Shown in pieces: positions 1 through 64,000 of a DNA stretch of 64,000 nt. Within the stretch, counting starts at the first letter, position 1. Every line of letters begins with the position of its first letter. The DNA comes from an uncultured bacterium (GTDB taxonomy: Bacteria > Oederibacteriota > PGYV01 > Palsa-1178): NCBI GenBank assembly GCA_937889595.1, contig CALAOR010000076.1, forward strand, positions 1 through 64,000, given 5' to 3'. The position numbers were made by a program, and so were the translations under genes. Below the pieces are notes generated by a model. It was not told where the DNA came from. It saw only the letters and a program-made list of their open reading frames with translations, and ran no database searches.

Positions 1-1
1 G

Positions 2-448
2 AAATATGTCATAGGCGACCCGGCTGAGGATAAGGCCCACGGCGGCCAGTACTGCGCCAAAGCGATCTATAATACGGGCACGAATTCCGACTGGGGCTGC
101 GGGTTTGCGTGTGGTTCATCATACGCGGCGGGTTTTCTTGACGCTTCAGGCAGGCAATACATCACGTTCTGGGCAAACGTGCCCGAGGGCGTCACATTTT
201 ATTGTTTTGTAAATGAATCGGCCGCAAACGGCGCTGACGGCGAGTTCTACAACGGCCCGTCGCTCACAGGCTCGGGTAAATGGGTCGAGTATTCCGTGCC
301 GTTCGATGAATTGTTTAAAAATGTCTACTCAGGCAGCCAGATGGGCAATAACCAGTTCGATCCGTCGGGCGTGGGAGTGGTTGGATTCCAGATAGGCGGC
401 AACCAGGGAAAAGACAAGTTCCTGGTGGACGACATCTGGTTCAAATAA
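2..448 (+). CDS. Carbohydrate-binding-like protein, 3' end (5' truncated by window)
   Basis: The reading frame is open from base 2 to the TAA at 446-448, giving the last 148 residues of a larger protein whose start lies outside the window. The visible part reads like a beta-sandwich carbohydrate-binding module of the CBM11/CIA30 style: it has a WVEYSVPFDEL segment (residues about 91-101 of the fragment) and ends in FLVDDIWFK. The same closing pattern (LWIDDIRLF, FFDDLSF) occurs in the next two genes, so the three probably share a fold. Catalytic residues cannot be assessed. The protein is probably exported and binds glycans on or near the cell surface, by analogy with its neighbours. No terminator follows; a heptad repeat starts directly after the stop. 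Confidence 0.7.
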   Translation, partial: KYVIGDPAEDKAHGGQYCAKAIYNTGTNSDWGCGFACGSSYAAGFLDASGRQYITFWANVPEGVTFYCFVNESAANGADGEFYNGPSLTGSGKWVEYSVPFDELFKNVYSGSQMGNNQFDPSGVGVVGFQIGGNQGKDKFLVDDIWFK

Positions 449-527
449 GGTCAAAACATTCAGATAGTAGAGAGTAGAAAGTAGAAGGGCAAAAAAGCAA
501 TGTAGAGAGGCGGCTTGCTGCCTCTCT
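449..527 (+). repeat. 3'-associated heptad repeat plus hairpin
   Basis: Directly after the stop codon comes GGTCAAAACATTCAGATAG followed by the heptads AGTAGAG, AGTAGAA and AGTAGAA. A hairpin follows at 504-527 (arms AGAGAGGC and GCCTCTCT). The same TCAAAAYATTCAGA-heptad unit occurs after the stop codons at 1626, 12312, 47119, 50369 and 55778, so it is a dispersed repeat. The hairpin has no T-run and is not a clear terminator. Confidence 0.7.
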
Positions 528-586
528 AACGCAGGCTTGAGCAGCGGTCGCATATTATACGGCCACTAGGGAACAATATTCATAAA

Positions 587-600
587 ATATTCCAGAATAT
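587..600. promoter_or_regulatory. Perfect 14-bp palindrome upstream of the lipoprotein gene
   Basis: ATATTCCAGAATAT is a perfect inverted repeat (6+2+6) about 60 bases before the start codon at 661, in AT-rich DNA with further AATATT motifs. It could be an operator, but there is no clear -35/-10 pair beside it and no second copy was noticed. Confidence 0.25.
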
Positions 601-660
601 CCAAATATTGAACACAGATACAAGGCAGTAATATTTAAAGTCTTTATTTTAGGGGGGAAC

Positions 661-1626
661 ATGAAAAAAACTCTGACAATAATCCTGGGAATAGCCTTAT
701 TTTTTGTAATTATCATTGCCGGATGCAAGAAGAACGTCCTGCCTTTGCCGGCTGACACACCCACAAACGGACCCGTAGTTACGGCCACCCACCCGCCGGG
801 CTGGATAGATGACTGCGAAGACGGGGACAATGTAAACGATTATAGCGGGGCCAATCCCGTCCACAATGCGGGAGGCTACTGGATAACATATGACGACGAC
901 AGCTCGGCAAACAGCGGCACTTCGTACGTATGGCCCATGTCGCAAACATGGGCTACAAAAAAACAAATAGGCAATTCAACAGACACTCCCCCGTATAAGA
1001 TCCCGCCATTTACAATGTCCCAGCCGGGATTTTCATCGTCGCCTTATGGTGGCTTGTACGCGGCGCGTATCACGGGATATGTGACTACAAACTCGAGCTT
1101 GGCGCCTCCCGGAGAAATGACAGGTGGATTTCAATTCGGGTTTATAGGGATGGGAATACAGCTTGTCTCAAGCGCGGGCGAGCCTGCCTGCAATGAAGTT
1201 GACATAAGCGCGTATACGGGCGTAAAATTCTATACAAAAGGTGACGGCAAAACATGGGACATTAAGCTGCCTTTTGTCTCAAGCTCTTTGAACTGTGACG
1301 GGACCATAACCACGACAATGTCGTCTTTTACCAGTTCCGACGAGTATAAACTGACATTCACGCCTCCTACAGGATGGACGCAGGAAACTGTCTACTTTTC
1401 CAATTTCACCCAGGTAGGCTGGGGCACCACAATATCCATTGCATCTGGAAGATATTGGCAGGGATGTTCAGCTTCTTCAGCCGGGACAACACCGGGCTGG
1501 ACTTCTACATGCCCCATGTCAACCGTGAAACAGCATGTACATCAGATCCAGTTCCAGACAGACGACCAGTCCGTAGTATATCCCGCCTCAAGGGAACTTT
1601 GGATTGACGACATACGACTTTTCTAA
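661..1626 (+). CDS. Lipoprotein with carbohydrate-binding-like domain
   Basis: This encodes 321 residues. The N-terminus is a lipoprotein signal peptide: a charged MKKT, a hydrophobic run, and a lipobox IAGC with Cys22 as the lipidated residue. The mature part is rich in Gly, Ser, Thr and aromatics. It contains GVKFYTKGDGKTWDIKLPF (residues about 188-206) and ends in LWIDDIRLF, the pattern of CBM11/CIA30-type beta-sandwich carbohydrate-binding domains. The start is supported by the purine-rich AGGGGGGAAC just before the ATG. It sits between another such protein and a GH9 cellulase, so a role in holding or sensing plant-type glycans at the outer membrane is likely; that role is inferred from context. 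No enzyme domain is visible. Confidence 0.75.
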   Translation: MKKTLTIILGIALFFVIIIAGCKKNVLPLPADTPTNGPVVTATHPPGWIDDCEDGDNVNDYSGANPVHNAGGYWITYDDDSSANSGTSYVWPMSQTWATKKQIGNSTDTPPYKIPPFTMSQPGFSSSPYGGLYAARITGYVTTNSSLAPPGEMTGGFQFGFIGMGIQLVSSAGEPACNEVDISAYTGVKFYTKGDGKTWDIKLPFVSSSLNCDGTITTTMSSFTSSDEYKLTFTPPTGWTQETVYFSNFTQVGWGTTISIASGRYWQGCSASSAGTTPGWTSTCPMSTVKQHVHQIQFQTDDQSVVYPASRELWIDDIRLF

Positions 1627-1760
1627 GATCAAAACATTCATAGAGTAGAAAGAAGATAGTGGAAGGGCAAAGAAAAGGCAGTTTTAGGCGTATTTGTTTT
1701 ATGAATGTTCTGGATTTATCTACTCTCTACTATCTACTCTCTGAATGTCTTGATCTTAAG
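1624..1760. repeat. Inverted pair of heptad-repeat elements (MITE-like)
   Basis: The first arm (1624-1661) reads TAAGATCAAAACATTCATAG followed by degenerate AGTAGAA heptads. The reverse complement of 1719-1760 reads TTAAGATCAAGACATTCAGA followed by AGTAGAT/AGTAGAG heptads. Two copies of the dispersed repeat therefore face each other across about 60 bases. A GC-rich hairpin (GCCCCCGG-TTGC-CCGGGGGC, 1766-1785) follows without a T-run. The short reading frames crossing this stretch have no protein-like content. Confidence 0.75.
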
Positions 1761-1951
1761 GAAATGCCCCCGGTTGCCCGGGGGCTGCGAGGGATGTTGC
1801 AGCGTCCGGTTAAGAACGCCGCAATCCCTTTTTCCATGAGTACCGCTTTCCACAAACCCATGCACCCTTATACAATTCTGCATAATCATATGACATAATT
1901 GAAGCTGAAAAAGTTCCAAAAAACAGCATTAAATAATATAGGAGTCAAATT

Positions 1952-2128
1952 TTCCGCAGCTTGCTGCGTTAGAACAAAGGCCGCAACCTTATAGTCCGTA
2001 TAAGCAAAGCGTTACGGATAAAGGTTGCGCCTACACGAACAAAACAAAATGCAAACTGAAAGAAGAACGTAAATCGTGGATTGATTTGTATTTGATTATG
2101 TAGGCGCAACCTTTAGGTTGCGGTTTTT
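1952..2128. repeat. Composite GTAGGCGCAACC inverted-repeat element with terminator-like end
   Basis: This belongs to the 680-base gene-free stretch before the cellulase. AAGGTTGCGCCTACA (2021-2035) is the exact reverse complement of 2099-2113. The left part is itself a hairpin (CGCAACCTT...AAGGTTGCG with TAGTCCGTA/TACGGATA inside, about 1982-2029). The right end (CGCAACCT-TT-AGGTTGCG, 2105-2122) is followed by five Ts and could end transcription. Nothing else recognisable was seen between 1790 and 2240. Confidence 0.65.
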
Positions 2129-2248
2129 GTATGTAAGGCGGGTTGTTATACCCCGTCAGCTCTGCTGTGCGAGGATGCTGTATTTATTACTTGTTTTACC
2201 GGAACTAAACCCCGTTCAAAATTTCATATATTTATGGCTGTTTTTACA

Positions 2249-2276
2249 TTGACACATGAAAATTCGGGGCTATAAT
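2249..2276 (+). promoter_or_regulatory. Sigma-70-type promoter of the GH9 gene
   Basis: TTGACA (2249-2254) and TATAAT (2271-2276) are both perfect consensus boxes, separated by 16 bases. Transcription would begin near 2283. This rules out the ATG at 2256, which lies inside the promoter, and supports the ATG at 2307. A TATAATTATA palindrome overlaps the -10 box. Confidence 0.75.
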
Positions 2277-2306
2277 TATAGTGGTGAGGAAGAACGAGGA
2301 GAGTAT

Positions 2307-5300
2307 ATGACGCGTGTTTCCAGGTTCATTTCTGCATTATTTCTATTTATAATCTTATTGTCAGGTTTGTCTTTTTGCGCCCCTGTTTCAGAACAGGTCA
2401 TTGTGGATCAGTTTGGATGGAGAGCCGGTTCGAAAAAAGTGGCGATTCTAGCCAAACCAATCACGGGCCAGAATTCAGGGGCGGCTTTTACCCTGCCCGC
2501 AAACGGCGCGGCCTTTGAAGTGCGCCGCGCTTTGGACAACTCAACTGCATATGCCGGCACCGTAACCAGCTATAACGCGGGCGCGACAAACGCACAGTCC
2601 GGCGACCAGGTTTGTTGGGCGGATTTTACCTCATTTGCAACTCCGGGCAAATACTATATCTATGACCCGACAAACAATGTGCAATCCTATAACTTCGACA
2701 TAAGGGACGATATTTTCAACAATATCCTTAAAACAGCCGGTAAGTTTTTCTACTATCAGCGGTGCGGGATAAACATAGACGCGGGGCATGGCGGCAACTG
2801 GAACCATACCGCGTGCCATGAAGGCGCAAACCAGGATTTGGCGGCGCATCTGTGGAATGCAGGCGCGGACCAGGGGCAGGCAAAGGATGTTCACGGCGGC
2901 TGGCATGACGCGGGAGATTTTAACAAGTACGTGCCGTTCACGCTTGATGCTGTATTTGCGCTTATGATGGCATACGAACTAAATTCCGCGGCTTTCGGCG
3001 ACGACTGGAACATAGCCGAATCGGGCAATGGCGTGCCCGATGTGCTTGACGAGATAAAGTATGAGCTTGACTGGATGCTGAGGATGCAAAATCCCGACGG
3101 TTCAGTCTGCAACAGGGTGGGGGTGTTAAATTACGTGGCTGCATACCCCCAGAACGACTCGCAGGCAAGGTATTATACCCTGCCGACAACGTGGGCGACA
3201 TCGACGCTCGCGGGATTGGCAGCACATGGGGCGAGGCTTTTCGGGGCCTATAACGCGCAGTATTCGGGCTACGTCAATGCGCTTACAACTGCCGCGCAGA
3301 ACGCCTGGGCCTATCTTGCGGCAAATACCGCCATGACACCGGCTTCAGGCGCAGACGGCGGCGGCTCCGGCGGAGGAGCGGGTTTTGCCGCTGCGGACGG
3401 CAACGGAACCGCGGCGGATGACGCCAGGCGCAGGCTCTTTGCCGCGGCAGAACTTTATAAGACCACGGGTACGGCCGTTTACAGGACTTATTTTGATTCC
3501 AATTACGCTTCAGCCACGCTTGTTGACGCCGGGCATCAGCCTATCACGAGTAATTTTTTTGACACGTCATCGTCATGGATAGACGAGATGGGAATGATCG
3601 TATACGCTTCCATAAGCGGATATGCCGTGAATGCGGCGGCTGTGAGCGCCATAAAGACTTCATTAAAGAACGGAATAGAAAATAATGTGGTGGGTAATTA
3701 TACGGGCAATGCCGACCCGTACAGGTCCTATATGTGGGACGGCCATTACTGCTGGGGTTCAAACCAGATAAAGGCACAGTGGGCGTCTTTGCCCATCTAT
3801 GGGATTTATCTGAATGTTAACCCGGCGAATAACGCTTTATATAAAGAATGCGCTGAGGAATACCTGCATTATTTTCACGGGAGAAATCCGCTGTCATACA
3901 TATATCTTTCGAACATGGGGACAAAAGGCGCCAACCTGACCTCGGGCAAATCATGTATGCAGTTGTACCATGGATGGTTCTATGCAGGTTCGCCTTTATA
4001 CGACGGTGCGTCATCCACATACGGCCAGGCGCCGGGCATGCTGGCGGGCGGAGCAAACCAGTTCTATGATGTGTCGACAATAATACCGCCGGCAAGTCAG
4101 CCGCCTCAAAAATCATTTAAGGACTGGAACATCGGGTGGAACGGGACATTGGACGAGCATTCATGGGAAGTCACGGAACCCGGGATTTATTATCAGGCAA
4201 AATACGACCTGGTGCTGGCATATTTTGCCGGGCCGGCCGGGACCCCGACATTTACACCGACGAACACGCCTTATGCGGGGAGCCCTACGTTTACGCCTAC
4301 ATGGACGCAGACTGTCACGGTTACTTTAACCGCAACCCTGACGACAGTGCCTTGCGCTGTTATTAATTATGACGGAGAAACTGCTTCCACGAATCTTGCC
4401 TCAGGCGGAGCCTGGGTTTCTGTGAGCGGAACGGCAAGCGAAGTTACCTCGCAATATCATTCCGCAACACACAGCCTGCAGGTGAATTTTGTCTGGACAG
4501 AGGGCTGGTATTCGGCTTTTGGATGGAACTGGGCCAATTGGAACGCGTCAGGCAATGTATATGACGCGACCTCGGCAGCCGGAATAGAGTTCTGGATAAG
4601 GTCGCTCGCCGGCGCCAATACAAACATGCAGGTGCAGCTTTGCGATTCAGCGAATGTTGTTTCAAATAACCTTGTGCTGACCGCGTACCTGCCCGGCGGC
4701 GCGACAACAACCTGGCAGAAGGTCTCCATACCTATGGCGGATTTTACCGGTATTAATAAAGCCTCTTTGTGGGAAATCAGGATCAATACGGGCGGGACCG
4801 TATCCGGGAACCAGACAATATTTTTTGATGATCTAAGTTTCACCCGGGCTTGCGGGAACACACCGACAAACATCCCTACTCAGACACCTGCCATAACCAA
4901 AACAGCCACAGGAAGCGTCACATCCACGGCGTCAAACACCCCCTCAAATACATGTACGCTAACCGGAACAGCCACGCCAAGTTTTACGCCAACACAAACA
5001 TACACTGCTACAAACACACCTACATCAACGCCGACCAGAATATTTACAGTAACAGCGTCGTCTACTTACACCGAAAGCTGCACTCACACAGTGTCGCCGA
5101 CAAATACGCCATATGCAGGGAGCCCCACAGATACGCCTACAGTTACCACGACCGCAACTACAAGCCCGACATCAACGGTGGTTGTCAATACACCGTCGTT
5201 TACATATACCGCAACACCAACTTATACATCAACACCGACGCGGACCAATACGTTCACATCAACAGTTTTGCCGGATACATTTACGGATACACCCACGTGC

Positions 5301-5720
5301 ACCATGACACAAACACCGCAGCCAGGCGCGACAGCGACATATACGCAAACACCGCTAAATAATACGGCAACCGCGACGCCCACCCTGATGATAACGCCGG
5401 TTTCAACAACTACAGCCATACAGGTCAAAGACACTTTGTCGTATCCAAATCCCTGCAATCCGGTCAGCGGCCTTACAATAGTTTACAAACTTACGAGGGA
5501 CGCGTCTGAAATAACATTTAAATTATACACAACAAGCGCGAGGCTTATCAGGAAACACACAGTAAGCTCCCTGACAAGCGCGGGAATTAAAACAATACTG
5601 ATCAGTCCGGGCGTTTTGGAAAATTTATCGCAGGGAGTATACTTCTATGTGATAGAAGCAAAAGCGGATAACGGCACAACGGCGAGGTCAAAGATAGAAG
5701 AGATAATTATTATAAAATAA
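2307..5720 (+). CDS. Secreted GH9 endoglucanase with CBM and C-terminal sorting-like domain
   Basis: This encodes 1137 residues from the ATG at 2307, preceded by GAGGAGAG and lying downstream of the promoter; the in-frame ATG at 2256 is inside the promoter. Order: signal peptide (about 1-25), cellulase N-terminal Ig-like domain (about 27-110), and a GH9 catalytic domain to about 640 with the aspartate motif GGWHDAGDFNKYV near 197 and the acid Glu624 in SWEVTEPGIYYQA. A Thr/Pro linker, a CBM11-like beta-sandwich (about 682-850, ending FFDDLSF) and a second long Thr/Pro linker follow. Residues about 1040-1137 form a YPNPCNP... domain ending KSKIEEIIIIK, like type A sorting domains of type IX secretion. 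The expected reaction is endo-hydrolysis of beta-1,4-glucan outside the cell. Catalytic motifs are seen; the substrate follows from the family; the export route is inferred. Confidence 0.92.
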   Translation: MTRVSRFISALFLFIILLSGLSFCAPVSEQVIVDQFGWRAGSKKVAILAKPITGQNSGAAFTLPANGAAFEVRRALDNSTAYAGTVTSYNAGATNAQSGDQVCWADFTSFATPGKYYIYDPTNNVQSYNFDIRDDIFNNILKTAGKFFYYQRCGINIDAGHGGNWNHTACHEGANQDLAAHLWNAGADQGQAKDVHGGWHDAGDFNKYVPFTLDAVFALMMAYELNSAAFGDDWNIAESGNGVPDVLDEIKYELDWMLRMQNPDGSVCNRVGVLNYVAAYPQNDSQARYYTLPTTWATSTLAGLAAHGARLFGAYNAQYSGYVNALTTAAQNAWAYLAANTAMTPASGADGGGSGGGAGFAAADGNGTAADDARRRLFAAAELYKTTGTAVYRTYFDSNYASATLVDAGHQPITSNFFDTSSSWIDEMGMIVYASISGYAVNAAAVSAIKTSLKNGIENNVVGNYTGNADPYRSYMWDGHYCWGSNQIKAQWASLPIYGIYLNVNPANNALYKECAEEYLHYFHGRNPLSYIYLSNMGTKGANLTSGKSCMQLYHGWFYAGSPLYDGASSTYGQAPGMLAGGANQFYDVSTIIPPASQPPQKSFKDWNIGWNGTLDEHSWEVTEPGIYYQAKYDLVLAYFAGPAGTPTFTPTNTPYAGSPTFTPTWTQTVTVTLTATLTTVPCAVINYDGETASTNLASGGAWVSVSGTASEVTSQYHSATHSLQVNFVWTEGWYSAFGWNWANWNASGNVYDATSAAGIEFWIRSLAGANTNMQVQLCDSANVVSNNLVLTAYLPGGATTTWQKVSIPMADFTGINKASLWEIRINTGGTVSGNQTIFFDDLSFTRACGNTPTNIPTQTPAITKTATGSVTSTASNTPSNTCTLTGTATPSFTPTQTYTATNTPTSTPTRIFTVTASSTYTESCTHTVSPTNTPYAGSPTDTPTVTTTATTSPTSTVVVNTPSFTYTATPTYTSTPTRTNTFTSTVLPDTFTDTPTCTMTQTPQPGATATYTQTPLNNTATATPTLMITPVSTTTAIQVKDTLSYPNPCNPVSGLTIVYKLTRDASEITFKLYTTSARLIRKHTVSSLTSAGIKTILISPGVLENLSQGVYFYVIEAKADNGTTARSKIEEIIIIK

Positions 5721-6031
5721 AATTTCGGGATTCATTGAAGGCAGAGCGGAGTTTTGGAAGTGATTGAAATTAAACGGGGTTTTCCAGCTTAAAAACCAAT
5801 GATTTTGAGACCTTGTTTTACGATTTGATACCGCATGATTATCATATGACTTAATCTTAAAAATGCCAATAAAATAAGGCACAAACAAGAAAAACCTTGA
5901 TTTATTCATATTTACTGGTAAACTGTCCTAATAGAACGAAACCTTTCGAGGATTTGGTTGTCTTAAACTTGTAGCTTTTTTTTTGACGATTTATTTAAAT
6001 GTTTAAACCACTTTTTAATGAAGGGAAAAAC
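5721..6031. other. Intergenic stretch, no feature recognised
   Basis: These 311 bases lie between the GH9 gene and the next secreted enzyme. They are AT-rich with a T-run at 5976-5984 and weak promoter-like boxes (TTGATT near 5898, TTGACG at 5983-5988), none convincing. No gene, hairpin terminator or dispersed repeat was identified. Confidence 0.5.
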
Positions 6032-8533
6032 GTGAAAATGAAAAAAATTATGCTTGCTTGTGTTCTTGCATTTTGCGTTTCCAATATATTTGCGCAGGGC
6101 GGTACTGTGCCTACGGGGCTGCCTAATTATTTCGGGTTCGGCACCATAGATAAGGCGGATACAGGCGCTTGCTGCGGCCCTCAATTTTGGAAAGACGGGC
6201 AGACTTGTTGGGATTATTCCTACCAGTATCTTACCCCGGGCTGGGCAGGCTGGGTTTCCGGAGGCGGATGGGCAACCAATGAAATGAAGCACTGGGAAAC
6301 GTCACCGGCAAGTGAAATACAGGTTTTCACTTTTTATTATACCCCGTACACCCTTTCAAACTATACAACCGCGTCATGGATGAACACATATTTTTCTGAT
6401 TTCAAATTACTTATGCAGAATATCGCCGCCAGCAATCTTCCGAAAGTCGTTATAGTCCACATTGAGCCTGATTTTCTGGGTTACATGAGGCAAAAGGGAA
6501 CAGGTTCGTATAATCAAAGCGGCCTTGTCAAAGTTGGAAGTTCGGGTTTTAGCGAAACAGATGATGGGGTGGCCTTTTCTTCCTTACCCGACACATTACA
6601 GGGTTGGAGTGAGGCGTTTTTTAGGATAAGAAATCAGTACGCGAGAGGAAAAGTTTTATTGGCGCACCATTTTACACACTGGGCGACCGGCGCCGACATT
6701 TTTGCAGGCTCTCAGGCTCAATCTGTTTGCGATACAAATGTCGATGACATGTGCAATTTTATAAAGAATGTTGAAGGCAGTACTGCCAAAGCATACGACC
6801 TTTTCTTTGTCGACCCTGCGGACAGGGATGCGGATTGGTATAAGATTAAAAACGGCGACAGCACGCGGTGGACGGATACGAGTACTCATGCGTATTCAAA
6901 CGGCAGGAGCTGGGGAAAGATCGGGTACATAACGGACAGGATATCCACGGATCTGGCGAGGCGCGGGATGTTTTGGCAGGTTCCAGCCGGCAACACATAT
7001 TTTAAAACCTGCAATAACAGCGCAAACCATTACAGGGACAACAGCGCGCAGGAGTTCCTGCCTTCAACCACTACCGACGGTTCTGCGGGAACACCAGGAG
7101 ACGCATATTCGCAATCTGATACCACAAAAGGGCCCGGGTTCTGGGCCAACCACGGTATTATAGGAGTTCTCTTCGGAGAGGGCGGTTATGACAGCAATGC
7201 CAGCCCGAATGATATGACGCATATAAGGGACTGGCCAACGGACGGCACAACAAATCCCGCATCTGACGGTCAGTCGGGCGGGATGTACGCGTTGGGCAAG
7301 GCAACATCAAGCGTCGCCGACAATGAAGGCGGATATTTAAGGGCCGCGATAGCAAAGTATTGTTCAAATAAGTTCCCGTTGAGCGGCACACCTCCGGTAA
7401 ATACACCCACTTATACGAGTGTTCCGTCAAAGACAAATACACCGCAGAATACCCCTTCTTTTACATATACCCGCACACAGACCGGAACACCTACTTTTAC
7501 CCGGACAAGCACACTTGTGGTTCCGAGCGCGACGCCAACATTTACATCGACCCGTACAAATACGCTTGTGGTTCCGAGCGCAACTCCCACATTTACATCA
7601 ACCGTGACAAATACGCCTGTTATCCCGACAGCAACACCCACGTTTACATCAACAAGGACAAGCACTTCCGTTGTTTCTTCGCCGACATTTACTTCCACAT
7701 ATACCATAGTGATATTTTCACCAACATATACGGTAACGCCCCAGCCTACGGCTACCAGAACCAACACGATAGTGCCGCCTACATCAACAAATACGGCGAC
7801 AAAAACTTCTACACCGCCTCCGACTGCAACGCCTACAAATCCTCCGCCGGGCGCGACCAATACATTTACTTCAACTGTAACCATGACTTTGATCCCAACA
7901 AATACAACAACGCCGACATTTACAAGCTCGCGTACATCAACACCGCCTCCTACAAGCACCTTTACAAACACGTCATTACCGAGCGCGACACCGACAAATC
8001 CGCCGCCGGGCGCCAGTTCGACCTATACAGGCACTTATACGCCGGTTGTGAGCCCGACGTTTACGGTCACGAAGACAAGCACTGTGATGATCCCGACAAG
8101 AACGAATACTTCAACAGTCACTTTAACAGCCACTTTGATTTTAACAGCCGTAAATACGCCTGTTAATACGCCCACAAGTACGGCAACTATACAGCCGGGC
8201 GCCACGGCAACTGCGGTTTCTGACGCGGATATACTTGCAATACCGGATCCGCCTGTAGCTTTCCCAAATCCCAATTATGGGACGCAAATGACCATAATGT
8301 TCGATATTACACGGCCGGTTACAAGTGTTGTTGTGAGGATATACACGGTCTCCCGCAGGCTTATCAGGGTGATCAGGCTCGAAGGCCTGTTCGGGACAGG
8401 CAAGGCCGCTGTGGTCATAAACCGCGGGTATTTGACGGGCTTGGCTAAGGGGACATATCTGTATCAACTGACGGTGAAGGACGGTGCGAATGAGGAAGCG
8501 AAGTCAAAAATCGGAATGGTTATAATACAATAA
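6032..8533 (+). CDS. Secreted TIM-barrel-like putative glycoside hydrolase with sorting-like C-terminus
   Basis: This encodes 833 residues from GTG 6032, with AAGGGA six to seven bases upstream; ATG 6038 is equally possible and ATG 5999 less likely because it precedes the ribosome site. Signal peptide about 1-24, catalytic-like domain about 25-450, Thr/Pro linker about 454-728, C-terminal FPNP/FlgD-like domain about 730-833 ending KSKIGMVIIQ. The N-terminal domain has WDYSYQYLTPGWAGW and VVIVHIEPDFLGYM. I recall similar motifs (WDFRYQYL, VVLHVEPDLWGY) in uncharacterised actinobacterial exported proteins. The EPD could be an active-site acidic pair, but that is a guess. Pairing with a GH9 cellulase and sharing its linker and C-terminus suggests a glycan-active enzyme on the same export route. 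The substrate is unknown. Confidence 0.8.
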   Translation: MKMKKIMLACVLAFCVSNIFAQGGTVPTGLPNYFGFGTIDKADTGACCGPQFWKDGQTCWDYSYQYLTPGWAGWVSGGGWATNEMKHWETSPASEIQVFTFYYTPYTLSNYTTASWMNTYFSDFKLLMQNIAASNLPKVVIVHIEPDFLGYMRQKGTGSYNQSGLVKVGSSGFSETDDGVAFSSLPDTLQGWSEAFFRIRNQYARGKVLLAHHFTHWATGADIFAGSQAQSVCDTNVDDMCNFIKNVEGSTAKAYDLFFVDPADRDADWYKIKNGDSTRWTDTSTHAYSNGRSWGKIGYITDRISTDLARRGMFWQVPAGNTYFKTCNNSANHYRDNSAQEFLPSTTTDGSAGTPGDAYSQSDTTKGPGFWANHGIIGVLFGEGGYDSNASPNDMTHIRDWPTDGTTNPASDGQSGGMYALGKATSSVADNEGGYLRAAIAKYCSNKFPLSGTPPVNTPTYTSVPSKTNTPQNTPSFTYTRTQTGTPTFTRTSTLVVPSATPTFTSTRTNTLVVPSATPTFTSTVTNTPVIPTATPTFTSTRTSTSVVSSPTFTSTYTIVIFSPTYTVTPQPTATRTNTIVPPTSTNTATKTSTPPPTATPTNPPPGATNTFTSTVTMTLIPTNTTTPTFTSSRTSTPPPTSTFTNTSLPSATPTNPPPGASSTYTGTYTPVVSPTFTVTKTSTVMIPTRTNTSTVTLTATLILTAVNTPVNTPTSTATIQPGATATAVSDADILAIPDPPVAFPNPNYGTQMTIMFDITRPVTSVVVRIYTVSRRLIRVIRLEGLFGTGKAAVVINRGYLTGLAKGTYLYQLTVKDGANEEAKSKIGMVIIQ
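7511..7663 (+). repeat. 51-bp tandem repeat coding the Thr/Pro linker
   Basis: Three units of 51 bases begin at 7511, 7562 and 7613. Each encodes 17 residues of the form TLVVPSATPTFTSTRTN, and a degenerate fourth follows. They lie within the longer Thr/Pro linker (about 7393-8215). Opposite-strand reading frames over this region are by-products of the repeat. Confidence 0.8.
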
Positions 8534-8537
8534 AATA

Positions 8538-8628
8538 CAATTACAAATTACTAATGACTAATTACGAATTAAAACGCAGCCGGTTGTTTCGGTTCAATTA
8601 GTAATTAGTCATTAGTCATTAGTAATTG
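8538..8628. repeat. Heptad hairpin repeat (TAATGAC/ATTAGTC)
   Basis: Two 33-base arms (8538-8570 and 8596-8628) form an imperfect inverted repeat built of the heptads CAATTAC, TAATGAC and TAATTAC around a 25-base centre. It sits between the convergent hydrolase gene and the zinc-ribbon gene and may separate their transcripts. It resembles the short heptanucleotide repeats known from cyanobacteria in style only. Confidence 0.75.
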
Positions 8629-8631
8629 CCC

Positions 8632-8802
8632 TTACTGTTTCCTGCCGCACCTTAAGCATTCAAACTGTTCTGCTGATCCCGGGTTTATTTTTACTTCTAT
8701 TTTCCCCCCGCATGCACACACAAGCCTTCTTGGCCCCCTGCGTTTATCAACAGCGGTTTTAACTTTATTTTTTCTCCGGTCCGCGGTCCTTTTGTCATCC
8801 AT
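8632..8802 (-). CDS. Small zinc-ribbon protein
   Basis: This is a 56-residue protein read from ATG 8802 on the minus strand, with AGGAG 7-8 bases upstream; the longer frame to 8871 would start upstream of the ribosome site. It has a basic N-terminal half (DKRTADRRKNKVKTAVDKR) and a C-terminal CAC...CLRC cluster, that is C-x-C and C-x2-C, consistent with a one-zinc ribbon. No enzyme domain is present, and the function is unknown: nucleic-acid or protein binding is usual for such ribbons. It is convergent with the hydrolase gene and has a plausible promoter of its own. Confidence 0.7.
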   Translation of the reverse strand: MDDKRTADRRKNKVKTAVDKRRGPRRLVCACGGKIEVKINPGSAEQFECLRCGRKQ

Positions 8803-8842
8803 TTGGGGTCTCCTGTAAAATAGATTTAAGCGTGACAATGAC

Positions 8843-8871
8843 ATAATATAACAACGGTGAATTAATTTCAA
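8843..8871 (-). promoter_or_regulatory. Candidate promoter of the zinc-ribbon gene
   Basis: On the minus strand TTGAAA (8866-8871) and TATTAT (8843-8848) are separated by 17 bases. Transcription would begin near 8836, about 35 bases before the start codon at 8802. Confidence 0.5.
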
Positions 8872-9082
8872 GTTTTAAAATCTTTAATGCAAGTCCTGCC
8901 CGCAGGTAGTGTGCGGGAATAGGCTGCTTTGTACATACATACCCTTATAGGAAAATATATTTTGCCTGATCCGGGGTCGTATTTCTGCAGGTAATTATTG
9001 AACCCTACGAAAATACGAAAAATATTGCTTGAAAAGCCTTTTCGTACTATACAAATAAGGTAACAATATAATTACAAAAAAC
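8872..9082. other. Intergenic region between divergent genes
   Basis: This is the middle of a 346-base gene-free stretch. It holds a small inverted repeat, TACGAAAA (9006-9013) facing TTTTCGTA (9039-9046). No gene or RNA was recognised. Confidence 0.4.
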
Positions 9083-9111
9083 TTGACTTCTTCTTTCGTA
9101 AATGATAAAAT
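9083..9111 (+). promoter_or_regulatory. Sigma-70-type promoter of the PorV-OmpA gene
   Basis: TTGACT (9083-9088) and TAAAAT (9106-9111) are separated by 17 bases. The start codon at 9149 has a GGAGG (9135-9139) nine bases upstream, so the leader would be about 30 bases. Confidence 0.6.
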
Positions 9112-9148
9112 AAATTCAATATAGCTATGCATTTGGAGGTTTTCCTCA

Positions 9149-11227
9149 ATGGAAAACAACGAAATTTTTCGTAAAAATACGGTATCAACACTGTTGCACC
9201 AAATAATCCCATATTTTTTTATACTATTCCTGCTGGTCCCTTCAACTATTCGATCCGCAAATTTTGGCACAGATACAGCGGAATATCTGAAAATAAACCC
9301 TGAAGCCGGCCCTGCAGGCATGGGTGAGGCATATACAGCTATAGCAGAAGGGACAAATGCGCTTCAGTATAACCCTGCGGGACTTGCCATCATGGATAAA
9401 GGCGAGCTTACTGCGACCGAACTTTTCTGGTTCAATTCCATTTATATGACGCACCTGGCATTTGGATATCCGCTTGATTATGGGTTCGGGGTCGGCGGTT
9501 CATTATTATGGATAAGTTCGGGAAGTTTTGACTCCACAGGCGGAGCAGCGGCCCCTGTCAGTATGGAAGACGGGGTAATAAACATCGGAGTTGGAAAAAG
9601 CATAGGTGAAAACATACATTTAGGCTTAAGCCTGCACGGATTGTATGAACATTTTTCGGCAGGTCCGTCTTTATCAGTTTCTTCAATGGGGTTTTCCACA
9701 GATGCCGGCGCCGTGTTTTACCTGGGTTCAAGAAACCTGACCTTGGGGCTTACAGCCAAAAACATGGGGATCTTATTTGGGAACCTGGACCCGCTGCCCA
9801 TGGAAGCGGCAATAGGGCTCGGCTACAGGCTTTATAACGGTTCTTTTGATTTTTTGAATGTGGCGCTTGATTTTTCCAAGGTTATAAATACGGACAATTT
9901 TTTTGCGGCCCTCGGAGCCGAGGTGTACGTGTTCCAGGCTGTGGCGCTCAGGTTTGGCCTGCGTTACAACAATGCGCTTGGGATGGACAGGGTCAGTTTC
10001 AGTAATATACAGAACATGCTTATTTTCTCGGCGGGTGCGGGTATAAATATAAATGATACTTTTACGGTTGATTATTCCTACACACCTATGGGCGATCTGG
10101 GACAGATACAGAGGATAACTTTGAAAATAAAGTTCGGTGATTCATGGTACGAAAGAAAGATGGCGGAAAAGAATGTCAAGATCGAACCTAAGGCCATTGA
10201 AATACCTGAGGTTAATGTGGCGGGCGGCGAGATAAAAAATGTGTCATTTAAACCGAATGTGCCGCAGGAAAATGTCAAGGAATGGACCCTTGCCATCAAA
10301 ACCTCTGATGGTAAGATCGTCAAGTCATTCTCCGGTGTAGGCGAGGTGCCGAAGACCTTAAATTGGGACGGAACGGATGCGTATGGCCGGATATCCAAGT
10401 CGGACGTAAATTACGTTTTTGATTTCAAGGCAAAAAATGACGCCGGTCAGACTATCAAGACAATAGGCCAGATAGTACAGGCAAAGCAGTTTGATTACAT
10501 GCACGAAGAGGACAAAAAATTCACGCCGCTTAAAGGCGGTGAAATGCTTGTCGCCCCTGTAACTCTTTTAGTGTCATCCGACGCGGAAGAGAGAAAGTCC
10601 GTGCCTTTTGTAATGGTTAATAAGGACATAAAGCAGGTCAAGAACTGGGATTTCGCAATATATGACGGGAACGGCGCGCTTTTAAAGAAATTCTCAGGCG
10701 GGGATATGATACCGTCCTATCTTGTATGGGACGGAAAAGATTCATACGGCAATTATGTGAAGGACTTAAAATCATGCAAATATGTGCTCGACTTGACGGG
10801 CGTTGACGGAAAAAAGGCCGAGATAAAAGACAGGCAGGTGATGAGGGATCCTTTTGTAATATCCGTCGGGTCCAGAAAACTGAAAATGGCGCAGAGGATC
10901 TATTTTGAGAACAACCTTTACGCGATAAATCCACAGATGATGCCGAGATTGGATTCCATAGCGGCGGATATCAGCGGATACAGCAATGTCCAGATATATA
11001 TACAGGGGCACTCTTCCAGCGAGGGCGATACCGCGTATAACATCAAGCTTTCCCAGGACAGGGCAAAATCAGTGCTCCGGTATCTTGTGGAAAAACACAG
11101 GATATCCCCGCTTTCAATTACAACCGTAGGGTACGGCGCCAATATTCCGATAGACAAAGGCACAACTGAAGATGCGAAAATGAGGAACAGAAGGGTTGAA
11201 ATAATAATTATAGGTGAAAAAGAATAA
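9149..11227 (+). CDS. PorV-like outer-membrane barrel fused to an OmpA domain
   Basis: This encodes 692 residues. A signal peptide (about 1-37, ending near IRSA) is followed by a PorV/PorQ-like beta-barrel (about 38-330). Its hallmark start is PEAGPAGMGEAYTAIAEGTNALQYNPAGLA. The middle (about 365-575) has two FlgD-like Ig segments, each with a WDG motif (NWDGTDAYG, VWDGKDSYG). The C-terminus (about 585-692) is an OmpA/peptidoglycan-binding domain with IQGHSSSEG and NRRVEI. PorV acts in type IX secretion as an outer-membrane shuttle for cargo; OmpA domains bind peptidoglycan. The combination in one chain is unusual. The stop overlaps the next gene's ATG (TAATG), so the two are translationally coupled. 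Confidence 0.88.
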   Translation: MENNEIFRKNTVSTLLHQIIPYFFILFLLVPSTIRSANFGTDTAEYLKINPEAGPAGMGEAYTAIAEGTNALQYNPAGLAIMDKGELTATELFWFNSIYMTHLAFGYPLDYGFGVGGSLLWISSGSFDSTGGAAAPVSMEDGVINIGVGKSIGENIHLGLSLHGLYEHFSAGPSLSVSSMGFSTDAGAVFYLGSRNLTLGLTAKNMGILFGNLDPLPMEAAIGLGYRLYNGSFDFLNVALDFSKVINTDNFFAALGAEVYVFQAVALRFGLRYNNALGMDRVSFSNIQNMLIFSAGAGININDTFTVDYSYTPMGDLGQIQRITLKIKFGDSWYERKMAEKNVKIEPKAIEIPEVNVAGGEIKNVSFKPNVPQENVKEWTLAIKTSDGKIVKSFSGVGEVPKTLNWDGTDAYGRISKSDVNYVFDFKAKNDAGQTIKTIGQIVQAKQFDYMHEEDKKFTPLKGGEMLVAPVTLLVSSDAEERKSVPFVMVNKDIKQVKNWDFAIYDGNGALLKKFSGGDMIPSYLVWDGKDSYGNYVKDLKSCKYVLDLTGVDGKKAEIKDRQVMRDPFVISVGSRKLKMAQRIYFENNLYAINPQMMPRLDSIAADISGYSNVQIYIQGHSSSEGDTAYNIKLSQDRAKSVLRYLVEKHRISPLSITTVGYGANIPIDKGTTEDAKMRNRRVEIIIIGEKE

Positions 11228-12312
11228 TGCGGGCCCTGGTGATATATATATTGATCGCCGCGGCCGCAGCCGCAGCCGGCGCAGGATGCCAAAAAGCCGC
11301 TGCAGAGCAGTACAAAAGCCCTGAAAATCTTTTTAACCTGGCGACAGAGGCCATGGTGAAGGGAAACGACGTCCTGTCCATAGACCTTTATTATAAACTG
11401 ATCGATTCATATCCGGATTTCAATAAATACAGGGCGGATTCGATTTACAGGCTCGGGATGCTGCTGTATAAAACGGAGCGTTATGACGAAGCTGAAAAAA
11501 TTCTCGCGCTTTTTGCGGCTAAATTCAAGAATGACGACAGGTTAAGGAATGTTTATGAAAAGCTGATATATATTTACATGCAGGAATTCCATGACGAACA
11601 ACGGGCACAGTCGGTCAGGGCCCTTTATGCGGAGAAATTCAAGGAAAGCCCGGTTTTAAAGGATATTGATAAAACAATAAATATCCTGTCAACCGATGAA
11701 AAGACCGGCTCGGCTGTCCTTGCCATGAACGCGGGAAACATAGGGATAATTAAAATGCTCAAAACCGGTGAAATAGACAGGGAGTTTTTTCCTGTAAGAA
11801 ATTACGTTTTAGTAAGCGTCAAATCCCCGGACGGGAAGTTTGCGGCTGAAAAGAGGGAATTTTCCGGCGATTACAGCCTTTTCTTCGGGGCAATTGGCTC
11901 GAAAATGCAGAGAATAGAAGGCTCAACAGGCGCGTACGCGCCCCAATGGGCGTGGAACAGTAAATACATATTCTTTACATCCATGGATTGGCGGAGCAAG
12001 GAAAGAAGGATCAGGGTTTATGATACAGCCGGGAAAAAAACCCGGGAATTATTCAGGGCAAAAGGCGTGGGCCCGCTTCTGTGCATATCCCCGGATTCGG
12101 CCAAAATAGTTTTCACGTATCTTGACAAACTCTGGATAATGAACAGCGGCGGCAACTCGGTCGCACTGCTCAGCAAAAATATTGATGTGAAAGATATCAG
12201 TATGATAGCATGGTCGCGGGAAGGCGATTCCATAATTTACTCCAAGAAAAACGAAAAAGATGTTTATTACCTGTGTAAACTCGGAAGAAGAGAGATAGAA
12301 GCCATGCAGTAA
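11227..12312 (+). CDS. TPR/beta-propeller lipoprotein (PorE-like architecture)
   Basis: This encodes 361 residues. The signal peptide is alanine-rich and ends in a lipobox GAGC, with Cys21 as the lipidated residue. Residues about 30-160 look like TPR/Sel1-type helices (YRLGMLLYKTERYDEAEKIL). Residues about 185-361 look like TolB/PD40 propeller blades (APQWAWNSKYIFFTS, CISPDSAKIVFTY, IAWSREGDSIIYSKK). The TPR-then-propeller order of a lipoprotein recalls PorE of type IX secretion, which also ends in an OmpA domain; here OmpA is absent but present in the gene overlapped upstream. The assignment as PorE-like is inference from architecture. It probably sits at the periplasmic face of the outer membrane. 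Confidence 0.75.
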   Translation: MRALVIYILIAAAAAAAGAGCQKAAAEQYKSPENLFNLATEAMVKGNDVLSIDLYYKLIDSYPDFNKYRADSIYRLGMLLYKTERYDEAEKILALFAAKFKNDDRLRNVYEKLIYIYMQEFHDEQRAQSVRALYAEKFKESPVLKDIDKTINILSTDEKTGSAVLAMNAGNIGIIKMLKTGEIDREFFPVRNYVLVSVKSPDGKFAAEKREFSGDYSLFFGAIGSKMQRIEGSTGAYAPQWAWNSKYIFFTSMDWRSKERRIRVYDTAGKKTRELFRAKGVGPLLCISPDSAKIVFTYLDKLWIMNSGGNSVALLSKNIDVKDISMIAWSREGDSIIYSKKNEKDVYYLCKLGRREIEAMQ

Positions 12313-12352
12313 GAGTCAAAAGATTCAGAGAGTAAAGAGTAGATAGTAGAAA
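12313..12352 (+). repeat. Heptad repeat after stop codon
   Basis: GAGTCAAAAGATTCAGAGAG followed by TAAAGAGTAGATAGTAGAAA is another copy of the dispersed TCAAAAYATTCAGA-AGTAGAT family, directly downstream of the lipoprotein stop codon. Confidence 0.7.
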
Positions 12353-12392
12353 CGGCGGCGTTACATTATTATAAAAAGATGGAGGATCTAAA

Positions 12393-14246
12393 ATGGCATT
12401 GAAAATATCCAGGGTCTTGTTAATGTTAATGTTTTTATTTTCGGGGGCGGTTTTTGGTTCCGTTGATGATTACCAGAATGCGGTCCAGCGCGATTCCAAC
12501 AGCGTGGTCAGCCGGTTTAATCTCGGGCTTGCATACTACCAGGAACAGCAGTATGACAACGCGGCGGAATCCCTCAAAAAAACGCTTGAAATGAACAGGG
12601 AAGACAAGGCAAGCCATAAAAAAGTGGATTTTCAGGCGGCGCAGCTTTTGGGGATAATATACTTTAACTTTAAGAACAGCACCGATGAAGCCATTACTTA
12701 TTTTAAAAAGGCCGCGGAATTGAACCCTTCCGAGGGCAATAACAACTATTATCTGGGTTTGGCTTTTAAGAAAAACGGCAACGCGGATGACGCGCTGAAG
12801 GCCTTTTTAAAGGCGCTTGAAAACGGGGCTGACGACGCGGCTGAAGTTAACTTCAGGATAGGGCAGATATATTACGAAAAAAAGGACTACAAAAGTTCCA
12901 TGGGATATTTTGAGAAAGTAGCGGGTAGAAAGCCTGATTTTGCCGAAGCCAGGGAATATCTCGGCGATATTTACGACCGCAGGGGCGAAGCGGACAAGGC
13001 TGTTGAAAATTACATCCGGGTTGTAAAAGTGAACCCGAACAATATGCACGCCCAGTTCCAGCTCGGGTTGAATTACAGCAAACAGAAGGAGTACGACAAG
13101 ATGATCGCGGCTTATAAAAAAACAATTGATATAGACCCCAACTTCTCCGACGCCCACTATAACCTGGGGATGGCTTATTATTACAGGAATATGTACGAGG
13201 ACGCTATCGCCGAGTTTCAGACCGCGATAAAGCTGAGCCCAAACGACGCGGCAGCCTATTCTCTTTTGGCGCAGACAAAGACAACCGCTTACGATTTTCA
13301 TATAAGCAAGGGTTCCGCATTCTTAACCGGGGATGATTTCCTGCAGGCAAGGGATGAGCTTCAGAAGGCTCTTGCTGTAAAACCCGGGGACCCGGAGGCC
13401 CGGAAATACCTCGACATAACCAATGAATCGATCCGGAAAGCGATCCCGGCAAAACTGGAACAGGCAAAAAGCGATTTTGAAAATAAAAAGTACTCCGAAG
13501 CGTATAACGGATGGGATTTTGTCATGAAAGCCGATCCGGAGAATGCGCAGGCCAGGGAAGGCATGGCCGGGCTCGAGAGGAATTCCGGGGATATTGTGAC
13601 CGCAAGGGAATTAAAGGCCGCGGATCTTGAAAAGCAGGGCAGGCTGGCTGAAGCCATAACCGAATATTCCGAGATCTCAAAAATAGCGCCAAAGTCAAGG
13701 CAGGCCGGCGTAAGCGCGAAGATATCGGCGCTTATGTCCAAAATAAAGGGTAAAGTAAAATTATTGCTTGCCGCGGCCGATGAAGCGAATGCCGCCAAAG
13801 AATCCAGGAAAGCCCTGGAAAAGTATAATGAAGTCTTAAAATACGACGAGAAGAACGGCAGGGCCCTGAACGGGATCACCAAGATCAAGTCAAACCTGGA
13901 GGACCAGAAACAAATATACCTTGCGATGGCAAAACAGAACAAAGCGGACGACCGGACAAAATCACTTACTTATTACAAGAAAGCCATAGAGCTTGACCCC
14001 AACAGCGAGGAAGCCAACAAAGGCATAGAACAGTTGACCGGATCGCAGTCAAAAGTCGCCCTCGACGCCCAAAAAATAAAATCCATGTATTATGAGGGCG
14101 TGGACAAATACGTGAATGGGGAAGTAGACACAGCCATTAAAATATGGAAGCAGGTTCTTGCCATGGATCCGTCGCATGTGGAAGCGCGCAAGAACATAAA
14201 AAGAGCCGAGGAAAAACTGCAGGCCATCAAAAGTTTGAGCAGGTGA
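12393..14246 (+). CDS. Exported TPR-repeat protein
   Basis: This encodes 617 residues with a signal peptide (about 1-22, ending AVFGS) and then TPR repeats across nearly the whole length, for example FNLGLAYYQEQQYDNAAESL, YYLGLAFKKNGNADDALKAF, FQLGLNYSKQKEYDKMIAAY and YNLGMAYYYRNMYEDAIAEF. The C-terminal part from about 330 has longer, more degenerate repeats and helices with KALEKYNEVLKYD. GGAGG lies seven to eight bases before the ATG. Such proteins are protein-interaction scaffolds; in the periplasm they often serve secretion or envelope assembly. It follows the PorV-OmpA and TPR/propeller genes with an 80-base gap that holds a repeat element, so co-transcription is possible. No catalytic domain is seen. 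Confidence 0.85.
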   Translation: MALKISRVLLMLMFLFSGAVFGSVDDYQNAVQRDSNSVVSRFNLGLAYYQEQQYDNAAESLKKTLEMNREDKASHKKVDFQAAQLLGIIYFNFKNSTDEAITYFKKAAELNPSEGNNNYYLGLAFKKNGNADDALKAFLKALENGADDAAEVNFRIGQIYYEKKDYKSSMGYFEKVAGRKPDFAEAREYLGDIYDRRGEADKAVENYIRVVKVNPNNMHAQFQLGLNYSKQKEYDKMIAAYKKTIDIDPNFSDAHYNLGMAYYYRNMYEDAIAEFQTAIKLSPNDAAAYSLLAQTKTTAYDFHISKGSAFLTGDDFLQARDELQKALAVKPGDPEARKYLDITNESIRKAIPAKLEQAKSDFENKKYSEAYNGWDFVMKADPENAQAREGMAGLERNSGDIVTARELKAADLEKQGRLAEAITEYSEISKIAPKSRQAGVSAKISALMSKIKGKVKLLLAAADEANAAKESRKALEKYNEVLKYDEKNGRALNGITKIKSNLEDQKQIYLAMAKQNKADDRTKSLTYYKKAIELDPNSEEANKGIEQLTGSQSKVALDAQKIKSMYYEGVDKYVNGEVDTAIKIWKQVLAMDPSHVEARKNIKRAEEKLQAIKSLSR

Positions 14247-14253
14247 CAAAAAG

Positions 14254-15270
14254 ATGAAAATAACCATCTATGAAGTTGCAAAAAAGGCCGGCGTATCCAT
14301 ATCAACGGCGTCAAAGGCGCTAAACGACCGCAAGGACGTGGGGGACGACACAAAAGAGCGCATAAAGCAGATAGCGAAGGAACTCAACTATGAACCGTCG
14401 CATTTCGCCCGCGCGCTTGCCATGAGAAAAACCGGGAACATCGGCGTGATCACGGTGAGATATTACCAGGCGCCCATGCTGACAAATCCTTTTTATTCAA
14501 AAATAATAGAAGGCATAGAGGAGGAACTGATCACCGCCAACCTAAATCTGGTTACAAATGTGTTAAGACGGGAACAGGTGGAGGCTATGGAAATACCGAA
14601 AATGGTGAAGGAAAAATCCGTCGACGGGATAATACTTTTGGGGCACATGCCGGAGGATTTTGTAAATATGATGGTGGATAAGGCGCCTCCGGCGGTTATG
14701 GTTGACAATGCCATGAAAAACGCGCCGATCAGCTCCATACTCATGGAAAACACGGAGGGGGCGGCAAAAGCCGTTGAATACCTTATAGATACGGGGCACT
14801 CGAAGATAGCGTATGTTTCCGGGCCGTCTTCGCGCTACAGCTTTCTGCAGAGGGCCGAAGGCTTTAAAAAGGCGCACGCGGCAAGGGGTATGAATGTAGA
14901 TGAAAAGCTTATGATATTTAACGAAAAAGAGGAACCGGGTTATGAATGGATGGGTGGGATACTGGGCGGCACTGCAAGGCCTGACGCGGTTTTTGCCTGC
15001 AATGACGTGCATGCCATTCTTGCAATTAATATGCTCAAAGACCGCGGAATCATCGTGCCTGACGACATAAGCGTCATGGGCTTTGATAATATTGATTTAA
15101 GCGGGCACTTTATACCCTCGCTTTCCACGGTCGACATCAATAAGTCGGCCATGGGCGCAAAAGCCGCGCAGATCCTCGTGGACATCATAAATACCAAGAA
15201 GAACAGGGTGGAAAACATTGTTTTTCCGACATCCATAGTTATCAGGAACTCGGTAAAAAAAAGGAATTAG
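14254..15270 (+). CDS. LacI-family transcriptional regulator
   Basis: This encodes 338 residues. The N-terminal helix-turn-helix is typical of the family (TIYEVAKKAGVSISTASKAL, then hinge-region NYEPSHFARALA near 45-58). A periplasmic-binding-protein-like sugar sensor domain follows (about 62-338), with GNIGVI, DGIILLGH, FACNDVHAILAINMLKDRG and SVMGFDNIDLSGHFIPSLSTV. Family members bind an operator as dimers and release it, or bind it, when a sugar ligand is present. The gene starts seven bases after the TPR gene. Nearby glycan-degrading genes make them plausible targets, but no classical LacI-type operator (central CG palindrome) was found in front of them. Confidence 0.92.
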   Translation: MKITIYEVAKKAGVSISTASKALNDRKDVGDDTKERIKQIAKELNYEPSHFARALAMRKTGNIGVITVRYYQAPMLTNPFYSKIIEGIEEELITANLNLVTNVLRREQVEAMEIPKMVKEKSVDGIILLGHMPEDFVNMMVDKAPPAVMVDNAMKNAPISSILMENTEGAAKAVEYLIDTGHSKIAYVSGPSSRYSFLQRAEGFKKAHAARGMNVDEKLMIFNEKEEPGYEWMGGILGGTARPDAVFACNDVHAILAINMLKDRGIIVPDDISVMGFDNIDLSGHFIPSLSTVDINKSAMGAKAAQILVDIINTKKNRVENIVFPTSIVIRNSVKKRN

Positions 15271-15766
15271 ACCGGGCTTGATCCGGTCAATTGGATGTTG
15301 TCGGAAAAGCATGTCATGTACCTTAAGCTACTGCGAACCGTGTCATGTACCTGAGCTACTGCGAATGGTACATGATGGTACATGGCATTAATGATAGGTC
15401 GTGTCCGGCACGGATGAAATTTTTCTATGGATTGTGCGCTGTATTATAAAGGGTTTTAGTGGCGCACAGGCCATAGAAAAATTTCATCCGCACCGGACAC
15501 GATAAAGAATTTCATGGTTTTTATGGGGTTTTCCGGGTATCAATTCAGGCAAATTAAGAAGAACTTTTGGCATGTTTTATACGTCTAATTATTGTAAGTT
15601 AATTGTCAATTAATGCCTTATTAATTTTTCATATATGCTGTATTAAGCACCGTATATTCGGTTAAGTTCATGTGGTTTTTTCCAGCGTTTTGTATTATAA
15701 TTAATCCATTATGTCCATACTTTTAAGGCTTAATTATAATGGCTTAACAAATGAATTGAGGATTAA
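15271..15766. other. 496-base intergenic region rich in repeats
   Basis: It contains two direct copies of TGTCATGTACCT(T)(A/G)AGCTACTGCGAA (15312-15337 and 15341-15365) followed by two GGTACATG units (15367-15374, 15377-15384), which are inverted relative to them. The palindromic element at 15400-15501 is listed separately. Downstream is AT-rich DNA with two TATAAT-like boxes (near 15693 and 15736), but no clear -35 box fixes the promoter of the following gene. No protein-like frame was found. Confidence 0.6.
15400..15501. repeat. Palindromic element of about 100 bp (MITE/REP-like)
   Basis: Left arm 15400-15430 begins CGTGTCCGGCACGGATGAAA and right arm 15471-15501 is its reverse complement with about two mismatches over 31 bases. 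Inside, GTGCGC (15434-15439) faces GCGCAC (15462-15467). The element could fold into one long hairpin. It has no coding capacity. Confidence 0.8.
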
Positions 15767-16978
15767 ATGAAACTAAAACTTAACGATTTATTCCTATACA
15801 GCCTTCTGGCAGTTGGATTTTGCGCGCCCGTTTCAATTACTGCCGCGGAAATATTCATGATAATAGCGTTTGCAATCTGGATCGTTTTCGCTGTCAGGAA
15901 TAAAATAAGCCTAAAAGACTCGTTTTCATCCTCTATGACCCTGCCTATAGCCGTGTTTGTGGTCTGGCATTTTATAGCGGCATTGCTCGGCATAGACCCT
16001 ATGCACAGTGTCCAGGATTTTTCAAAAGCCTGGATAATACTCATATTTTTCGCGGCTATGAACGGTTACAGGGAAGTATATCCGCTAAGGATGGGCGCTG
16101 GATTTTACGCCGGCGGCGCAGCTTTTGCCGCAACCTATGCGATAGTCATGACAATAATGCACAGGTACATGGGGCACAACATGGATTTCAGGGCGTCTTC
16201 ATTTTCCGGAAGCTATATGCACGCCGGCGGGCTGTTTATGATGGGCGTGATAACCGCGGCCGGCATTGTGGCTTACAGGTTTAAAAATGAAGGCAGCGAC
16301 AACACGCCGAAGTATCTGTATTTAGGCGGGTTCCTTGTCATATCGGCGGGCTTGCTTTTTACGTTTACGCGCGGTTCGTGGGTTGCGGCTCTTGCCGGAC
16401 TTGCAATATTGTGTTTTTTGACGGACAAAAGGTTTTTTCTAGCAATGCTTATCCTGGTTTCATTAACCGGAGCTTTTGCCTGGAACACATCCTACATGCA
16501 CAGGCTGCGGGATTCTTTCAAGCTTCAGGACGGCACATCCCAGATGGAACGGGTGTATATGTGGAAAGCCGGGCTCGCCATGATCAAGGACAGGCCATTG
16601 ACAGGAATAGGCACGGGCGACCTCGAAAAGATATATCCGCGCTACAAGGACCCGCGCGCAGTGGAACCCAACGCGGGCCACGTGCATAATAACCTGATGC
16701 AGATAGCGGTCATAGACGGCATACCCGGCCTTGCGGCATTCCTCTGGATATTTGGCGCGTTTTGGTTCCATTTATACAGGGGCATCCAAAAAACTAATAA
16801 CGCGGTATTCAAGTATGTGCTGATAGCGGGATTTGCCATAAGCGTTTCTTTTTTTATAAACGGTTTTTTTGAATACAATTTTTTCTCGTCGCAGGTGGCG
16901 CTCGCGTTCTGGTACCTGATGGGGCTGTGCATGGCCGCCATAAGGCTTGAAAAGACCGGGATTAAAAATGTCAAATAA
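15767..16978 (+). CDS. O-antigen ligase/polymerase family membrane protein
   Basis: This encodes 403 residues with about ten to twelve membrane segments. The Wzy_C signature region includes TFTRGSWVAALAGLAILCFL (about 190-210), a periplasmic loop with RVYMWKAGLAMIKDRPLTGIG, and HVHNNLMQIAVIDGIPGLAAF (about 305-325). WaaL enzymes transfer O-antigen from undecaprenyl diphosphate to lipid A-core on the periplasmic side; Wzy proteins polymerise repeat units. The sequence alone does not separate the two. The following gene is an LPS-core-type glycosyltransferase, which favours a role in surface polysaccharide. The two genes overlap by 11 bases. Confidence 0.85.
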   Translation: MKLKLNDLFLYSLLAVGFCAPVSITAAEIFMIIAFAIWIVFAVRNKISLKDSFSSSMTLPIAVFVVWHFIAALLGIDPMHSVQDFSKAWIILIFFAAMNGYREVYPLRMGAGFYAGGAAFAATYAIVMTIMHRYMGHNMDFRASSFSGSYMHAGGLFMMGVITAAGIVAYRFKNEGSDNTPKYLYLGGFLVISAGLLFTFTRGSWVAALAGLAILCFLTDKRFFLAMLILVSLTGAFAWNTSYMHRLRDSFKLQDGTSQMERVYMWKAGLAMIKDRPLTGIGTGDLEKIYPRYKDPRAVEPNAGHVHNNLMQIAVIDGIPGLAAFLWIFGAFWFHLYRGIQKTNNAVFKYVLIAGFAISVSFFINGFFEYNFFSSQVALAFWYLMGLCMAAIRLEKTGIKNVK

Positions 16979-18053
16979 GGCTGATGCTTTTAAAGTCGAC
17001 ATATCCGGGATAAAAAGGGCCCTGATAATACGGCACAGGGCGATAGGCGACATAATACTGGTCACCCCGTTCATAAGGGCGCTGAAAAAAGCCATACCCG
17101 GCGCGGAAGTCGACATGGTTATCGAGCCTATGGGTATTGAGGTATTGCAGGGAAACCCGTACCTTAACAGGGCAATCATACTGGAAAGAAACAGATTGAA
17201 AAAGGCGCCCCTATTTGTGAGAATAAAGGATACTTTCAGGTTTTATAAGGACTTAATGGACCGCAAGTATACGATAGTATTTGATCTGTGGGGCAACCTC
17301 AGGACCGCCCTTATGTGTTTTTTGACAGGCGCGAAATACAGGGTGGGTTTCAATTTCAGAGGCAGGAAATACTTTTATAACACGGTGGTTGAACCCGATG
17401 TGCCGCCCAAATATAATGTTTTTTACCACATGGACCTTTTAAAGGCCATAGGCATAAAGGATGACGGCGGAAAGACCGATTTTTATGTGGGGGATGAGGA
17501 TCTGAAGTTTGCGGATGATTTTTACGGAAAAATAGGCAGGCTCCCCAAAGACACGGTCATAGGGTTGAACGGCGCCGGCTCATGGATAACCAAGCGCTGG
17601 CCCGAATACAAGTTCGCTTTGCTCGCGGACAGTATCGTAAGGTCGTTAAAAAATATAAAGGTCGTGATCATATGGGGGCCGGGAGAGAAAGCCATGGCTG
17701 AAAAGATATACTCACAGATGAAGGAAGATAAAAAAGACGTATTTTTGGCGCCTGACACGAACCTAAAACAACTCGGGGCCATAATGCTCGGGATGCACGT
17801 TTTTGTGTCAAACGACGGCGCCCCAAACCATATGGCCGCTGCGCTGGATGTGCCGTCACTCACCGTATTCGGGCCGACAAACTACAGATCATGGGTTCCT
17901 GCGGGAAACTCAAGGCACATGGAAGTACACAGCAGTCTCAAATGCGCCCCGTGTGACGCAATGGAATGCCCGACGGACATAGAATGCATGAACGGAATAG
18001 ACCCGGGGCTTGTGTTTGACCGAATGACGGAACTTTTAAACGATACAAAGTAA
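16968..18053 (+). CDS. GT9-family heptosyltransferase-like glycosyltransferase
   Basis: This encodes 361 residues from ATG 16968, which overlaps the ligase gene by 11 bases; a start at 16947 would only lengthen the overlap. Motifs match ADP-heptose:LPS heptosyltransferases: LIIRHRAIGDIILVTPFIRAL near the N-terminus, VIGLNGAGSWITKRWP in the C-terminal Rossmann half, VVIIWGPGEKAMAEKI, and FVSNDGAPNHMAAALDVPSL for nucleotide-sugar binding. A cysteine-containing segment (KCAPCDAMECP) near the end is also common in this family. It would act in the cytoplasm at the inner membrane, adding a sugar to the LPS inner core. Donor specificity cannot be decided. Confidence 0.88.
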   Translation: MSNKADAFKVDISGIKRALIIRHRAIGDIILVTPFIRALKKAIPGAEVDMVIEPMGIEVLQGNPYLNRAIILERNRLKKAPLFVRIKDTFRFYKDLMDRKYTIVFDLWGNLRTALMCFLTGAKYRVGFNFRGRKYFYNTVVEPDVPPKYNVFYHMDLLKAIGIKDDGGKTDFYVGDEDLKFADDFYGKIGRLPKDTVIGLNGAGSWITKRWPEYKFALLADSIVRSLKNIKVVIIWGPGEKAMAEKIYSQMKEDKKDVFLAPDTNLKQLGAIMLGMHVFVSNDGAPNHMAAALDVPSLTVFGPTNYRSWVPAGNSRHMEVHSSLKCAPCDAMECPTDIECMNGIDPGLVFDRMTELLNDTK

Positions 18054-18098
18054 AGTCGTCTGTTTTTTAGCACGACTAATAATTACAGGAGGATTAAC

Positions 18099-18761
18099 AT
18101 GGCGGAAATTGACATAGATAAAATGCTTGAACAGAATGAGAAAAAAGACAAGGCGAAAAAAGCAAAATCCTGGATGATGACGCTGGTAATAGCCGGCTGC
18201 GGCGCCGCCGTGCTTGCCATAGCCGGGATCATAATCACCATGCTTATCATCGGCGAGCCGGGCAGTTCTTTTTTTCCGACCACTCCGGGAATAAAGTACG
18301 TCTACAATAAAAAAGGCAAAAATCCGGAAGAAAGGTCCTTCCTGGATAAAAAGGAAAATCTTTACGGGTATGTTTGTTCGGTCCTGAATATAACCGACAA
18401 GGGCTCATACACGACCAGGCAGGAATACTACTGCGTGGACAAAGAAAAAGGCTACGCCAGGCTGGCTTATTCTTTTAACCACGGTCCAAAAGAAAAAGAT
18501 ATTTTTGTGATAATGCCCTACAACATAAAAGACGGCAAACAGTGGAACGCAGGCATGGTAAAGGATAAGGTTGTAAAGGCCGTGATTGTAGGCCGTGAAA
18601 AAATGACGACTCCGGCAGGTGAACTTGAGGCGATCAGGGTTGAATACAAAGCCGCTCCCTATATGGATGAGGTTATCTGGTACGCGAAGGACCTGGGAGT
18701 TGTAAAAGAACAAAATAATCTGACAGCTGACGAGACGTCTTTGATCAGCTCTGGTGAATGA
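18099..18761 (+). CDS. Inner-membrane-anchored protein of unknown function
   Basis: This encodes 220 residues with AGGAGG just before the ATG. A charged cytoplasmic N-terminus of about 26 residues is followed by one membrane segment (about 27-51, TLVIAGCGAAVLAIAGIIIT) and a soluble region of about 165 residues outside. The soluble region has a beta-rich pattern (GIKYVYNKKGKN, IDEVIWYAKDLGVVKEQ-like end) and TTPAGELEAIRVEY, a pattern seen in exported DUF3108-like or lipocalin-like proteins; I cannot name the family. Its stop codon overlaps the ATG of the SprA-like gene (ATGA), so the two are translationally coupled. That makes a supporting role in the same envelope process plausible. Confidence 0.7.
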   Translation: MAEIDIDKMLEQNEKKDKAKKAKSWMMTLVIAGCGAAVLAIAGIIITMLIIGEPGSSFFPTTPGIKYVYNKKGKNPEERSFLDKKENLYGYVCSVLNITDKGSYTTRQEYYCVDKEKGYARLAYSFNHGPKEKDIFVIMPYNIKDGKQWNAGMVKDKVVKAVIVGREKMTTPAGELEAIRVEYKAAPYMDEVIWYAKDLGVVKEQNNLTADETSLISSGE

Positions 18762-21700
18762 TGTTCCTGAAGAAAATCCCTGAAAATACAGATGTCATAC
18801 TGTTCATTCTTGTTGTAATGATCTGTATTTTTATGCCTTTTATTTCCATCGCGGATAATAATCTGGTTATACCTGCCCCGCCCGCAACTGAAGCGCCGGC
18901 TTCCGTAACAGCGCCGGCTTCAGCGACAACGCCGGTTTCAGTGACAGTCCCGGTTTCCGTGACAGCGCCTGCTTCCTTAACAGCGCCTGCTTCCGTGACA
19001 ACTGGGGCCGCAGTCAAACCTGAAAAAGGCCCTGAATTCTTAAAGGCCGAGGCCAAAGGAGTATTGGTTTTTTTGACCTGGGATAAAGCCGGGAAAACAG
19101 ACACGACCTATAATATATACAGGAGCACATCGCCTGAAAAAGGCTTTTTGAAAATAAACAAGGAAGAAGTAAAAGAAAGCGCATATACAGACGGCCGCGG
19201 GACAAGCCTGACCCCGCCTGTAAGCGGAAAACTTTACTATTACAGGATCACATCAGTGGATTTTGGGGTGGAATCACAGGATTCCAAAACAGTGCTGGCC
19301 ACGCCTTTTGCGCCGCTTGGCCCCCCCGACCAGATAACCGTATTGCCGGGTTTTTCTTTTGTTAAGATAAAATGGGTGGAACCGGACGCGTCGGGGAATA
19401 TCGGCGTCAGCGGATATAATATTTACCGGTCCACGCAGCCGGGCATCCTGGCGCGGATAAACCCCGTGACAATTACAGCTTATGAATACGATGACGCGGG
19501 CCTCACAAACGGCGCCAGGTATGATTACATGCTGCAGAGCGTTGACGCGCTGGGGAACACCTCGGCTTTATCCGCTGTTTTTTCAGCCGTGCCTTTTTCC
19601 CTGATATCGTCGCCCAAGAACCTTACGACAACAGCCGCGTCTTCCGAGTCTATAAAACTCATATGGGACGCGCCTGACGGCGGCGGCACATACGGCATAT
19701 CGGGATATAATATTTACAGGTCGACCCAGGCCGGGGTTTTTTCCGATAAGCCCATAAATGAAAAGATGACAAAGGGCCTTAAAACGCCGGAGAACAGGCT
19801 GTTTTATTTTGATAATATGATAAATTCCTGGTTCCAGCCATTGCCCGGCAATACTTACTATTATAAAATAATACCCGTTGATTTCCACGGGAATACTGGC
19901 GCTGCAAGCGATACCATTACGGGCGCGGTGCCGGTCATAGAAGTCAACAAACAAGGCATAATATCCGCGGACATATCCGAGTACGGGTTACCGCCGGAGT
20001 CAAAACTCACGCTTTCCGGAAGAAAAACGCTTTCCATGGCATATACCCATACATGGTGGAAAAACAACACCGTGGCCCAGACAGAAAAATTCGATATAAC
20101 GCAGAAATTGAAACTGAACCTTAAGGGGAACATAGGCACAAAAATAAACGTGGACGTCAATTATGATGAAGATACGCTGACCGACGAATACACAAAAATA
20201 TCCATAAGCTATGCGGGCGAAAAGGACGAAACCCTGCAGGAGGTTTCATTCGGCGACTTGACCCTCGACCTGCCCGCCACGAGGTACCTAAGCTACGCGC
20301 CGCAGAAACTTTTCGGTATCCGCGGCAAGGCAAAGATAGGCGACAAACTGACAATAACCGCCCTCGCGGCCCAGACAAAAGGCATCAATGACACACAGGT
20401 TTTCATCGGAAAAGTGCGCAAGAAACAGACAAACCTAAGGGACGGCGTGGATATATACGATACGGCTTATATCAAGAACACTTATTATTATATAACAAGA
20501 AATGTTCCATTGCAAAAAATCCAGCCCGGGTCATTGAAGATCTACAGGGATGACTATGGCGCGACCCTGGTTGATTTAAATACGCGTCTTTCCACGCCGA
20601 ATAACACTTATCGTTTCAGGGAGCTGTATTCAGGCGTGGATTTTATTGTTGATTACACTACAAATGTAATAAAATTTAATGTTCCCATAGCAGACACCAA
20701 CATACTTGCAGTGGGATATAAGCTCGCAGACGGAACTCCGATCGGCTTGGACTTCAGCGGGAATGTGGACATACAGGAGGCAAAGCTTAGTTCAAATACC
20801 GACGGCACTACGGACGACGGGCATCATCTTATTCAGAACGGCACACAGACCAGCACCCAGGCGGATTTATCGCACAGGGTTTTAAGTTACTATAATATGG
20901 GTGATACAAATATAAATAATCCTGTTACAGACACGGGCGGGTTTAAGATAATAATAACCAAACCGGATGACACGGGCAGTTATTTTATACCGCAGCCATG
21001 GGAACCCAAAGCGTCTGATATTTATACAATCGATACGGATTTCGGAATATTGATGTTCAAGAGTTATGCTCCTTTTGCCAAACTACAGTATGATAATAAT
21101 TCGCCGGGTGCCCAGTATAACGGGGTGGAAGACGGGACCCAGGATGATGCTTATAAATCCAATGCCCCAAAATCCCTTTTCAAGATACACCTTAATTATA
21201 ATTTCAATGTTTCTTCATACAAACTGGATAACTCGCCGCTTGTGGTCGCGAGCGAAAGGGTGCTTATAAACGGACTGCTGAAAAAAAAGGATGCGGATTA
21301 CACCATTAATTATGAAGCCGGGGAAATTACTTTTAATAAAGATATCGAGGCCGGCATAACCAGCAATACCGAGGTAAAGATATCCTATGAATACCTGCCG
21401 TTTGTCGGCGCGACAAGCAGCAACCTTTTCGGCGGCAGGATGGATTATGCCCTTCTTGACAATTTAAAACTCGCGTTAACAGGGCTTTATAAGACCTCAA
21501 ATGCCGGGACCACGGTCCCGGACGCGCGCTCCACCATAACGTCCTTAAGCACCCCCTATAATTCGCTCGTGATCGACGGGAACGTTGATTTTGTTTTAAA
21601 CAGGGAAAACGTGAACGCCATAATAAACGCGCTTCCGCTGTTAAATAACAGCGATCTGCCCGTGGATTTCAAGTTCACAGCCGAGACCGCGTACAGCGAC

Positions 21701-24700
21701 TTGAACCCAAATGTATACCAGCAGACATTGTCCAATGGAAAGGTTGAGAACGGCCCTGCCATGATAGATGACATGGAATCAGCCGATATTACAACATCAG
21801 CCGACACGTTGGTAAATCATTGGTTCCCGGCATCCAAGCCCTCGATCGTGACTGACACTAATCCGGGAAATAGGGATTTCATGGTTAGAAGCAACGTAAC
21901 TGAAGCCGGGAACCAGCCGACATCATCGGACCCTACAGGCGTAAATTCGTCGGTTCAGATGCTTAAACTTAACTACAGCGGGCTGACGGATCAAAAGTGG
22001 GATTCTTTCAGGTTTGTCCTGAACTCATCGGGTGAGAGTTTGAACCAGTACAATACACTTGAGATAGCTGTTAAGGTTTCCACTGACCAGCCCGTAAAAA
22101 TGAGCCTTGATGTGGGAATAATAAGCGAGGACTCAAACGGGACCGGTGAGTTTAAGGTTAATGATCCCGGTGTTGCAAACGGCGAAAGCGAAGATTCCGA
22201 TAAAAATGGAATTTTGAACACCGGCGAGGATATTGGCATTTACCCTGGTATATATAGGGGTTTTCCAGGCAGTACTCCGGCGTATTGGGGCGCAGGGAAC
22301 GGCGGAAACATCCCGGACACGGAAGATATGAATAACAATACACGGCTTGACATGGGTGAGTCGTATTATCACTTTGGTCCAGAAGGCTTGTCATCGAATT
22401 TGGCCAACAGCAACAACATTGTCCACCCTGAACTTTTACTGCAAAACAGCGATAACTGGGTTGATATAAAAATACCCCTTAAGGATTATACTTATATTGT
22501 TGGTTCCGTGGCACACGATAATATAGGGATGAATAAGGACCAGTATATGTCATTTATAAAACATTTGAGGATCAATTTCAAGGGTTCAAGCGCTACCCCG
22601 GCATCGGGCACCATAAAGATACAGACAATAAAGTTCACGGGCAATTCATGGAACCTTGAAACTCCGCCGAATGAATCTGACAGGGCGGGAAATCCGGTTG
22701 TTGTTGATGCCTCAAAACTGAACATTGAATCAATAAATCAAAATATATTGGATGCTAAAAAGGCACCTATAACTGATTATACTCCGAACCTGGATTATTT
22801 TGTCTGGACAACCGAGAATGATAAAAAATTTGAAACATCGCTTAAAATGACGTATAAGATATCAAACCTTGACCAGGGCAGCGCTGATAATCTGCCGTTA
22901 TATTACGCGACCAAGTCGCTTAATGCCTCGGGCGGTTACGATTTTCACGCGTATAAATATCTTAAAATGGACGTATATTACAAGACACAGGATCCCCAGG
23001 GCGGCAACGGGCGTGTTATATTCTTAAGAGTAGGAAGCGGAAACAATACTGATACTATCCAGCGATATTACCAGTATAATGAGCAGCTTGATGATATAAA
23101 AACCGGGGGATGGCGCACAATAGTATTCGTCCTGGACGGTTCCGACGGAAAGAGAAGTTCCACGCCAACCCAGCCCAATCTTAGGCAGGCGCAGTATATA
23201 TCAGTAGGCTTTATCAACCCCAATATGACACAGCCGTCGGAAGTAATGTATGTTAATAACATCAGGCTGACCGACGCGCAATCCTCGACAGGACGCTCAA
23301 CCTTTATAAATACGGTCATGAATGTCACGGGGGTCGGGAACTTAAACCACACTTACGAAGATAAAGAAGCGACTTTTTATACATTGGCAGACGCGGGCAG
23401 GGCCGATATAAAACAGCATGAGATATCAAACAACCTTTCTTTTAACTACACGCAACTGCCGTTCCTGCCCGTTACATTCAACTATTTCAAAAATTCAAAA
23501 TTCCTTGACGGACCCAATAAAAATGACCCTTCATATACTCAGGACAACCAGGTTTACGACGTTTACAGCGAAGGCTACACTAATGTTGTAAGTTTTTCCC
23601 TTATACCGGACCTGAATATCTCGAACGGGACAACAGTCAGGTCAGACGATTATATTTATCCGGGCGCCGCTTCATTCGAGAGCAATCTGACAAAATCCAT
23701 GATTTTCAATCCCACTCTTTCATGGAAGGCGCCGGCTAATTTGTTCTTCATTCCTTTAGGCTCCAATAATTTTGACGGAAAGATCACGTTTAACAACCGG
23801 GAAACCACATATAGCAGCGTCGATCTGACTTTTACCGCGGGGACATCATATTATTACAACTGGCGCAATGACAGGAACCAGGATTACAAATGGATCGGGG
23901 CATACAGCTTCCTGGGGATCTCAGTCCAGCCTTCATACGAGTATATGAGGGGCGATGAAATAGGCTATCTCGCCTCAAAATATGTTTATTACCAGGATTC
24001 AATCACGGACCCCCATTACCTGGTCGACAAGTATTATATCTTGAACACGCAGATAATGCCTAAGCTCAGTATCAGCTACCCTGACGCGTGGATATTCTCT
24101 CCACAGATAAACTATAACAATGAATACAGGATGGACTACACGCAGTCATTCCTGGACAATCACGGCAAACTTGACGTATCCACGGGCATGGCCCTGAAAA
24201 AACTGCTGGGCTGGATGCCCGGCATAAGCAGGTATTCTTTCACCGTTGAAAGCACACAGCATTTTGAGGAAATAAGCTATCCCGGCTCTTTCGCAAAATA
24301 CAACAGCATGCCTTTTGAAAGCAGGTGGAATATTTTCCTGTGGAAGATGCTGGGCGACGAACATGAGATAGCGCGCTATGAAACTGCCGCGAAGAACGGC
24401 GCGTTTATTATATCTCATAACTTAAGCCTGGAAGAGATAAATATAATGTCGGCCGTGGCATTCACCCCGGTTGCCTCATATTCGCTTAACAGGACCTTTT
24501 ACTCGCAGGGCGCCGTGCGCCAGTTCAGCGAGGGTTTCACATTATCCGCGAATAACATAAATATCAATAATGTGACCATACCGCTGCCGTTCCTGCAGGA
24601 CCTGGTATCCGGCCAGAAGGTCACGGGCAGTTATTCCTATGTGCGGAATCTGACCAAAGACACAAATAAGGTCATAACACTGGATGACATCACGAATAAT

Positions 24701-25153
24701 TTCTCCGTGCAGCTGCCTTATGCCTCAAAGAACGGGTTAAACGGCGTATTCAGCCTGACAGGCAGCAGGGATGACAAGAGACAGGGGTACTTAAGGAGCT
24801 GGAGCGGGACCTTAACGCCATCGCTTACATTGAATTTCAAATACAGGCAGACGGCCCCGATAACATTTCCCAGCTGGCTGTGGCTTTTAGGCGACAAGAC
24901 TTTCCGCATGGAGCAGAACCTTGACCTTGGAATTAATATCAGCGTAAAATACACCATGGGCGGGGACAATGACCTGAACATAAACAAAGCCAATGCAAAG
25001 GAATATACTTTAAGCACCACGGCTGCGTATAAGATCCTACAGAACCTGACTGCCACCCTGACCATGTCATACGGGCATGAGGATAACAGCTGGAAAACCG
25101 ACCAGGAATTTGACAGTTTCATGATAAGCCTTGGAGGAGTCATAGAATTTTAG
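18758..25153 (+). CDS. sprA: SprA/Sov-like giant outer-membrane protein with N-terminal FN3 domains
   Basis: This encodes 2131 residues. A signal sequence (about 1-32) is followed by a repeat-rich APASVT segment (about 46-81), three fibronectin type III domains (about 91-391, each with a NIYRST motif), and then a region that reads like SprA. It has KLKLNLKGNIGTKINVDVNY (about 443-462), then SISYAGEKDETLQEVSFGDL and QKLFGIRGKAKIGDKLTITA (about 515), and MIDDMESADI (about 1001), which matches the IDD(F/M)E stretch of SprA. The C-terminal half is strongly beta-stranded and ends in aromatic GVIEF, typical of an outer-membrane barrel. SprA/Sov forms the translocon of the type IX secretion system. 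Family length is about 2300-2500; the FN3 modules are an addition I do not know from Bacteroidetes. Assignment rests on motif recall, not a search. Confidence 0.8.
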   Translation: MMFLKKIPENTDVILFILVVMICIFMPFISIADNNLVIPAPPATEAPASVTAPASATTPVSVTVPVSVTAPASLTAPASVTTGAAVKPEKGPEFLKAEAKGVLVFLTWDKAGKTDTTYNIYRSTSPEKGFLKINKEEVKESAYTDGRGTSLTPPVSGKLYYYRITSVDFGVESQDSKTVLATPFAPLGPPDQITVLPGFSFVKIKWVEPDASGNIGVSGYNIYRSTQPGILARINPVTITAYEYDDAGLTNGARYDYMLQSVDALGNTSALSAVFSAVPFSLISSPKNLTTTAASSESIKLIWDAPDGGGTYGISGYNIYRSTQAGVFSDKPINEKMTKGLKTPENRLFYFDNMINSWFQPLPGNTYYYKIIPVDFHGNTGAASDTITGAVPVIEVNKQGIISADISEYGLPPESKLTLSGRKTLSMAYTHTWWKNNTVAQTEKFDITQKLKLNLKGNIGTKINVDVNYDEDTLTDEYTKISISYAGEKDETLQEVSFGDLTLDLPATRYLSYAPQKLFGIRGKAKIGDKLTITALAAQTKGINDTQVFIGKVRKKQTNLRDGVDIYDTAYIKNTYYYITRNVPLQKIQPGSLKIYRDDYGATLVDLNTRLSTPNNTYRFRELYSGVDFIVDYTTNVIKFNVPIADTNILAVGYKLADGTPIGLDFSGNVDIQEAKLSSNTDGTTDDGHHLIQNGTQTSTQADLSHRVLSYYNMGDTNINNPVTDTGGFKIIITKPDDTGSYFIPQPWEPKASDIYTIDTDFGILMFKSYAPFAKLQYDNNSPGAQYNGVEDGTQDDAYKSNAPKSLFKIHLNYNFNVSSYKLDNSPLVVASERVLINGLLKKKDADYTINYEAGEITFNKDIEAGITSNTEVKISYEYLPFVGATSSNLFGGRMDYALLDNLKLALTGLYKTSNAGTTVPDARSTITSLSTPYNSLVIDGNVDFVLNRENVNAIINALPLLNNSDLPVDFKFTAETAYSDLNPNVYQQTLSNGKVENGPAMIDDMESADITTSADTLVNHWFPASKPSIVTDTNPGNRDFMVRSNVTEAGNQPTSSDPTGVNSSVQMLKLNYSGLTDQKWDSFRFVLNSSGESLNQYNTLEIAVKVSTDQPVKMSLDVGIISEDSNGTGEFKVNDPGVANGESEDSDKNGILNTGEDIGIYPGIYRGFPGSTPAYWGAGNGGNIPDTEDMNNNTRLDMGESYYHFGPEGLSSNLANSNNIVHPELLLQNSDNWVDIKIPLKDYTYIVGSVAHDNIGMNKDQYMSFIKHLRINFKGSSATPASGTIKIQTIKFTGNSWNLETPPNESDRAGNPVVVDASKLNIESINQNILDAKKAPITDYTPNLDYFVWTTENDKKFETSLKMTYKISNLDQGSADNLPLYYATKSLNASGGYDFHAYKYLKMDVYYKTQDPQGGNGRVIFLRVGSGNNTDTIQRYYQYNEQLDDIKTGGWRTIVFVLDGSDGKRSSTPTQPNLRQAQYISVGFINPNMTQPSEVMYVNNIRLTDAQSSTGRSTFINTVMNVTGVGNLNHTYEDKEATFYTLADAGRADIKQHEISNNLSFNYTQLPFLPVTFNYFKNSKFLDGPNKNDPSYTQDNQVYDVYSEGYTNVVSFSLIPDLNISNGTTVRSDDYIYPGAASFESNLTKSMIFNPTLSWKAPANLFFIPLGSNNFDGKITFNNRETTYSSVDLTFTAGTSYYYNWRNDRNQDYKWIGAYSFLGISVQPSYEYMRGDEIGYLASKYVYYQDSITDPHYLVDKYYILNTQIMPKLSISYPDAWIFSPQINYNNEYRMDYTQSFLDNHGKLDVSTGMALKKLLGWMPGISRYSFTVESTQHFEEISYPGSFAKYNSMPFESRWNIFLWKMLGDEHEIARYETAAKNGAFIISHNLSLEEINIMSAVAFTPVASYSLNRTFYSQGAVRQFSEGFTLSANNININNVTIPLPFLQDLVSGQKVTGSYSYVRNLTKDTNKVITLDDITNNFSVQLPYASKNGLNGVFSLTGSRDDKRQGYLRSWSGTLTPSLTLNFKYRQTAPITFPSWLWLLGDKTFRMEQNLDLGINISVKYTMGGDNDLNINKANAKEYTLSTTAAYKILQNLTATLTMSYGHEDNSWKTDQEFDSFMISLGGVIEF
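18893..19000 (+). repeat. Six 18-bp tandem repeats in the SprA-like gene
   Basis: Six units of 18 bases (first unit GCGCCGGCTTCCGTAACA at 18893-18910) encode APASVT-like hexapeptides between the signal sequence and the first FN3 domain. They form an Ala/Pro/Thr spacer, and the copy number may vary between strains. Confidence 0.85.
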
Positions 25154-25167
25154 GAGGGAACTTTAAT

Positions 25168-28100
25168 ATGAAAAAGGTTTTTATTGCCGCTGTAATGTTA
25201 TGCGTTTTTTCCGCGGTTGTTACGGCTGACTGGGATGCTTCAATGGTGCGCGTTGAATTTGACGGGCCGCAGCTGATAGTAAACTGGCTGCCGGTGACGG
25301 ACCCGGCGCCGGTTACCTACACGGTTTTATTCGCCGTATACAGGTCGGGAGTGACACTCACAAGCGACGCGCAGTGGAACGCGCTAACGGCCCAGGCCGA
25401 TTCCTTGCCGCAATCGGTAAGCATATATGCCGATGTCCTGCCGCTGACCTATACGGCTTTTTACAGGATAAAAAAATACACGAATCCTTCTGACGGGATA
25501 TATTCAAAGACCGTAAGTTCGTCGAGCCCGGGAAGCATTACTGATCATACAGGCTATGATTCAAAGGTATTTTTGGCGTGGGTTAAGTCCGCTGACCCGG
25601 ATGTCCTGTATTACAACGTATACAGGTCCACAAACCCGGGGCTTTTTGACGCTGTTAAAATGGGAAACGTCAGCGACACAAAAATAGTGGATTATTCAGC
25701 GGCCAATCTTATTGGATATTTTTACCGGATACAGCCTGTGTCTGATGTGGAAGGGTCCTTTTCCGGATATGTGAATGTCACGCCTTTTGCCGCGCCTTTT
25801 GCGCCCTCATATGTTTATGTTTCACCTTCAGCAGACGGGACTTCTGTCAGCCTGACATGGACAGCCACAGCGCTCAGGGGTTCATATGACATATCAGGCT
25901 ATAATATTTACAGGTCAACCTCGCCTATAACAATCGCGGACGCGCCTGTTGAAACAGCTAACAGTTATTATCTGGATTCAAGCCTTATACCCGGAACATG
26001 GTATAATTACCAGGTAAAAACTGTGGACATCATGTCAAATACTTCAGCGCCTTATTCGTTCACTGTGTTTACGACGGGCCCGCCTTTTGCGCCGGTTAAT
26101 GTCAGGGCACAAAGTGCGAACGCGTCATTAGCGGTTGTCTCTTGGGACAATAACAAAAGCAGTGAGGCTGTAATAAGATATCACATATATGAGACAGGTC
26201 TTGAGAAAGGAACGGCCCTGGCCAGCCCGTATACGGACAGTACGGCGGTTTCAGGGGGGAAATATTTGTACACGGTAAAGGCAGAAAACCCATCCGGATT
26301 AAGCCCTTTTTCTTCGGCTGTTGCAGTAACTGTCATGCCTGACGCGCCACTGGACCTTAAAGTGCTGCCGGGCGTTTCGCCCGGGTCCTTGGACTTAAGC
26401 TGGCAGCCGATTGCCCCAATTGAAAATGTTACAGGTTATAATATCTACAGGGCCTTGACCCCTCTGTCATTTAATTTCAGCACACCTATAGTCACCAATG
26501 TGACGCTTTATGCTGATATTGATGTCGCGTCAGGGCAGAATTATTTTTATACGATTTCGGGCTTCTCCTCAGTGGAAGGCGCAATGTCAATCACGGCAAG
26601 CGCTGTGCCGGTTTCAAGGACCGTACAGGTTTCAGGGCTGACTGCCACGGCTTTCAACGGTTACGCCCTGCTTGACTGGGATAATGCAGGGCCGGCGTAC
26701 GGCGTTACAGGTTATAATATATACAAAAGCACGGACCCTTCACCGGTTTTATTTACATACTCGTCCTACGTGACACCGGCAGCAGGGACTTTAAGCAGCG
26801 GCTATGTGACCGGGCTTAATACGCTTGGCATACCATACTACCTGAAGGTGACGGCTTTGAATATTTACGGGGAAGGCGATACTGTAAACGCCTCCTATAT
26901 AGACATTACCATGACATCCGAGGCGGTTGTTGAAAAACCGGAAAATGTGACGGCTACCAGCCAGGGAGACGGGCAGATAAACCTGGCATGGAACGCCGCG
27001 TCTGATTCAAGGGTAACTATTTATAATGTTTACAGGAGCACTTTTGCCGGTTCCTATAATTACGCGTCGCCATTAACTTTTACCGGAAATAATTCATATA
27101 TTGATAGAACCACAACCGCGGCAATAGGCGTACCGTATTACTATGAGATTAGGTCATATGGAGCTGTATCTGAAAGCGCATCTTCGGCTGAAGTCAGCGC
27201 CACGGCATTTTACCGGCCTTATCCGGTTAATAACCTTACTGCTTCATACATAAATGGAAATATCTGGCTTTTATGGAGCGCACCCGCCCAGAAAGGCACC
27301 TATGATTTTCCAACTGAAGAATACAGGGTTTACAGAAGCACAACGCTTGTTTTTCCCGGCACCCCTTTACCCGGGGGCGGCTCCCTGACAGCGGAACAAT
27401 TCGTGGACTCAACAATTGACCCTGCGCCACAAACGTATTATTATAAAGTCACTGCATTTGATGCCCATGGGAATGAGAGCATTAATCCGGTAATTAGTTC
27501 CTCGATAGAAATTTCTTCCCCGCAGAAGCCGCCGGCAACGCTCGTGGCCCTGGCCGGGGACGGCAAAGTGGTGCTGATATGGAAAATGGTATCGCCGCTG
27601 TATTACAATATTTACCGGAGGGAAGCTTCAAATCCGGTTTACGGCCAGCCGATCGCGTACAATGTATCTTCCACGCTTAAAGATTATACGGACCAGAATT
27701 TGGCGGACGGCACGACTTACTATTACATGATAAAGGCGGTCAATGCCGCGGGCGAAGGCCCGGCGTCCATGGAAGTATCGGCAACGCCGTACATTGCCGT
27801 TACTTTGCCGGCCGGCGCGGCCGTGACAGCCGTTATAGCGGATAAAAAGGAAGTATTGGTTTCATGGTCTCCGGCAATTTCGGGCAGTCCTTTCACGCTT
27901 GCAGGGTATTATGTAATGAGGAGTTCTGACGGAGGAGGAAGTTACAGCACACCGCCGATCACTCTTACAACGCAGACAAATTATCTGGACAACTCGACCG
28001 AATGGAATAAAACATATTATTATATCGTAAAAACACTTGATTCAGGCGGAAATATAGACGGCATATACAAGCCCGTTAGTATTACCCTGCCTTTACCCGA

Positions 28101-28407
28101 AAATAAGATCAGAGTTTTCAGGAACCTGATGAACCTGGCGCTGGGAGACACCCTGAAACTGCGGTATGTCCTGACCCAAAACGGCAGGATCAAGCTCAGG
28201 GTTTACACGCTGTCAGGTTCGTTTGTGACAGAACTTGTTGACATAAATATAACGGACAGTATTGATTCCCAAAATCCCTATGAAAGCGCGGACCTGTATT
28301 GGGACGGGACGAATAAAGCCGGCCAAAAGGTGGCGTCAGGCGTGTACATCCTGTCGCTTGAAACGCCGAAATCAAGGGTTATAGAAAAAGTGGCGGTTGT
28401 GAAATAA
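25168..28407 (+). CDS. Secreted protein with about ten FN3 domains and a sorting-like C-terminus
   Basis: This encodes 1079 residues with a signal peptide (about 1-21, ending VTADW). About ten fibronectin type III-like modules follow, several with the exact motif GYNIYRST or a near copy (YNVYRSTNP, GYNIYKSTDP, YNVYRSTFAG, YRVYRSTTL). The last 100 residues (about 975-1079) form a FlgD-like Ig domain with WDGTNKAGQKVASGVYIL, ending VIEKVAVVK, as in type A sorting domains. It starts 14 bases after the SprA-like gene and shares its FN3 type, so it is a good candidate for cargo or a surface partner of that protein. No enzymatic domain is seen. Confidence 0.85.
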   Translation: MKKVFIAAVMLCVFSAVVTADWDASMVRVEFDGPQLIVNWLPVTDPAPVTYTVLFAVYRSGVTLTSDAQWNALTAQADSLPQSVSIYADVLPLTYTAFYRIKKYTNPSDGIYSKTVSSSSPGSITDHTGYDSKVFLAWVKSADPDVLYYNVYRSTNPGLFDAVKMGNVSDTKIVDYSAANLIGYFYRIQPVSDVEGSFSGYVNVTPFAAPFAPSYVYVSPSADGTSVSLTWTATALRGSYDISGYNIYRSTSPITIADAPVETANSYYLDSSLIPGTWYNYQVKTVDIMSNTSAPYSFTVFTTGPPFAPVNVRAQSANASLAVVSWDNNKSSEAVIRYHIYETGLEKGTALASPYTDSTAVSGGKYLYTVKAENPSGLSPFSSAVAVTVMPDAPLDLKVLPGVSPGSLDLSWQPIAPIENVTGYNIYRALTPLSFNFSTPIVTNVTLYADIDVASGQNYFYTISGFSSVEGAMSITASAVPVSRTVQVSGLTATAFNGYALLDWDNAGPAYGVTGYNIYKSTDPSPVLFTYSSYVTPAAGTLSSGYVTGLNTLGIPYYLKVTALNIYGEGDTVNASYIDITMTSEAVVEKPENVTATSQGDGQINLAWNAASDSRVTIYNVYRSTFAGSYNYASPLTFTGNNSYIDRTTTAAIGVPYYYEIRSYGAVSESASSAEVSATAFYRPYPVNNLTASYINGNIWLLWSAPAQKGTYDFPTEEYRVYRSTTLVFPGTPLPGGGSLTAEQFVDSTIDPAPQTYYYKVTAFDAHGNESINPVISSSIEISSPQKPPATLVALAGDGKVVLIWKMVSPLYYNIYRREASNPVYGQPIAYNVSSTLKDYTDQNLADGTTYYYMIKAVNAAGEGPASMEVSATPYIAVTLPAGAAVTAVIADKKEVLVSWSPAISGSPFTLAGYYVMRSSDGGGSYSTPPITLTTQTNYLDNSTEWNKTYYYIVKTLDSGGNIDGIYKPVSITLPLPENKIRVFRNLMNLALGDTLKLRYVLTQNGRIKLRVYTLSGSFVTELVDINITDSIDSQNPYESADLYWDGTNKAGQKVASGVYILSLETPKSRVIEKVAVVK

Positions 28408-28423
28408 ATAATAATGAGGTCCT

Positions 28424-30175
28424 ATGCCCAAAATAAACATATTGCCCGATAATGTCGCGAACCAGATCGCTGCAGGAGAAGTGATAGCAAGGCCGTCCTC
28501 CTGCGTCAAAGAGCTGCTCGAAAACTCCATAGACGCCGGCGCCCAAAACATAACTGTTTCCATAGAGAACGCTGGAAAGAAAAAGATCGAAATAAAGGAT
28601 GACGGCTCGGGTATGGACGGGGAAGACCTGAAAAATGCTTTTTTGAGGCATGCCACCAGCAAGATAAGGACGATCGAGGATTTAAACTTCATAGAAACCC
28701 TGGGGTTCAGGGGGGAAGCCCTGGCTTCCATCGCGTCTGTGGCCAGGATAGAGGCCCTGACAAGGTCTAAAGACGAAGATACGGGCAGTTTTATTAATAT
28801 AGAAGGCGGCAGTATCGTAAAGCAGGGAAAAAAAGCCTCAAATATAGGGACAATAATATCGGTAAAGGACCTGTTCTATAATACCCCGGCAAGACTGAAA
28901 TTTCTAAAATCAGATTATACTGAGGAAGCCAATATTATTGAAACAGTATTAAACGAAGCTCTCGCGAGGGTTAACATTTCCTTTAAGCTGGAACTTGACA
29001 GCAAGGAAAACATGTTCTTTCCGAAATCCTCCTCTTTAAAGGAGCGCGTCCGCATTGCCTCAGGCAGGGAAGTGTCCGATGCCTTGATCGAAATATCCCA
29101 TTTTACGGACAATGTAAAAGTAACGGGCTATATAGCCAAACCGTCCGTTACAAGGCAGTCCAGGGGGCCGCAGTTCCTCTTTGTAAACAACAGGTGCATT
29201 CAAAGTAGGAATATTTCCTATGCTGTCTATGAAGGCTATGGGACTTTGCTGATGAAGGGAAAGTACCCGTACACCTATATATTCATCGATATAAACCCGT
29301 CTTTGGTCGATGTTAATGTCCACCCGACCAAGGCCGAGGTAAAGTTCAAGGACGAACGTTTTGTGTATAATTGTGTAAGGTCGGCCGTGGACGGGGCCCT
29401 GAAAAAACATGAGTTGACCCCCTCGGCTTATTTTGACGCGGGCATTGACAATGCGGCGGCCGGGGCAATAAAGGAAGGCGCGCAGGATGCCATAAACGGA
29501 TTTTTCGCAAATGAATCCGCGGTATTATTCAACGGCCCGGCTATTGAGTATACTAAAAGCACGATTGACGGCAAAACAAGGTCGCAAACGAGGGAATATT
29601 TATGGCTTAAAGCCCTGGGCCAGGTTCATAAGACATATATCGTCGGCGAAGACGATGACAACCTTGTTGTCATAGACCAGCACGCGGCGCACGAAAAAGC
29701 CATTTATGAAAAAATAATGGATGCCATATCGCAGGGGGCCCTGAAAGTCCAGGAACTTTTAATACCGGAGATTATCGAGGTTACGCCCCCGGAAAAACGC
29801 GTAATAATCTCCAACACCGGTGTTTTTTCCAGGCTTGGATTTTTTCTGGAGGAATTCGGCGAACGCGAGTTTAAGATCTCGGCGCATCCTGTCATAATAC
29901 GCGACAAGGCTGCAGCGCCTTTTGTAAAAGAAATAACAGCAAAACTCATGGATAAGGACAAGGCGGACGAACACGATGTCTTAAAACACCTGTGCGCGAC
30001 TGTTGCATGCAGGGCTGCGGTAAAAGCCGGCGACGTCTTAAATGACGCGGAAATGACGGAACTGCTGAATAATTACGTGGAGCTAAAGGACCCCCACTCG
30101 TGCCCGCACGGCCGCCCGCCCATCATAAAGATCCCGTTTGACGAGATAGAAAAGATGTTTAAACGCAAACTTTAA
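28424..30175 (+). CDS. mutL: DNA mismatch repair protein MutL
   Basis: This encodes 583 residues, within the usual bacterial range. The N-terminal GHKL ATPase has IAAGEVIARPSSCVKELLEN, DDGSGM, ATSKI and TLGFRGEALASI. The C-terminal dimerisation domain carries the endonuclease motif DQHAAHEKAIYE (Asp418 first), ACRAAVKAGD and CPHGRPP, so this is the nicking type found in bacteria without MutH. MutL links MutS mismatch recognition to strand removal in the cytoplasm. It starts 16 bases after the FN3 gene and so appears to be the last gene of the operon beginning at 18099, an odd partner for surface proteins. No mutS is in the window. Confidence 0.97.
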   Translation: MPKINILPDNVANQIAAGEVIARPSSCVKELLENSIDAGAQNITVSIENAGKKKIEIKDDGSGMDGEDLKNAFLRHATSKIRTIEDLNFIETLGFRGEALASIASVARIEALTRSKDEDTGSFINIEGGSIVKQGKKASNIGTIISVKDLFYNTPARLKFLKSDYTEEANIIETVLNEALARVNISFKLELDSKENMFFPKSSSLKERVRIASGREVSDALIEISHFTDNVKVTGYIAKPSVTRQSRGPQFLFVNNRCIQSRNISYAVYEGYGTLLMKGKYPYTYIFIDINPSLVDVNVHPTKAEVKFKDERFVYNCVRSAVDGALKKHELTPSAYFDAGIDNAAAGAIKEGAQDAINGFFANESAVLFNGPAIEYTKSTIDGKTRSQTREYLWLKALGQVHKTYIVGEDDDNLVVIDQHAAHEKAIYEKIMDAISQGALKVQELLIPEIIEVTPPEKRVIISNTGVFSRLGFFLEEFGEREFKISAHPVIIRDKAAAPFVKEITAKLMDKDKADEHDVLKHLCATVACRAAVKAGDVLNDAEMTELLNNYVELKDPHSCPHGRPPIIKIPFDEIEKMFKRKL

Positions 30176-30207
30176 GGGCTATGCCAAAACCAAAGCTAAG
30201 TTGTTAA

Positions 30208-30353
30208 GTCAATAGACAAAAACAAGAGATGTATAATAAGAAAAGATTGCACTCATCGATTGGATATGTTACGCCGGTAGAATTTGAAGAACTACAGGCG
30301 CAGGCTAATTTGTTCTAATCTGGGTGTCCAGTCGGAGGGGTTCAGTCCACTGG
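30208..30353 (+). pseudogene. IS3-family transposase 3' remnant with terminal repeat
   Basis: The frame from about 30208 to the TAA at 30316-30318 reads EMYNKKRLHSSIGYVTPVEF followed by nine more residues. This matches the C-terminal end of IS3-type OrfB transposases (YNxKRxHSxLGYxTPxEF). A stop lies in frame at 30205, so only about 35 codons survive. The bases after the stop, TGTCCAGTCGGAGGGG then TTCAGTCCA (30325-30349), look like an IS3-type right terminal repeat. The rest of the element is absent: this is a decayed insertion between mutL and the propeller gene. Confidence 0.75.
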
Positions 30354-30376
30354 CGCCATAAAAACAAGGGGATTTT

Positions 30377-32074
30377 ATGAACAAAATACTTATAACGGCA
30401 GGCGTTTTGATATATATGTGTTTATTTTCGCGCATCAGTGCTGATGTCTGGACTGACTATCACGGTACCACAGGCACGGCCGGTATTGACACCGGTTCGA
30501 TGTTTAATGAGTTTTCAGTCTTGAAACCTCCGTTGGTTTTATCGTGGTCGCAGACAGATTGGAATGGTCCCGGAATGACTTCGGTATTCGGTTCGGCACC
30601 AGTGGTTGCAAATGGTATTGTATATCTTGGTGCGGAAGATCATAATGGAACCGGCACAAGCCATCTTTTGTATGCGTGGGACACATCCACCGGGAACGGC
30701 ATTCCGGGATTTCCTGTTGGAGTTTTGGGCGATGTAACGACCGCTCCTGCGGTTGCCAATGGAATAGTATATGTTGGTTCGAAAAATGACGGGTTATATG
30801 CTTTTAATGCCACGACAGGAGCAATTATCCCTGGGTTTCCGTCTAACACAGGAGGTAATACATATACATCCCCGGCCGTATCTAAAGGTATTGTGTATGT
30901 GACAGGAAATGGGAAAAAATTATACGCTTTTAATGCCGCTACAGGTGCGGCAATTGCCGGATTCCCTGTTGGGGCTGACTTGTTCTCAAATCCGGTTATC
31001 ACAAACGGAAAAATATATGAGGTGTCGGGTGTTGACGGTAAATTATACGCATGGAATGCCTTAACTGGGTCTGCCATAGTTGGATTTCCTATAACATTAA
31101 ATCCGGTCGGCGGGTTTAGTCAGCCTATTGTGGCAAACGGGATCGTTTATGTTGGAGCGAGCGTATATAGCGCTTCTGGTTATAAGTTGTTTGCTTATAA
31201 TGCGGCAACAGGTGCCGGGATAGCTGGTTTTCCCGTTACTATGAATGAACCAGGATATGGTGCTCCATCAGAACCGGCTGTGGCTAATGGGGTTGTGTAT
31301 ATTACCATATATAATGGATCAGTGCCCGATACAAAAATATATGCCTTTAGTGCTTCAACTGGGGCAATAATGCCGGGTTTTCCGGTTGATATGAACGATG
31401 TTTGTTGGACATCGCCGAGGATTGCGAATGGCTACTTATATATCAACAATAGTTATAATAAAGTGTACGCAATTGATATTGCGGATGGAAGTATTGTATG
31501 GCAATATCTGATGCCGATAAATGGGTCGTTTGCAGGGGCACCCTACGGAGGTCCTGTTATTGCGGAAGATAAACTATTTGTTCCATGCGATTACGGCGAT
31601 GGGATCTTTGTATTCTGCGTTCCCAGCCCTACTGTTACGCCGACGATAATAATAACTGCAACTTACACACCGACAGTTACGCCAAGTATTACAGTTTCGT
31701 TGACTTTGACCGTTACTGCTACAATAACTGTGACGGGGACAATAACTTCCACTTACACAATTACACCAACGCCTCTGCCGAAGTTCAGACTTGAGGTGAA
31801 AGGCAATTATCCCGCCCCGTTCAGCGGCTATACGGATATAGTTTTTTTTGTTTCCAAATCGGCGAGTGTAGAAGTCACAATATTTACCGTATCAGGTGAA
31901 GTGGTGGTAAAAAAGCAGGCGTATTACCCCGCCGGTTTCGGAAAATATAGTTGGGATGGGTCAAACGGAGGCGGGAAAAAGGTGTCATCGGGTACTTATT
32001 TATATCGCGTGGAAGCAGTAATTGATAATGAAAAGCAAACAAGTAAAATACTAAAAATGACCTGTGTGAGGTGA
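30377..32074 (+). CDS. Secreted PQQ-like beta-propeller protein with sorting-like C-terminus
   Basis: This encodes 565 residues. Signal peptide (about 1-22, ending RISAD), then PQQ/pyrrolo-quinoline-like propeller blades (about 40-410) with repeating units such as VVANGIVYLG, LYAFNATTGA and the recurrent I.GFPV motif (IPGFPV, IAGFPV, IVGFPI, IMPGFPV). A short Thr/Pro linker (about 417-468) and a FlgD-like domain (about 470-565) with YSWDGSNGGGKKVSSGTYLY follow. No cofactor-binding residues can be assigned, so it is more likely a structural or binding propeller than a dehydrogenase. The codons look more A/T-rich than the neighbours (not counted), and an IS remnant lies just upstream, so a recent arrival is possible. 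The stop overlaps the next gene's GTG. Confidence 0.85.
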   Translation: MNKILITAGVLIYMCLFSRISADVWTDYHGTTGTAGIDTGSMFNEFSVLKPPLVLSWSQTDWNGPGMTSVFGSAPVVANGIVYLGAEDHNGTGTSHLLYAWDTSTGNGIPGFPVGVLGDVTTAPAVANGIVYVGSKNDGLYAFNATTGAIIPGFPSNTGGNTYTSPAVSKGIVYVTGNGKKLYAFNAATGAAIAGFPVGADLFSNPVITNGKIYEVSGVDGKLYAWNALTGSAIVGFPITLNPVGGFSQPIVANGIVYVGASVYSASGYKLFAYNAATGAGIAGFPVTMNEPGYGAPSEPAVANGVVYITIYNGSVPDTKIYAFSASTGAIMPGFPVDMNDVCWTSPRIANGYLYINNSYNKVYAIDIADGSIVWQYLMPINGSFAGAPYGGPVIAEDKLFVPCDYGDGIFVFCVPSPTVTPTIIITATYTPTVTPSITVSLTLTVTATITVTGTITSTYTITPTPLPKFRLEVKGNYPAPFSGYTDIVFFVSKSASVEVTIFTVSGEVVVKKQAYYPAGFGKYSWDGSNGGGKKVSSGTYLYRVEAVIDNEKQTSKILKMTCVR

Positions 32075-34041
32075 ATGTGAAAAAAATCCTCATTTTAGTC
32101 TTTATTGTTATGTATATTTCAGCGATAGTTCTCGCCGGATCCGAACTTGCCGGCACTACCAGCACCAATTCCCTTAAGATACGGCCCTTTGCCCGGGCGG
32201 CCGGGTTGGGGGATGCTTTTGTTTCTGTTTCAGAGGGGGCTGCAGGGCTTTATTACAATCCGGCCGGGCTTAATGCTTTGTCCGGATATGATTTTCAGGT
32301 TGACCATGTGAACTGGTTCGGTTCCATTAATGACGAGTTTTTGGCCGCGGCCTTGCCTTCGCCTTTTTTACCGAATGCCAAGATAGGTTTCGGGGTTTTA
32401 TGGTTCTCGGCGGGGAATATTCCTGATACTTCGGAACTGCCTACGGGCGCGCTTGAAACTATCGATTACTCTGCCTTGGTTAGCGGCTCTACCAATCCTG
32501 TGGCTTATTCCTTGCGGCTGGCTTACGCTGCAGACATCGTCGAGAACTTGGCGCTTGGCGCTGTTTTGAAATATGACGGGGAAAACATCAGCCGTTTTAA
32601 CGGCTCTTCGCTGGGGTGTAATATCGGCGGAATATACAGCTTACGGCCTAACGGGCACCTTATTCGTTTCGGCCTTACCCTGACAAACATCGGCACCGAC
32701 CTTAAACTCTCGGATGAAGCCTTTAAAATGCCGCTGTCCATGGAACTCGGGGCGTCCGATGAGATGCTCATATTCAACAACAAGCTGCTCGTCACAATGC
32801 AGGGGATGTTCCAGTCCGATTACGATACGCAATACGGCATAGGCGCCGAATACTGGTTTTACAACCTGGCATGCATAAGGCTTGGCTATAAATTTGGGGC
32901 CTTTAACCAGCCTTCTTTCGGGGCCGGGGTGAAATACAATAATTTCCAGTTCGACCTTGCATACCTTAAGTATGACGGCCTCGGTGATACGTTCAGATTC
33001 TCGCTCTCCTACGCCTTAAGGCAGCCGCCCGGCATAGGCCTCATGTGCGTGCCGCAGGTATTCTCGCCGAACAGCGATAAGATCGCGGATTATACATTTT
33101 TCAAGCCTGTCCTGAAGACAAAGGAAGTTTTCAAAAGCGCAAAGATAAGCCTTTATAACCCGGCCGGCACCTTGCTGATAGCGAGCATGCCCATGAACGC
33201 GGATCCTTTAAAATACACGTCGTGGAACGGCGTTGTGAACAAGGTTGTCCTGCCTGACGGCGCTTATAGGGCGATGGTTACGGCCGAGTTCGCGGACGGA
33301 AGCGCCACATCCGCTCCAGTGCCTGTAATCATTGACAACACGCCGCCTGAACTTTCCGTGGACGCGCAGCCTCGTGTCCTGAAAAAAGGGCCAAAGGGCG
33401 CGCTTTTGATACCTTCGGCATTTACTTTCTACGCCAACGACCGCAGCGGCATAGGCGGCTGGCAGCTTGTGATAAGGGATAAGGATAATAACGTGTTTTT
33501 TAATGTAGGCGACAAGGGCGCGCCGCCGCTTTCCTATATTTGGGACGGCAAGGGTAACAGCGGCGATTATGTCTCCACGAGTGACATATATAACTTCACC
33601 TTTATCTCCTATGATACCGTTGGCAACAAAACCCAGACTGCGCCCCAGTCGCAGGTTGTCCTACTAAGGGAAGTAAAGATGTTGTTTTTCTCAAACGCGC
33701 TATTTGAGTCAAACGCGGCTGACGTGAAAATATCGCAGTATAAATCATTGCAAGCACTCAAAAAGGCCGTTGAAAAATATCCGGAATTCACCATTACGGT
33801 CAAAGGTTACACTTCAAACGAACCGTCAATAAACGCAAAATACCCAACAAACGCCGCGCTCTCGCAGGCACGCGCCGACGCTGTGAAGTTCTTTATGGTG
33901 ACGCTTCTGGAATTTGACGCGTCAAGGATAAAGGCGATAGGCCTTGGTGAAGCAGACCCCATAGCCCCTAACGACACTCAGGAGGGCAGGGACAAGAACG
34001 GCAGGGTCGAGATAACCATAAAAACGACGGCATACGAATAG
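32071..34041 (+). CDS. PorV-like outer-membrane barrel fused to an OmpA domain (second copy)
   Basis: This encodes 656 residues from GTG 32071, overlapping the upstream stop; GTG 32077 is an alternative. Signal peptide (about 1-24), then a PorV/PorQ-like barrel (about 28-325) beginning SLKIRPFARAAGLGDAFVSV and containing GLYYNPAGLN. A middle section (about 330-540) carries VFSPNSDKIADYTFF and a FlgD-like YIWDGKGNSGDYV. The C-terminal OmpA domain (about 545-656) has FTITVKGYTSNE and KNGRVEITI. It follows a secreted protein with a sorting-like C-terminus, matching the idea that PorV-type proteins serve such cargo. Role in the outer membrane is inferred from family; the exact substrate is unknown. 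Confidence 0.87.
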   Translation: MNVKKILILVFIVMYISAIVLAGSELAGTTSTNSLKIRPFARAAGLGDAFVSVSEGAAGLYYNPAGLNALSGYDFQVDHVNWFGSINDEFLAAALPSPFLPNAKIGFGVLWFSAGNIPDTSELPTGALETIDYSALVSGSTNPVAYSLRLAYAADIVENLALGAVLKYDGENISRFNGSSLGCNIGGIYSLRPNGHLIRFGLTLTNIGTDLKLSDEAFKMPLSMELGASDEMLIFNNKLLVTMQGMFQSDYDTQYGIGAEYWFYNLACIRLGYKFGAFNQPSFGAGVKYNNFQFDLAYLKYDGLGDTFRFSLSYALRQPPGIGLMCVPQVFSPNSDKIADYTFFKPVLKTKEVFKSAKISLYNPAGTLLIASMPMNADPLKYTSWNGVVNKVVLPDGAYRAMVTAEFADGSATSAPVPVIIDNTPPELSVDAQPRVLKKGPKGALLIPSAFTFYANDRSGIGGWQLVIRDKDNNVFFNVGDKGAPPLSYIWDGKGNSGDYVSTSDIYNFTFISYDTVGNKTQTAPQSQVVLLREVKMLFFSNALFESNAADVKISQYKSLQALKKAVEKYPEFTITVKGYTSNEPSINAKYPTNAALSQARADAVKFFMVTLLEFDASRIKAIGLGEADPIAPNDTQEGRDKNGRVEITIKTTAYE

Positions 34042-34055
34042 GAGAGGAAGGAATC

Positions 34056-34331
34056 ATGAAAAGAAGATTTTACCTGGTTGTTATAATCCTGGCGCTGCCA
34101 TTGTTTTGTTTTTCTGAAGACTCGGCACACATTGTGGAAAAGAACAAAACACAGTTAAAAGACGCGTCTTACACCCGCATGAGCGGGCACATTGCGGTCG
34201 CCGCGGTGCAGTATAAAAAATACGCTCCCGTTCCCAGGGTGGCCATATTTGACTATGCTTTCGGAGCCACGTTTGAGGAGTACAAGAAACTGAACTCACA
34301 CGGCGTGCTCATTGAACGGAATTCACCATAG
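34056..34331 (+). CDS. Small exported protein, possibly cut short by a frameshift
   Basis: This encodes 91 residues with a signal peptide (about 1-20, ending FCFSED) and a short mature region, AHIVEKNKTQLKDASYTRMS through FEEYKKLNSHGVLIERN. I do not recognise a family. The stop at 34329 may be a frameshift product: in the +1 frame the sequence stays open through codons rich in Lys/Glu (HSSIGKIIARVVKEIEEGKK) to a TGA at 34417-34419, which touches the miaA start. A full-length version of about 120 residues would fit a tight operon. A sequencing error or a real mutation are both possible. Confidence 0.55.
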   Translation: MKRRFYLVVIILALPLFCFSEDSAHIVEKNKTQLKDASYTRMSGHIAVAAVQYKKYAPVPRVAIFDYAFGATFEEYKKLNSHGVLIERNSP

Positions 34332-34419
34332 CAGTATAGGAAAGATTATAGCAAGAGTTGTCAAAGAAATAGAAGAAGGTAAGAAAACAAAGCAAGAAAC
34401 AGGCAAAAAGGAGAACTGA

Positions 34420-35328
34420 ATGTACATCATTATAACCGGCGCCACAGGAACTGGAAAATCGGCTGTTGCCGTAGAGCTTGCCTCGATGATAAACGGAGAA
34501 ATAATATCAGCGGATTCCATGCAGGTTTATAAGGGCATGGATGTCGGCACTTACAAGATCACAAAAGGCGGAATGAAGGGGATAGAGCATCATCTTCTGG
34601 ACGTAATAGAACCCGGGGAAAGATTTTCGGCCGCGCAGTTCAAGGAACTTGCCGAGGCGGCCATAGGCGCCATAAAATCACGTGGAAAAATCCCCATAGT
34701 CACGGGCGGCACCGGGTTATATATAAGCGCGCTTACGCGCGGGATCTTGGCCGCAAAAGAACCGACCGCGCAGCAAAAAAGCTTTTTAAGGGCCGAGTTT
34801 GAGGAACACGGCCTTGAAGCGCTTGTGAACCTGCTCAATAAAAAAGATCCAACTGCGGCGGCCTTGATAGATATTAATAACAGCCGCAGGGTGCTCCGCG
34901 CGCTTGAACTCATCGAGGCCAACAAAATGAGCTTAAGCGAACTGCGGAAAACAACGGAACAGAACAGATATAAGGACCTATATAAATTATTCGTGCTTGA
35001 GGCCGGCCGCGAATACATATACGAAAGGCTCGATAAAAGGGTGGACGAAATGACGGCAAGCGGGCTGGTAAATGAAGTAAAAGCGCTTTTAAGCCGCAAT
35101 AATCCCTTAAGCATTACCAGCATGCAGGCCATAGGCTATAAGGAAACAATGGAATACCTAAAGGGGAATATATCTGAAAAAAAGATGGTTGAAAACATAA
35201 AACAGGCGACGCGTAATTATGCCAAAAGGCAGGTTACCTGGTTTAAAAAATACAGCGAGGCAGTCAGGATAAATATGGAAGGCAAATCAGTGGCTGACGC
35301 GGCAAAGGAGATCAGCGCGTGGCTGTGA
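34420..35328 (+). CDS. miaA: tRNA dimethylallyltransferase MiaA
   Basis: This encodes 302 residues, the usual length. The P-loop is GATGTGKS (about 7-14), followed by ISADSMQVYKGMDVGTYK, HHLLDVIEP, RFSAAQF, VTGGTGLYISAL and SMQAIGYKE, all diagnostic. The enzyme adds a dimethylallyl group to A37 of tRNAs reading UNN codons, in the cytoplasm. AAAAGGAG sits directly before the start. The downstream DUF4416 gene begins within its last codons. Confidence 0.97.
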   Translation: MYIIITGATGTGKSAVAVELASMINGEIISADSMQVYKGMDVGTYKITKGGMKGIEHHLLDVIEPGERFSAAQFKELAEAAIGAIKSRGKIPIVTGGTGLYISALTRGILAAKEPTAQQKSFLRAEFEEHGLEALVNLLNKKDPTAAALIDINNSRRVLRALELIEANKMSLSELRKTTEQNRYKDLYKLFVLEAGREYIYERLDKRVDEMTASGLVNEVKALLSRNNPLSITSMQAIGYKETMEYLKGNISEKKMVENIKQATRNYAKRQVTWFKKYSEAVRINMEGKSVADAAKEISAWL

Positions 35329-35843
35329 TTGCCCCGTATAAACCCGAGAAAATAATCTGCGGTTTTTTGTACGGCAGCGAAGCGGATTACCAAAGCGCGA
35401 AACAGAACATGTCGGCGGAATACGGGCCTATTGACCTTGAAAGTACTCCTTTCAGGTTTGAACATACCTCATATTATAATGCGGAGATGGGTTCCGGGCT
35501 TTTTCGAAGGTTTGTTTCCTTTGAAAACCAGGTTGACCCGTCTTTGCTGTCTAAAATCAAGCTTTTTGCCATGGATACCGAATCACAGTTCTTATATGAA
35601 GGGACATCAAAAAGACGGGTAAATATAGACCCCGGCCTTTTGTCCGAACCCAAGGTGGTACTTGCGTCGGCAAAGAACTTCAGCCACAGGATATGCATAG
35701 GCAGCGGGATATGGGCTGAAGTCACGCTGCGCTACTCAGGCAACACCTTCACAACCCTCGAATGGACATACCCGGATTACGCGTTCCCGGAAAGCATAAA
35801 GATCTTTAACCGCATAAGGGAGATATACAGAAAACAGCTTTAA
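35319..35843 (+). CDS. DUF4416 family protein
   Basis: This encodes 174 residues starting at GTG 35319, with AAGGAG eight bases upstream, and overlaps miaA by 10 bases. The sequence fits the DUF4416 family: ICGFLYGSEADYQSAKQNMS near the start, then STPFRFEHTSYYNAEMG and RRVNIDPGLLSEPKVVLAS, ending in TYPDYAF. No function is established for this family. Cytoplasmic location is expected because there is no signal sequence. Coupling to a tRNA modification gene may be incidental. Confidence 0.85.
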   Translation: MAVIAPYKPEKIICGFLYGSEADYQSAKQNMSAEYGPIDLESTPFRFEHTSYYNAEMGSGLFRRFVSFENQVDPSLLSKIKLFAMDTESQFLYEGTSKRRVNIDPGLLSEPKVVLASAKNFSHRICIGSGIWAEVTLRYSGNTFTTLEWTYPDYAFPESIKIFNRIREIYRKQL

Positions 35844-35873
35844 AGCCGGCTGTTGTCTGTTGCCGCGGCTTTT
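35842..35873 (+). terminator. Weak hairpin after the DUF4416 gene
   Basis: AAAGCCG (35842-35848) can pair with CGGCTTT (35866-35872), followed by a short T-stretch (TTTCATTT). The loop is long and the T-run poor, so this is a tentative terminator for the miaA-DUF4416 transcript. Confidence 0.3.
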
Positions 35874-35946
35874 CATTTGCGTGTGCAAACTTATAAAACA
35901 CGCAGGCACAAAAATCAAAACATACATTAAAACATAAGGTATTTTT

Positions 35947-36041
35947 GTAGAGCGGCTGCTTGCTGCCGCTCACCACGGCCTTTTAAAACGGCCCGCGTTT
36001 GTAAAAGCCGGCGTCAGAGCGGCAGCAAGCAGCCGCTCTAC
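35947..36041. repeat. Perfect 24-bp inverted repeat (GTAGAG...CTCTAC element)
   Basis: Positions 35947-35970 (starting GTAGAGCGGCTGCTTGCTGC) are the exact reverse complement of 36018-36041. The 47-base centre carries a smaller GGCC/CGGCC hairpin. Each arm is itself a hairpin (AGCGGC/GCCGCT). Related shorter hairpins occur at 501-527 and 50490-50513. It accounts for much of the 386-base gap before the radical-SAM gene. Confidence 0.8.
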
Positions 36042-36118
36042 GGGATCTGTTTTCTTGAAATTTGTGAGGGCTTGCCCCCTCTAAAACGCAGGCCTTACAA
36101 AACTAAATTTCTTTGCCA

Positions 36119-36147
36119 TTGACATTCAAGTATACATGCCGTATACT
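36119..36147 (+). promoter_or_regulatory. Promoter with overlapping palindrome before the radical-SAM operon
   Basis: TTGACA (36119-36124) and TATACT (36142-36147) are spaced by 17 bases, a strong sigma-70-type promoter. AGTATAC (36129-36135) and GTATACT (36141-36147) form a perfect 7+5+7 inverted repeat that covers the -10 box and part of the spacer, the typical position for a repressor operator. The regulator is unknown. Transcription would begin near 36154. Confidence 0.65.
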
Positions 36148-36229
36148 ATTCCAATGAAAAAACATACAGCTAAAACAGAGCCCTTAAAACGAGTCGTTTT
36201 ATGCACGCACATTGCGCCGAGTGGTCATT

Positions 36230-37522
36230 ATGGACCTGTCTGAAAAGCTGCGCATTCTCGGTGAAGGCGCCAAATACGACGTGTCATGTTCTTCCAGCGG
36301 CAGCCGCAGGACTAATAAACCCGGGGGCACGGGCGATGCCGCGTCGTCGGGTATATGCCATACTTTTACCTCGGACGGCAGGTGCATATCCCTTTTGAAA
36401 ATACTCCTTACCAATACCTGCATATATGACTGCGCCTACTGCGTAAACCGCAGGGCCAATGATCTGCCCCGCGCCGCGTTCGCGCCCGAAGAACTCGCAA
36501 ACCTTGTTATAAACTTTTACAGGCGTAATTATATAGAAGGTTTATTCTTGAGTTCCGGGGTGGTCATCAGCCCCGACCATACCATGGAACTCATGATAAA
36601 AGCCATCAGGCAGCTTAGGGAAGTACATAACTTCAACGGTTACATACATTTAAAAGCCATACCCGGCGCGTCGCCGGGGCTTGTGGATGCGGCAGGCAGG
36701 CTGGTTGACAGGATGAGCATAAATATGGAACTAACCTCAGATGCGGGATTAAAGCTCCTTGCGCCTGATAAGACAAGAAGAGGCATTATTGGACCCATGA
36801 CACAGATAAAAGACAGCATCATTAATTATAAAAAAGAAAAAATATACATTAAAAGCGCCCCTGATTTTGTGCCTGCGGGGCAGTCGACCCAGCTGATAAT
36901 AGGCGCGACCCCGGAAACTGATCTATCCATTGTAAAAGCCTCGGAGAACCTGTACAGGGGCATGAATTTAAAGAGAGTGTATTATTCCGCCTATGTCCAT
37001 GTAAATCAGGACAGCAGGCTGCCGGTGTTAAATGAAACCCCGCTGCTGCGCGAAAACAGGTTTTACCAGGCAGACTGGCTGATGAGGTTTTACGGTTTTA
37101 AAGCCGATGAAATACTCGATGAAAATACCCCTTTTTTTGATAATAATCTCGACCCCAAAGCGGCCTGGGCACTGCGTCACCTGGATTTATTTCCTGTGGA
37201 GGTTAATGCCGCGTCTTATGAGAACCTCCTCAGGATCCCGGGGATCGGGGTTAAGTCGGCACAGCGTATTATAAAGGTAAGGAAACTCAAGTCCATACGG
37301 GTTGAGGACCTGAAAAAACTCGGGGTAGTTTTGAAGCGCGCCCGGTATTTCCTGACTGTGGGCGGCGTTTATGCGGCCGGGGTGCCGGTTAAGGATAAAA
37401 TAATAAGGACAAAACTCCTGGAAAAAAAATCGTTGTCTGACATGCAGTTAAAACTGTTTGAACCTCAAGCGGGCTTTTTGACAAAGGAGGCCTTAAATGG
37501 CGGAAAAAATCTATTTTTATGA
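36230..37522 (+). CDS. Putative DNA modification/repair radical SAM protein (TIGR03916-like)
   Basis: This encodes 430 residues from ATG 36230, chosen because the family begins MDxxEKLxILxxxAKYDVSCSSSG, as here; TTG 36212 and GTG 36221 are in-frame alternatives. The iron-sulfur motif is CIYDCAYC (Cys64, Cys68, Cys71). A helix-hairpin-helix follows near 333-350 (LLRIPGIGVKSAQRIIKVRK), suggesting DNA binding. I recognise the family usually paired with a DUF4130 protein and called a putative DNA modification/repair radical SAM protein; its reaction has not been established to my knowledge. The partner gene starts inside the last codons, so the pair is coupled. Confidence 0.88.
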   Translation: MDLSEKLRILGEGAKYDVSCSSSGSRRTNKPGGTGDAASSGICHTFTSDGRCISLLKILLTNTCIYDCAYCVNRRANDLPRAAFAPEELANLVINFYRRNYIEGLFLSSGVVISPDHTMELMIKAIRQLREVHNFNGYIHLKAIPGASPGLVDAAGRLVDRMSINMELTSDAGLKLLAPDKTRRGIIGPMTQIKDSIINYKKEKIYIKSAPDFVPAGQSTQLIIGATPETDLSIVKASENLYRGMNLKRVYYSAYVHVNQDSRLPVLNETPLLRENRFYQADWLMRFYGFKADEILDENTPFFDNNLDPKAAWALRHLDLFPVEVNAASYENLLRIPGIGVKSAQRIIKVRKLKSIRVEDLKKLGVVLKRARYFLTVGGVYAAGVPVKDKIIRTKLLEKKSLSDMQLKLFEPQAGFLTKEALNGGKNLFL

Positions 37523-38258
37523 CGGCACATGGCAGGGGATAATGTCTGTATATCACGGTATTATAGGAGGGGAGCTGGAGGCCGGTGTTATGGCAAAGGA
37601 AAAAGGTGAAAACATGCAGGATGATCTGTTCAGTGAAAAAATTTTTGTTGAAGCCGGGGAGGATAAGTTTACGGCGCTAAAGGACAGGTTCATTAAAGCG
37701 GCAGGCTGTGATAACTACAGTATGATGCTATGGGCGTTTTTATCCGAAAAGAGGGGTATTGAGGGCCATATACTTGATTTTATCAGGTTTGCCTTAAAAA
37801 ATGGAAAAGGATCCGGAAACCTGTTGTCTGAAGACGAGGTCATGCGTGTATACTCAGCGGCGCAGCAGGTAAGACGGGAATGCCACAGGTTCAAGGGGTT
37901 CATAAGGTTTGAAGAAATAAAACCCGGCATGTTCTACTCGGGTATAGAACCGGATTACAATATCATAATGCTTCTTGCGCCTCATTTTAAGCAAAGGCTT
38001 TCCTCGCAGGACTGGATAATTCACGATAAAAAGAGGAACACGGCTGTTTTTTACGACGGATCGAAGTGCCTGTACAGGGAAGTCATATCATTTGAGATGC
38101 CTGATGATTCAAAAGAGGAAAATGAATACAAGGCCATGTGGCTGAAGTATTTTCAGGCCATGGGAATAAAAGAACGAAAAAATCCCCACCTTCAAAGACA
38201 GTTTGTCCCTGTCAAATACAGAAAAAACATGATCGAATTCGATGAAACCGGGTTTTAA
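37497..38258 (+). CDS. DUF4130 / TIGR03915-like partner of the radical SAM protein
   Basis: This encodes 253 residues, with AAAGGAGG before the ATG and a 26-base overlap with the radical-SAM gene. It begins with IYFYDGTWQGIMSVYHGI, the start expected of the family linked to this radical SAM. It continues with VRRECHRFKGFIRFEEIKPG (about 124-143) and PDYNIIMLLAPHFKQRLSSQDW, and ends HLQRQFVPVKYRKNMIEFDE. In other bacteria the same domain can be joined to a uracil-DNA-glycosylase-like domain; here only the DUF4130 part is present at normal stand-alone size. The role is thought to be DNA metabolism, inferred from the partner. Confidence 0.87.
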   Translation: MAEKIYFYDGTWQGIMSVYHGIIGGELEAGVMAKEKGENMQDDLFSEKIFVEAGEDKFTALKDRFIKAAGCDNYSMMLWAFLSEKRGIEGHILDFIRFALKNGKGSGNLLSEDEVMRVYSAAQQVRRECHRFKGFIRFEEIKPGMFYSGIEPDYNIIMLLAPHFKQRLSSQDWIIHDKKRNTAVFYDGSKCLYREVISFEMPDDSKEENEYKAMWLKYFQAMGIKERKNPHLQRQFVPVKYRKNMIEFDETGF

Positions 38259-38450
38259 AGAAAAGACGTTATAATAAAAATTTCAATACAGCGGGTTTTC
38301 TTCCGTGGGAAAACCTTCCAAAGCATGGTTAAATACCTGAAAAATCCATGAAAATAGTCATTATTTACGCTGTTTTTCAACGAAAAAACCAGCATGGGAT
38401 ACGGGGCTGTTTTCGTTTTATCCTTATTTTAAAGGGGTGAAAAAATTAAA

Positions 38451-38479
38451 TTGACATAAAAAAAATATTATGTTAAATT
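38451..38479 (+). promoter_or_regulatory. Candidate promoter of the PorV/flagellar operon
   Basis: TTGACA (38451-38456) is followed after 17 bases by TAAATT (38474-38479) preceded by TG, an extended -10 arrangement. The upstream ATG at 38470 lies inside this promoter, which supports GTG 38554 as the real start. The rest of the 38259-38553 gap holds a small hairpin near 38296-38317 (GGTTTTC/GAAAACC). Confidence 0.5.
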
Positions 38480-38553
38480 TAAGTACTTGCAAAGTTCATA
38501 TAATTGCAACAGGTTTTTACATATTGGAATATTATACGCATCGGGAGGCAATT

Positions 38554-40653
38554 GTGCGCAAGAGCATATTCCTGTTTTTGTCTTTATTTATTTTAGGTTT
38601 CGGAGTTAATTCTTTAATTTTTTCGGATGATTTTTCTGATTCACTTCAGATAACCTGGGAAAAAGTTAAAACTCCGTTTTTTAACAAGTGGAACCCTTTT
38701 GGCGTGGGCGCCAGGGCGATCGGCATGGGTGAAGCATTTGCCGCAATTGCGGATGATGGCAACGCGGTGTATTATAACCCGGCGGGACTCGCACAGATGG
38801 ATCATAATGAAATGTCCTGGACGGGTGGAAGTTATTACAAGGGGCTTCCTTATACAAACTTTGCAACATTTGACATGGCTCTGGGCGGCCAGTATTTTGC
38901 CCTTTCTTATACGAAACTATATCACCCCATTGGAAGATATCCGGACAAGATAGTTGTTCCGGGACCGGGCATAGGGCCCTTGCCAGGAGACCTTTTTAAC
39001 ACACAGCCAATATTCATAACCCCGAACACATACCCTGGATGGTACGGAGATTTAGTGCCATCAGCACAGGCCTTACTCGCCGAAAAGTACAGAAAATACA
39101 TCAATCTGCCTTTTCAGGAAAACCAGGCTGTGCTTACCTATGCCACATCTCTTACAAGCGATAAAAGTTTTGATTTCGGGTTAAATGTAAAGTATCAGTT
39201 CACTGACGCTGACGCGGCAAAGGTGCTGGGAGATGCTTTTAATGCCTGGGCATGGTCGATTGATCTGGGTTTTCTTTATAAACTCCGCATAATTGAATAC
39301 CTGAAGGATTTTAATATAGGCATAATGCTCCGTGATATATCAGGCAGGGTAAAATATCCATCGACAGGCGTCGAAATACCTTTGTACTTCACATCAACAG
39401 TGGCTTTATCAATGAGAACGACGGAGCTTATAGAAAAAGAAGTTTCAAGTTTTTCCGTTGACTGGGACGCGGTCAATGACGCGGGTGTTTTCAGGAATGA
39501 AACAAACAGGCTGAAATTCGGGTTTGAACAGTGGTTCATAGACGGACACTTCGGTATCAGGAGCGGGCTTGTATATCCCATGAACCAACAGCCATGGAGA
39601 ATGTCTTTCGGGGTATCCGCAAGATACCTGCTCGGCATAGATTACGCATATGTGCACGGAATACCTTTTGACAAGCAGGCCGAAAATGAACCTGACAGCC
39701 ACTGGATAACAGTTTACTGGATGTGGGGAAAAGTCAAGAGAGTGCTGCCGACACCTGACGTGTTTGCAGCGGTAGAACCCATATCTTTCTCGCCGAAAAA
39801 CGGGGAGACCGCGATGTTCAAGCTTAACGCCACATCAAAGGCAGGCATTGACAGATGGGCCTTAAATATACTTGATAAGAATAACACTCTCGTAAAGACT
39901 TACGTGGATATCGGAAATCCGCCTTCACAGATAGTATGGAACGGCGCCGATAATAAATACGAGCTCCTGCCTGACGGCGAATATACTTTCATATTTGAAG
40001 CAACTGACAAGCTTGGAAGCACTTCAACGACGCCTGTGCAGACAGTAAAGCTTTATACCCCGGTTTTGCAGGGCGTAAGTCCTGAAGCTTTAAATAAGCT
40101 AAGGCAGCTTTTAAACCAGATTAAAGACAGGGAAGTTGCGGCGGACAAAGTTGAAGTGGCAACCGCGAAGAAACAGATAGAAGAAGTCAGAAAGGCGAAA
40201 GCAAAACCGACCCCGCAGGAACCCCCGCTGCCCGCAGCCGGGTACAATTCGACCCCTGTTCCTCAGGGAACACCGGCAGCAATGACCTATACCGCGGGTC
40301 CGATAAACATTATCGGGTTCCCGAATATTGATTCAGGGACCATCAGGTCGGCATATATATCCACAAACGTCGACGGTGAGAAAGAGTTTAACATGGACTA
40401 TGTGACCACAAATACCCTCCCCAAATATGTAATGAAGGAAATGGGTCTCATGGTCAGATCCATCGCGGAGAGCCTGGGATATTCCGTGGATAAGATAGGT
40501 ATTAACGCCACTTACGGCGTAAATAATAATTTGAATTTGTCCGTTCCGATCGCGCAGGCGGAAAACTACCAGAGAGGCACCATAACTGTGGAACAGATGT
40601 TAAGGGGCGCGAATGTTAATCTGAACGGCGAAGTCATTTATCCCAATTTTTAG
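38554..40653 (+). CDS. PorV-like outer-membrane protein with novel C-terminal region
   Basis: This encodes 699 residues from GTG 38554, with GGGAGG six bases upstream. A signal peptide (about 1-24) is followed by a PorV/PorQ-like barrel (about 40-400) with GVGARAIGMGEAFAAIADDG and AVYYNPAGLAQM near its start. FlgD-like segments follow (about 415-510, VWNGADNKYELLPDGEYTF), then a helix-forming Lys/Glu stretch (about 515-550), a short Pro-rich piece and a C-terminal region of about 115 residues with NVDGEKEFNMDYVTTNTLPK that I do not recognise. There is no OmpA domain. It begins a run of genes that continues without a clear break into the flagellar genes, nine bases before the next start. Confidence 0.82.
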   Translation: MRKSIFLFLSLFILGFGVNSLIFSDDFSDSLQITWEKVKTPFFNKWNPFGVGARAIGMGEAFAAIADDGNAVYYNPAGLAQMDHNEMSWTGGSYYKGLPYTNFATFDMALGGQYFALSYTKLYHPIGRYPDKIVVPGPGIGPLPGDLFNTQPIFITPNTYPGWYGDLVPSAQALLAEKYRKYINLPFQENQAVLTYATSLTSDKSFDFGLNVKYQFTDADAAKVLGDAFNAWAWSIDLGFLYKLRIIEYLKDFNIGIMLRDISGRVKYPSTGVEIPLYFTSTVALSMRTTELIEKEVSSFSVDWDAVNDAGVFRNETNRLKFGFEQWFIDGHFGIRSGLVYPMNQQPWRMSFGVSARYLLGIDYAYVHGIPFDKQAENEPDSHWITVYWMWGKVKRVLPTPDVFAAVEPISFSPKNGETAMFKLNATSKAGIDRWALNILDKNNTLVKTYVDIGNPPSQIVWNGADNKYELLPDGEYTFIFEATDKLGSTSTTPVQTVKLYTPVLQGVSPEALNKLRQLLNQIKDREVAADKVEVATAKKQIEEVRKAKAKPTPQEPPLPAAGYNSTPVPQGTPAAMTYTAGPINIIGFPNIDSGTIRSAYISTNVDGEKEFNMDYVTTNTLPKYVMKEMGLMVRSIAESLGYSVDKIGINATYGVNNNLNLSVPIAQAENYQRGTITVEQMLRGANVNLNGEVIYPNF

Positions 40654-40662
40654 GAGAAAACG

Positions 40663-42321
40663 ATGAATAAAAAGTCTGCTTTGTTAACCGCGTTGTTTGT
40701 CTTGTTTGCGGCATTTGCTTTTGGGGGAGCTTTTGATAAAGGCGGAGTTTTAGGCGTGGGCGGCAGGGCCACGGGCATGGGAGACGCATTCGGCGCCATT
40801 GCCGATGACGGAAGCGCAGTTTACTGGAACGCGGCGGGTTTGACCCAGCTTGACAGGTCCGAACTGAACCTGTTTTTGGGGCCGCTTTTAAACGGAAAAG
40901 AGTGGTATACGTTCCTTTCTTTTGGCTCCCCGTTTTTTGCGGATACTGCCTGGCAGTTGTCGGTTATGTCACTTATACACGGCGATAAGAATAACACCAA
41001 GGAATTTACAGTGGTGGGAAGTTTTGCTTCAAATCTGAATCTCGAAAGGACTTTTTCAGTCGGGATCAACGTCAAATATTTAAATTATAATTCCACAGCT
41101 TCATATACAACGCCCGATGGGGTCAATCTTCAGGGAATCGCGAGCGGTCTCGGGCTTGATCTTGGGGTTTTATACCAGATCCCGCTCCCGCAATTGGGGA
41201 AAAAGCTTAACTTCGGATTATTCATACAGGACGTGGACACCAGCCTCTACTGGTCTGGCGGAACAAGCCAGGAACAAATACCGACTGTATTTAAGATCGC
41301 ATCGGCTTACTATCTTGATGACAACCTCGTTTTTTCAGTGGATTACGATTTTTTTAAGGATTTAAACATCAGCGGCATCCCTCTTGCAACCCCGATATAT
41401 GATTCGGTAAACAATGTCACTATAACAGCCTTAACACCGCAGGAAGACAGGGTGCACGTCGGTATAGAAGGATGGTTTTTCAAAAGGCACCTGGGACTTC
41501 GCGGAGGATATACCGCATTTGCCACCATGGCGGGGGAGTTTACGGGCGGAGTATCATACAGGGAAGATTCATGGGAAGTTGATTATGCTTACATAGGGCA
41601 CGCCGAGCATCTCGGCGACTCGCACAGGCTGTCTGTAATATTAAGATTCGGCCAGCCTAAGGATCAGACAAGGGCGGTCAGCGTGGTCAGGCCGCCGAAA
41701 GATCTGAAAGCATATCCGGCAAACACGGCGGTAAACCTGACATGGGAGACAAATGAGGATCCAAACATAACAGGTTATGCCGTATACATGAGCAAATCGC
41801 CGGGCGCAAGATATATCCCTATAGCAAAGAGGATAAAAGAGAACTATGTGACCATAGACGGGCTTCAGAACGGAACAAGATATTATTTTGTGGTAGCGGG
41901 TATCAATAACACTTTTCCTTCGGTTGAGAGTTCGTATTCAAACGAAGCCTCGGCTGTTCCGGCGCCTGTTGTTCCGGGAACGCCTGAAGTATTCCCGATA
42001 TCATCGCCCAAAAAAGTCGAAAGCAACGGGGCCGTGGACATACCGTGGGGAACAATGCCGGGCCCCAGGATGACCGGATTTAATATATACATTACCGATA
42101 CGCCGGGAAAAGGATATAACAAGGTAAATCCTGCGCCGATCAAAGATAAGCATTATGTTGTAAAGGGACTTGAGGTGGGAAAGAAGTATTATTTCGTAAT
42201 GACATCGGTTACAAACGATACTCCGCCTGTTGAATCCCGCTTCTCAAAAGAATTTAATTATATATCAAGGCCTGAAAACACCCTGCCTGGCGACACAACA
42301 CAGCCGCAGGGCAACAGGTAA
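40663..42321 (+). CDS. PorV-like outer-membrane protein with two FN3 domains
   Basis: This encodes 552 residues, with TAGGAG before the ATG. Signal peptide (about 1-21), then a PorV-like barrel (about 25-340) whose start, GVLGVGGRATGMGDAFGAIA, and SAVYWNAAGLTQL are close to those of the preceding gene. Two FN3-like domains close the protein: one beginning PPKDLKAYPANTAVNLTWET with GYAVYMSKSP, and one with GFNIYITDTPGKGY. The stop is 19 bases before flgF, so it belongs to the same transcript. PorV relatives act in outer-membrane export of cargo; the FN3 pair would lie at the surface or in the periplasm, which cannot be decided from sequence. Confidence 0.83.
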   Translation: MNKKSALLTALFVLFAAFAFGGAFDKGGVLGVGGRATGMGDAFGAIADDGSAVYWNAAGLTQLDRSELNLFLGPLLNGKEWYTFLSFGSPFFADTAWQLSVMSLIHGDKNNTKEFTVVGSFASNLNLERTFSVGINVKYLNYNSTASYTTPDGVNLQGIASGLGLDLGVLYQIPLPQLGKKLNFGLFIQDVDTSLYWSGGTSQEQIPTVFKIASAYYLDDNLVFSVDYDFFKDLNISGIPLATPIYDSVNNVTITALTPQEDRVHVGIEGWFFKRHLGLRGGYTAFATMAGEFTGGVSYREDSWEVDYAYIGHAEHLGDSHRLSVILRFGQPKDQTRAVSVVRPPKDLKAYPANTAVNLTWETNEDPNITGYAVYMSKSPGARYIPIAKRIKENYVTIDGLQNGTRYYFVVAGINNTFPSVESSYSNEASAVPAPVVPGTPEVFPISSPKKVESNGAVDIPWGTMPGPRMTGFNIYITDTPGKGYNKVNPAPIKDKHYVVKGLEVGKKYYFVMTSVTNDTPPVESRFSKEFNYISRPENTLPGDTTQPQGNR

Positions 42322-42340
42322 GATAAAAAGGAGCAAATAA

Positions 42341-43138
42341 ATGATAAGCGGATTATACACGGCGGCATCGGGCTTGATCGCCCAGACACAGCAGCAGGAT
42401 GTGATAGCGAATAACCTGGCAAATGTAAACACGACGGGTTATAAAAAAGATACTGCTTTATATGTGCCGTTTCCCACTGTTTTCCTTAACCGGATAAATG
42501 ACGAAAAGACCCCGGTTCCCGGAGGTATGGCTGACGCCATGCCGCCTATAGGTTACATGGGCAGGGGTGTTGAACTGCGCGTGGACGGGATACAGCCTCA
42601 GACCACTGAGGAAGGCTCTTATGTGGAGACCACCAATAAGCTCGACCTTTCTATCAAAGGAAACGGGATGTTCATGGTTATGACCCAGAACGGGCCGCGT
42701 TATACGAGAAACGGCAATTTCACACTTGATCCTGACGGCGTGTTGGTTACACAGCAGGGAAATCCGGTATTGGGTCAGGAAGGGCAGATAAAATTAAACA
42801 GCACAAACATACATGTTGACGAAAGCGGCAGGGTATTTGACGATAAAGTGGAGATAGACACCCTGCGCATCGCCATGTTTTCAAAAGATGATAAGCTAAG
42901 AAAGGAAGGCGACAGCCTTTTCTTCAAGCTTGACGGCGTGCCTTTGACCGAGGATGATAATGTGGAGCACGTGCAGGTCAAACAGGGATATCTGGAGACC
43001 TCGAACGTGAATGTAGTAAAGGAAATGGTCGAGATGATCACAGCGTACAGGGCATACGAGTCTTCTGCAAAAGCCATACAGACACAGGATGAGACGCTTA
43101 GCAAGGCTGTAAACGATGTTGGAGCTATTACAATATAA
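42341..43138 (+). CDS. flgF: Flagellar basal-body rod protein FlgF/FlgG family (likely FlgF)
   Basis: This encodes 265 residues with AAGGAG upstream. The N-terminus MISGLYTAASGLIAQTQQQD and IANNLANVNTTGYKK is the rod-protein signature; GYLETSNVNVVKEMVEMITA plus AYRAYESSAKAIQTQD is the C-terminal one. FlgF and FlgG form the proximal and distal rod in the periplasm. I call this FlgF because it is the first of two and more divergent than the next gene, which is clearly FlgG; the order flgF-flgG is standard. Exported by the flagellar type III apparatus, so no Sec signal is present. Confidence 0.9.
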   Translation: MISGLYTAASGLIAQTQQQDVIANNLANVNTTGYKKDTALYVPFPTVFLNRINDEKTPVPGGMADAMPPIGYMGRGVELRVDGIQPQTTEEGSYVETTNKLDLSIKGNGMFMVMTQNGPRYTRNGNFTLDPDGVLVTQQGNPVLGQEGQIKLNSTNIHVDESGRVFDDKVEIDTLRIAMFSKDDKLRKEGDSLFFKLDGVPLTEDDNVEHVQVKQGYLETSNVNVVKEMVEMITAYRAYESSAKAIQTQDETLSKAVNDVGAITI

Positions 43139-43160
43139 AATTTTTTAAGGAGGCAGTAAA

Positions 43161-43949
43161 ATGATGAGATCACTTTGGACGGCGGCAACAGGTATGATTG
43201 GACAGCAGGCGAATATCGATACTATTTCAAATAACCTGGCTAACGTGAACACTACGGGATTTAAAAAGAGCCGCGCGGAATTTCAGGACCTTCTTTATCA
43301 GACTATAAGGCCCGCAGGTATGACCAATAACATGGGAACCCAGTATCCAACGCCTATTGAAATAGGCCACGGGGTAAAATTATCATCCACACAAAAATCA
43401 TTTATACAGGGAAACCTCGTGCAGACCAACAACCCGCTTGATCTTTCCATACAGGGGAGCGGTTTTTTTATGGTCCAAAACCCGAACGGAGAAACTGAAT
43501 ATACAAGGGACGGATCATTTAAGGTGGACGGCTCGGGTAATCTGGTAACTTCCAACGGGTATTTTATGATGCCGCAGGTTGCATTGCCCGCCGATACAAG
43601 CGCTGTTGTAATAAGGGAGAACGGGGATATTATAGTGACGATTGCCGGACAGTCTGCCGGTCAGACTATCGGCCAGGTCAGGCTCGTGAATTTCATTAAT
43701 CCCGCCGGCTTGGAAAGCGCGGGAGGGAACCTTTATAAGGAAACAGACGCATCGGGACAGCCTGTTGAAGGGGTAGCGGGAACCGGAGGGTTTGGCGCGC
43801 TCGCCCAGGGCCAGCTTGAGGCTTCAAATGTCACGGTCGTAGATGAGATGGTGAATCTGATCACCGCACAGCGTGCTTATGAAATAAATGCCAAGGCAAT
43901 AACAACTTCGGACCAGATGCTCAGTACCGCGAATAATTTGAAGAGTTAA
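43161..43949 (+). CDS. flgG: Flagellar distal rod protein FlgG
   Basis: This encodes 262 residues, the standard FlgG length, with AAGGAGG before the ATG. Signature segments are MMRSLWTAATGMIGQQANID, SNNLANVNTTGFKKSRAEFQ and DLLYQTIRPAG, and the C-terminal LEASNVTVVDEMVNLITAQR followed by AYEINAKAITTSDQML. FlgG builds the drive-shaft rod that crosses the peptidoglycan. It lies between flgF and flgA in the operon. Confidence 0.97.
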   Translation: MMRSLWTAATGMIGQQANIDTISNNLANVNTTGFKKSRAEFQDLLYQTIRPAGMTNNMGTQYPTPIEIGHGVKLSSTQKSFIQGNLVQTNNPLDLSIQGSGFFMVQNPNGETEYTRDGSFKVDGSGNLVTSNGYFMMPQVALPADTSAVVIRENGDIIVTIAGQSAGQTIGQVRLVNFINPAGLESAGGNLYKETDASGQPVEGVAGTGGFGALAQGQLEASNVTVVDEMVNLITAQRAYEINAKAITTSDQMLSTANNLKS

Positions 43950-43962
43950 CCGATATTGATAA

Positions 43963-44910
43963 ATGAAATTTAAAATATCCCTGATATACGTTTTTGTTTT
44001 GGCGGCCGGGCTTGGCGCGCAGGGCGCGCAGGTTGTTCTTAAAAGCAGCGATGTTCATATTTCCAGCGACAAGATATATCTGGGCGACATAGCGGATTTT
44101 ACGGATACTGCGCCTAAAGACCTTGAAAAACTGCAGGCCATTTATATAAAAAAGGCGGCAGTCCCGGGATTTAAGGTTGTTGTTGAAAAGGAATATGTTG
44201 TAAATAAATTATCCAGGTATCTTTCTTATGTTAATGTTGAAGGGCCGTCTTATGTGAATGTCTACACGTCAAAAGGCTCGGTAAGCCGTGAAGATGTGGA
44301 AAAAATAGCCAGAGATTATGTGCTGTCAAACATGCCGTGGAAGCTTGACGCGGCCGATGTCAAAGTAAAACAGGTAAAAGGCACTGTGCCAGTGCTCGAG
44401 GGAACTGTTCTTTTAAAAGTAAAAGATGAAGGAAGCTTCAGTTACAAGGGAAATCTTGTGATACCGGTCGAGATCCATGTGGACGGCAGGTATTACAGGA
44501 CAGAACCGGTATCCATGGTAGTCAGGGTTAATGCGCCGTGTGCTGTGGCGCAGACCGATATAAGCAGGCACGCGGTCATACCGCAGGGCAGCGTATCCAT
44601 GGAAACAAAGGATATTACATATCTACCGGATATTATAATAACTGATCTGACTTTTCTGAACAATAAGACACCTGTAAGAAATATACTCAATGGAACTATT
44701 TTGACCTCGGATATGTTTGAAAGCCTGCCTTTATTCAGGCGCGGGTCTTTGGTTGATGTGATCGTGAAAATCAGGGCCATACGGGTCCAGTCGGAAGGCA
44801 CGGCGCTCTCCGACGGCAGGGAAGGCGAGGCAGTCAGGGTAAAATTAAGCACTGGAAAAACCGTCGATGGCAAAGTTGACGCTTCGGGAAAAGTAATCAT
44901 AGAAAAATAA
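43963..44910 (+). CDS. flgA: Flagellar P-ring assembly chaperone FlgA
   Basis: This encodes 315 residues with a Sec signal peptide (about 1-22). The second half has the SAF domain expected of FlgA: IPVEIHVDGRYYRTEPVSMV, then RHAVIPQGSVSMETKDITYL and RRGSLVDVIVKIRAIRVQSE, ending VRVKLSTGKTVDGKVDASG. FlgA assists FlgI assembly into the P ring in the periplasm. It is followed by the L- and P-ring genes in the common order flgA-flgH-flgI. Confidence 0.93.
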   Translation: MKFKISLIYVFVLAAGLGAQGAQVVLKSSDVHISSDKIYLGDIADFTDTAPKDLEKLQAIYIKKAAVPGFKVVVEKEYVVNKLSRYLSYVNVEGPSYVNVYTSKGSVSREDVEKIARDYVLSNMPWKLDAADVKVKQVKGTVPVLEGTVLLKVKDEGSFSYKGNLVIPVEIHVDGRYYRTEPVSMVVRVNAPCAVAQTDISRHAVIPQGSVSMETKDITYLPDIIITDLTFLNNKTPVRNILNGTILTSDMFESLPLFRRGSLVDVIVKIRAIRVQSEGTALSDGREGEAVRVKLSTGKTVDGKVDASGKVIIEK

Positions 44911-44936
44911 AATATATATTTCAAGGAGATCATGCG

Positions 44937-45557
44937 ATGAGAAAAAAAGGATTTATGACGGCTTTTGCCGCGATTGTCCTTATGTTTATTTATTCGGGCG
45001 CGGTTTTCGCGGATGATGTCATGAAAAACGAGGAAGACATAGAGTCCGTGTATACCGACCACAAAGCATATAAGGTCGGTGACATAGTGACCATAATAAT
45101 AATTGAATCCACGCAGGGGTCGCAGAGCGCCTCGCTTTCCACTTCAAAAGAGCAGAAATTGCAGGCAGGCATGGGCGTTTCCACATCGTGGGGCGGCGGT
45201 GTAACCAGTGTGCTTCCAATCCCTTCATGGGGAGCGGCAGGCGGGGAGTATCAGGACGGGGGCGGAAAGTCGATGAGAGCGGGTTCCCTGCAGGCAAAAC
45301 TGTCGGCAAGGGTGGAAAAAGTGCTTTCAAACGGAAACCTGGTCATAAAGGGGACAAAAGTCATCATGGTAAATGATGACAAGCAGAATCTTGTTATCAA
45401 AGGCGTAATAAGAGCCGAGGATATCACATCGGATAATATTATAATGTCCACCAATGTGGCGGACGCAATAATCGAATACGAAGGCAATGGCCCGATAGGC
45501 GAGAAAACATCTCCGGGATTCATTACAAGGTTTCTTGACTGGCTCGGCATATTCTAA
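44937..45557 (+). CDS. flgH: Flagellar L-ring protein FlgH lacking a lipoprotein cysteine
   Basis: This encodes 206 residues, slightly short for FlgH (about 220-240). The signal peptide ends SGAVFADD and no lipobox cysteine is present; there is no cysteine anywhere in the protein. The conserved core is clear: AYKVGDIVTIIIIESTQGSQ, ARVEKVLSNGNLVIKG and VIRAEDITSDNIIMSTNVAD. FlgH normally forms the L ring in the outer membrane and is anchored by a lipid. Here anchoring must be protein-only, or the L ring must be held by another component. Confidence 0.93.
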   Translation: MRKKGFMTAFAAIVLMFIYSGAVFADDVMKNEEDIESVYTDHKAYKVGDIVTIIIIESTQGSQSASLSTSKEQKLQAGMGVSTSWGGGVTSVLPIPSWGAAGGEYQDGGGKSMRAGSLQAKLSARVEKVLSNGNLVIKGTKVIMVNDDKQNLVIKGVIRAEDITSDNIIMSTNVADAIIEYEGNGPIGEKTSPGFITRFLDWLGIF

Positions 45558-45570
45558 AGAGGTGATATTA

Positions 45571-46689
45571 ATGAAAAAATATTTTAGGATCTTAATTGCT
45601 GTTTTAATAATCATGGCAATAACGGCAGAAGTGCTTTTGGCCGCGGAATTAAGGGTCAGGAATGTTGCAAGGTTTAAGGGCGTACGCGACAATCAGCTGA
45701 CCGGTTTCGGACTTGTGGTCGGCTTAAAAGGCACTGGCGACAGAAATACGACTGTTTTTACAACCCAGGCCATAGTAAACATGCTGAAAAGATTCGGCAT
45801 AGCCGACGCGGCAAACCAGATTACGGTCAGGAATGTTGCGGCGGTCATGGTGACAGCCAACCTCCCGGCATTCGCTAAAAAGGGCGACAAACTGGATGTG
45901 GTCGTATCTTCCATGGGAGACGCGCAGAGCCTGAACGGAGGCGTTCTGCTTGTCACTACAATGAAAGGCCTTGATGACAGCATATATGTGTCTGCCCAGG
46001 GTCCTGTATCAACAGGGGAGGGCGGCATGGCGGTGAATTCGATTATTGCCTTGAAAAGCAGGCAGACGACCGGCCGTGTCCCGAGCGGCGGGCTTGTTGA
46101 AAAAGAGGTCCCGGTAACTTTTGTTGACGAAAAAAATAACATGATCCTTATCATGAATATACCTGATTTTACCTCTTCCGACAGGATAACATATGCAATC
46201 AATTCACAGTTCTGGGGGACCATCGCGAGCGCTGTGGACGCAGGCACGATAAAAATAGCGGTGCCGTTTGATTTTCAGAATAATTATGTTGAATTTGCCG
46301 CCGCTGTGGAGGGGCTGTATGTCGAGATGGAGGAAGTGGCAAATAAAGTGGTGGTTAACGAAAGGACCGGTACGGTTGTAATGGGTTCCGATGTGGCAAT
46401 AGACACCTGCGCGGTTTCACACGGGAATTTTAATGTCAATATAGCAGTGACCAAACAAATATCCCAGCCCAACTCCTTTGTACCGGGAGCGTCGGCCATG
46501 GTATATGAGGATTCCAATATCAAGGTTGAAGGCGCCGGAAACCAGCTTGTTACCCTGCCAATGGGCGCCAATGTGCAGGACCTTGTCAACGCATTAAATG
46601 TCCTTGGGGCGACGCCTATGGACATAATAAGTATTATCCAGGCGATCAAAGCAGCGAACGCACTTCACGCTGAAGTTTCCATAATGTAA
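45571..46689 (+). CDS. flgI: Flagellar P-ring protein FlgI
   Basis: This encodes 372 residues from ATG 45571, with AAGAGGTGA directly upstream; the frame extends to ATG 45535 inside flgH, which is less likely. Signal peptide about 1-23, then RVRNVARFKGVRDNQLTGFG and LVVGLKGTGDR, FAKKGDKLDVVVSSMGDAQS and LNGGVLL, NERTGTVVMGSDV, and LVNALNVLGATPMDIISIIQ, all diagnostic. FlgI forms the ring around the rod in the peptidoglycan layer. Confidence 0.97.
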   Translation: MKKYFRILIAVLIIMAITAEVLLAAELRVRNVARFKGVRDNQLTGFGLVVGLKGTGDRNTTVFTTQAIVNMLKRFGIADAANQITVRNVAAVMVTANLPAFAKKGDKLDVVVSSMGDAQSLNGGVLLVTTMKGLDDSIYVSAQGPVSTGEGGMAVNSIIALKSRQTTGRVPSGGLVEKEVPVTFVDEKNNMILIMNIPDFTSSDRITYAINSQFWGTIASAVDAGTIKIAVPFDFQNNYVEFAAAVEGLYVEMEEVANKVVVNERTGTVVMGSDVAIDTCAVSHGNFNVNIAVTKQISQPNSFVPGASAMVYEDSNIKVEGAGNQLVTLPMGANVQDLVNALNVLGATPMDIISIIQAIKAANALHAEVSIM

Positions 46690-46702
46690 AGGAGATTTAA
46701 AA

Positions 46703-47119
46703 ATGCCCGATTTTTTAGGAAGCTCTGAGCTTATCGCAAGGACCGACATGCTGGGTATGACAAACAGGCTGCAGGAAGCGCAAACCCAGGCAAATAAGAC
46801 GGAAAATGTCAAAGACCCCAAATATCTCGCGCAGATAAAGAATGTTTCGCGCGAGTTTGAATCAATATTCCTCGGTTATATGCTTAAACAGATGAGAAAA
46901 ACCGTGCCTGAAGATACTCTTATGGGGAACAGTCCGGCCAAGGATATCTTCCTTGGCATGCAGGATGATGAATTATCCAAAGAACTTTCAAGGGCGGGCG
47001 GCATAGGCCTTGCCTCGATACTTTACTCTCAGCTCGCCAGCCAGGGAACGTCGGCCCCGAAGCCGCCGGTTGTCCAGGTTGTCCCGATTACGCCAAACAA
47101 GGCAGGCATTACAATTTAA
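46703..47119 (+). CDS. flgJ: Rod-capping protein FlgJ, rod-binding domain only
   Basis: This encodes 138 residues with AAAGGAG upstream. It matches the N-terminal rod-binding half of FlgJ: VSREFESIFLGYMLKQMRKT, then MGNSPAKDIFLGMQDDELSK and GIGLASILYSQL. The C-terminal muramidase domain of enterobacterial FlgJ is absent, as in many other phyla, so a separate muramidase must open the peptidoglycan. It is the last gene of the flgFGAHIJ run and is followed by a heptad repeat. Confidence 0.92.
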   Translation: MPDFLGSSELIARTDMLGMTNRLQEAQTQANKTENVKDPKYLAQIKNVSREFESIFLGYMLKQMRKTVPEDTLMGNSPAKDIFLGMQDDELSKELSRAGGIGLASILYSQLASQGTSAPKPPVVQVVPITPNKAGITI

Positions 47120-47160
47120 GGTCAAAATATTCAGAAAGTAGATAGTAGAGAATAGACAAG
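47120..47160 (+). repeat. Heptad repeat after flgJ
   Basis: GGTCAAAATATTCAGAAAG followed by AGTAGAT- and AGTAGAG-like heptads begins at the base after the flgJ stop: another member of the dispersed 3'-associated family. The remainder of the gap to 47300 shows no gene or terminator. Confidence 0.7.
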
Positions 47161-47306
47161 GTTGGCCTCTGAACATTCATCAGTCAATTCATCTTGTTTC
47201 GTAGGACAAGCCCGTATACTGCAAGTATCTGTTTTACGGGGTCAGGTATCCGAAAACCGGCCAATTTATTATAAGAATAATATCTGAAATTCCCCCAAAA
47301 TAACGC

Positions 47307-47333
47307 TAAAGTTAACCTGTTTTTGTACGATAT
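47307..47333 (+). promoter_or_regulatory. Sigma-28 (FliA)-type promoter of flgM
   Basis: TAAAGTTA (47307-47314), an 11-base spacer, then TACGATAT (47326-47333) matches the flagellar sigma-28 consensus TAAAGTTT-N11-GCCGATAA at 12 of 16 positions. It lies 45 bases before the flgM start, giving a leader of about 38 bases. Control of flgM by the sigma it inhibits is the known late-flagellar circuit. Confidence 0.7.
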
Positions 47334-47378
47334 ATGTATAGAAGGAATGGAAAGCTAAATAAAAAGGAGGAGATTAAT

Positions 47379-47681
47379 ATGACGGTCATAAACAATGCGG
47401 GAAACATAAATCCGATCTTACCCCAGAATGTTTCAGATCTTACAACGGCAAAAGGCAAAGATGCTGCGGCACCCGCGGCAAGCACTGTTGCGGCGCCTGC
47501 GGACACGGTTGTGATTTCCAAGACGGCTGCGGTAATCAGCAAGGCGGCAACCGCGCTCAATGCACTGCCTGCAGTAAGGGCAGATCTTGTTGCAAAGGCG
47601 GTTCAGGAAAGGCTCGTATCAAACAGCCGTATTCCTGCAAACCTGCTTGCCCAGAGAATGCTTTTTGAAGACATGAAGTAA
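47379..47681 (+). CDS. flgM: Anti-sigma-28 factor FlgM
   Basis: This encodes 100 residues from ATG 47379, with GGAGGAGA upstream; a start at 47334 would overlap the promoter's -10 box. The N-terminal half is low-complexity Ala/Pro/Thr, as in disordered FlgM. The C-terminal half has the FlgM pattern DTVVISKTAAVISKAATAL, then ALPAVRADLVAKAVQERLV and SRIPANLLAQRMLFED. FlgM holds sigma-28 inactive until the hook is complete and is then exported. Placement before flgN and flgK is standard. No fliA is in the window. Confidence 0.85.
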   Translation: MTVINNAGNINPILPQNVSDLTTAKGKDAAAPAASTVAAPADTVVISKTAAVISKAATALNALPAVRADLVAKAVQERLVSNSRIPANLLAQRMLFEDMK

Positions 47682-47691
47682 CGGGAGCGTA

Positions 47692-48201
47692 ATGGACAAA
47701 CAACTGAAAAAGGGCATTATTTCCGCAATTATGAACCAGCTTGAGCTATATGGAAGGCTGAAAACAGATTTAATTGCCCAGCAGAAGATACTTACCTCAA
47801 AGAACGCGCGTGGGCTTGATGAAATTGTAAAGAAACAGGAAAAATTGATCGGGGAAATAAGGAAAAATGAAGATGACAAGAAAGCGCTCTTTGAAAAAAT
47901 GGCGGTCGGTCTTGGCTTAAAATACACGCCTGAATTAAAACTTCAGGATGTACTGGCCCTGGCAGGGGATGAAGACGCGGCTGATATAGACAGGGAAACA
48001 GCGAAACTTGTCATTCTTATGGAGCAAAACGCGTCGTTGAGCCTTATTAACGCGCGTCTTATGAAAAATTATCTGGATTTCATAAAGTTTTCCTCGGATT
48101 TAAAGGAAAGGATAGGGAACCCGGCGCAGACGTTTTACACGCCGGACGGCATCATAAACAATAAGCCGGAAAAAAAACCAAAGTTTGACCAAAAGATATA
48201 A
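47692..48201 (+). CDS. flgN: Flagellar export chaperone FlgN
   Basis: This encodes 169 residues, mainly helical, with the FlgN-like layout: long coiled-coil segments (ILTSKNARGLDEIVKKQEKL, LVILMEQNASLSLINARLMK) and a tail rich in Lys/Pro. FlgN escorts hook-associated proteins FlgK and FlgL to the export gate. Sequence conservation in this family is low, so position between flgM and flgK carries much of the weight. Confidence 0.82.
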   Translation: MDKQLKKGIISAIMNQLELYGRLKTDLIAQQKILTSKNARGLDEIVKKQEKLIGEIRKNEDDKKALFEKMAVGLGLKYTPELKLQDVLALAGDEDAADIDRETAKLVILMEQNASLSLINARLMKNYLDFIKFSSDLKERIGNPAQTFYTPDGIINNKPEKKPKFDQKI

Positions 48202-48221
48202 AATCTGAAGGGAGAAAACAA

Positions 48222-50369
48222 ATGCTGGATTTAATTATGGGAATAGAAACTGCAATGAAGTCATTGATAGCGAATTCCACGGCGATTAACACAACTATTC
48301 ATAACGTGGCGAACATGGCCAGTCCGGATTATTCAAAGCAGCTGTCAAACATAACCGCTTCGACCCCTCTTTCGATCGCGGGCCAGGCCGGCCAGATGGG
48401 AACGGGCTCGCAGGTAAGCAGCATCGAAAGGATAAGGGATATATATCTTGACGCCCAGATCCAGCAGGCGCTGATGAATTACGGGGATGCTGAAATAATG
48501 AACAGGACATATCAGAACCTTGCGGCATTTTTCCCGGAGGTGAACGGGGTAACTACAAACGGGCTCGGGTCGCAGATAGCTGCGTTTTTTACCGCATGGA
48601 ATGATGTGGCAACACAGGCACAACTCGCCGCCACGGTCCCGCCCACGGCCAATACCTTAAACACCGCGCTGAATACAGTTTATCAGCTTGCTATAAGCAT
48701 ATCGAAGCTTTTAAACACAACATCAAACGATTTGGCGAACATGCAGGTTGATTTAAACAGCGATTTGAAAACGACCATACAGTCTGCCAATGTGTACATC
48801 AAGGAAATATATAATCTAAATAAATCGATAGTATTCGCTGAAGGACAGGGACAACGGCCAAATGACCTGCTTGACCAGCGCACCGCTGCTATGGCAAAAC
48901 TGGCGGAACTTGTTAATTTTGATACCGCAAACAGGACGGACGGTTCGGTTATAATTATGCTGGGAGGCAGGGCTCTTGTAGACGGAGCCAGCGGATATAA
49001 CACCCTGACAACCATGACTTCGGGTACGGTTATATCGACGGCGCCGCTGTCTTTTGACATCAGGGATGCAAGGCTTGAAGCTGTAGGCATATCAAGCAGT
49101 AATGGCGGAAATCCAGTCAAGCTTGATGAGGCTATTTTTACCGGCGGGAAAATAGCAGGGATATTGAATTCAAGGGATAATATTGTGCATGATTACAAAT
49201 CACAGCTTGATTCGGTTGCAAATACGCTCATCACTATGGTGAACAGCCTTTACGACGCAACCAAAACAAATGGAAACACAAATAATAAGGACTTTTTCTC
49301 AGGTGTCCTGGCATCGGACATAGCCGTCAATAACTCAATTAAAAGCGGAAATGACATATCATACACCATGTACAATCCCGGCGATATAGCCCAAATACTC
49401 GGCGATTTAAACAATAAGCTGGTTTCATCGCGCGTAGTTTCAGATCCGCTTGCTTTAATTTCTAATACCGTTTTGCCTTTACCTCCGGGAACCAACGGAA
49501 CGCTTGTCATAAACCAGGTGAGCATACCTGTGACTTCCGGCATGACCGTGGAAGATCTTGTAAATGCCATAAACACGCATTCATCTGTTTTCTCGGCGGT
49601 TTACAATGACACCACAAAAACATTTTTTATGGTTTCAGACGAACCGCTTACCATACAGGAAGTCAACTTGGGCGGTAATTTCCTGAAAAACATGAAACTG
49701 ATCAATGAACAAATCAGCACAGCGCCTGTGGCGTACACTAATTCCATGTCGTTGCAGACCGTGAACCAGAGCATCACCTGGGCACTACAGAAAAATGTGT
49801 TTGACTATGAGCCTTCATTAAACGGCGGCAGTATAAACATATATATGGGGGGGAATAAGTATCCGCTTACCTGGTCGGATACGCAAGTGGTTTCTACTAC
49901 CAGATGGTCCATATTTTCGGTTGATTTGATTAATCCTACACCTCCGGGAATCAGTTTAAACGATTTTCTGAACGGAAAGTTCATATTCGGAACCAGGGTA
50001 GGGGACTCCGTAGGGGCGGCAGATACTATATCGCCTTTCATAATATCCGATGTTACCGGCAACCTGACGCAGACCATGAAATTTGTGGGGAATATGACTT
50101 TTGGCCAGTATTATAATTCAATAACAGGCAACCTTGAAGGGAGCATAAGCAGCTCCACAAACATGCTTACATCTTCTAAAAGCGCTGTTGACCAGCTGCA
50201 GACAATGCAGGCCAATATAACACATGTCGACGCGGTTCAGGAACAGGCGCAGGCAAGGCTGTATCAGCGCGCGTATGACGCCTCGGTCCAACTCATGACA
50301 GTAATTGATGAGATGATGAATATACTGATCAATCATACAGGCACGCCGTCTTCTAATCCAGTCGCCTGA
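48222..50369 (+). CDS. flgK: Flagellar hook-associated protein FlgK
   Basis: This encodes 715 residues, longer than the enterobacterial form (about 550). The N-terminus (LIMGIETAMKSLIANSTAIN, HNVANMASPDYSKQ) and the C-terminal heptad helix (QEQAQARLYQRAYDASVQLM) are diagnostic, with FFTAWNDVA and NDLLDQRTAAMAKLAELVNF in between. FlgK joins hook and filament. The extra length sits in the central domains, which face outward. It ends the flgM-flgN-flgK group and is followed by a strong terminator. Confidence 0.93.
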   Translation: MLDLIMGIETAMKSLIANSTAINTTIHNVANMASPDYSKQLSNITASTPLSIAGQAGQMGTGSQVSSIERIRDIYLDAQIQQALMNYGDAEIMNRTYQNLAAFFPEVNGVTTNGLGSQIAAFFTAWNDVATQAQLAATVPPTANTLNTALNTVYQLAISISKLLNTTSNDLANMQVDLNSDLKTTIQSANVYIKEIYNLNKSIVFAEGQGQRPNDLLDQRTAAMAKLAELVNFDTANRTDGSVIIMLGGRALVDGASGYNTLTTMTSGTVISTAPLSFDIRDARLEAVGISSSNGGNPVKLDEAIFTGGKIAGILNSRDNIVHDYKSQLDSVANTLITMVNSLYDATKTNGNTNNKDFFSGVLASDIAVNNSIKSGNDISYTMYNPGDIAQILGDLNNKLVSSRVVSDPLALISNTVLPLPPGTNGTLVINQVSIPVTSGMTVEDLVNAINTHSSVFSAVYNDTTKTFFMVSDEPLTIQEVNLGGNFLKNMKLINEQISTAPVAYTNSMSLQTVNQSITWALQKNVFDYEPSLNGGSINIYMGGNKYPLTWSDTQVVSTTRWSIFSVDLINPTPPGISLNDFLNGKFIFGTRVGDSVGAADTISPFIISDVTGNLTQTMKFVGNMTFGQYYNSITGNLEGSISSSTNMLTSSKSAVDQLQTMQANITHVDAVQEQAQARLYQRAYDASVQLMTVIDEMMNILINHTGTPSSNPVA

Positions 50370-50382
50370 AAATTACTGAATT

Positions 50383-50420
50383 AAAAAAAGGCCGGGGTAC
50401 CCACTCCGGCTTTTTTTTTA
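50383..50420 (+). terminator. Intrinsic terminator after flgK
   Basis: An A-run, GCCGG (50391-50395), a ten-base loop, CCGGC (50406-50410) and nine Ts. The A- and T-runs extend the stem. It closes the flagellar transcript. Confidence 0.85.
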
Positions 50421-50513
50421 AGTCAAAATATTCAGAGAGTAGATAGTAGATAGTAGAGAGTAGAGAGTAGAAGGTCAAAAAAGGCCTAAGTAGAGGCGGC
50501 ATATTATGCCGCC
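50421..50513 (+). repeat. Heptad repeat plus GGCGGCAT hairpin
   Basis: AGTCAAAATATTCAGAGAG starts directly after the terminator, followed by five AGTAGAT/AGTAGAG heptads, the longest run in the window. A hairpin GGCGGCAT-ATT-ATGCCGCC (50495-50513) preceded by GTAGA follows. Both parts recur elsewhere in the window. Confidence 0.75.
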
Positions 50514-50544
50514 TTCGGCGGGACGGCAATATGCATATGCCTGA

Positions 50545-50573
50545 TTGACAAAAACATTGCGCTGTATTATCAT
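50545..50573 (+). promoter_or_regulatory. Promoter of lnt
   Basis: TTGACA (50545-50550), 17 bases, TATCAT (50568-50573); TATTAT two to three bases earlier is an alternative -10. Transcription would begin at or next to the ATG at 50580, and no ribosome site precedes it, so a leaderless mRNA is likely. Confidence 0.6.
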
Positions 50574-50579
50574 CAAAAC

Positions 50580-52103
50580 ATGAAAAAAAATACGTTATAC
50601 CTGTTGTTATCTTTGCTGACCGGACTGTTACTGGCATTTAGTTTTCCGAATTTTATTGAGAACACGGTAAAAGTGCATACTTCGTTCTTTATTTGGTTTG
50701 CATTTGTGCCTTTGATGTATATCGTGATATGCGAAGAAAAAGTTAAAGCTGTTTTTTGGTACTGCCTGGCCTCTACGGGAGTATTTTACCTGACATCATT
50801 ATACTGGATATTATTTGTTGGACCCATGGGCCTGGGTGCATATCCGGCGCTGGTCATACTTTGCTGCTATTTCGCGTTCATATATGCCGCATCATTTGCG
50901 GCCGCCAAATACCTGGATAAAAAAGTCGGCATTGACTTTATTTTTTCCCTGCCTGTTATTATAACGCTCGCCGAATATGCAAGGGAATGGCTGTTTTCAG
51001 GCTGGCCGGTGCTGACCCCGGCGCAGAGCCAGCACCAGTTCATACCTGTCCTGCAGATATTAAGCATTACTGGCGTTTCCGGGCTTAACTTCCTTATAAT
51101 TTCGGTCAATTGCCTGCTTGCCTCATTTGCCGCGGGCAGGGGATTTAAATACAAAAAACGCGAAAATATTATCTGGTCAATAATATTCATAGTTCTTTTA
51201 GCCGCAACTGTTGCGGCAAACTCTTATCATAATACCGGCACAAAAATTATTAGGGCGGCCGTAATGCAGCCAAACATAGACCAGAATGTCCAGTGGACCC
51301 CGGAATACCGCAAATATACCATGGATGCCATGAAAACCCTTTATAATGAAATTGCTGTAAATAAACCCGACCTGATCATATGGCCCGAAACTGGATATCC
51401 GGGGACGCTTAATCTGGAAAAAAACGGCGGTATTGAAATATCGTCCTGGATCAAAGGCGTTTTTGCGGTTGTTGGTTCCGATAAAGCTGTTATTAATGGA
51501 GGCGCACCCGACTATTATAATGCCGCATTTATGGTGAACCCGCAGGGTAAAATAACAGGCGAATATTCAAAACACCATCTTGTGCCTTTTGGCGAATACA
51601 TACCCCTTCAGGAAGTCATTCCATTTGTGAAAAAAGTCGTGCAGCGTTATGGTTTTACGGGTTTTAAAAGCGGGACAAAGATCGATCCTTTTGATTTTGC
51701 CGGCATGAAAATAGGCCCAATTATATGTTTTGACAGTTTTTTCCCCGAGATCAGCAGGGAACATGCCTTAAAAGGCGCAAAGGCGCTGGTTCACCTGTCG
51801 TATGAAACATGGTATGGCGTTTCCCCGGCTTCGGCGCAGATATTCTCAAATGCGGTTTTAAGGGCCGTTGAGAACAGGCTGCCTATAATCAGAAGCGTGG
51901 CCTCCGGCATCTCGGGCATAATCAATGACAGGGGCGAGATATTGGAAACAACCGGACTTTTTGAGAAAAAGGCATTTGTATATGAACTGAAGATAAATGA
52001 AGATAAACAAATGTCGTTTTACACAATGCATGGGGACTGGTTTGCCTGGCTGCTTTTTGCCGTGTTTTGCGGGGTAGCGGCGGCAAAATCGATCAAACCA
52101 TGA
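50580..52103 (+). CDS. lnt: Apolipoprotein N-acyltransferase Lnt
   Basis: This encodes 507 residues. The N-terminal half has about six membrane segments; the C-terminal half is a nitrilase-type domain in the periplasm. The catalytic triad is visible: Glu270 in IIWPETGYPG, Lys331 in YSKHHLVPFGEY and Cys383 in PIICFDSFFPE. The enzyme adds the third acyl chain to lipoproteins, which fits the many lipoproteins here and a diderm envelope. It shares an ATGA overlap with the next gene. Confidence 0.96.
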   Translation: MKKNTLYLLLSLLTGLLLAFSFPNFIENTVKVHTSFFIWFAFVPLMYIVICEEKVKAVFWYCLASTGVFYLTSLYWILFVGPMGLGAYPALVILCCYFAFIYAASFAAAKYLDKKVGIDFIFSLPVIITLAEYAREWLFSGWPVLTPAQSQHQFIPVLQILSITGVSGLNFLIISVNCLLASFAAGRGFKYKKRENIIWSIIFIVLLAATVAANSYHNTGTKIIRAAVMQPNIDQNVQWTPEYRKYTMDAMKTLYNEIAVNKPDLIIWPETGYPGTLNLEKNGGIEISSWIKGVFAVVGSDKAVINGGAPDYYNAAFMVNPQGKITGEYSKHHLVPFGEYIPLQEVIPFVKKVVQRYGFTGFKSGTKIDPFDFAGMKIGPIICFDSFFPEISREHALKGAKALVHLSYETWYGVSPASAQIFSNAVLRAVENRLPIIRSVASGISGIINDRGEILETTGLFEKKAFVYELKINEDKQMSFYTMHGDWFAWLLFAVFCGVAAAKSIKP

Positions 52104-52840
52104 ATGTCGTCATAAGCGATATTGACGGCACACTGCTTGGCGATGAAGAGGGGCTTGCTGCTTTCAATAAATACATAAGTTCGGTCAGGGACAGGGTCAT
52201 GCTTATTTACGCCTCAGGCCGCAGTTATGACGAGTATTTAAGCGCCGTAGAACATGAAGGCCTACTTTATCCTGACGCGGTTATATCCTCCACGGGCGCC
52301 GACATATATACCAGGAACGGGGATATATATGAAAAAGACATAAGGTGGAATGAAATAATAGATTCGGACGGATGGGACATCCAAAAGGTAAGAAGCCTGC
52401 TCGATGGCTTTCCGGGGATGGTCAGCCAGACAGCGCGTAACAACTACAAGGCGTCGTATAACATGGGCATGACTGGACAAAAAGCACTTATTGCCGCCGT
52501 TACGGATATTATTAAAAATAACGGCATCGGGGCAAAGATCATTGCCAGCCACGGCATGTACCTTGACGTGCTTCCCAAAAAATGTGATAAAGGGGAAGCG
52601 GCGTTCTATCTGGTAAACAGGCTGAACATATCCGCGCAGGATGTGATTGTCGCGGGGGACTCGGAAAACGACGTGGATCTTTTCAGGAAATTCAGGCACG
52701 GGATCATTGTAGGGAACGCGCATCACGCGATGAAACAGCTTTTAAAAGGCGGTGATTTCTACGAGGCAAAAAACCACGCTGCTGCCGGGCTGCTTGAAGG
52801 ATTAAAGCATTATATGACAAAAAAAGTGTTTAAAATATGA
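52100..52840 (+). CDS. HAD-superfamily phosphatase, sucrose-phosphatase-like
   Basis: This encodes 246 residues from ATG 52100, which overlaps the lnt stop (ATGA); the frame extends to 52067 but that start lies inside lnt. Motif I is DIDGTLL, motif II YASGRSYDEY, and the C-terminal motif GDSENDVDLF with a cap domain between, as in the Cof/sucrose-6-phosphate phosphatase group. It probably hydrolyses a sugar phosphate in the cytoplasm; the substrate cannot be read from the sequence. Confidence 0.85.
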   Translation: MNVVISDIDGTLLGDEEGLAAFNKYISSVRDRVMLIYASGRSYDEYLSAVEHEGLLYPDAVISSTGADIYTRNGDIYEKDIRWNEIIDSDGWDIQKVRSLLDGFPGMVSQTARNNYKASYNMGMTGQKALIAAVTDIIKNNGIGAKIIASHGMYLDVLPKKCDKGEAAFYLVNRLNISAQDVIVAGDSENDVDLFRKFRHGIIVGNAHHAMKQLLKGGDFYEAKNHAAAGLLEGLKHYMTKKVFKI

Positions 52841-52871
52841 ACCGGTTTTTCCCGGGTCCGGAGAACGTGAT

Positions 52872-53657
52872 TTGAAGAAAAAATACTATGTGGTAATATC
52901 AAACGATGACGGCATCAGATCAAGCGGGTTAAAAGCCGTGTATGAAGCCATTAAACCGATAGCGGATATAGTTGTTTCGGCCCCGGATTCCCAGAGAAGC
53001 GGGGCAGCGCATTCAATATCCTGCCTTAATCCGATAAAAGTCAGGCAAATACCTTATGGCGGATCCAAGGCTTATGCCGTTGCAGGCACACCGGCAGACT
53101 GCGCAAAACTGGCGCTTTTGAAGTTTGTAAAGAGGAAACCTGATCTTCTGATATCAGGCATCAATCACGGGCCAAACATATCGCAGTTCATTCTTTATTC
53201 AGGAACCGTCGGCGCGGCCGCGGAGGCCGCAATATTGGGTATACCCGCCCTTGCTTTTTCAATAGATAATTATGAGCCTGAAGATTTTAGTTTTGCCATA
53301 AATTATATCAGGCAAATAGCCTTAAAAGTGCTTGAAGGCCGCATCAAAATGAAAAAATATACCATGCTTAACATAAATTTTCCCGGTAAAAAGTCGGGGA
53401 AGATAAAGGGCGTTAAAATACTTCCCAAAGGCCTGCATGAGTATGGGGAAAAATACATTAAAAAAGCGGAGCGCAATAAAAGAACGGTTTATTACTGGCA
53501 CATAATAGGGAAAAAGACAAAAAGAAAGAAGCACTTAACGGATTCGGACGGCGTGGAGGCGGGGTTTATCACCGTAACCCCGCTGGATTTTGACCTGAAC
53601 AATAATGAAGCGATGGCGCAGCTTGATCCGGGAAGTTTTGCCGTCTTAAGTTCATAA
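52872..53657 (+). CDS. surE: 5'-nucleotidase SurE
   Basis: This encodes 261 residues from TTG 52872, with GGAGAA seven to eight bases upstream and no other suitable start nearby. VVISNDDGIRSSGLKAVYEA holds the metal-binding Asp pair; SGINHGPNISQFILYSGTVG and AAAEAAILGIPALAFS are the other signatures. SurE dephosphorylates nucleoside monophosphates and is linked to stress survival. It ends at a terminator shared with the opposite-strand gene. Confidence 0.95.
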   Translation: MKKKYYVVISNDDGIRSSGLKAVYEAIKPIADIVVSAPDSQRSGAAHSISCLNPIKVRQIPYGGSKAYAVAGTPADCAKLALLKFVKRKPDLLISGINHGPNISQFILYSGTVGAAAEAAILGIPALAFSIDNYEPEDFSFAINYIRQIALKVLEGRIKMKKYTMLNINFPGKKSGKIKGVKILPKGLHEYGEKYIKKAERNKRTVYYWHIIGKKTKRKKHLTDSDGVEAGFITVTPLDFDLNNNEAMAQLDPGSFAVLSS

Positions 53658-53690
53658 AAAAAACGCGGGTTTTTGCCCGCGTTCTTTTTA
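53656..53690. terminator. Bidirectional terminator between surE and the Spy-like gene
   Basis: AACGCGGG-TTTTT-GCCCGCGTT (about 53662-53682) has an A-run on the left and a T-run on the right, so it can end transcription from both the surE side and the minus-strand side. Confidence 0.85.
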
Positions 53691-53721
53691 AATGATCGGC
53701 TTTAAGTTCAGCCCGCTTTGT

Positions 53722-54183
53722 TCATTTTTCCATAATTTTTTTCTGCATTTTACCTTTATGTTTTTCGAGCAAGTTAATAAGTTTCTTGAACTGCTCGGGT
53801 GTCAGGATTTCCTTGACCTTAAACATATGTTCGGTCCTTGTTTTTATCAGCTTTTTTTCAATGTCCGCCATTTTATCGGTAAGGCTGTTGATCTTTGCCT
53901 TATCAACCGTATCCTTCTTGAATTCATCCTGTATGTCCCAAACTGTGGTCTTGAGGTCATTTCTCATGGAAAACAGCTCGCGTTTTGAGGATTCTCTCAT
54001 AGCCTGAAGCTTTTCCTCCTGGTCAGGAGTTAGTTTTAGCTCGTCCATTACCTTAAAAATATCGCCAATGGCCATCCCGGGGCCGATCCCGTCGTCAGTG
54101 TCGGGGGTATGGCTGTTATCCGCGTATATGAAAGGGAACGCTGTGAACATTATTGCAATTGCAAGTACAATGCTTTTCTTCAT
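53722..54183 (-). CDS. Spy/CpxP-like periplasmic protein
   Basis: This encodes 153 residues with AGGAGGTG upstream on the minus strand. A signal peptide (about 1-21, ending FIYAD) is followed by an all-helical domain with two LTPxQ-type motifs: LKLTPDQEEKLQAMRESSKR and KEILTPEQFKKLINLLEKHK. This LTxxQ family includes the chaperone Spy, the inhibitor CpxP and metal sensors such as CnrX. It lies downstream of an ECF sigma and its anti-sigma, so it may act as sensor or output of that system. Met residues are present but no clear metal site is visible. Confidence 0.85.
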   Translation of the reverse strand: MKKSIVLAIAIMFTAFPFIYADNSHTPDTDDGIGPGMAIGDIFKVMDELKLTPDQEEKLQAMRESSKRELFSMRNDLKTTVWDIQDEFKKDTVDKAKINSLTDKMADIEKKLIKTRTEHMFKVKEILTPEQFKKLINLLEKHKGKMQKKIMEK

Positions 54184-54250
54184 TTTTTCACCTCCTTTGG
54201 TAATGGCGCTTTCCGTTTTGGCTTTTGATCCGCAACGGAAGTGCGTTTAT

Positions 54251-54694
54251 TTAAAATACTTCATTATCGTAATCATTGCCGTATATGTATGAGACTTCAT
54301 CAAATTCAGCATTATCATCATAAAGGGCTGTTTCTGTAATGTTGTAATCATTCATCAGCGTATTTGACAATTTTGCCTTTCTGTCAAGGCCGGGGTACAG
54401 GAAAACACCGGCTAACAGAAATACTGCCGCGGCCATAGCGAGCGCGGGCCTGAGAATAACCGAAAATAACGGGTGCCTGCCCGCGGATAAGCGCTTTTTA
54501 ATGCCTGCAAGCACGGCCGGAGAAGGCTCCCTCAATCCTGATTTGAATAAAGCGCTCAGGAGGGCGAGTTTTTTGAGCTCTTCAGCGCACGATGGGCATT
54601 CTTTCAGGTGATTTTCGACAGTCGACTTATCATTCCCGGATAATTCATTCCTGCTGTAGTCATAAAGCCTGCCAATTGTATTTTTACAGTTCAT
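54251..54694 (-). CDS. Zinc-finger anti-sigma factor, membrane anchored
   Basis: This encodes 147 residues. The N-terminal zf-HC2 motif is C-x(n)-H-x3-C-x2-C (Cys3, then HLKECPSC), as in ZAS anti-sigma factors. One membrane segment follows (about 82-102, LRPALAMAAAVFLLAGVFLY), and an acidic periplasmic tail of about 45 residues rich in Asp/Asn/Tyr ends the protein. Its ATG overlaps the sigma stop (ATGA). It would bind the sigma factor at the inner membrane and release it on an envelope signal. Confidence 0.87.
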   Translation of the reverse strand: MNCKNTIGRLYDYSRNELSGNDKSTVENHLKECPSCAEELKKLALLSALFKSGLREPSPAVLAGIKKRLSAGRHPLFSVILRPALAMAAAVFLLAGVFLYPGLDRKAKLSNTLMNDYNITETALYDDNAEFDEVSYIYGNDYDNEVF

Positions 54695-55167
54695 AACAAA
54701 GCCTCCTTGTCGGCATATTCCCTTAGTTTCGCAATGCCGCGGTTTATACGGGACTTTACTGTCCCCAAGTTTATGTTCATTATTTCGGATATTTCTTTAT
54801 ATGAAAATCCCCCGATTTCAGCGAGAAGTATCGGCGCTTTCAATTCGGGATTTAACCTGTCAAGCAGGGCGTCAAGAAGGGAAACTGAAGAATCCGTCTT
54901 TTGGGGCCCGGGTTGTTCGATTAATTCAAGTTTGTTGCTGTGCAGGTTCTGGGACCTCATATAGTCTATGGTCTTATTCACGGTCATACGGTAAAGATAG
55001 GTCTTAATATCCGCGTCTCCCCTGAAAGAACCATAACCTTCAAATAACTTGATAAAAACATTCTGCATAATATCCTCCGCTTCGTCCCTGTTCCTTAACA
55101 TACCTAAGGCCACGTTATACACATATTTGGAATTTTCTTTATATATCTTCTCAAATCTGAGATCCAT
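54691..55167 (-). CDS. ECF sigma-70 factor
   Basis: This encodes 158 residues, with AAAGGAG before the ATG. Region 2 is seen in YNVALGMLRNRDEAEDIMQN and VFIKLFEGYGSFRGDADIKT then YLYRMTVNKTIDYMR; region 4 in FSYKEISEIMNINLGTVKSR and INRGIAKLREY. It belongs to the RpoE-like ECF group, probably controlling envelope functions, and is co-transcribed with its anti-sigma and a Spy-like protein. The strong sigma-70-type promoter upstream means it need not transcribe itself. Confidence 0.93.
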   Translation of the reverse strand: MDLRFEKIYKENSKYVYNVALGMLRNRDEAEDIMQNVFIKLFEGYGSFRGDADIKTYLYRMTVNKTIDYMRSQNLHSNKLELIEQPGPQKTDSSVSLLDALLDRLNPELKAPILLAEIGGFSYKEISEIMNINLGTVKSRINRGIAKLREYADKEALL

Positions 55168-55227
55168 AGCGCTCCTTTGTTCTCCCTACAGTAATTAGAC
55201 GGTCTTAAGTACTGTTTTGTTCCTTTT

Positions 55228-55272
55228 ATTATAGCATATACGCTTGAGTTTGATCAAATTATAGGGTATGAT
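55228..55272. promoter_or_regulatory. Overlapping divergent promoters between the ECF operon and a secreted protein
   Basis: Plus strand: TTGAGT (55244-55249), 17 bases, TATGAT (55267-55272), serving the gene at 55308. Minus strand: TTGATC (55252-55257), 18 bases, TATAAT (55228-55233) preceded by TG, serving the sigma operon. The two -35 boxes lie within a few bases of each other, so the two promoters must compete for polymerase or share a regulator. TTGATCAA between them is palindromic. Confidence 0.65.
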
Positions 55273-55307
55273 TAATTAACGATGAAATTAAAAACAAGGA
55301 GGACGAG

Positions 55308-55778
55308 ATGAAGAAAATTATGTTTTTGATTTTTTTAATGTTTTCATGTTTCACGGCGGTTTTTGCGGATCAATACATACCTATCGGCCAGATGACCCAG
55401 TCGGTGCACATTGCAAATGTACAAACAGGGACCGCTGCAGCGACCCCGGTTGTAAGCGGGACGACGATACCGGGTTGGGCTACAAGTACGGGGTTCGGTA
55501 CCGGAGTTCAGACTGCTATAACAGGCGGTAATGTAACACCTACGGCATCAGCTGCGGTAAAAAACGAGCCGGTGGCGGCCAGAAATAGCAGGCCTTTTGG
55601 CAGCGGCATAAGGGCGGGAGCAGCCGGAAAATCCGGAATTTCAGCATCCGGACAGATCAAACAGAATAAAAAATATGGAGCCGTAGCTACCGGCTCCAAT
55701 TCGCTGCAAAACGGCAAAGTAACATCCACGGCAGAGGTAAATACAATCCCGCAAAATGTCACCGGCACGGTCAAGTAA
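55308..55778 (+). CDS. Small secreted Gly/Thr/Ala-rich protein of unknown function
   Basis: This encodes 156 residues with AAGGAGGA before the ATG and a signal peptide (about 1-20, ending VFADQ). The mature protein is low in charge, rich in Thr, Gly, Ala and Val (VSGTTIPGWATSTGFGTG), with a short basic patch RNSRPFGSGIRAGAAGKSG. No family is recognised. It is divergent from the ECF sigma operon with an overlapping promoter, so it could be controlled by the same signal. Confidence 0.65.
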   Translation: MKKIMFLIFLMFSCFTAVFADQYIPIGQMTQSVHIANVQTGTAAATPVVSGTTIPGWATSTGFGTGVQTAITGGNVTPTASAAVKNEPVAARNSRPFGSGIRAGAAGKSGISASGQIKQNKKYGAVATGSNSLQNGKVTSTAEVNTIPQNVTGTVK

Positions 55779-55802
55779 GAAGACAGAACATTCAGACAGT
55801 AG
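55779..55802 (+). repeat. Degenerate heptad repeat copy
   Basis: GACAGAACATTCAGACAGTAG follows within a few bases of the stop codon and resembles the start of the dispersed TCAAAAYATTCAGA-AGTAG family, but only one heptad remains. Confidence 0.5.
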
Positions 55803-55826
55803 TTTTATCCGTTAAAAGGGAATGTC

Positions 55827-57407
55827 ATGAAAAACGACAGGAATAAGGATATGGAACCAGAAACAAACATGGATAATCACAGGGATAAGAACAAAGAACG
55901 TTTGTTTATATTTTTTTTACTTGCCTCGTCTGTTTTTTTATTGTTCTACGGCCTTGGAACAAGATACCTGTGGCAGGATGAGGCGCAGACTCCATTAATT
56001 GCAAGGACCATATTGCACACGGGTTTTCCATACGGTACCGACGGCGTTAATTTCTTTTCCCAGGACGCCGGCGCTGAATACGGGCATAATTACCTGTGGA
56101 AGTGGCACCCCTGGCTTCCATTTTATGCCGAGGCTTTATCCATAAAATTTTTTGGCGAAGGAAATTTTGCATACAGGCTGCCATTTGCGTTCTTTGGGCT
56201 GGCCTCCATACTGCTTGTTTACTTTATGATGAAACGCCTGACCGGGTCGTGGCGTGAAGCGGCTTTTTGCGCCGCGAGCGTCGCTTTTTCCACCGCATTC
56301 CTGCTTCTTGCAAGGCAGTGCAGGTATTACAGCATGGAGATGTTCTTCAGCGCCGGGGCGGTCATGTTTTACGTAGATTATCTGGTGCACAGGCAAAACA
56401 ACAGCCTGATTTTATTATTTCTTTTTATGACATGCATTTTCCATACGCTTTATGTGTATTTTTTTATTATCCTTGCGTCAATAATACTGCATCAGCTCTT
56501 GTTTGTGAAAAGCAGGCGGAAAAATGTCATTATAGTCATATCAGCCGTATTTTTATTCAATCTTCCTTTTCTGTTTACTTTGTACGGCATTGACTTTGTA
56601 GCCGCCAATGGCGGCAAGTTTGACATCAGGAATGTGTTTGGCATGTTTATAGTGTATATTTCCTATGCCCTGAAATATCTTTTTCCATATTTTTTGTTAT
56701 TTTTGTCATTGTTGTTTTTTGGGATCCGGGCAAAAATAAATAACAGTATAACGATGCCTGATGATATAACCGTAGTTCTTGCGATCTTCTCGGCGGCAAC
56801 CCTGCTTTGTATCCCTGTACTTACTTCCGCGCCATATTTAAGGAATATTACGGGTGCTGTAATACCTTTAGCCGTATTGTCGGGAATATTATGCAGCAGG
56901 TTGTTTGATATGAACAAACCGGCCGGGATAGCATTGGCGCTTCTGGTTGTTTTTAACAGCCCGTTCATTAAATTTGTACATGAAATAACAATTGACTGGG
57001 ATGAAGCGGGCGAGTGTATTGTGAAATTCATAAATGCAAATTCCGTGCCTGGCGACGAGGTGCTGATCACATATCCGGATCTGCCAGTTAAATTATACAC
57101 TAAATTGAAAGTTCACGGCGGCGTAACGGGTGAAGACATATCAAATATAAAAAAACCCGATTTTGTTGTAATAAGGAAGACTGTGGGTTTGGAATATCAA
57201 AGAATATTGCTTAATTATGTGCTTTCAAAGCTGAATGTAAAGGATTATGCCAGGTATGAACTGCCGTGCGCGGACAGGACGTGGGAGAACAGGGAAGACA
57301 TAGCGTTTCATGACTTTGGCCCTGACAATAAACTTCCCAGATTATATATATATAAACTTATTAAAGAAAATCACAGCCTGGGGGTGGTACAAAATGCGGT
57401 CAAATAA
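55827..57407 (+). CDS. GT-C-fold membrane glycosyltransferase (ArnT/PMT-like)
   Basis: This encodes 526 residues with about ten to twelve membrane segments. The first loop has LGTRYLWQDEAQTPLIARTI, with the Asp-Glu pair expected of GT39/GT83 (ArnT/PMT) enzymes, and then HPWLPFYAEALSIKFFGEGN with the PLYY-like stretch. The C-terminal part of about 120 residues is soluble (ITIDWDEAGECIVKFINANS). It would transfer a sugar from a lipid-linked donor at the outer face of the inner membrane. Acceptor and sugar are unknown. The next gene overlaps its last codons. Confidence 0.8.
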   Translation: MKNDRNKDMEPETNMDNHRDKNKERLFIFFLLASSVFLLFYGLGTRYLWQDEAQTPLIARTILHTGFPYGTDGVNFFSQDAGAEYGHNYLWKWHPWLPFYAEALSIKFFGEGNFAYRLPFAFFGLASILLVYFMMKRLTGSWREAAFCAASVAFSTAFLLLARQCRYYSMEMFFSAGAVMFYVDYLVHRQNNSLILLFLFMTCIFHTLYVYFFIILASIILHQLLFVKSRRKNVIIVISAVFLFNLPFLFTLYGIDFVAANGGKFDIRNVFGMFIVYISYALKYLFPYFLLFLSLLFFGIRAKINNSITMPDDITVVLAIFSAATLLCIPVLTSAPYLRNITGAVIPLAVLSGILCSRLFDMNKPAGIALALLVVFNSPFIKFVHEITIDWDEAGECIVKFINANSVPGDEVLITYPDLPVKLYTKLKVHGGVTGEDISNIKKPDFVVIRKTVGLEYQRILLNYVLSKLNVKDYARYELPCADRTWENREDIAFHDFGPDNKLPRLYIYKLIKENHSLGVVQNAVK

Positions 57408-58134
57408 CGGTTTAAGCTGGCCTTTGGGAGCAAAATGCGCCCTTTCGCTTACCTATGACGACGGCCTGGCGTCGCAGTTCAAATACGCCGTACCCCAGCT
57501 TGTCCAATACGGCATTAAAGGGACATTTTTTCCTTCCACCTGGGGGCTGACCAACCCGGAAAACTTTAGAATATGGAATCAAATCTCGTCAGCCGGACAT
57601 GAAATAGGCTGCCATACCCTTCATCATCCGTGCGGTAATTCCTTTGATTTTGTAAAGAAAGGCTACAGTCTTCAGGATTACACGCTGGACAGGATGGAAA
57701 AAGAAATCATGACAAATATTGAATTAATAAGGGAGTTTGGCTATAAAAGCAAGGACCTTGTATTTGCCTATCCATGCGGCCAGACAGCCTTAGGGGCGCG
57801 CCTTGAAACAGATTATAAGCCGTTAATTGAGAACATGTTCATAGCGGCAAGGGGCACTAAAAGGGACTACGCAGTTCCGGGAAATATACTTATGAATGAA
57901 GTGCCGTGTTTTGGCGTTGAAGACGACGGCCAGGGCCTGATAAATATAGTAAAGGAAGCTGAAAGAACGGGAACATGGGCGGTTATTCTTTTCCACGGCG
58001 TTGGAGGTGATTACATATCGGTAACCGCGGAAGCTCACGCCGAACTTCTCGGATATTTAAAGGATAATAAGGACGTATGGACCGCACAGTTCGGGAAAGT
58101 GGCGCAGTATATTAAAAACATTAATGAAGGTTGA
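57394..58134 (+). CDS. Polysaccharide deacetylase (NodB-like)
   Basis: This encodes 246 residues from ATG 57394, overlapping the previous gene by 14 bases, with GGGGGTGG upstream; the frame extends to 57310 but inside that gene. The NodB motifs are LTYDDGLASQ (catalytic Asp and metal Asp) and EIGCHTLHH (metal His residues), then VFAYPCG and AVILFHGVGGDY. The enzyme removes acetyl groups from an N- or O-acetylated sugar. No signal peptide is visible, so it may act in the cytoplasm or on a lipid-linked sugar together with the coupled glycosyltransferase. Confidence 0.88.
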   Translation: MRSNNGLSWPLGAKCALSLTYDDGLASQFKYAVPQLVQYGIKGTFFPSTWGLTNPENFRIWNQISSAGHEIGCHTLHHPCGNSFDFVKKGYSLQDYTLDRMEKEIMTNIELIREFGYKSKDLVFAYPCGQTALGARLETDYKPLIENMFIAARGTKRDYAVPGNILMNEVPCFGVEDDGQGLINIVKEAERTGTWAVILFHGVGGDYISVTAEAHAELLGYLKDNKDVWTAQFGKVAQYIKNINEG

Positions 58135-58157
58135 ATCCTGACTGACCGGAATAATTG

Positions 58158-58186
58158 TTTACAAAATCAATCCTCTAATTTATAAT
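58158..58186 (+). promoter_or_regulatory. Promoter of the DUF2079 gene
   Basis: TTTACA (58158-58163), 17 bases, TATAAT (58181-58186). The expected start of transcription (58192-58194) is one to three bases before the ATG at 58195, and there is no ribosome site, so the mRNA is probably leaderless. Confidence 0.65.
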
Positions 58187-58194
58187 GTAATTAT

Positions 58195-60105
58195 ATGGAC
58201 AAAAACACCGATATTGGTCAGGGTTCTTTTTACTGCATGATAGTGTCATATTTATTCGCCCTTTCAGTTTCATATGTCCTGTATTCTCTTATTAAAGGCG
58301 GAGGGTTGGTATACGGGTTCGCCCTTTACAATAGCCTTGGCCAAGAAACTCCCGGAAACAGGCTGCTCCTGCTGGCGGTCTTTGTTTTATCATCCATTGC
58401 GGCATTTTTTCTTAACAGGCACGGCAAAACCCTGCTAATGCACGGACTTTCAGCGCTTATTTTGACGGTTTATGCCGCTGGAATTTATGCAAATTCGTGG
58501 CTTGAATATGAAAATGTACCTTTTACTTGCGTAGCGGTTGTTCTTCTGTCCATATATATAACTGTTTTTTTCGTTAGGGCCGTCCCCGGAAAGGAGGCAT
58601 GGTTTGACCGCGCTGCGGTGCCGATGCTTGCGGTCTTCACCGCTGTTTACGTTGCCAATTTTATTTTTATGGCGTTCTTGAGGCACAACCTTTTTCTTTC
58701 ATGCAAATATGACCTGGGGTGGGAGAATCAGGCTTTATATAACCTGACCCGGACGGGTATACCTTATTCCAGCATGCTTGGTTCGGAAAATAATTTCGGC
58801 GACCATACCTCGTTCATCTATTACCTGATATCGCTGTTTTACCGATTCTGGCCGGTTCCGGAATTTGTCCTGGTTTTCCAGGCAGTCACGGTTGCCGCGG
58901 CCGGGTGGGCCATGTACCTGCTGGCAAATATAGTCTTAAAGAAAAAAGCGGAAGCCGCCATAATTGCCGTTGTATTCCTGCTGCACCCTTCGGTCCAATC
59001 ATATATGCTCTTCGATTTTCATCCTTCGGTCGCAGCCCTGCCGCTGTTCCTGGCGGCTTTTTATTTTATTGAAAAGGGGGATATTAAGGGTTTTCTGGTG
59101 CCGTATTTCCTTCTTTACACTGTCAGGGAGGATATAGCGTTTTTGGCGCTTACGGCCGCGGTGTACCTGACGGTTTCAAAAAAGGTAAAATTAAAAACGG
59201 GACTATGGATTACGGGGGCCGGCCTTGCGCTGTGCTGCGCCATATTTATTTTTTTAAAGTCTGTCAGGTCCGGAGAAATTGACCTGCAGAGATTTTATTA
59301 TTTCATTCCTTCGGCCCCAGGCATACTGCTGCTTTTTATTGTAAATCCGTTCTTTGAACTGCTGAAAGCGGTACAGCATCAGAGGATAGATTTCATGCTG
59401 CTGTTCTCCCTGCCTGTGATATTCCTGTTTTTCACGCAGTTAGAGCTGCTGATATTGCTTTTTCCCGCGATGATCTTCACGATTTTTGCCGCAAGCACGG
59501 CAAATGTCACCATGGGCTATCATTACGCCACCGGCCTGATCGTTTTTTCTTTTTACGGCGCCGTGCTTGGATACAGGGGGATGAGGGAAAAGGGAATGAG
59601 CCTGTTTGCCCAGGGTTCGCCTCTGCCGGTCTATCTGCTGGTTTTTGCCGTTTGCTGGTCGTTCCTGTACGGGAGCTTCTTTTCCAAATCATATAAACTG
59701 AGCTGCCTGGGTTCTGACCTCGGGTTCAGGAGTTTTGCGGAATATTATTATAACGGTTGGGTGGGATGCTACAAGTCCCCCTTAAAGCTCTACGCCGGTA
59801 TTGATCAAAAAGCCGTCAGCCTTCTCCGCAATATACCGAAAAAATACTCGGTTACGGCAGATTACAATATCCTGCCGCACGTTTCCAGCAGGCGCCGGGT
59901 CTACGCGGTACCGGACAGGATAATTACCGATATTGTAATCATATTTAAGGATAAGGATTACAGCAGTTCGAAATTGGGGAATATCCTGGGAAAACTGTAT
60001 GTCAAATATGCCGAAACAGAGAGGATATCATTTTTTGTTAATAAGAATATAGACCGTAAAAAAACGAATGACTTCACAGGACCGCCCGGCACGCCTGCAA
60101 TATAG
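58195..60105 (+). CDS. DUF2079 family polytopic membrane protein
   Basis: This encodes 636 residues with about twelve to fourteen membrane segments and a soluble C-terminal part (about 520-636). The family is recognisable by DLGWENQALYNLTRTGIPYS, then NNFGDHTSFIYYLISLFYRF, FDFHPSVAALPLFLAAFYFI and YTVREDIAFLALTA. DUF2079 proteins resemble GT-C glycosyltransferases but their activity is unproven. Next to a GT-C enzyme and a deacetylase, a role in surface polysaccharide or glycolipid synthesis is plausible. The gene has its own promoter. Confidence 0.82.
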   Translation: MDKNTDIGQGSFYCMIVSYLFALSVSYVLYSLIKGGGLVYGFALYNSLGQETPGNRLLLLAVFVLSSIAAFFLNRHGKTLLMHGLSALILTVYAAGIYANSWLEYENVPFTCVAVVLLSIYITVFFVRAVPGKEAWFDRAAVPMLAVFTAVYVANFIFMAFLRHNLFLSCKYDLGWENQALYNLTRTGIPYSSMLGSENNFGDHTSFIYYLISLFYRFWPVPEFVLVFQAVTVAAAGWAMYLLANIVLKKKAEAAIIAVVFLLHPSVQSYMLFDFHPSVAALPLFLAAFYFIEKGDIKGFLVPYFLLYTVREDIAFLALTAAVYLTVSKKVKLKTGLWITGAGLALCCAIFIFLKSVRSGEIDLQRFYYFIPSAPGILLLFIVNPFFELLKAVQHQRIDFMLLFSLPVIFLFFTQLELLILLFPAMIFTIFAASTANVTMGYHYATGLIVFSFYGAVLGYRGMREKGMSLFAQGSPLPVYLLVFAVCWSFLYGSFFSKSYKLSCLGSDLGFRSFAEYYYNGWVGCYKSPLKLYAGIDQKAVSLLRNIPKKYSVTADYNILPHVSSRRRVYAVPDRIITDIVIIFKDKDYSSSKLGNILGKLYVKYAETERISFFVNKNIDRKKTNDFTGPPGTPAI

Positions 60106-60160
60106 ATTAAAGTTGTTGCAGCTTGGGCAGGTATTATGATACTGCCGAAAAACATGCCTT

Positions 60161-60168
60161 GCTATAAT
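60161..60168 (+). promoter_or_regulatory. Extended -10 promoter of acpS
   Basis: TTGCTATAAT (60159-60168) is an extended -10 box (TG-N-TATAAT); no good -35 box is present. Transcription would begin near 60175, which excludes the in-frame ATG at 60136 and supports ATG 60214 for acpS. Confidence 0.5.
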
Positions 60169-60213
60169 CTCTTTTCTTGCGGAACTGATGCGGCTGTGTT
60201 AATATCAATAATC

Positions 60214-60579
60214 ATGATAAAAGGAATCGGGATCGATATTTGCGGCATAAAAAGGCTCGAACGCGCCGTTAAAAAGAACAAGCGTTTTTTGAGGCGCGTT
60301 TTCAGCGAAAGGGAAATACAGTACTGTTCGGGAAAGAAAAATTCCATACTTAATTACGCGGGCAGGTTTGCCGCAAAGGAAGCTTTCATAAAGGCTGTTT
60401 CCACGGATAAGAGCATAAAATTAAACGAGATTGAAGTGGTAAACAACATCCACGGAAAACCCGAAATCGTATTAAACCCGGTTATTTCGGCGGTTTTAAA
60501 AAAGAAAAAAGGGAAGAACCTGAACATAAGCATATCGCATACACATGACGCGGCGGCGGCAGTTTGCATAATAACCTGA
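60214..60579 (+). CDS. acpS: Holo-[acyl-carrier-protein] synthase AcpS
   Basis: This encodes 121 residues, the normal AcpS length, from ATG 60214; the ATG at 60136 would add 26 unrelated residues and precedes the promoter. MIKGIGIDICGIKRLE holds the metal-binding Asp, RVFSEREIQYC and RFAAKEAFIKA are the second motif, and NISISHTHDAAAA closes it. AcpS transfers the 4'-phosphopantetheine group to acyl carrier protein. No ribosome site is evident before this start. Confidence 0.94.
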   Translation: MIKGIGIDICGIKRLERAVKKNKRFLRRVFSEREIQYCSGKKNSILNYAGRFAAKEAFIKAVSTDKSIKLNEIEVVNNIHGKPEIVLNPVISAVLKKKKGKNLNISISHTHDAAAAVCIIT

Positions 60580-60604
60580 CATCTTCCCGATATGGAGGTA
60601 ATAA

Positions 60605-62161
60605 ATGTATTTAGTCAACTCGTCTGAGATGAAGGAAATTGAACGGCTTACTGTGGAAAAATACGCCCTGCCGGCGGTGATACTCATGGAAAACGCGGGG
60701 ATCAATGTTGTTGATGCCCTGGGCCGGGAACTCGGCAGTCTGTTCCTGCGGCGTGTAAATGTTTTCTGCGGCGGCGGAAATAATGGCGGGGACGGATTTG
60801 TCATTGCGAGGCATTTGAAAACAGAAGGCGCCCATGTCAGGGTATTCTTTACGGGCGATTACGATCTGCTGAAGGAAGAGTCAAAGATGAACTATACCGC
60901 CGCTGGAAAATACGGGGTGGAAATAATAAATTTAAAGTCGGCTGATGACATAAAAAAACATGAAAATTCAATTTTGGCGTGTGAGATCATAATTGACGCG
61001 CTCATAGGCACCGGTTTAAAGCAGGATATAAGCGGATTTATGGCGCAATTAATCGTGTATATAAATATGATGGGCAAATATATTGCGGCAGTGGACATTC
61101 CGTCCGGTGTTGACGCCGATACGGGCGATATAAAAGGCGTCTGTATTTATGCTAACTTAACCGTGACTTTCGGGCTGCCAAAACTGGGTTTAACCATATA
61201 TCCCGGGCTTGAATATACTGGGAAACTGGTGGTCGCTGATATTAATTTTCCAGCGGAATTATTATCCGGGCCGCGCAAAAATGTCCTTATAACAAAAGAA
61301 CTGGTAATGCCCATGATGCCGTACAGGCATCCGAACGCTAACAAAGGCCATTTTGGGCCGATCCTCATTATTGGCGGTTCGCCCGGTTTGACTGGAGCTG
61401 TGGTTCTCGCGGCAAAGGCGGCATTAAAATCAGGCGCCGGAATTGTCACTGTGGCAGTATCCCAGTCGCTTGTTGCAAACGTCAAAGCAAGGTCGGATGA
61501 GGTTATTGTGGCTGCGTTAAAAGAGAGCAAAGACGGATTTATAAGCGAGGACGCGTATGCGCATATAATGGAACTCGTTGGTCAGGCAAAAGTCGTTGTT
61601 ATGGGCCCCGGCATGGGCAGGGATAAGGGAACACAGTCCCTTATCAGGAAACTCATAAAAGACATAAAAAAGCCCATGGTTATTGACGCGGATGCCTTAA
61701 ACGCCATGGAAAATGATAAAACATGCTTGAAAAATATGGACAAAGATGTTATACTCACTCCACATATCGGAGAAATGTCCAGATTGACAGGAATTAAGAT
61801 TGAAGATATAATCAGGGACAAAATTGGAGTTTTAAGGTCTTTTATCAGCGACAATAAAGTAAATGTTATTTTAAAGGACGGCCGTTCCATCTTGGGCGAC
61901 ACGGATGAAAATATTTATGTGAATACCACCGGTAACGCCGGCATGGCTACACCAGGAAGCGGTGATGTGTTATCAGGGATTATTGCGGCTTTCATGGGGC
62001 ACAGCATGCTGTCCGCCCAGGCGGGGATTGCAGCCAATTACACGCACGGCCTGGCCGGCGATATGCTTTTATCGGAAATAAGCGGTGAGGGAATAACCGC
62101 TGAAGATATAATAAATAACGTGCCGAGAGCGATCAAGGCGCTTAAAAAACAGGAGGCTTAA
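60605..62161 (+). CDS. nnr: Bifunctional NAD(P)H-hydrate repair enzyme Nnr
   Basis: This encodes 518 residues, GGAGG upstream. The N-terminal YjeF_N epimerase (about 1-220) has VILMENAGINVVDALG, CGGGNNGGDGFVIARHLK and DIPSGVDADTG. The C-terminal ADP/ATP-dependent dehydratase (about 230-518) has GHFGPILIIGGSPGLTGAVV, MGPGMGRDKGTQ, LTPHIGEMSRLTG and TPGSGDVLSGIIAAFMG. The enzyme restores damaged NAD(P)HX to NAD(P)H in the cytoplasm. Adjacency to acpS and the next genes suggests one transcript. Confidence 0.95.
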   Translation: MYLVNSSEMKEIERLTVEKYALPAVILMENAGINVVDALGRELGSLFLRRVNVFCGGGNNGGDGFVIARHLKTEGAHVRVFFTGDYDLLKEESKMNYTAAGKYGVEIINLKSADDIKKHENSILACEIIIDALIGTGLKQDISGFMAQLIVYINMMGKYIAAVDIPSGVDADTGDIKGVCIYANLTVTFGLPKLGLTIYPGLEYTGKLVVADINFPAELLSGPRKNVLITKELVMPMMPYRHPNANKGHFGPILIIGGSPGLTGAVVLAAKAALKSGAGIVTVAVSQSLVANVKARSDEVIVAALKESKDGFISEDAYAHIMELVGQAKVVVMGPGMGRDKGTQSLIRKLIKDIKKPMVIDADALNAMENDKTCLKNMDKDVILTPHIGEMSRLTGIKIEDIIRDKIGVLRSFISDNKVNVILKDGRSILGDTDENIYVNTTGNAGMATPGSGDVLSGIIAAFMGHSMLSAQAGIAANYTHGLAGDMLLSEISGEGITAEDIINNVPRAIKALKKQEA

Positions 62162-62626
62162 ATGATAGTACCCATATTTTTATTTCTTATTTCGATGCTC
62201 TTTCTGATAATGTGGGGATGGATAATCTCGATTTTTATGGATAATTATAAGATCAAGAAAAAAATCGAAGAGCTGATTAATCAGCCTTTGACAGTGGAAC
62301 AAAAGGAAGAACTTGACAACCTGCAGCTCGATCTGGACACGAACGCGTACAGGGCCAGAAACGTAAAAAGGGTGGTTTTAGCTTTTGGTTTCCTGTATGT
62401 AGCCTCGGCAGTGCTGCTTGTCTGGCTGAATTCAATGTATGCTTACTTTACCTATGACGGCCTTCTTACAACCCTTAAGCTTACGATGCTTATTATTGTA
62501 TTATTCTTCACTCCCGGATATATAGGCCTGGAAGTCGTCAGTAACACCGAAGGCGCGTCAGGGGACATAGCGTCAAGGCTTAAATTCAGCGACGAATTAA
62601 AAGCGGGAGAAGAAGTTGAAATTTAA
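62162..62626 (+). CDS. Small membrane protein of unknown function
   Basis: This encodes 154 residues starting at the base after the nnr stop (AGGAGG lies in the nnr end). One membrane segment at the N-terminus (about 3-25), a cytoplasmic stretch with charged helices (INQPLTVEQKEELDNLQLDL), two more membrane segments (about 74-95 and 102-122), and a short acidic tail. No family is recognised. Its end overlaps the next gene by 11 bases, so the two are coupled. Confidence 0.7.
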   Translation: MIVPIFLFLISMLFLIMWGWIISIFMDNYKIKKKIEELINQPLTVEQKEELDNLQLDLDTNAYRARNVKRVVLAFGFLYVASAVLLVWLNSMYAYFTYDGLLTTLKLTMLIIVLFFTPGYIGLEVVSNTEGASGDIASRLKFSDELKAGEEVEI

Positions 62627-62984
62627 ACCGGAATTGCTGGTTTACGCAGTTTTAATCTTTTTGTTTTCGGGATGCGCTACGGTGCAGTTATCAAAAAATA
62701 TCCTGAATTTTACAATTACGCCTGAAACCGGCATAAAAGCCGGCACTATAGTCACGGTTATTGTAAAAACAACGGATGATGTGGTACAGGTTTTTGGATT
62801 CATGGATATGTTTAACACGTACAAATACCCGCTCAAATATGATACAACAAAGAATATCTGGTACTTTAGGCAGATGGTGCCTATGGGTGTAATAATACCC
62901 CCGGGTGATTATCTTGCAAAAATTGAAGCGATCACGAAGTCCGGCGAACATTTTTACGCGGAGAAAAGCATAACCATAAAATAA
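62616..62984 (+). CDS. Small lipoprotein, Ig-like, unknown function
   Basis: This encodes 122 residues from TTG 62616 with GGGAG six bases upstream; no ATG is available before the signal peptide. The lipobox is FSGC, followed by a single beta-rich domain of about 100 residues (PETGIKAGTIVTVIVKTTDD, PPGDYLAKIEAITKSGEHFY) that looks like an Ig-like fold. It is probably anchored in an envelope membrane. Coupled to the membrane protein upstream; no known family. Confidence 0.7.
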   Translation: MKFKPELLVYAVLIFLFSGCATVQLSKNILNFTITPETGIKAGTIVTVIVKTTDDVVQVFGFMDMFNTYKYPLKYDTTKNIWYFRQMVPMGVIIPPGDYLAKIEAITKSGEHFYAEKSITIK

Positions 62985-63018
62985 AGTCATTTTTCGGGAA
63001 AATCACAGGAGAATTCCA

Positions 63019-63831
63019 ATGGCCAAAAAAAACACAAGCAAGAATGCCGGATTATCAACGTCTGTAATAAAGGCGGCGGAAGAAGCAGCCCGGCAGAAGA
63101 AAAGTTTCAACCCTAAAGCGCTCTACGCGGCGCTTATTGCCATGGTTTTGCTGACGTCGGCGGGCATGCTGATCGATTATTATACGGCTTGGGGAAATAC
63201 CCCGAAACTGATCAAAAGGATGCTTGAATCAGCGGAGAAGAACGCGATTTACAAGCACTATAGCGAGGCTGAAAGTGCGTACGGGACAATAATTTCAAGG
63301 TTCGGCAATAAAGAAACCTATAAGGAAGACGTAAAACAGGCGAGGCTGTCCTTGGCCAAGACATACAAGGACGCGGAACAGTACCTGAAAGCGATATCCC
63401 TGTATACGGAACTTGCCGTGGATTATAAGGCTTCAAACCCCGACATGTACGCATGGTTGCAGCTTGAACTTGCCGATTGTTATAACAGCATCCTTAACTC
63501 GGATGAGGCAATAAGGGTGGACCAGAAAATCGTTGATGATTTTAAGAATACGGATTGGGCCGCGGAAGCGCTTTTCGGGATTGCGGACGCGTATAAGTCA
63601 AAGAAGGATTATCCCAATGCCCTGAAATACTATGACATGATCATAAACAAATACGAAAAGGGATTTTTAAGCGCCGAAGCCCTGACAAACAAGGGCCGCA
63701 TATATGAAGAGCTCGGAAAAGATTCTCTCGCATATAAAGTATATGGAAAAGTGGTCAAGGAGTTCCCCGAAATAGTGACTGAATACGCGAGGTTGAGATA
63801 CGACGCACTTTCGGTAAAGACAGCAAAATAA
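63019..63831 (+). CDS. Membrane-anchored TPR protein
   Basis: This encodes 270 residues, AGGAGAA upstream. A basic cytoplasmic N-terminus (about 1-33), one membrane segment (about 34-54) and a periplasmic region of TPR-type repeats follow (ESAYGTIISRFGNKETYKED, EQYLKAISLYTELAVDYKAS, DYPNALKYYDMIINKYEKGF). The layout is that of YbgF/YfgM-like periplasmic TPR proteins that assist envelope assembly. The exact family cannot be decided. It abuts thiL directly. Confidence 0.78.
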   Translation: MAKKNTSKNAGLSTSVIKAAEEAARQKKSFNPKALYAALIAMVLLTSAGMLIDYYTAWGNTPKLIKRMLESAEKNAIYKHYSEAESAYGTIISRFGNKETYKEDVKQARLSLAKTYKDAEQYLKAISLYTELAVDYKASNPDMYAWLQLELADCYNSILNSDEAIRVDQKIVDDFKNTDWAAEALFGIADAYKSKKDYPNALKYYDMIINKYEKGFLSAEALTNKGRIYEELGKDSLAYKVYGKVVKEFPEIVTEYARLRYDALSVKTAK

Positions 63832-64000
63832 ATGCGCGAATTTGAATTTATAAGCAGGATAAAAACTGCCGCGCAAAAAACCAAAAATCCCGTCATAAAA
63901 TCAATAGGCGACGACTGCGCCATACTGCCGCATTCAAGGACATCCGACATGTTAATTTCCACTGATTCGCTTTGCGAAGGCGTGCATTTTTCAAGGAAGT
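63832..64000 (+). CDS. thiL: Thiamine-monophosphate kinase ThiL, 5' end (cut by window)
   Basis: Only the first 56 codons are present. The ATG at 63832 touches the preceding TAA. The visible part matches ThiL: REFEFISRIKTAAQ, then IGDDCAIL (metal- and nucleotide-binding Asp pair) and LISTDSLCEGVHFS. ThiL phosphorylates thiamine monophosphate to the diphosphate cofactor in the cytoplasm. The remainder lies beyond the window. Confidence 0.9.
   Translation, partial: MREFEFISRIKTAAQKTKNPVIKSIGDDCAILPHSRTSDMLISTDSLCEGVHFSRK

What the first reader, a model, noticed from the sequence alone, without database searches (positions are those of the whole stretch)
18099..28407. Type IX-like secretion translocon outside the usual lineages
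The gene at 18758-25153 carries stretches that read like SprA/Sov (KLKLNLKGNIGTKINVDVNY, QKLFGIRGKAKIG, MIDDMESADI) and ends as a barrel. The same window has four PorV-like proteins and four secreted proteins with YPNP/FlgD-like C-terminal domains. Known type IX systems use SprA as translocon, PorV as shuttle and C-terminal domains as signals. The genome style here does not look like Bacteroidetes. If confirmed, it is a divergent branch of the system in a flagellated bacterium that exports cellulases with it.
Basis: partly seen in the sequence, partly recalled or inferred. Interest (0 to 1): 0.85.

Follow-up and report, generated by a model that had tools for sequence, protein, structure and literature searches.

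The report
SprA-type secretion without its known motor
A little-known bacterial phylum (Goldbacteria) carries the giant outer-membrane channel of the 'type IX' protein secretion system together with its shuttle-type proteins and export tags on cellulases, but none of the motor proteins thought to be essential for it were found; the same channel-plus-tag pairing without the known motor turned up in dozens of genomes from other phyla.

Summary
Confirmed and extended. The gene at 18758-25153 is a SprA/Sov homologue far beyond the barrel: TIGR04189 E=5.5e-55 (186 bits; curated cut-off 200), and a profile of 21 orthologues finds solved SprA (6h3i) at E=1.7e-49. The genome is a candidate division FCPU426 / Goldbacteria MAG, a flagellated cellulolytic lineage not in the FCB superphylum to which reviews confine T9SS. 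SprA is phylum-wide (40/45 genomes) and monophyletic. The window's four PorV-family proteins and four C-terminal sorting domains are real; the genome has at least 21 Por_Secre_tail matches. Unlike Bacteroidota systems, no credible GldL, GldM or GldN was found in any of 45 Goldbacteria genomes; one other genome in the 240-genome set matched all three strongly, so the searches work. The only C25 peptidase found here is a CBM3- and CTD-bearing gingipain-like protein, not PorU. Among 195 genomes of other phyla, SprA and the sorting domain co-occur (57/59 versus 15/136), again without credible GldL/M/N. Many Goldbacteria have an operon PorV - 1040-aa TPR - ExbB - ExbD - ExbD - TonB, a candidate replacement motor (inference). 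Verdict: a new variant of T9SS, with translocon, PorV-type shuttles and tags but an unknown, possibly Ton/Agl-type energiser.

The parts
18758..25153 (+). SprA/Sov-type outer-membrane translocon, 2131 aa: hydrophobic N-terminal export signal, FN3-like domains about residues 90-390, SprA-homologous region from about residue 410 onward, C-terminal Phe invariant in 21 orthologues (typical last residue of an outer-membrane barrel)
   Evidence: TIGR04189 E=5.5e-55; orthologue profile vs PDB 6h3i SprA E=1.7e-49, profile 371-1471 to SprA 151-1580; profile-profile match with 29 other-phylum SprA proteins, E=4e-181 to the C-terminus; invariant columns incl. F2131
18099..18761 (+). 220-aa single-TM protein with weak DUF3108-like C-terminal domain; overlaps the sprA start by 4 bases; upstream of sprA in 8 Goldbacteria loci; role unknown
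   Evidence: PF21347 21.9 bits (cut-off 27); synteny
25168..28407 (+). secreted FN3-array protein with CTD-like C-terminus; immediately downstream of sprA in 16 Goldbacteria loci; conserved companion, either cargo or an accessory surface component (cf. PorZ CTD)
   Evidence: fn3 E=2.3e-20; PorZ C-terminal match 19.7 bits; +1 neighbour in 16 loci; leave-one-out CTD profile
9149..11227 (+). PorV-family barrel fused to FlgD-like Ig and a C-terminal OmpA peptidoglycan-binding domain; putative shuttle/anchor
   Evidence: NF033709 100.5 bits over cut-off 90; OmpA PF00691 1.4e-19
11227..12312 (+). protein with N-terminal TPR and TolB-like propeller, start overlapping the stop of the PorV-OmpA gene; together they carry three domain types described for PorE, but no PorE profile match
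   Evidence: TIGR03302 31.8 bits, TIGR02800 20.2 bits, no NF052230; TPR_19
32071..34041 (+). second PorV-family + FlgD-Ig + OmpA fusion, directly after a CTD protein gene
   Evidence: NF033709 142.7 bits; OmpA PF00691 8.4e-15
38470..40653 (+). PorV-like protein with FlgD-Ig domain (PorV family score below cut-off)
   Evidence: NF033709 70.4 bits vs 90; FlgD_ig 33.1 bits
40663..42321 (+). PorV-family protein with FN3 domain
   Evidence: NF033709 90.8 bits; fn3 3e-11
2256..5720 (+). putative cargo: GH9 cellulase with Thr/Pro linker and C-terminal YPNP sorting domain
   Evidence: Glyco_hydro_9 9.5e-48; TIGR04183 21.2 bits; leave-one-out CTD profile E=9e-14
5999..8533 (+). putative cargo: secreted protein of unassigned family with Thr/Pro linker and CTD
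   Evidence: TIGR04183 15.1 bits; leave-one-out CTD profile E=5e-12
30377..32074 (+). putative cargo: beta-propeller protein with CTD above the curated cut-off
   Evidence: TIGR04183 27.5 bits vs 23, FlgD_ig 4.5e-8

Best explanation
The gene encodes a SprA-type outer-membrane translocon of a type IX-like secretion system that is a core trait of Goldbacteria. Proteins are exported to the periplasm by Sec, pass the SprA channel, and are recognised by their C-terminal sorting domain through PorV-family shuttle barrels; several of these shuttles are tethered to peptidoglycan through fused OmpA domains. Cargo includes the GH9 cellulase and other surface enzymes. The Bacteroidota energy chain (GldL/GldM motor, GldN ring) is absent or unrecognisable, so release from the translocon must be powered differently; the best candidate is a Ton/Agl-type motor encoded with a PorV and a large TPR protein. 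Shown by computation: SprA homology, PorV-family membership, CTDs, phylum-wide conservation, SprA-CTD co-occurrence, no detectable GldL/M/N. Inferred: the transport function, the shuttle role, the replacement motor.
For: SprA homology: TIGR04189 5.5e-55; solved SprA 6h3i E=1.7e-49; all 21 orthologues match TIGR04189, best 8.7e-80. Phylum-wide: 40/45 genomes, 24/25 of the high-quality ones; Goldbacteria SprA monophyletic, 28/28, support 1.0. CTDs: 21 of 22 scored candidates (74 in the first look) match Por_Secre_tail in this genome. SprA-CTD co-occurrence in 195 genomes of other phyla: 57/59 vs 15/136, Fisher p=1.7e-32; the curated SprA model rings in 61 of 63 such handles, 44 over its cut-off. 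Motor: GldM 0/45 and GldN 0 in Goldbacteria, while G106 matches at 3.4e-108 and 2.1e-30; GldL credible only in G106 (2.6e-57), all others coiled-coil matches of 21 bits or less. Candidate motor operon PorV - TPR - ExbB - ExbD - ExbD - TonB in own C64 and conserved.
Against: The protein scores just below the curated SprA cut-off (186 vs 200). No experiment shows secretion. No PorU by the curated model, so how CTDs are processed or whether they are cleaved is open. GldL/M/N absence is by Bacteroidota-derived profiles and could miss very divergent versions; GldK, PorT, PorX/Y, Plug and SkpA were not tested. No gene for the candidate motor lies next to sprA. PorV-family barrels are a broad family that is not T9SS-specific. 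Correlation across genomes is not corrected for phylogeny.
Confidence: 0.74

Rival explanations
1. A complete canonical T9SS whose GldK/L/M/N energy chain has diverged beyond the reach of the Bacteroidota profiles.
For: SprA itself is divergent (186 bits over 2131 aa); GldL is short and GldM moderately long, so similarly divergent versions could fall below threshold.
Against: GldM, GldN and full-length GldL are also not detected in the 44 other-phylum genomes whose SprA passes the curated cut-off, with scores up to 1131 bits, so the gap does not track SprA divergence; a review states that GldLM is present exclusively in Bacteroidetes (PMC9389320); weak GldL matches cover only the coiled-coil part.
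Confidence: 0.17
2. The SprA-like barrel is used for something else, e.g. export or assembly of LPS or another envelope polymer, and the CTD proteins leave by another route.
For: In 25 SprA loci fetched (14 Goldbacteria, 11 other phyla) paired LptF/LptG permease genes lie within a few genes of sprA, mostly divergent; in this window sprA follows an O-antigen-ligase-like and a heptosyltransferase-like gene.
Against: The homology covers the translocon well beyond the barrel; SprA and CTD domains co-occur almost perfectly across phyla, which an LPS role does not predict.
Confidence: 0.07
3. Assembly contamination or a recent horizontal acquisition from Bacteroidota.
For: T9SS is described only from Bacteroidota or the FCB superphylum in the papers read (PMC4793230, PMC11205867).
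Against: sprA is embedded in a syntenic block shared with independent Goldbacteria genomes, is monophyletic in 28 Goldbacteria loci, and is present in 40/45 genomes.
Confidence: 0.02

Closest known systems
Type IX secretion system translocon SprA/Sov of Bacteroidota (F. johnsoniae 6h3i)
   Same: Homologous over profile positions 371-1471 to SprA residues 151-1580; PorV-family partners and CTD-bearing secreted enzymes in the same genome; cellulases as cargo, as reported for Cytophaga hutchinsonii
   Different: N-terminal FN3 domains; 20-25% identity level; score just below the curated cut-off; no GldL/GldM/GldN found, no PorU by the curated model; PorV fused to OmpA domains; flagellated bacterium of another phylum
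PorV/PorQ family (NF033709)
   Same: Three window proteins and the C64 protein pass the family cut-off
   Different: All score far below the T9SS-specific equivalogs NF033710 and NF033711; extra FlgD-Ig, OmpA or FN3 domains
Gingipain / PorU C25 peptidases
   Same: One C25 peptidase with propeptide domain and CTD in this genome, C10:37729-39003
   Different: 84 bits vs PorU cut-off 420; carries CBM3; C25 found in only 4 of 45 genomes, so it looks like cargo, not a core sortase
AglRQS-Glt gliding machine of Myxococcus (PMC3169522)
   Same: One TolQ/ExbB-type, two TolR/ExbD-type proteins, a TonB-domain protein and TPR proteins, the same kinds of parts as in the Goldbacteria PorV-TPR-ExbB-ExbD-ExbD-TonB operon
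   Different: In Goldbacteria all lie in one operon with a PorV-family barrel and a CTD-ending protein; no specific Agl/Glt family match appeared

Membership tests
SprA/Sov (TIGR04189 equivalog) | curated score of at least 200 bits | tested here: not met
   186.4 bits for this protein; 3 of 45 Goldbacteria genomes reach 200-205 bits
SprA/Sov (TIGR04189 equivalog) | homology beyond the barrel, over most of the chain | tested here: met
   profile vs 6h3i covers SprA 151-1580; profile-profile alignment with other SprA proteins covers 1558 columns to the C-terminus
Type IX secretion system (Bacteroidota type) | PorV-type carrier/shuttle | tested here: inconclusive
   PorV/PorQ subfamily met, T9SS-specific PorV equivalog not met (67.9 vs 250 bits); carrier role not testable by sequence
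Type IX secretion system (Bacteroidota type) | substrates with C-terminal sorting domain | tested here: met
   21 of 22 scored candidates in this genome match PF18962; window examples
Type IX secretion system (Bacteroidota type) | GldL/GldM (PorL/PorM) motor | tested here: not met
   0/45 for GldM; GldL only marginal coiled-coil matches; G106 rings strongly as positive control
Type IX secretion system (Bacteroidota type) | GldN/PorN ring component | tested here: not met
   no Goldbacteria genome; G106 2.1e-30
Type IX secretion system (Bacteroidota type) | GldK/PorK ring lipoprotein | not tested
Type IX secretion system (Bacteroidota type) | PorU sortase | tested here: not met
   only C25 protein found scores 84 vs 420 bits on NF033707 and bears CBM3 and CTD; C25 in 4/45 genomes
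Type IX secretion system (Bacteroidota type) | SprE/PorW TPR lipoprotein | tested here: inconclusive
   1041-aa TPR protein of the C64 operon scores 114 bits vs cut-off 250 on NF052312, but 307 bits on YbgF, so the match may only reflect TPR repeats
LptD-type or autotransporter barrel | better match to an unrelated large barrel family | tested here: not met
   no such family in Pfam or NCBIfam scans of the protein and 20 orthologues

The most novel reading that the evidence does not exclude
The SprA translocon, PorV-type shuttle and C-terminal tag form an ancient, widely spread secretion module that is older than and independent of the Bacteroidota GldKLMN energy chain; in Goldbacteria it is driven by a Ton/Agl-type proton motor encoded with its own PorV and a SprE-like TPR protein, so the motor of type IX secretion has been swapped in evolution.
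Probability: 0.33. Interest if true: 0.88.

Novelty: new variant of a known kind. Interest (0 to 1): 0.74.

Why it matters
The T9SS literature read here ties SprA to Bacteroidota or the FCB superphylum and, from experiments in F. johnsoniae, deduces that release of cargo from SprA needs the GldLM energy chain. A phylum-wide SprA/PorV/CTD set without recognisable GldL/M/N, echoed in dozens of genomes elsewhere, separates the translocon from its motor: either the motor is dispensable or another motor does the job. It also offers an export route for the cellulases of Goldbacteria, which bind and degrade cellulose (PMC7031533) and for which that paper described no secretion system.

Tried and rejected
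phmmer of the single protein against PDB found only titin/FN3 matches: an artefact of the N-terminal FN3 domains; the orthologue profile solved this. GldL matches in 22 genomes at E 1e-2 to 4e-4 rejected: coiled-coil region only, without the N-terminal membrane part, often in long unrelated frames. The C25 peptidase as PorU rejected. NCBIfam scan of 29 other-phylum SprA proteins was over the residue limit; replaced. treekit tree timed out; replaced by FastTree on the conserved region. McBride and Zhu 2013 (T9SS gene survey) is not held, so whether motorless SprA was noted there for Rhodothermus or Salinibacter could not be checked.
Full report
OBSERVATION. The ORF at 18758-25153 is intact and 2131 aa long. 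The curated SprA/Sov model TIGR04189 matches it with E=5.5e-55 and 186.4 bits, a little under the curated cut-off of 200, in four stretches; three are located at profile positions 96-244, 526-789 and 1085-1328 of 2319. Pfam finds only FN3 in this protein; SprA_N (PF14349) is found in 5 of 21 orthologues.

HOST. The single close relative in named genomes is a contig of candidate division FCPU426 (65% identity in the best segment, collinear neighbours). FCPU426 corresponds to Goldbacteria, a lineage near Elusimicrobia and Firestonebacteria with many cellulases (PMC7031533). The window has flagellar genes and a GH9 cellulase, consistent with that description. In the passages retrieved from that paper, type IX secretion appears only in the reference list.

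FAMILY. SprA is present in 40 of 45 genomes of the phylum and in 24 of 25 high-quality ones; with the phylum's own profile nearly all remaining genomes show at least fragments. Twenty-one orthologues were aligned; all match TIGR04189, best E=8.7e-80. The profile of this alignment finds the solved F. johnsoniae SprA (6h3i) at E=1.7e-49, aligning profile 371-1471 to SprA 151-1580. The last residue, Phe, is invariant in the alignment, as in many outer-membrane barrels. The 28 Goldbacteria loci form one clade with support 1.0 in a midpoint-rooted FastTree tree: vertical inheritance rather than recent transfer.

WIDER DISTRIBUTION. The same profile was searched in 240 genomes, of which 195 are of other phyla (unnamed). 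I counted 59 as SprA-positive from strong matches outside the FN3 part. All 38 other-phylum SprA loci fetched encode a long homologue, E 5e-95 or better, and the curated model rings in 61 of 63 handles tried, 44 over its cut-off (the handles include G106 and three added because they had CTDs without a strict SprA call). A profile-profile comparison of Goldbacteria and other-phylum SprA gives E=4e-181 over 1558 columns to the C-terminus. Which phyla these are is unknown, and some may belong to the FCB group or be Bacteroidota.

CARGO TAGS. In this genome 21 of the 22 scored candidates (74 in the first look) match Por_Secre_tail at E<=0.001. Across the 195 genomes, 57 of 59 SprA-positive but 15 of 136 SprA-negative genomes have at least one such domain (Fisher p=1.7e-32; with at least five domains 52/59 vs 3/136). 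The counts are not corrected for phylogeny. The SprA-positive list was drawn up by hand, before the table was computed but with the CTD list already in view; the membership rule used only SprA matches.

MOTOR. GldM: no match in 45 Goldbacteria genomes and in the 240-genome set only G106, at 3.4e-108. GldN: only G106. GldL: G106 at 2.6e-57 over the whole model; the other matches, three of them in Goldbacteria, are weak and confined to the coiled-coil part. So the searches work, and no SprA-positive genome has a credible GldL, GldM or GldN. A review states that GldLM is exclusive to Bacteroidetes (PMC9389320), while the F. [quoted passage not shown] G106 itself gave no SprA match, which I cannot explain.

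CANDIDATE REPLACEMENT. Goldbacteria have several ExbB/TolQ-type proteins. One own copy lies in an operon (C64, locus L141): CTD-ending protein, PorV-family protein (112.9 bits, over cut-off), 1041-aa TPR protein, ExbB, ExbD, ExbD, TonB-like protein, 305-aa protein. The order is conserved in families f1, f4, f5, f6, f10 and f11, and partly in f9; it was not seen at the ExbB loci fetched from f7, f8, f15 and f16. The TPR protein scores 114 bits on PorW/SprE but 307 on YbgF, so that similarity is not diagnostic. The part list resembles the AglRQS-Glt machine of Myxococcus (PMC3169522). That this operon powers SprA is inference: it rests on the PorV and CTD genes in it and on the lack of another known motor. 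It is not universal in the phylum, so either another ExbBD set serves in the other families or the idea is wrong.

OTHER COMPONENTS. PorU: the genome's only C25 hit, at C10:37729-39003, is a CBM3- and CTD-bearing protein scoring 84 bits against a cut-off of 420. PorV: three window proteins pass the broad family cut-off, and two proteins are fused to OmpA domains; the gene after the first encodes a TPR plus TolB-like propeller. TPR, propeller and OmpA are domain types described for PorE (my knowledge of PorE), but no PorE profile match was found for the TPR-propeller protein. GldK, PorT, SkpA, Plug and PorX/Y were not tested.

NEIGHBOURS OF SPRA. In Goldbacteria an FN3-array protein with CTD-like end follows sprA in 16 loci. 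In 25 SprA loci, 11 of them from other phyla, a pair of LptF/LptG genes lies close by, and ComF-like genes follow in 17. The LptF/LptG link is the main support for a lipid-export rival, which the CTD co-occurrence speaks against.

VERDICT. Works like: the SprA/PorV/CTD part of type IX secretion. Member: the translocon is a SprA homologue by descent, but the system fails the tested GldL, GldM, GldN and PorU features, so it is filed as a new variant, not as a standard T9SS.

Noticed in passing
L141 (own genome C64:60000-72000), 2-9464; L142-L150, L155, L156, L172, L173: Conserved operon CTD protein - PorV - 1040-aa TPR - ExbB - ExbD - ExbD - TonB-like - ~305 aa, with an Agl/Glt-like part list; candidate motor for the SprA system.
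   Followed up: partly
L138 (own genome C75:92500-104500), 4646-11118; L151, L152, L153, L161, L165, L168, L169: Second operon pairing a ~990-aa TPR protein with ExbB-ExbD-TonB; in the own genome a TonB-receptor-like barrel (L138 6434-8146) lies between TPR and ExbB.
   Followed up: partly
25 SprA loci, e.g. L050:2956-5219, L032:3196-5441, L099, L101: LptF/LptG permease pair next to sprA, mostly divergent, in Goldbacteria and other phyla.
   Followed up: partly
L051 (own genome C10:30000-49000), 6854-11344: Gingipain-like C25 peptidase with propeptide, CBM3 and CTD, flanked by two further large proteins similar to the window's GH9-CTD protein.
   Followed up: partly
G106: A complete genome with strong GldL, GldM and GldN but no detectable SprA and only one Por_Secre_tail match.
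   Followed up: no
window 11227-12312: TPR + TolB-like propeller gene whose start overlaps the stop of a PorV-OmpA fusion gene; the two together recall a split PorE.
   Followed up: no
L032, L033, L034, L035, L037, L039, L040 (family f16): sprA preceded by a histidine kinase and a LytTR response regulator, unlike in this window.
   Followed up: no

Follow-up and report, generated by a model that had tools for sequence, protein, structure and literature searches.

A SprA homologue with an N-terminal FN3 arm and an adjacent poly-FN3 gene in the Goldiibacteriota/FCPU426 phylum

Abstracts on the type IX secretion system restrict it to Bacteroidota or to the superphylum that includes them. The N-terminus of its outer-membrane protein SprA has been located in the periplasm of F. 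johnsoniae, where it binds SkpA and SprE; PMC10994853 presents it as an extended periplasmic tail that is enclosed by a SkpA trimer and touches SprE. Here, a 64,000-nucleotide stretch of DNA (the window) was analysed, in which a gene homologous to SprA carries FN3 modules ahead of the conserved core. A search of the open-access literature, outside of which most subscription papers lie, returned no report of FN3 in SprA. The gene, its core and its upstream neighbour are located as follows.

18758..25153, + strand: SprA/Sov-homologous outer-membrane translocon, 2131 aa (TIGR04189; phylum profile against 6h3i)
19958..25150, + strand: SprA core and barrel, aa 401-2131 (profile alignment to 6h3i, starting at F. 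johnsoniae residue 145)
18099..18761, + strand: 220-aa protein directly 5' of SprA, weakly DUF3108-like (ORF list; Pfam PF21347)

The SprA/Sov equivalog model TIGR04189 matches the 2131-aa reading frame with 186.4 bits (E 5.5e-55), which lies below the cut-off of 200 bits, and the protein is therefore not assigned to the family at the equivalog level. Homology in the broad sense was established with a profile built from 21 homologous sequences of the phylum, which shows significant similarity to solved SprA across the core: it matched PDB entry 6h3i (F. johnsoniae SprA) at E 1.2e-49 and also six further F. johnsoniae SprA entries, with the match beginning at F. johnsoniae residue 145, right after the FN3 region. 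When the PDB was searched with the window's single SprA core sequence alone, no match was obtained at E 10. As judged from sequence, the best explanation of reading frame 18758-25153 is that it encodes the pore by which a type-IX-like secretion system of the Goldiibacteriota/FCPU426 phylum crosses the outer membrane. The 220-aa gene overlaps the SprA start by 4 bases, and its product matches PF21347 at E 1.8e-4, under the cut-off. Most of the readable genomes of this order have a homologue 5' of SprA, in some cases separated from it by one gene. In several relatives a gene of ~545 aa lies between the 220-aa gene and SprA and was considered as a SprE candidate; it was dismissed as three of the sequences look chemoreceptor-type, a judgement made by eye and not by family search.

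Before the core, the protein consists of a likely signal peptide, a repeat-encoded spacer and three FN3 modules (aa 89-391), referred to here as the arm.

18892..19000, + strand: 18-bp tandem repeat in 6.1 copies, encoding the spacer that links signal peptide and arm (TRF)
19022..19309, + strand: SprA FN3 module 1, aa 89-184 (HMM, 78 bits; AlphaFold2 model)
19316..19594, + strand: SprA FN3 module 2, aa 187-279 (HMM, 86 bits; AlphaFold2 model)
19607..19930, + strand: SprA FN3 module 3, aa 284-391, with an insert common to the same order (HMM, 82 bits; alignment)

The HMM used to place and count the domains was built from the window's own modules. Independent evidence agrees with it: Pfam fn3 (PF00041) matches the arm at E 7.5e-5 (23.3 bits; gathering cut-off 25), phmmer against the PDB returned titin FN3 tandems at E 4.4e-18, and an AlphaFold2 model of aa 85-648 reaches block pLDDT values of ~73-94 across the three-FN3 stretch, with which Foldseek found solved FN3 arrays at E ~1e-13. 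The barrel part of that model is poor, as expected for a fragment, and the junction between arm and core has a pLDDT below 50. The original prediction of a SprA-like protein with three N-terminal FN3 domains is thus borne out. It had also let the feature begin at 19028 with a repeat spacer; the 18-bp repeat is real but sits 5' of that position. It encodes a stretch rich in Ala, Pro, Thr, Val and Ser, whose counterparts in relatives differ in sequence. A GYNIYRST motif had further been proposed to be shared with the gene downstream. The exact motif does occur in both proteins, twice in SprA (modules 2 and 3) and only once in the neighbour (module 3), but SprA module 1 reads TYNIYRST and variants in other neighbour modules include YYNVYRST, GYNIYRAL, GYNIYKST, IYNVYRST and EYRVYRST. 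In the phylum collection, the relaxed motif Yx[IVL][YFHL]R is present in 69 of 71 SprA modules and 92 of 162 neighbour-type modules, and is therefore a general FN3 signature here.

Of the 45 genomes in the phylum set, whose named relatives comprise Goldiibacteriota, candidate division FCPU426, Firestonebacteria and one Coatesbacteria record, 43 contained the SprA core. Six genomes (two without a match, three with C-terminal fragments, and G028) fall outside the count of N-termini. Among the 39 N-termini read, 30 carry the arm, with three FN3 modules in 21, one in eight, and one judged by eye and missed by the HMM in G023. The arm was undetected in the other nine (families f8 and f9), where the N-terminus measures 164-188 residues. 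For comparison, SprA was found in 62 of 80 genomes of the phylum to which a Bacteroidetes locus belongs. Together with two Poribacteria and the starting Bacteroidetes locus this gave 65 outgroup loci (64 distinct, as one genome is counted twice), in whose examined reading frames a second HMM, built from all 238 collected modules, detected no FN3 (0 of 65), with the reservation that the core start was not properly located in six loci and that an FN3 as diverged as the one of G023 could escape the scan. The expectation that classical SprA has no FN3 modules accordingly held in all 62 Bacteroidota loci, and a Pfam scan of eight Bacteroidota SprA N-termini likewise found no FN3. One of the six mislocated loci (L179, G126:C7) lies in a frame of 6508 residues whose C-terminal part matches SprA from model position 1136 on, which is either a giant fusion or a frame artefact.

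To follow the history of the arm, a tree of the SprA core was calculated without the FN3 columns from 35 phylum members and seven outgroup sequences. Armed and unarmed proteins are separated by a single change, and the nine armless proteins form one clade. The three deep groups of the tree are not resolved relative to each other, so that one gain and a gain followed by one loss fit equally. The arm is old and inherited across the phylum, and its distribution fits best with a single gain on the branch that leads to the armed clades (or a gain plus one loss), followed by vertical inheritance. The number of FN3 modules (one or three) shifts mainly by clade, with the exception of G022. In the three-FN3 proteins, 60 of 63 modules have their best cross-genome match at the same SprA position, and all three misses belong to G022. 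Its protein (L071) has a three-FN3 arm within a one-FN3 clade, and the modules match no other SprA position well, which suggests that this arm was built independently.

Downstream of SprA lies the second FN3-containing gene.

25168..28407, + strand: poly-FN3 neighbour, 1079 aa, with signal peptide, ten FN3 and C-terminal domain (ORF, HMM, synteny)
28093..28404, + strand: type-IX-like C-terminal domain of the neighbour, last 104 residues (PorZ and PorU C-termini, TIGR04183, FlgD_ig)

As predicted, a protein with ten FN3 modules by HMM (PF00041, 73 bits; cut-off 25) is encoded 14 bases past the SprA stop codon, which is overlapped by a Shine-Dalgarno-like AGGAGG; the two genes are probably co-transcribed. 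The C-terminus of the neighbour matches that of PorZ (E 7.1e-6) and that of PorU (E 1.9e-4), and scores 19.4 bits against TIGR04183 (cut-off 23) and 20.8 bits against FlgD_ig (cut-off 27). Among 16 of the 17 complete neighbour-type C-termini, the PorZ model matched 16, PorU 14 and TIGR04183 11 at E 0.01 or better. Against solved structures, a profile of this domain found FlgD best (E 8.8e-4), while 5m11, which we take to be PorZ, was matched at E 0.047. In the Foldseek search with the neighbour model, the match list was filled by the FN3 half and the C-terminal domain gave no fold-level match. The ten-FN3 protein is most likely either a dedicated exported cargo or product, or an accessory or component of the same system.

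The gene pair recurs in the phylum. In each of the order's nine readable genomes, the poly-FN3 gene comes next after SprA, with mutL behind it. An FN3-rich gene lies directly 3' of SprA in 19 of the 32 genomes with a readable downstream region, these being the nine of the order and ten from f7, f14, f15 and f16, and no such gene was found at this place in the other 13. A profile of the neighbour's last FN3 and C-terminal domain (16 members) scores at least 134 bits in 29 of 44 genomes; in two further genomes the poly-FN3 gene is cut by contig ends. The orthologue is missing in the remaining 13, namely all nine armless genomes plus four of f11; the latter have a three-FN3 arm, and their best matches to the profile span the C-terminal domain only. 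These four genomes speak against a strict coupling of arm and neighbour. The poly-FN3 gene stands between SprA and a comF-like gene in the four one-FN3 genomes of f16, and the comF-like gene follows SprA directly in the six armless genomes compared and in two f11 genomes (comF and the glycolysis genes that follow were named from the sequences by eye). By its pattern of presence and gene order, the poly-FN3 gene appears as a conserved but dispensable companion. The proposal that the two proteins are linked therefore holds insofar as a conserved gene pair makes a functional link plausible, but the exchange of modules is not supported and the joint surface fibre is unlikely.

Origin by domain exchange was put forward in the original prediction, which named a closer relation of the modules within the pair than to other FN3 families as the supporting observation. 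The opposite was found. The window's SprA modules reach 144, 156 and 162 bits with their positional counterparts in the sister genome and 35, 50 and 47 bits with the best module of the neighbour; they are closest to the SprA orthologues of other genomes, and the neighbour's modules are only distant FN3s. Protein identity between SprA and neighbour modules has a mean of 31% and a maximum of 38%, which we regard as the same level as that among the window's three SprA modules (35-39%). In an FN3 tree of 82 rows, which has few columns and many weak deep forks, the order-level groups S1, S2 and S3 each contain their own orthologues and stand apart from the neighbour modules. Identity to the sister genome amounts to 68-76% for the arm modules, 67-68% for the SprA core, 54% for the neighbour's array and 84% for its C-terminal domain. 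Within the order, module 3 exceeds the other two modules in conservation in three of five comparisons, and in three of the four that involve more distant members. A possible gene conversion tract between SprA module 3 and neighbour module 3, where the best local DNA match has 33 of 39 bases (~38-39 bp), was rejected. The amino acids are near-identical there, and under a synonymous-codon control the match has a P of 0.006 for this one pair and is ordinary as the best of 30 module pairs. Reciprocal scores, FN3 tree and DNA comparison all argue against exchange; recent exchange is not supported by these comparisons, and the neighbour is most likely not the source of the SprA arm.

Other candidate type IX components are encoded in the window and elsewhere in the genome. 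Four PorV/PorQ-family proteins surround SprA (9149-11227, 32071-34041, 38470-40653 and 40663-42321); three pass the cut-off of 90 of the carrier model NF033709 (100.5, 142.7 and 90.8) and the fourth scores 70.4. Two of them end in OmpA, one has FlgD_ig and one has two FN3 modules.

40663..42321, + strand: PorV/PorQ-family barrel with two C-terminal FN3, a possible periplasmic partner (NF033709, 90.8 bits; cut-off 90)

OmpA domains bind peptidoglycan. The OmpA and FN3 fusions on PorV-family barrels fit a design in which scaffold domains are carried by the barrels. Adjoining a PorV-OmpA protein is a TPR and beta-propeller-like protein (11227-12312), and the two together recall what we take to be the domain set of PorE, split over two genes. 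Two large secreted proteins with Thr/Pro-rich linkers (2256-5720, cellulase-like by sequence reading, and 5999-8533) have C-terminal domains of the same general kind. The catalytic region of PorU was matched by a 1508-aa reading frame (L082, C10:37702-39003) with 62 bits (cut-off 420); this frame also has a C-terminal domain match of its own at C10:41053. Of the 52 PorU-model matches in the genome, 51 lie within the C-terminal portion of the model; all are below the full-model cut-off, and 47 reach E 2.5e-4 or better, a loose threshold at which the model also matched five of 14 control genomes. For the motor and ring proteins, GldL had no match in the window's own genome, and GldM and GldN had none in 44 genomes; these results are no sign of absence, as GldM was also missed in a SprA-bearing Bacteroidetes control.

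We favour, with moderate confidence, the reading of the FN3 arm as a periplasmic docking arm, for which we infer both function and location. Because the N-terminus of F. johnsoniae SprA is periplasmic (PMC10994853), the arm should be periplasmic too. One to three FN3 modules, joined to the signal peptide via the low-complexity spacer, stand at the position in the sequence where F. johnsoniae SprA has its SkpA-bound tail; in the periplasm at the pore rim, the arm could hold periplasmic machine parts, or incoming cargo, beside the channel, and would so perform the task of the SkpA/SprE-binding tail of Bacteroidota. The homology to SprA, the start of the profile match just past the FN3 region, the presence of the arm in 30 of 39 phylum N-termini against none of the 65 outgroup loci, the modules being about as conserved as the core, their positional orthology, the single change in the core tree, and the PorV-family proteins with C-terminal FN3 pairs or OmpA domains in the same genome count in favour. 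Against it count that the location is taken from the topology of a distant homologue, that nine phylum members manage without an arm, that the junction of arm and core is modelled too poorly to orient the arm, that the SprA score is under the equivalog cut-off, and that an OmpH/Skp-family gene is present in the genome (86 bits), which may be an ordinary chaperone. A wider proposal, which we consider speculative and rather doubtful, is that Goldiibacteriota and their allies use a rebuilt type IX system, where the separate periplasmic scaffold known from Bacteroidota (SkpA, SprE and perhaps a motor-linked ring) would be replaced by domains fused to barrels, that is, the FN3 arm on SprA and FN3 or OmpA on PorV-family carriers, plus the co-encoded poly-FN3 protein as a dedicated component.

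The docking arm has to be weighed against a role as receptor for the adjacent poly-FN3 protein, by which periplasmic FN3-FN3 contacts would bring this cargo to its own translocon before export. The frequent position of an FN3-rich gene directly behind SprA, the lack of the orthologue in all nine armless genomes, and the comF-like gene, which follows SprA itself in armless genomes and the poly-FN3 gene in one-FN3 genomes, point in this direction. We nevertheless think it unlikely: the f11 genomes keep a three-FN3 arm with no orthologue, the armless genomes are one clade, so that the correlation may be a single event, and the 47 other matches resembling the PorU C-terminus indicate that there are probably many cargos. 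It is also improbable that the arm is a passive spacer, in which any small stable domains would serve to lengthen the N-terminus or fill the periplasmic gap. The varying FN3 number and the unconserved low-complexity stretch would suit such a filler, but not modules whose conservation between sister genomes equals that of the core, nor a module 3 that leads in most within-order comparisons and carries an order-specific insert. The original prediction suggested that modules were exchanged and that both proteins could build a surface fibre on the translocon. FN3 arrays in two co-encoded proteins are what such a fibre would need, yet with position-by-position orthology and separate groups in the FN3 tree we hold it for very improbable; moreover, the homologue's N-terminus is periplasmic (PMC10994853), and the neighbour has the look of an exported cargo, which by itself could nonetheless be surface-exposed.

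A SprA homologue that occurs across another phylum, and whose presumably periplasmic end is built in another way, lends itself to comparisons on what the N-terminus of SprA has to do, and the armless, one-FN3 and three-FN3 forms are ready variants for testing the periplasmic organisation of the translocon. SprA/Sov of Bacteroidota (TIGR04189; 6h3i, 8gl6) shares with the window protein a homologous core, the nature of a large outer-membrane protein and PorV-family genes nearby, whereas the window protein has an FN3 arm instead of a SkpA-binding tail, scores 186 bits against a cut-off of 200 and belongs to another host phylum. The type IX C-terminal sorting domain (TIGR04183/PF18962; PorU and PorZ C-termini) is resembled by the last 104 residues of the neighbour and of its relatives, although the window's copy stays below the TIGR04183 and FlgD_ig cut-offs and is also FlgD_ig-like. 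With the extended SkpA-SprE translocon of F. johnsoniae, as described in PMC10994853, the arm would have in common a periplasmic element that is anchored at the pore through the N-terminus of SprA; the difference is that here this element, the FN3 arm, is encoded within SprA itself.
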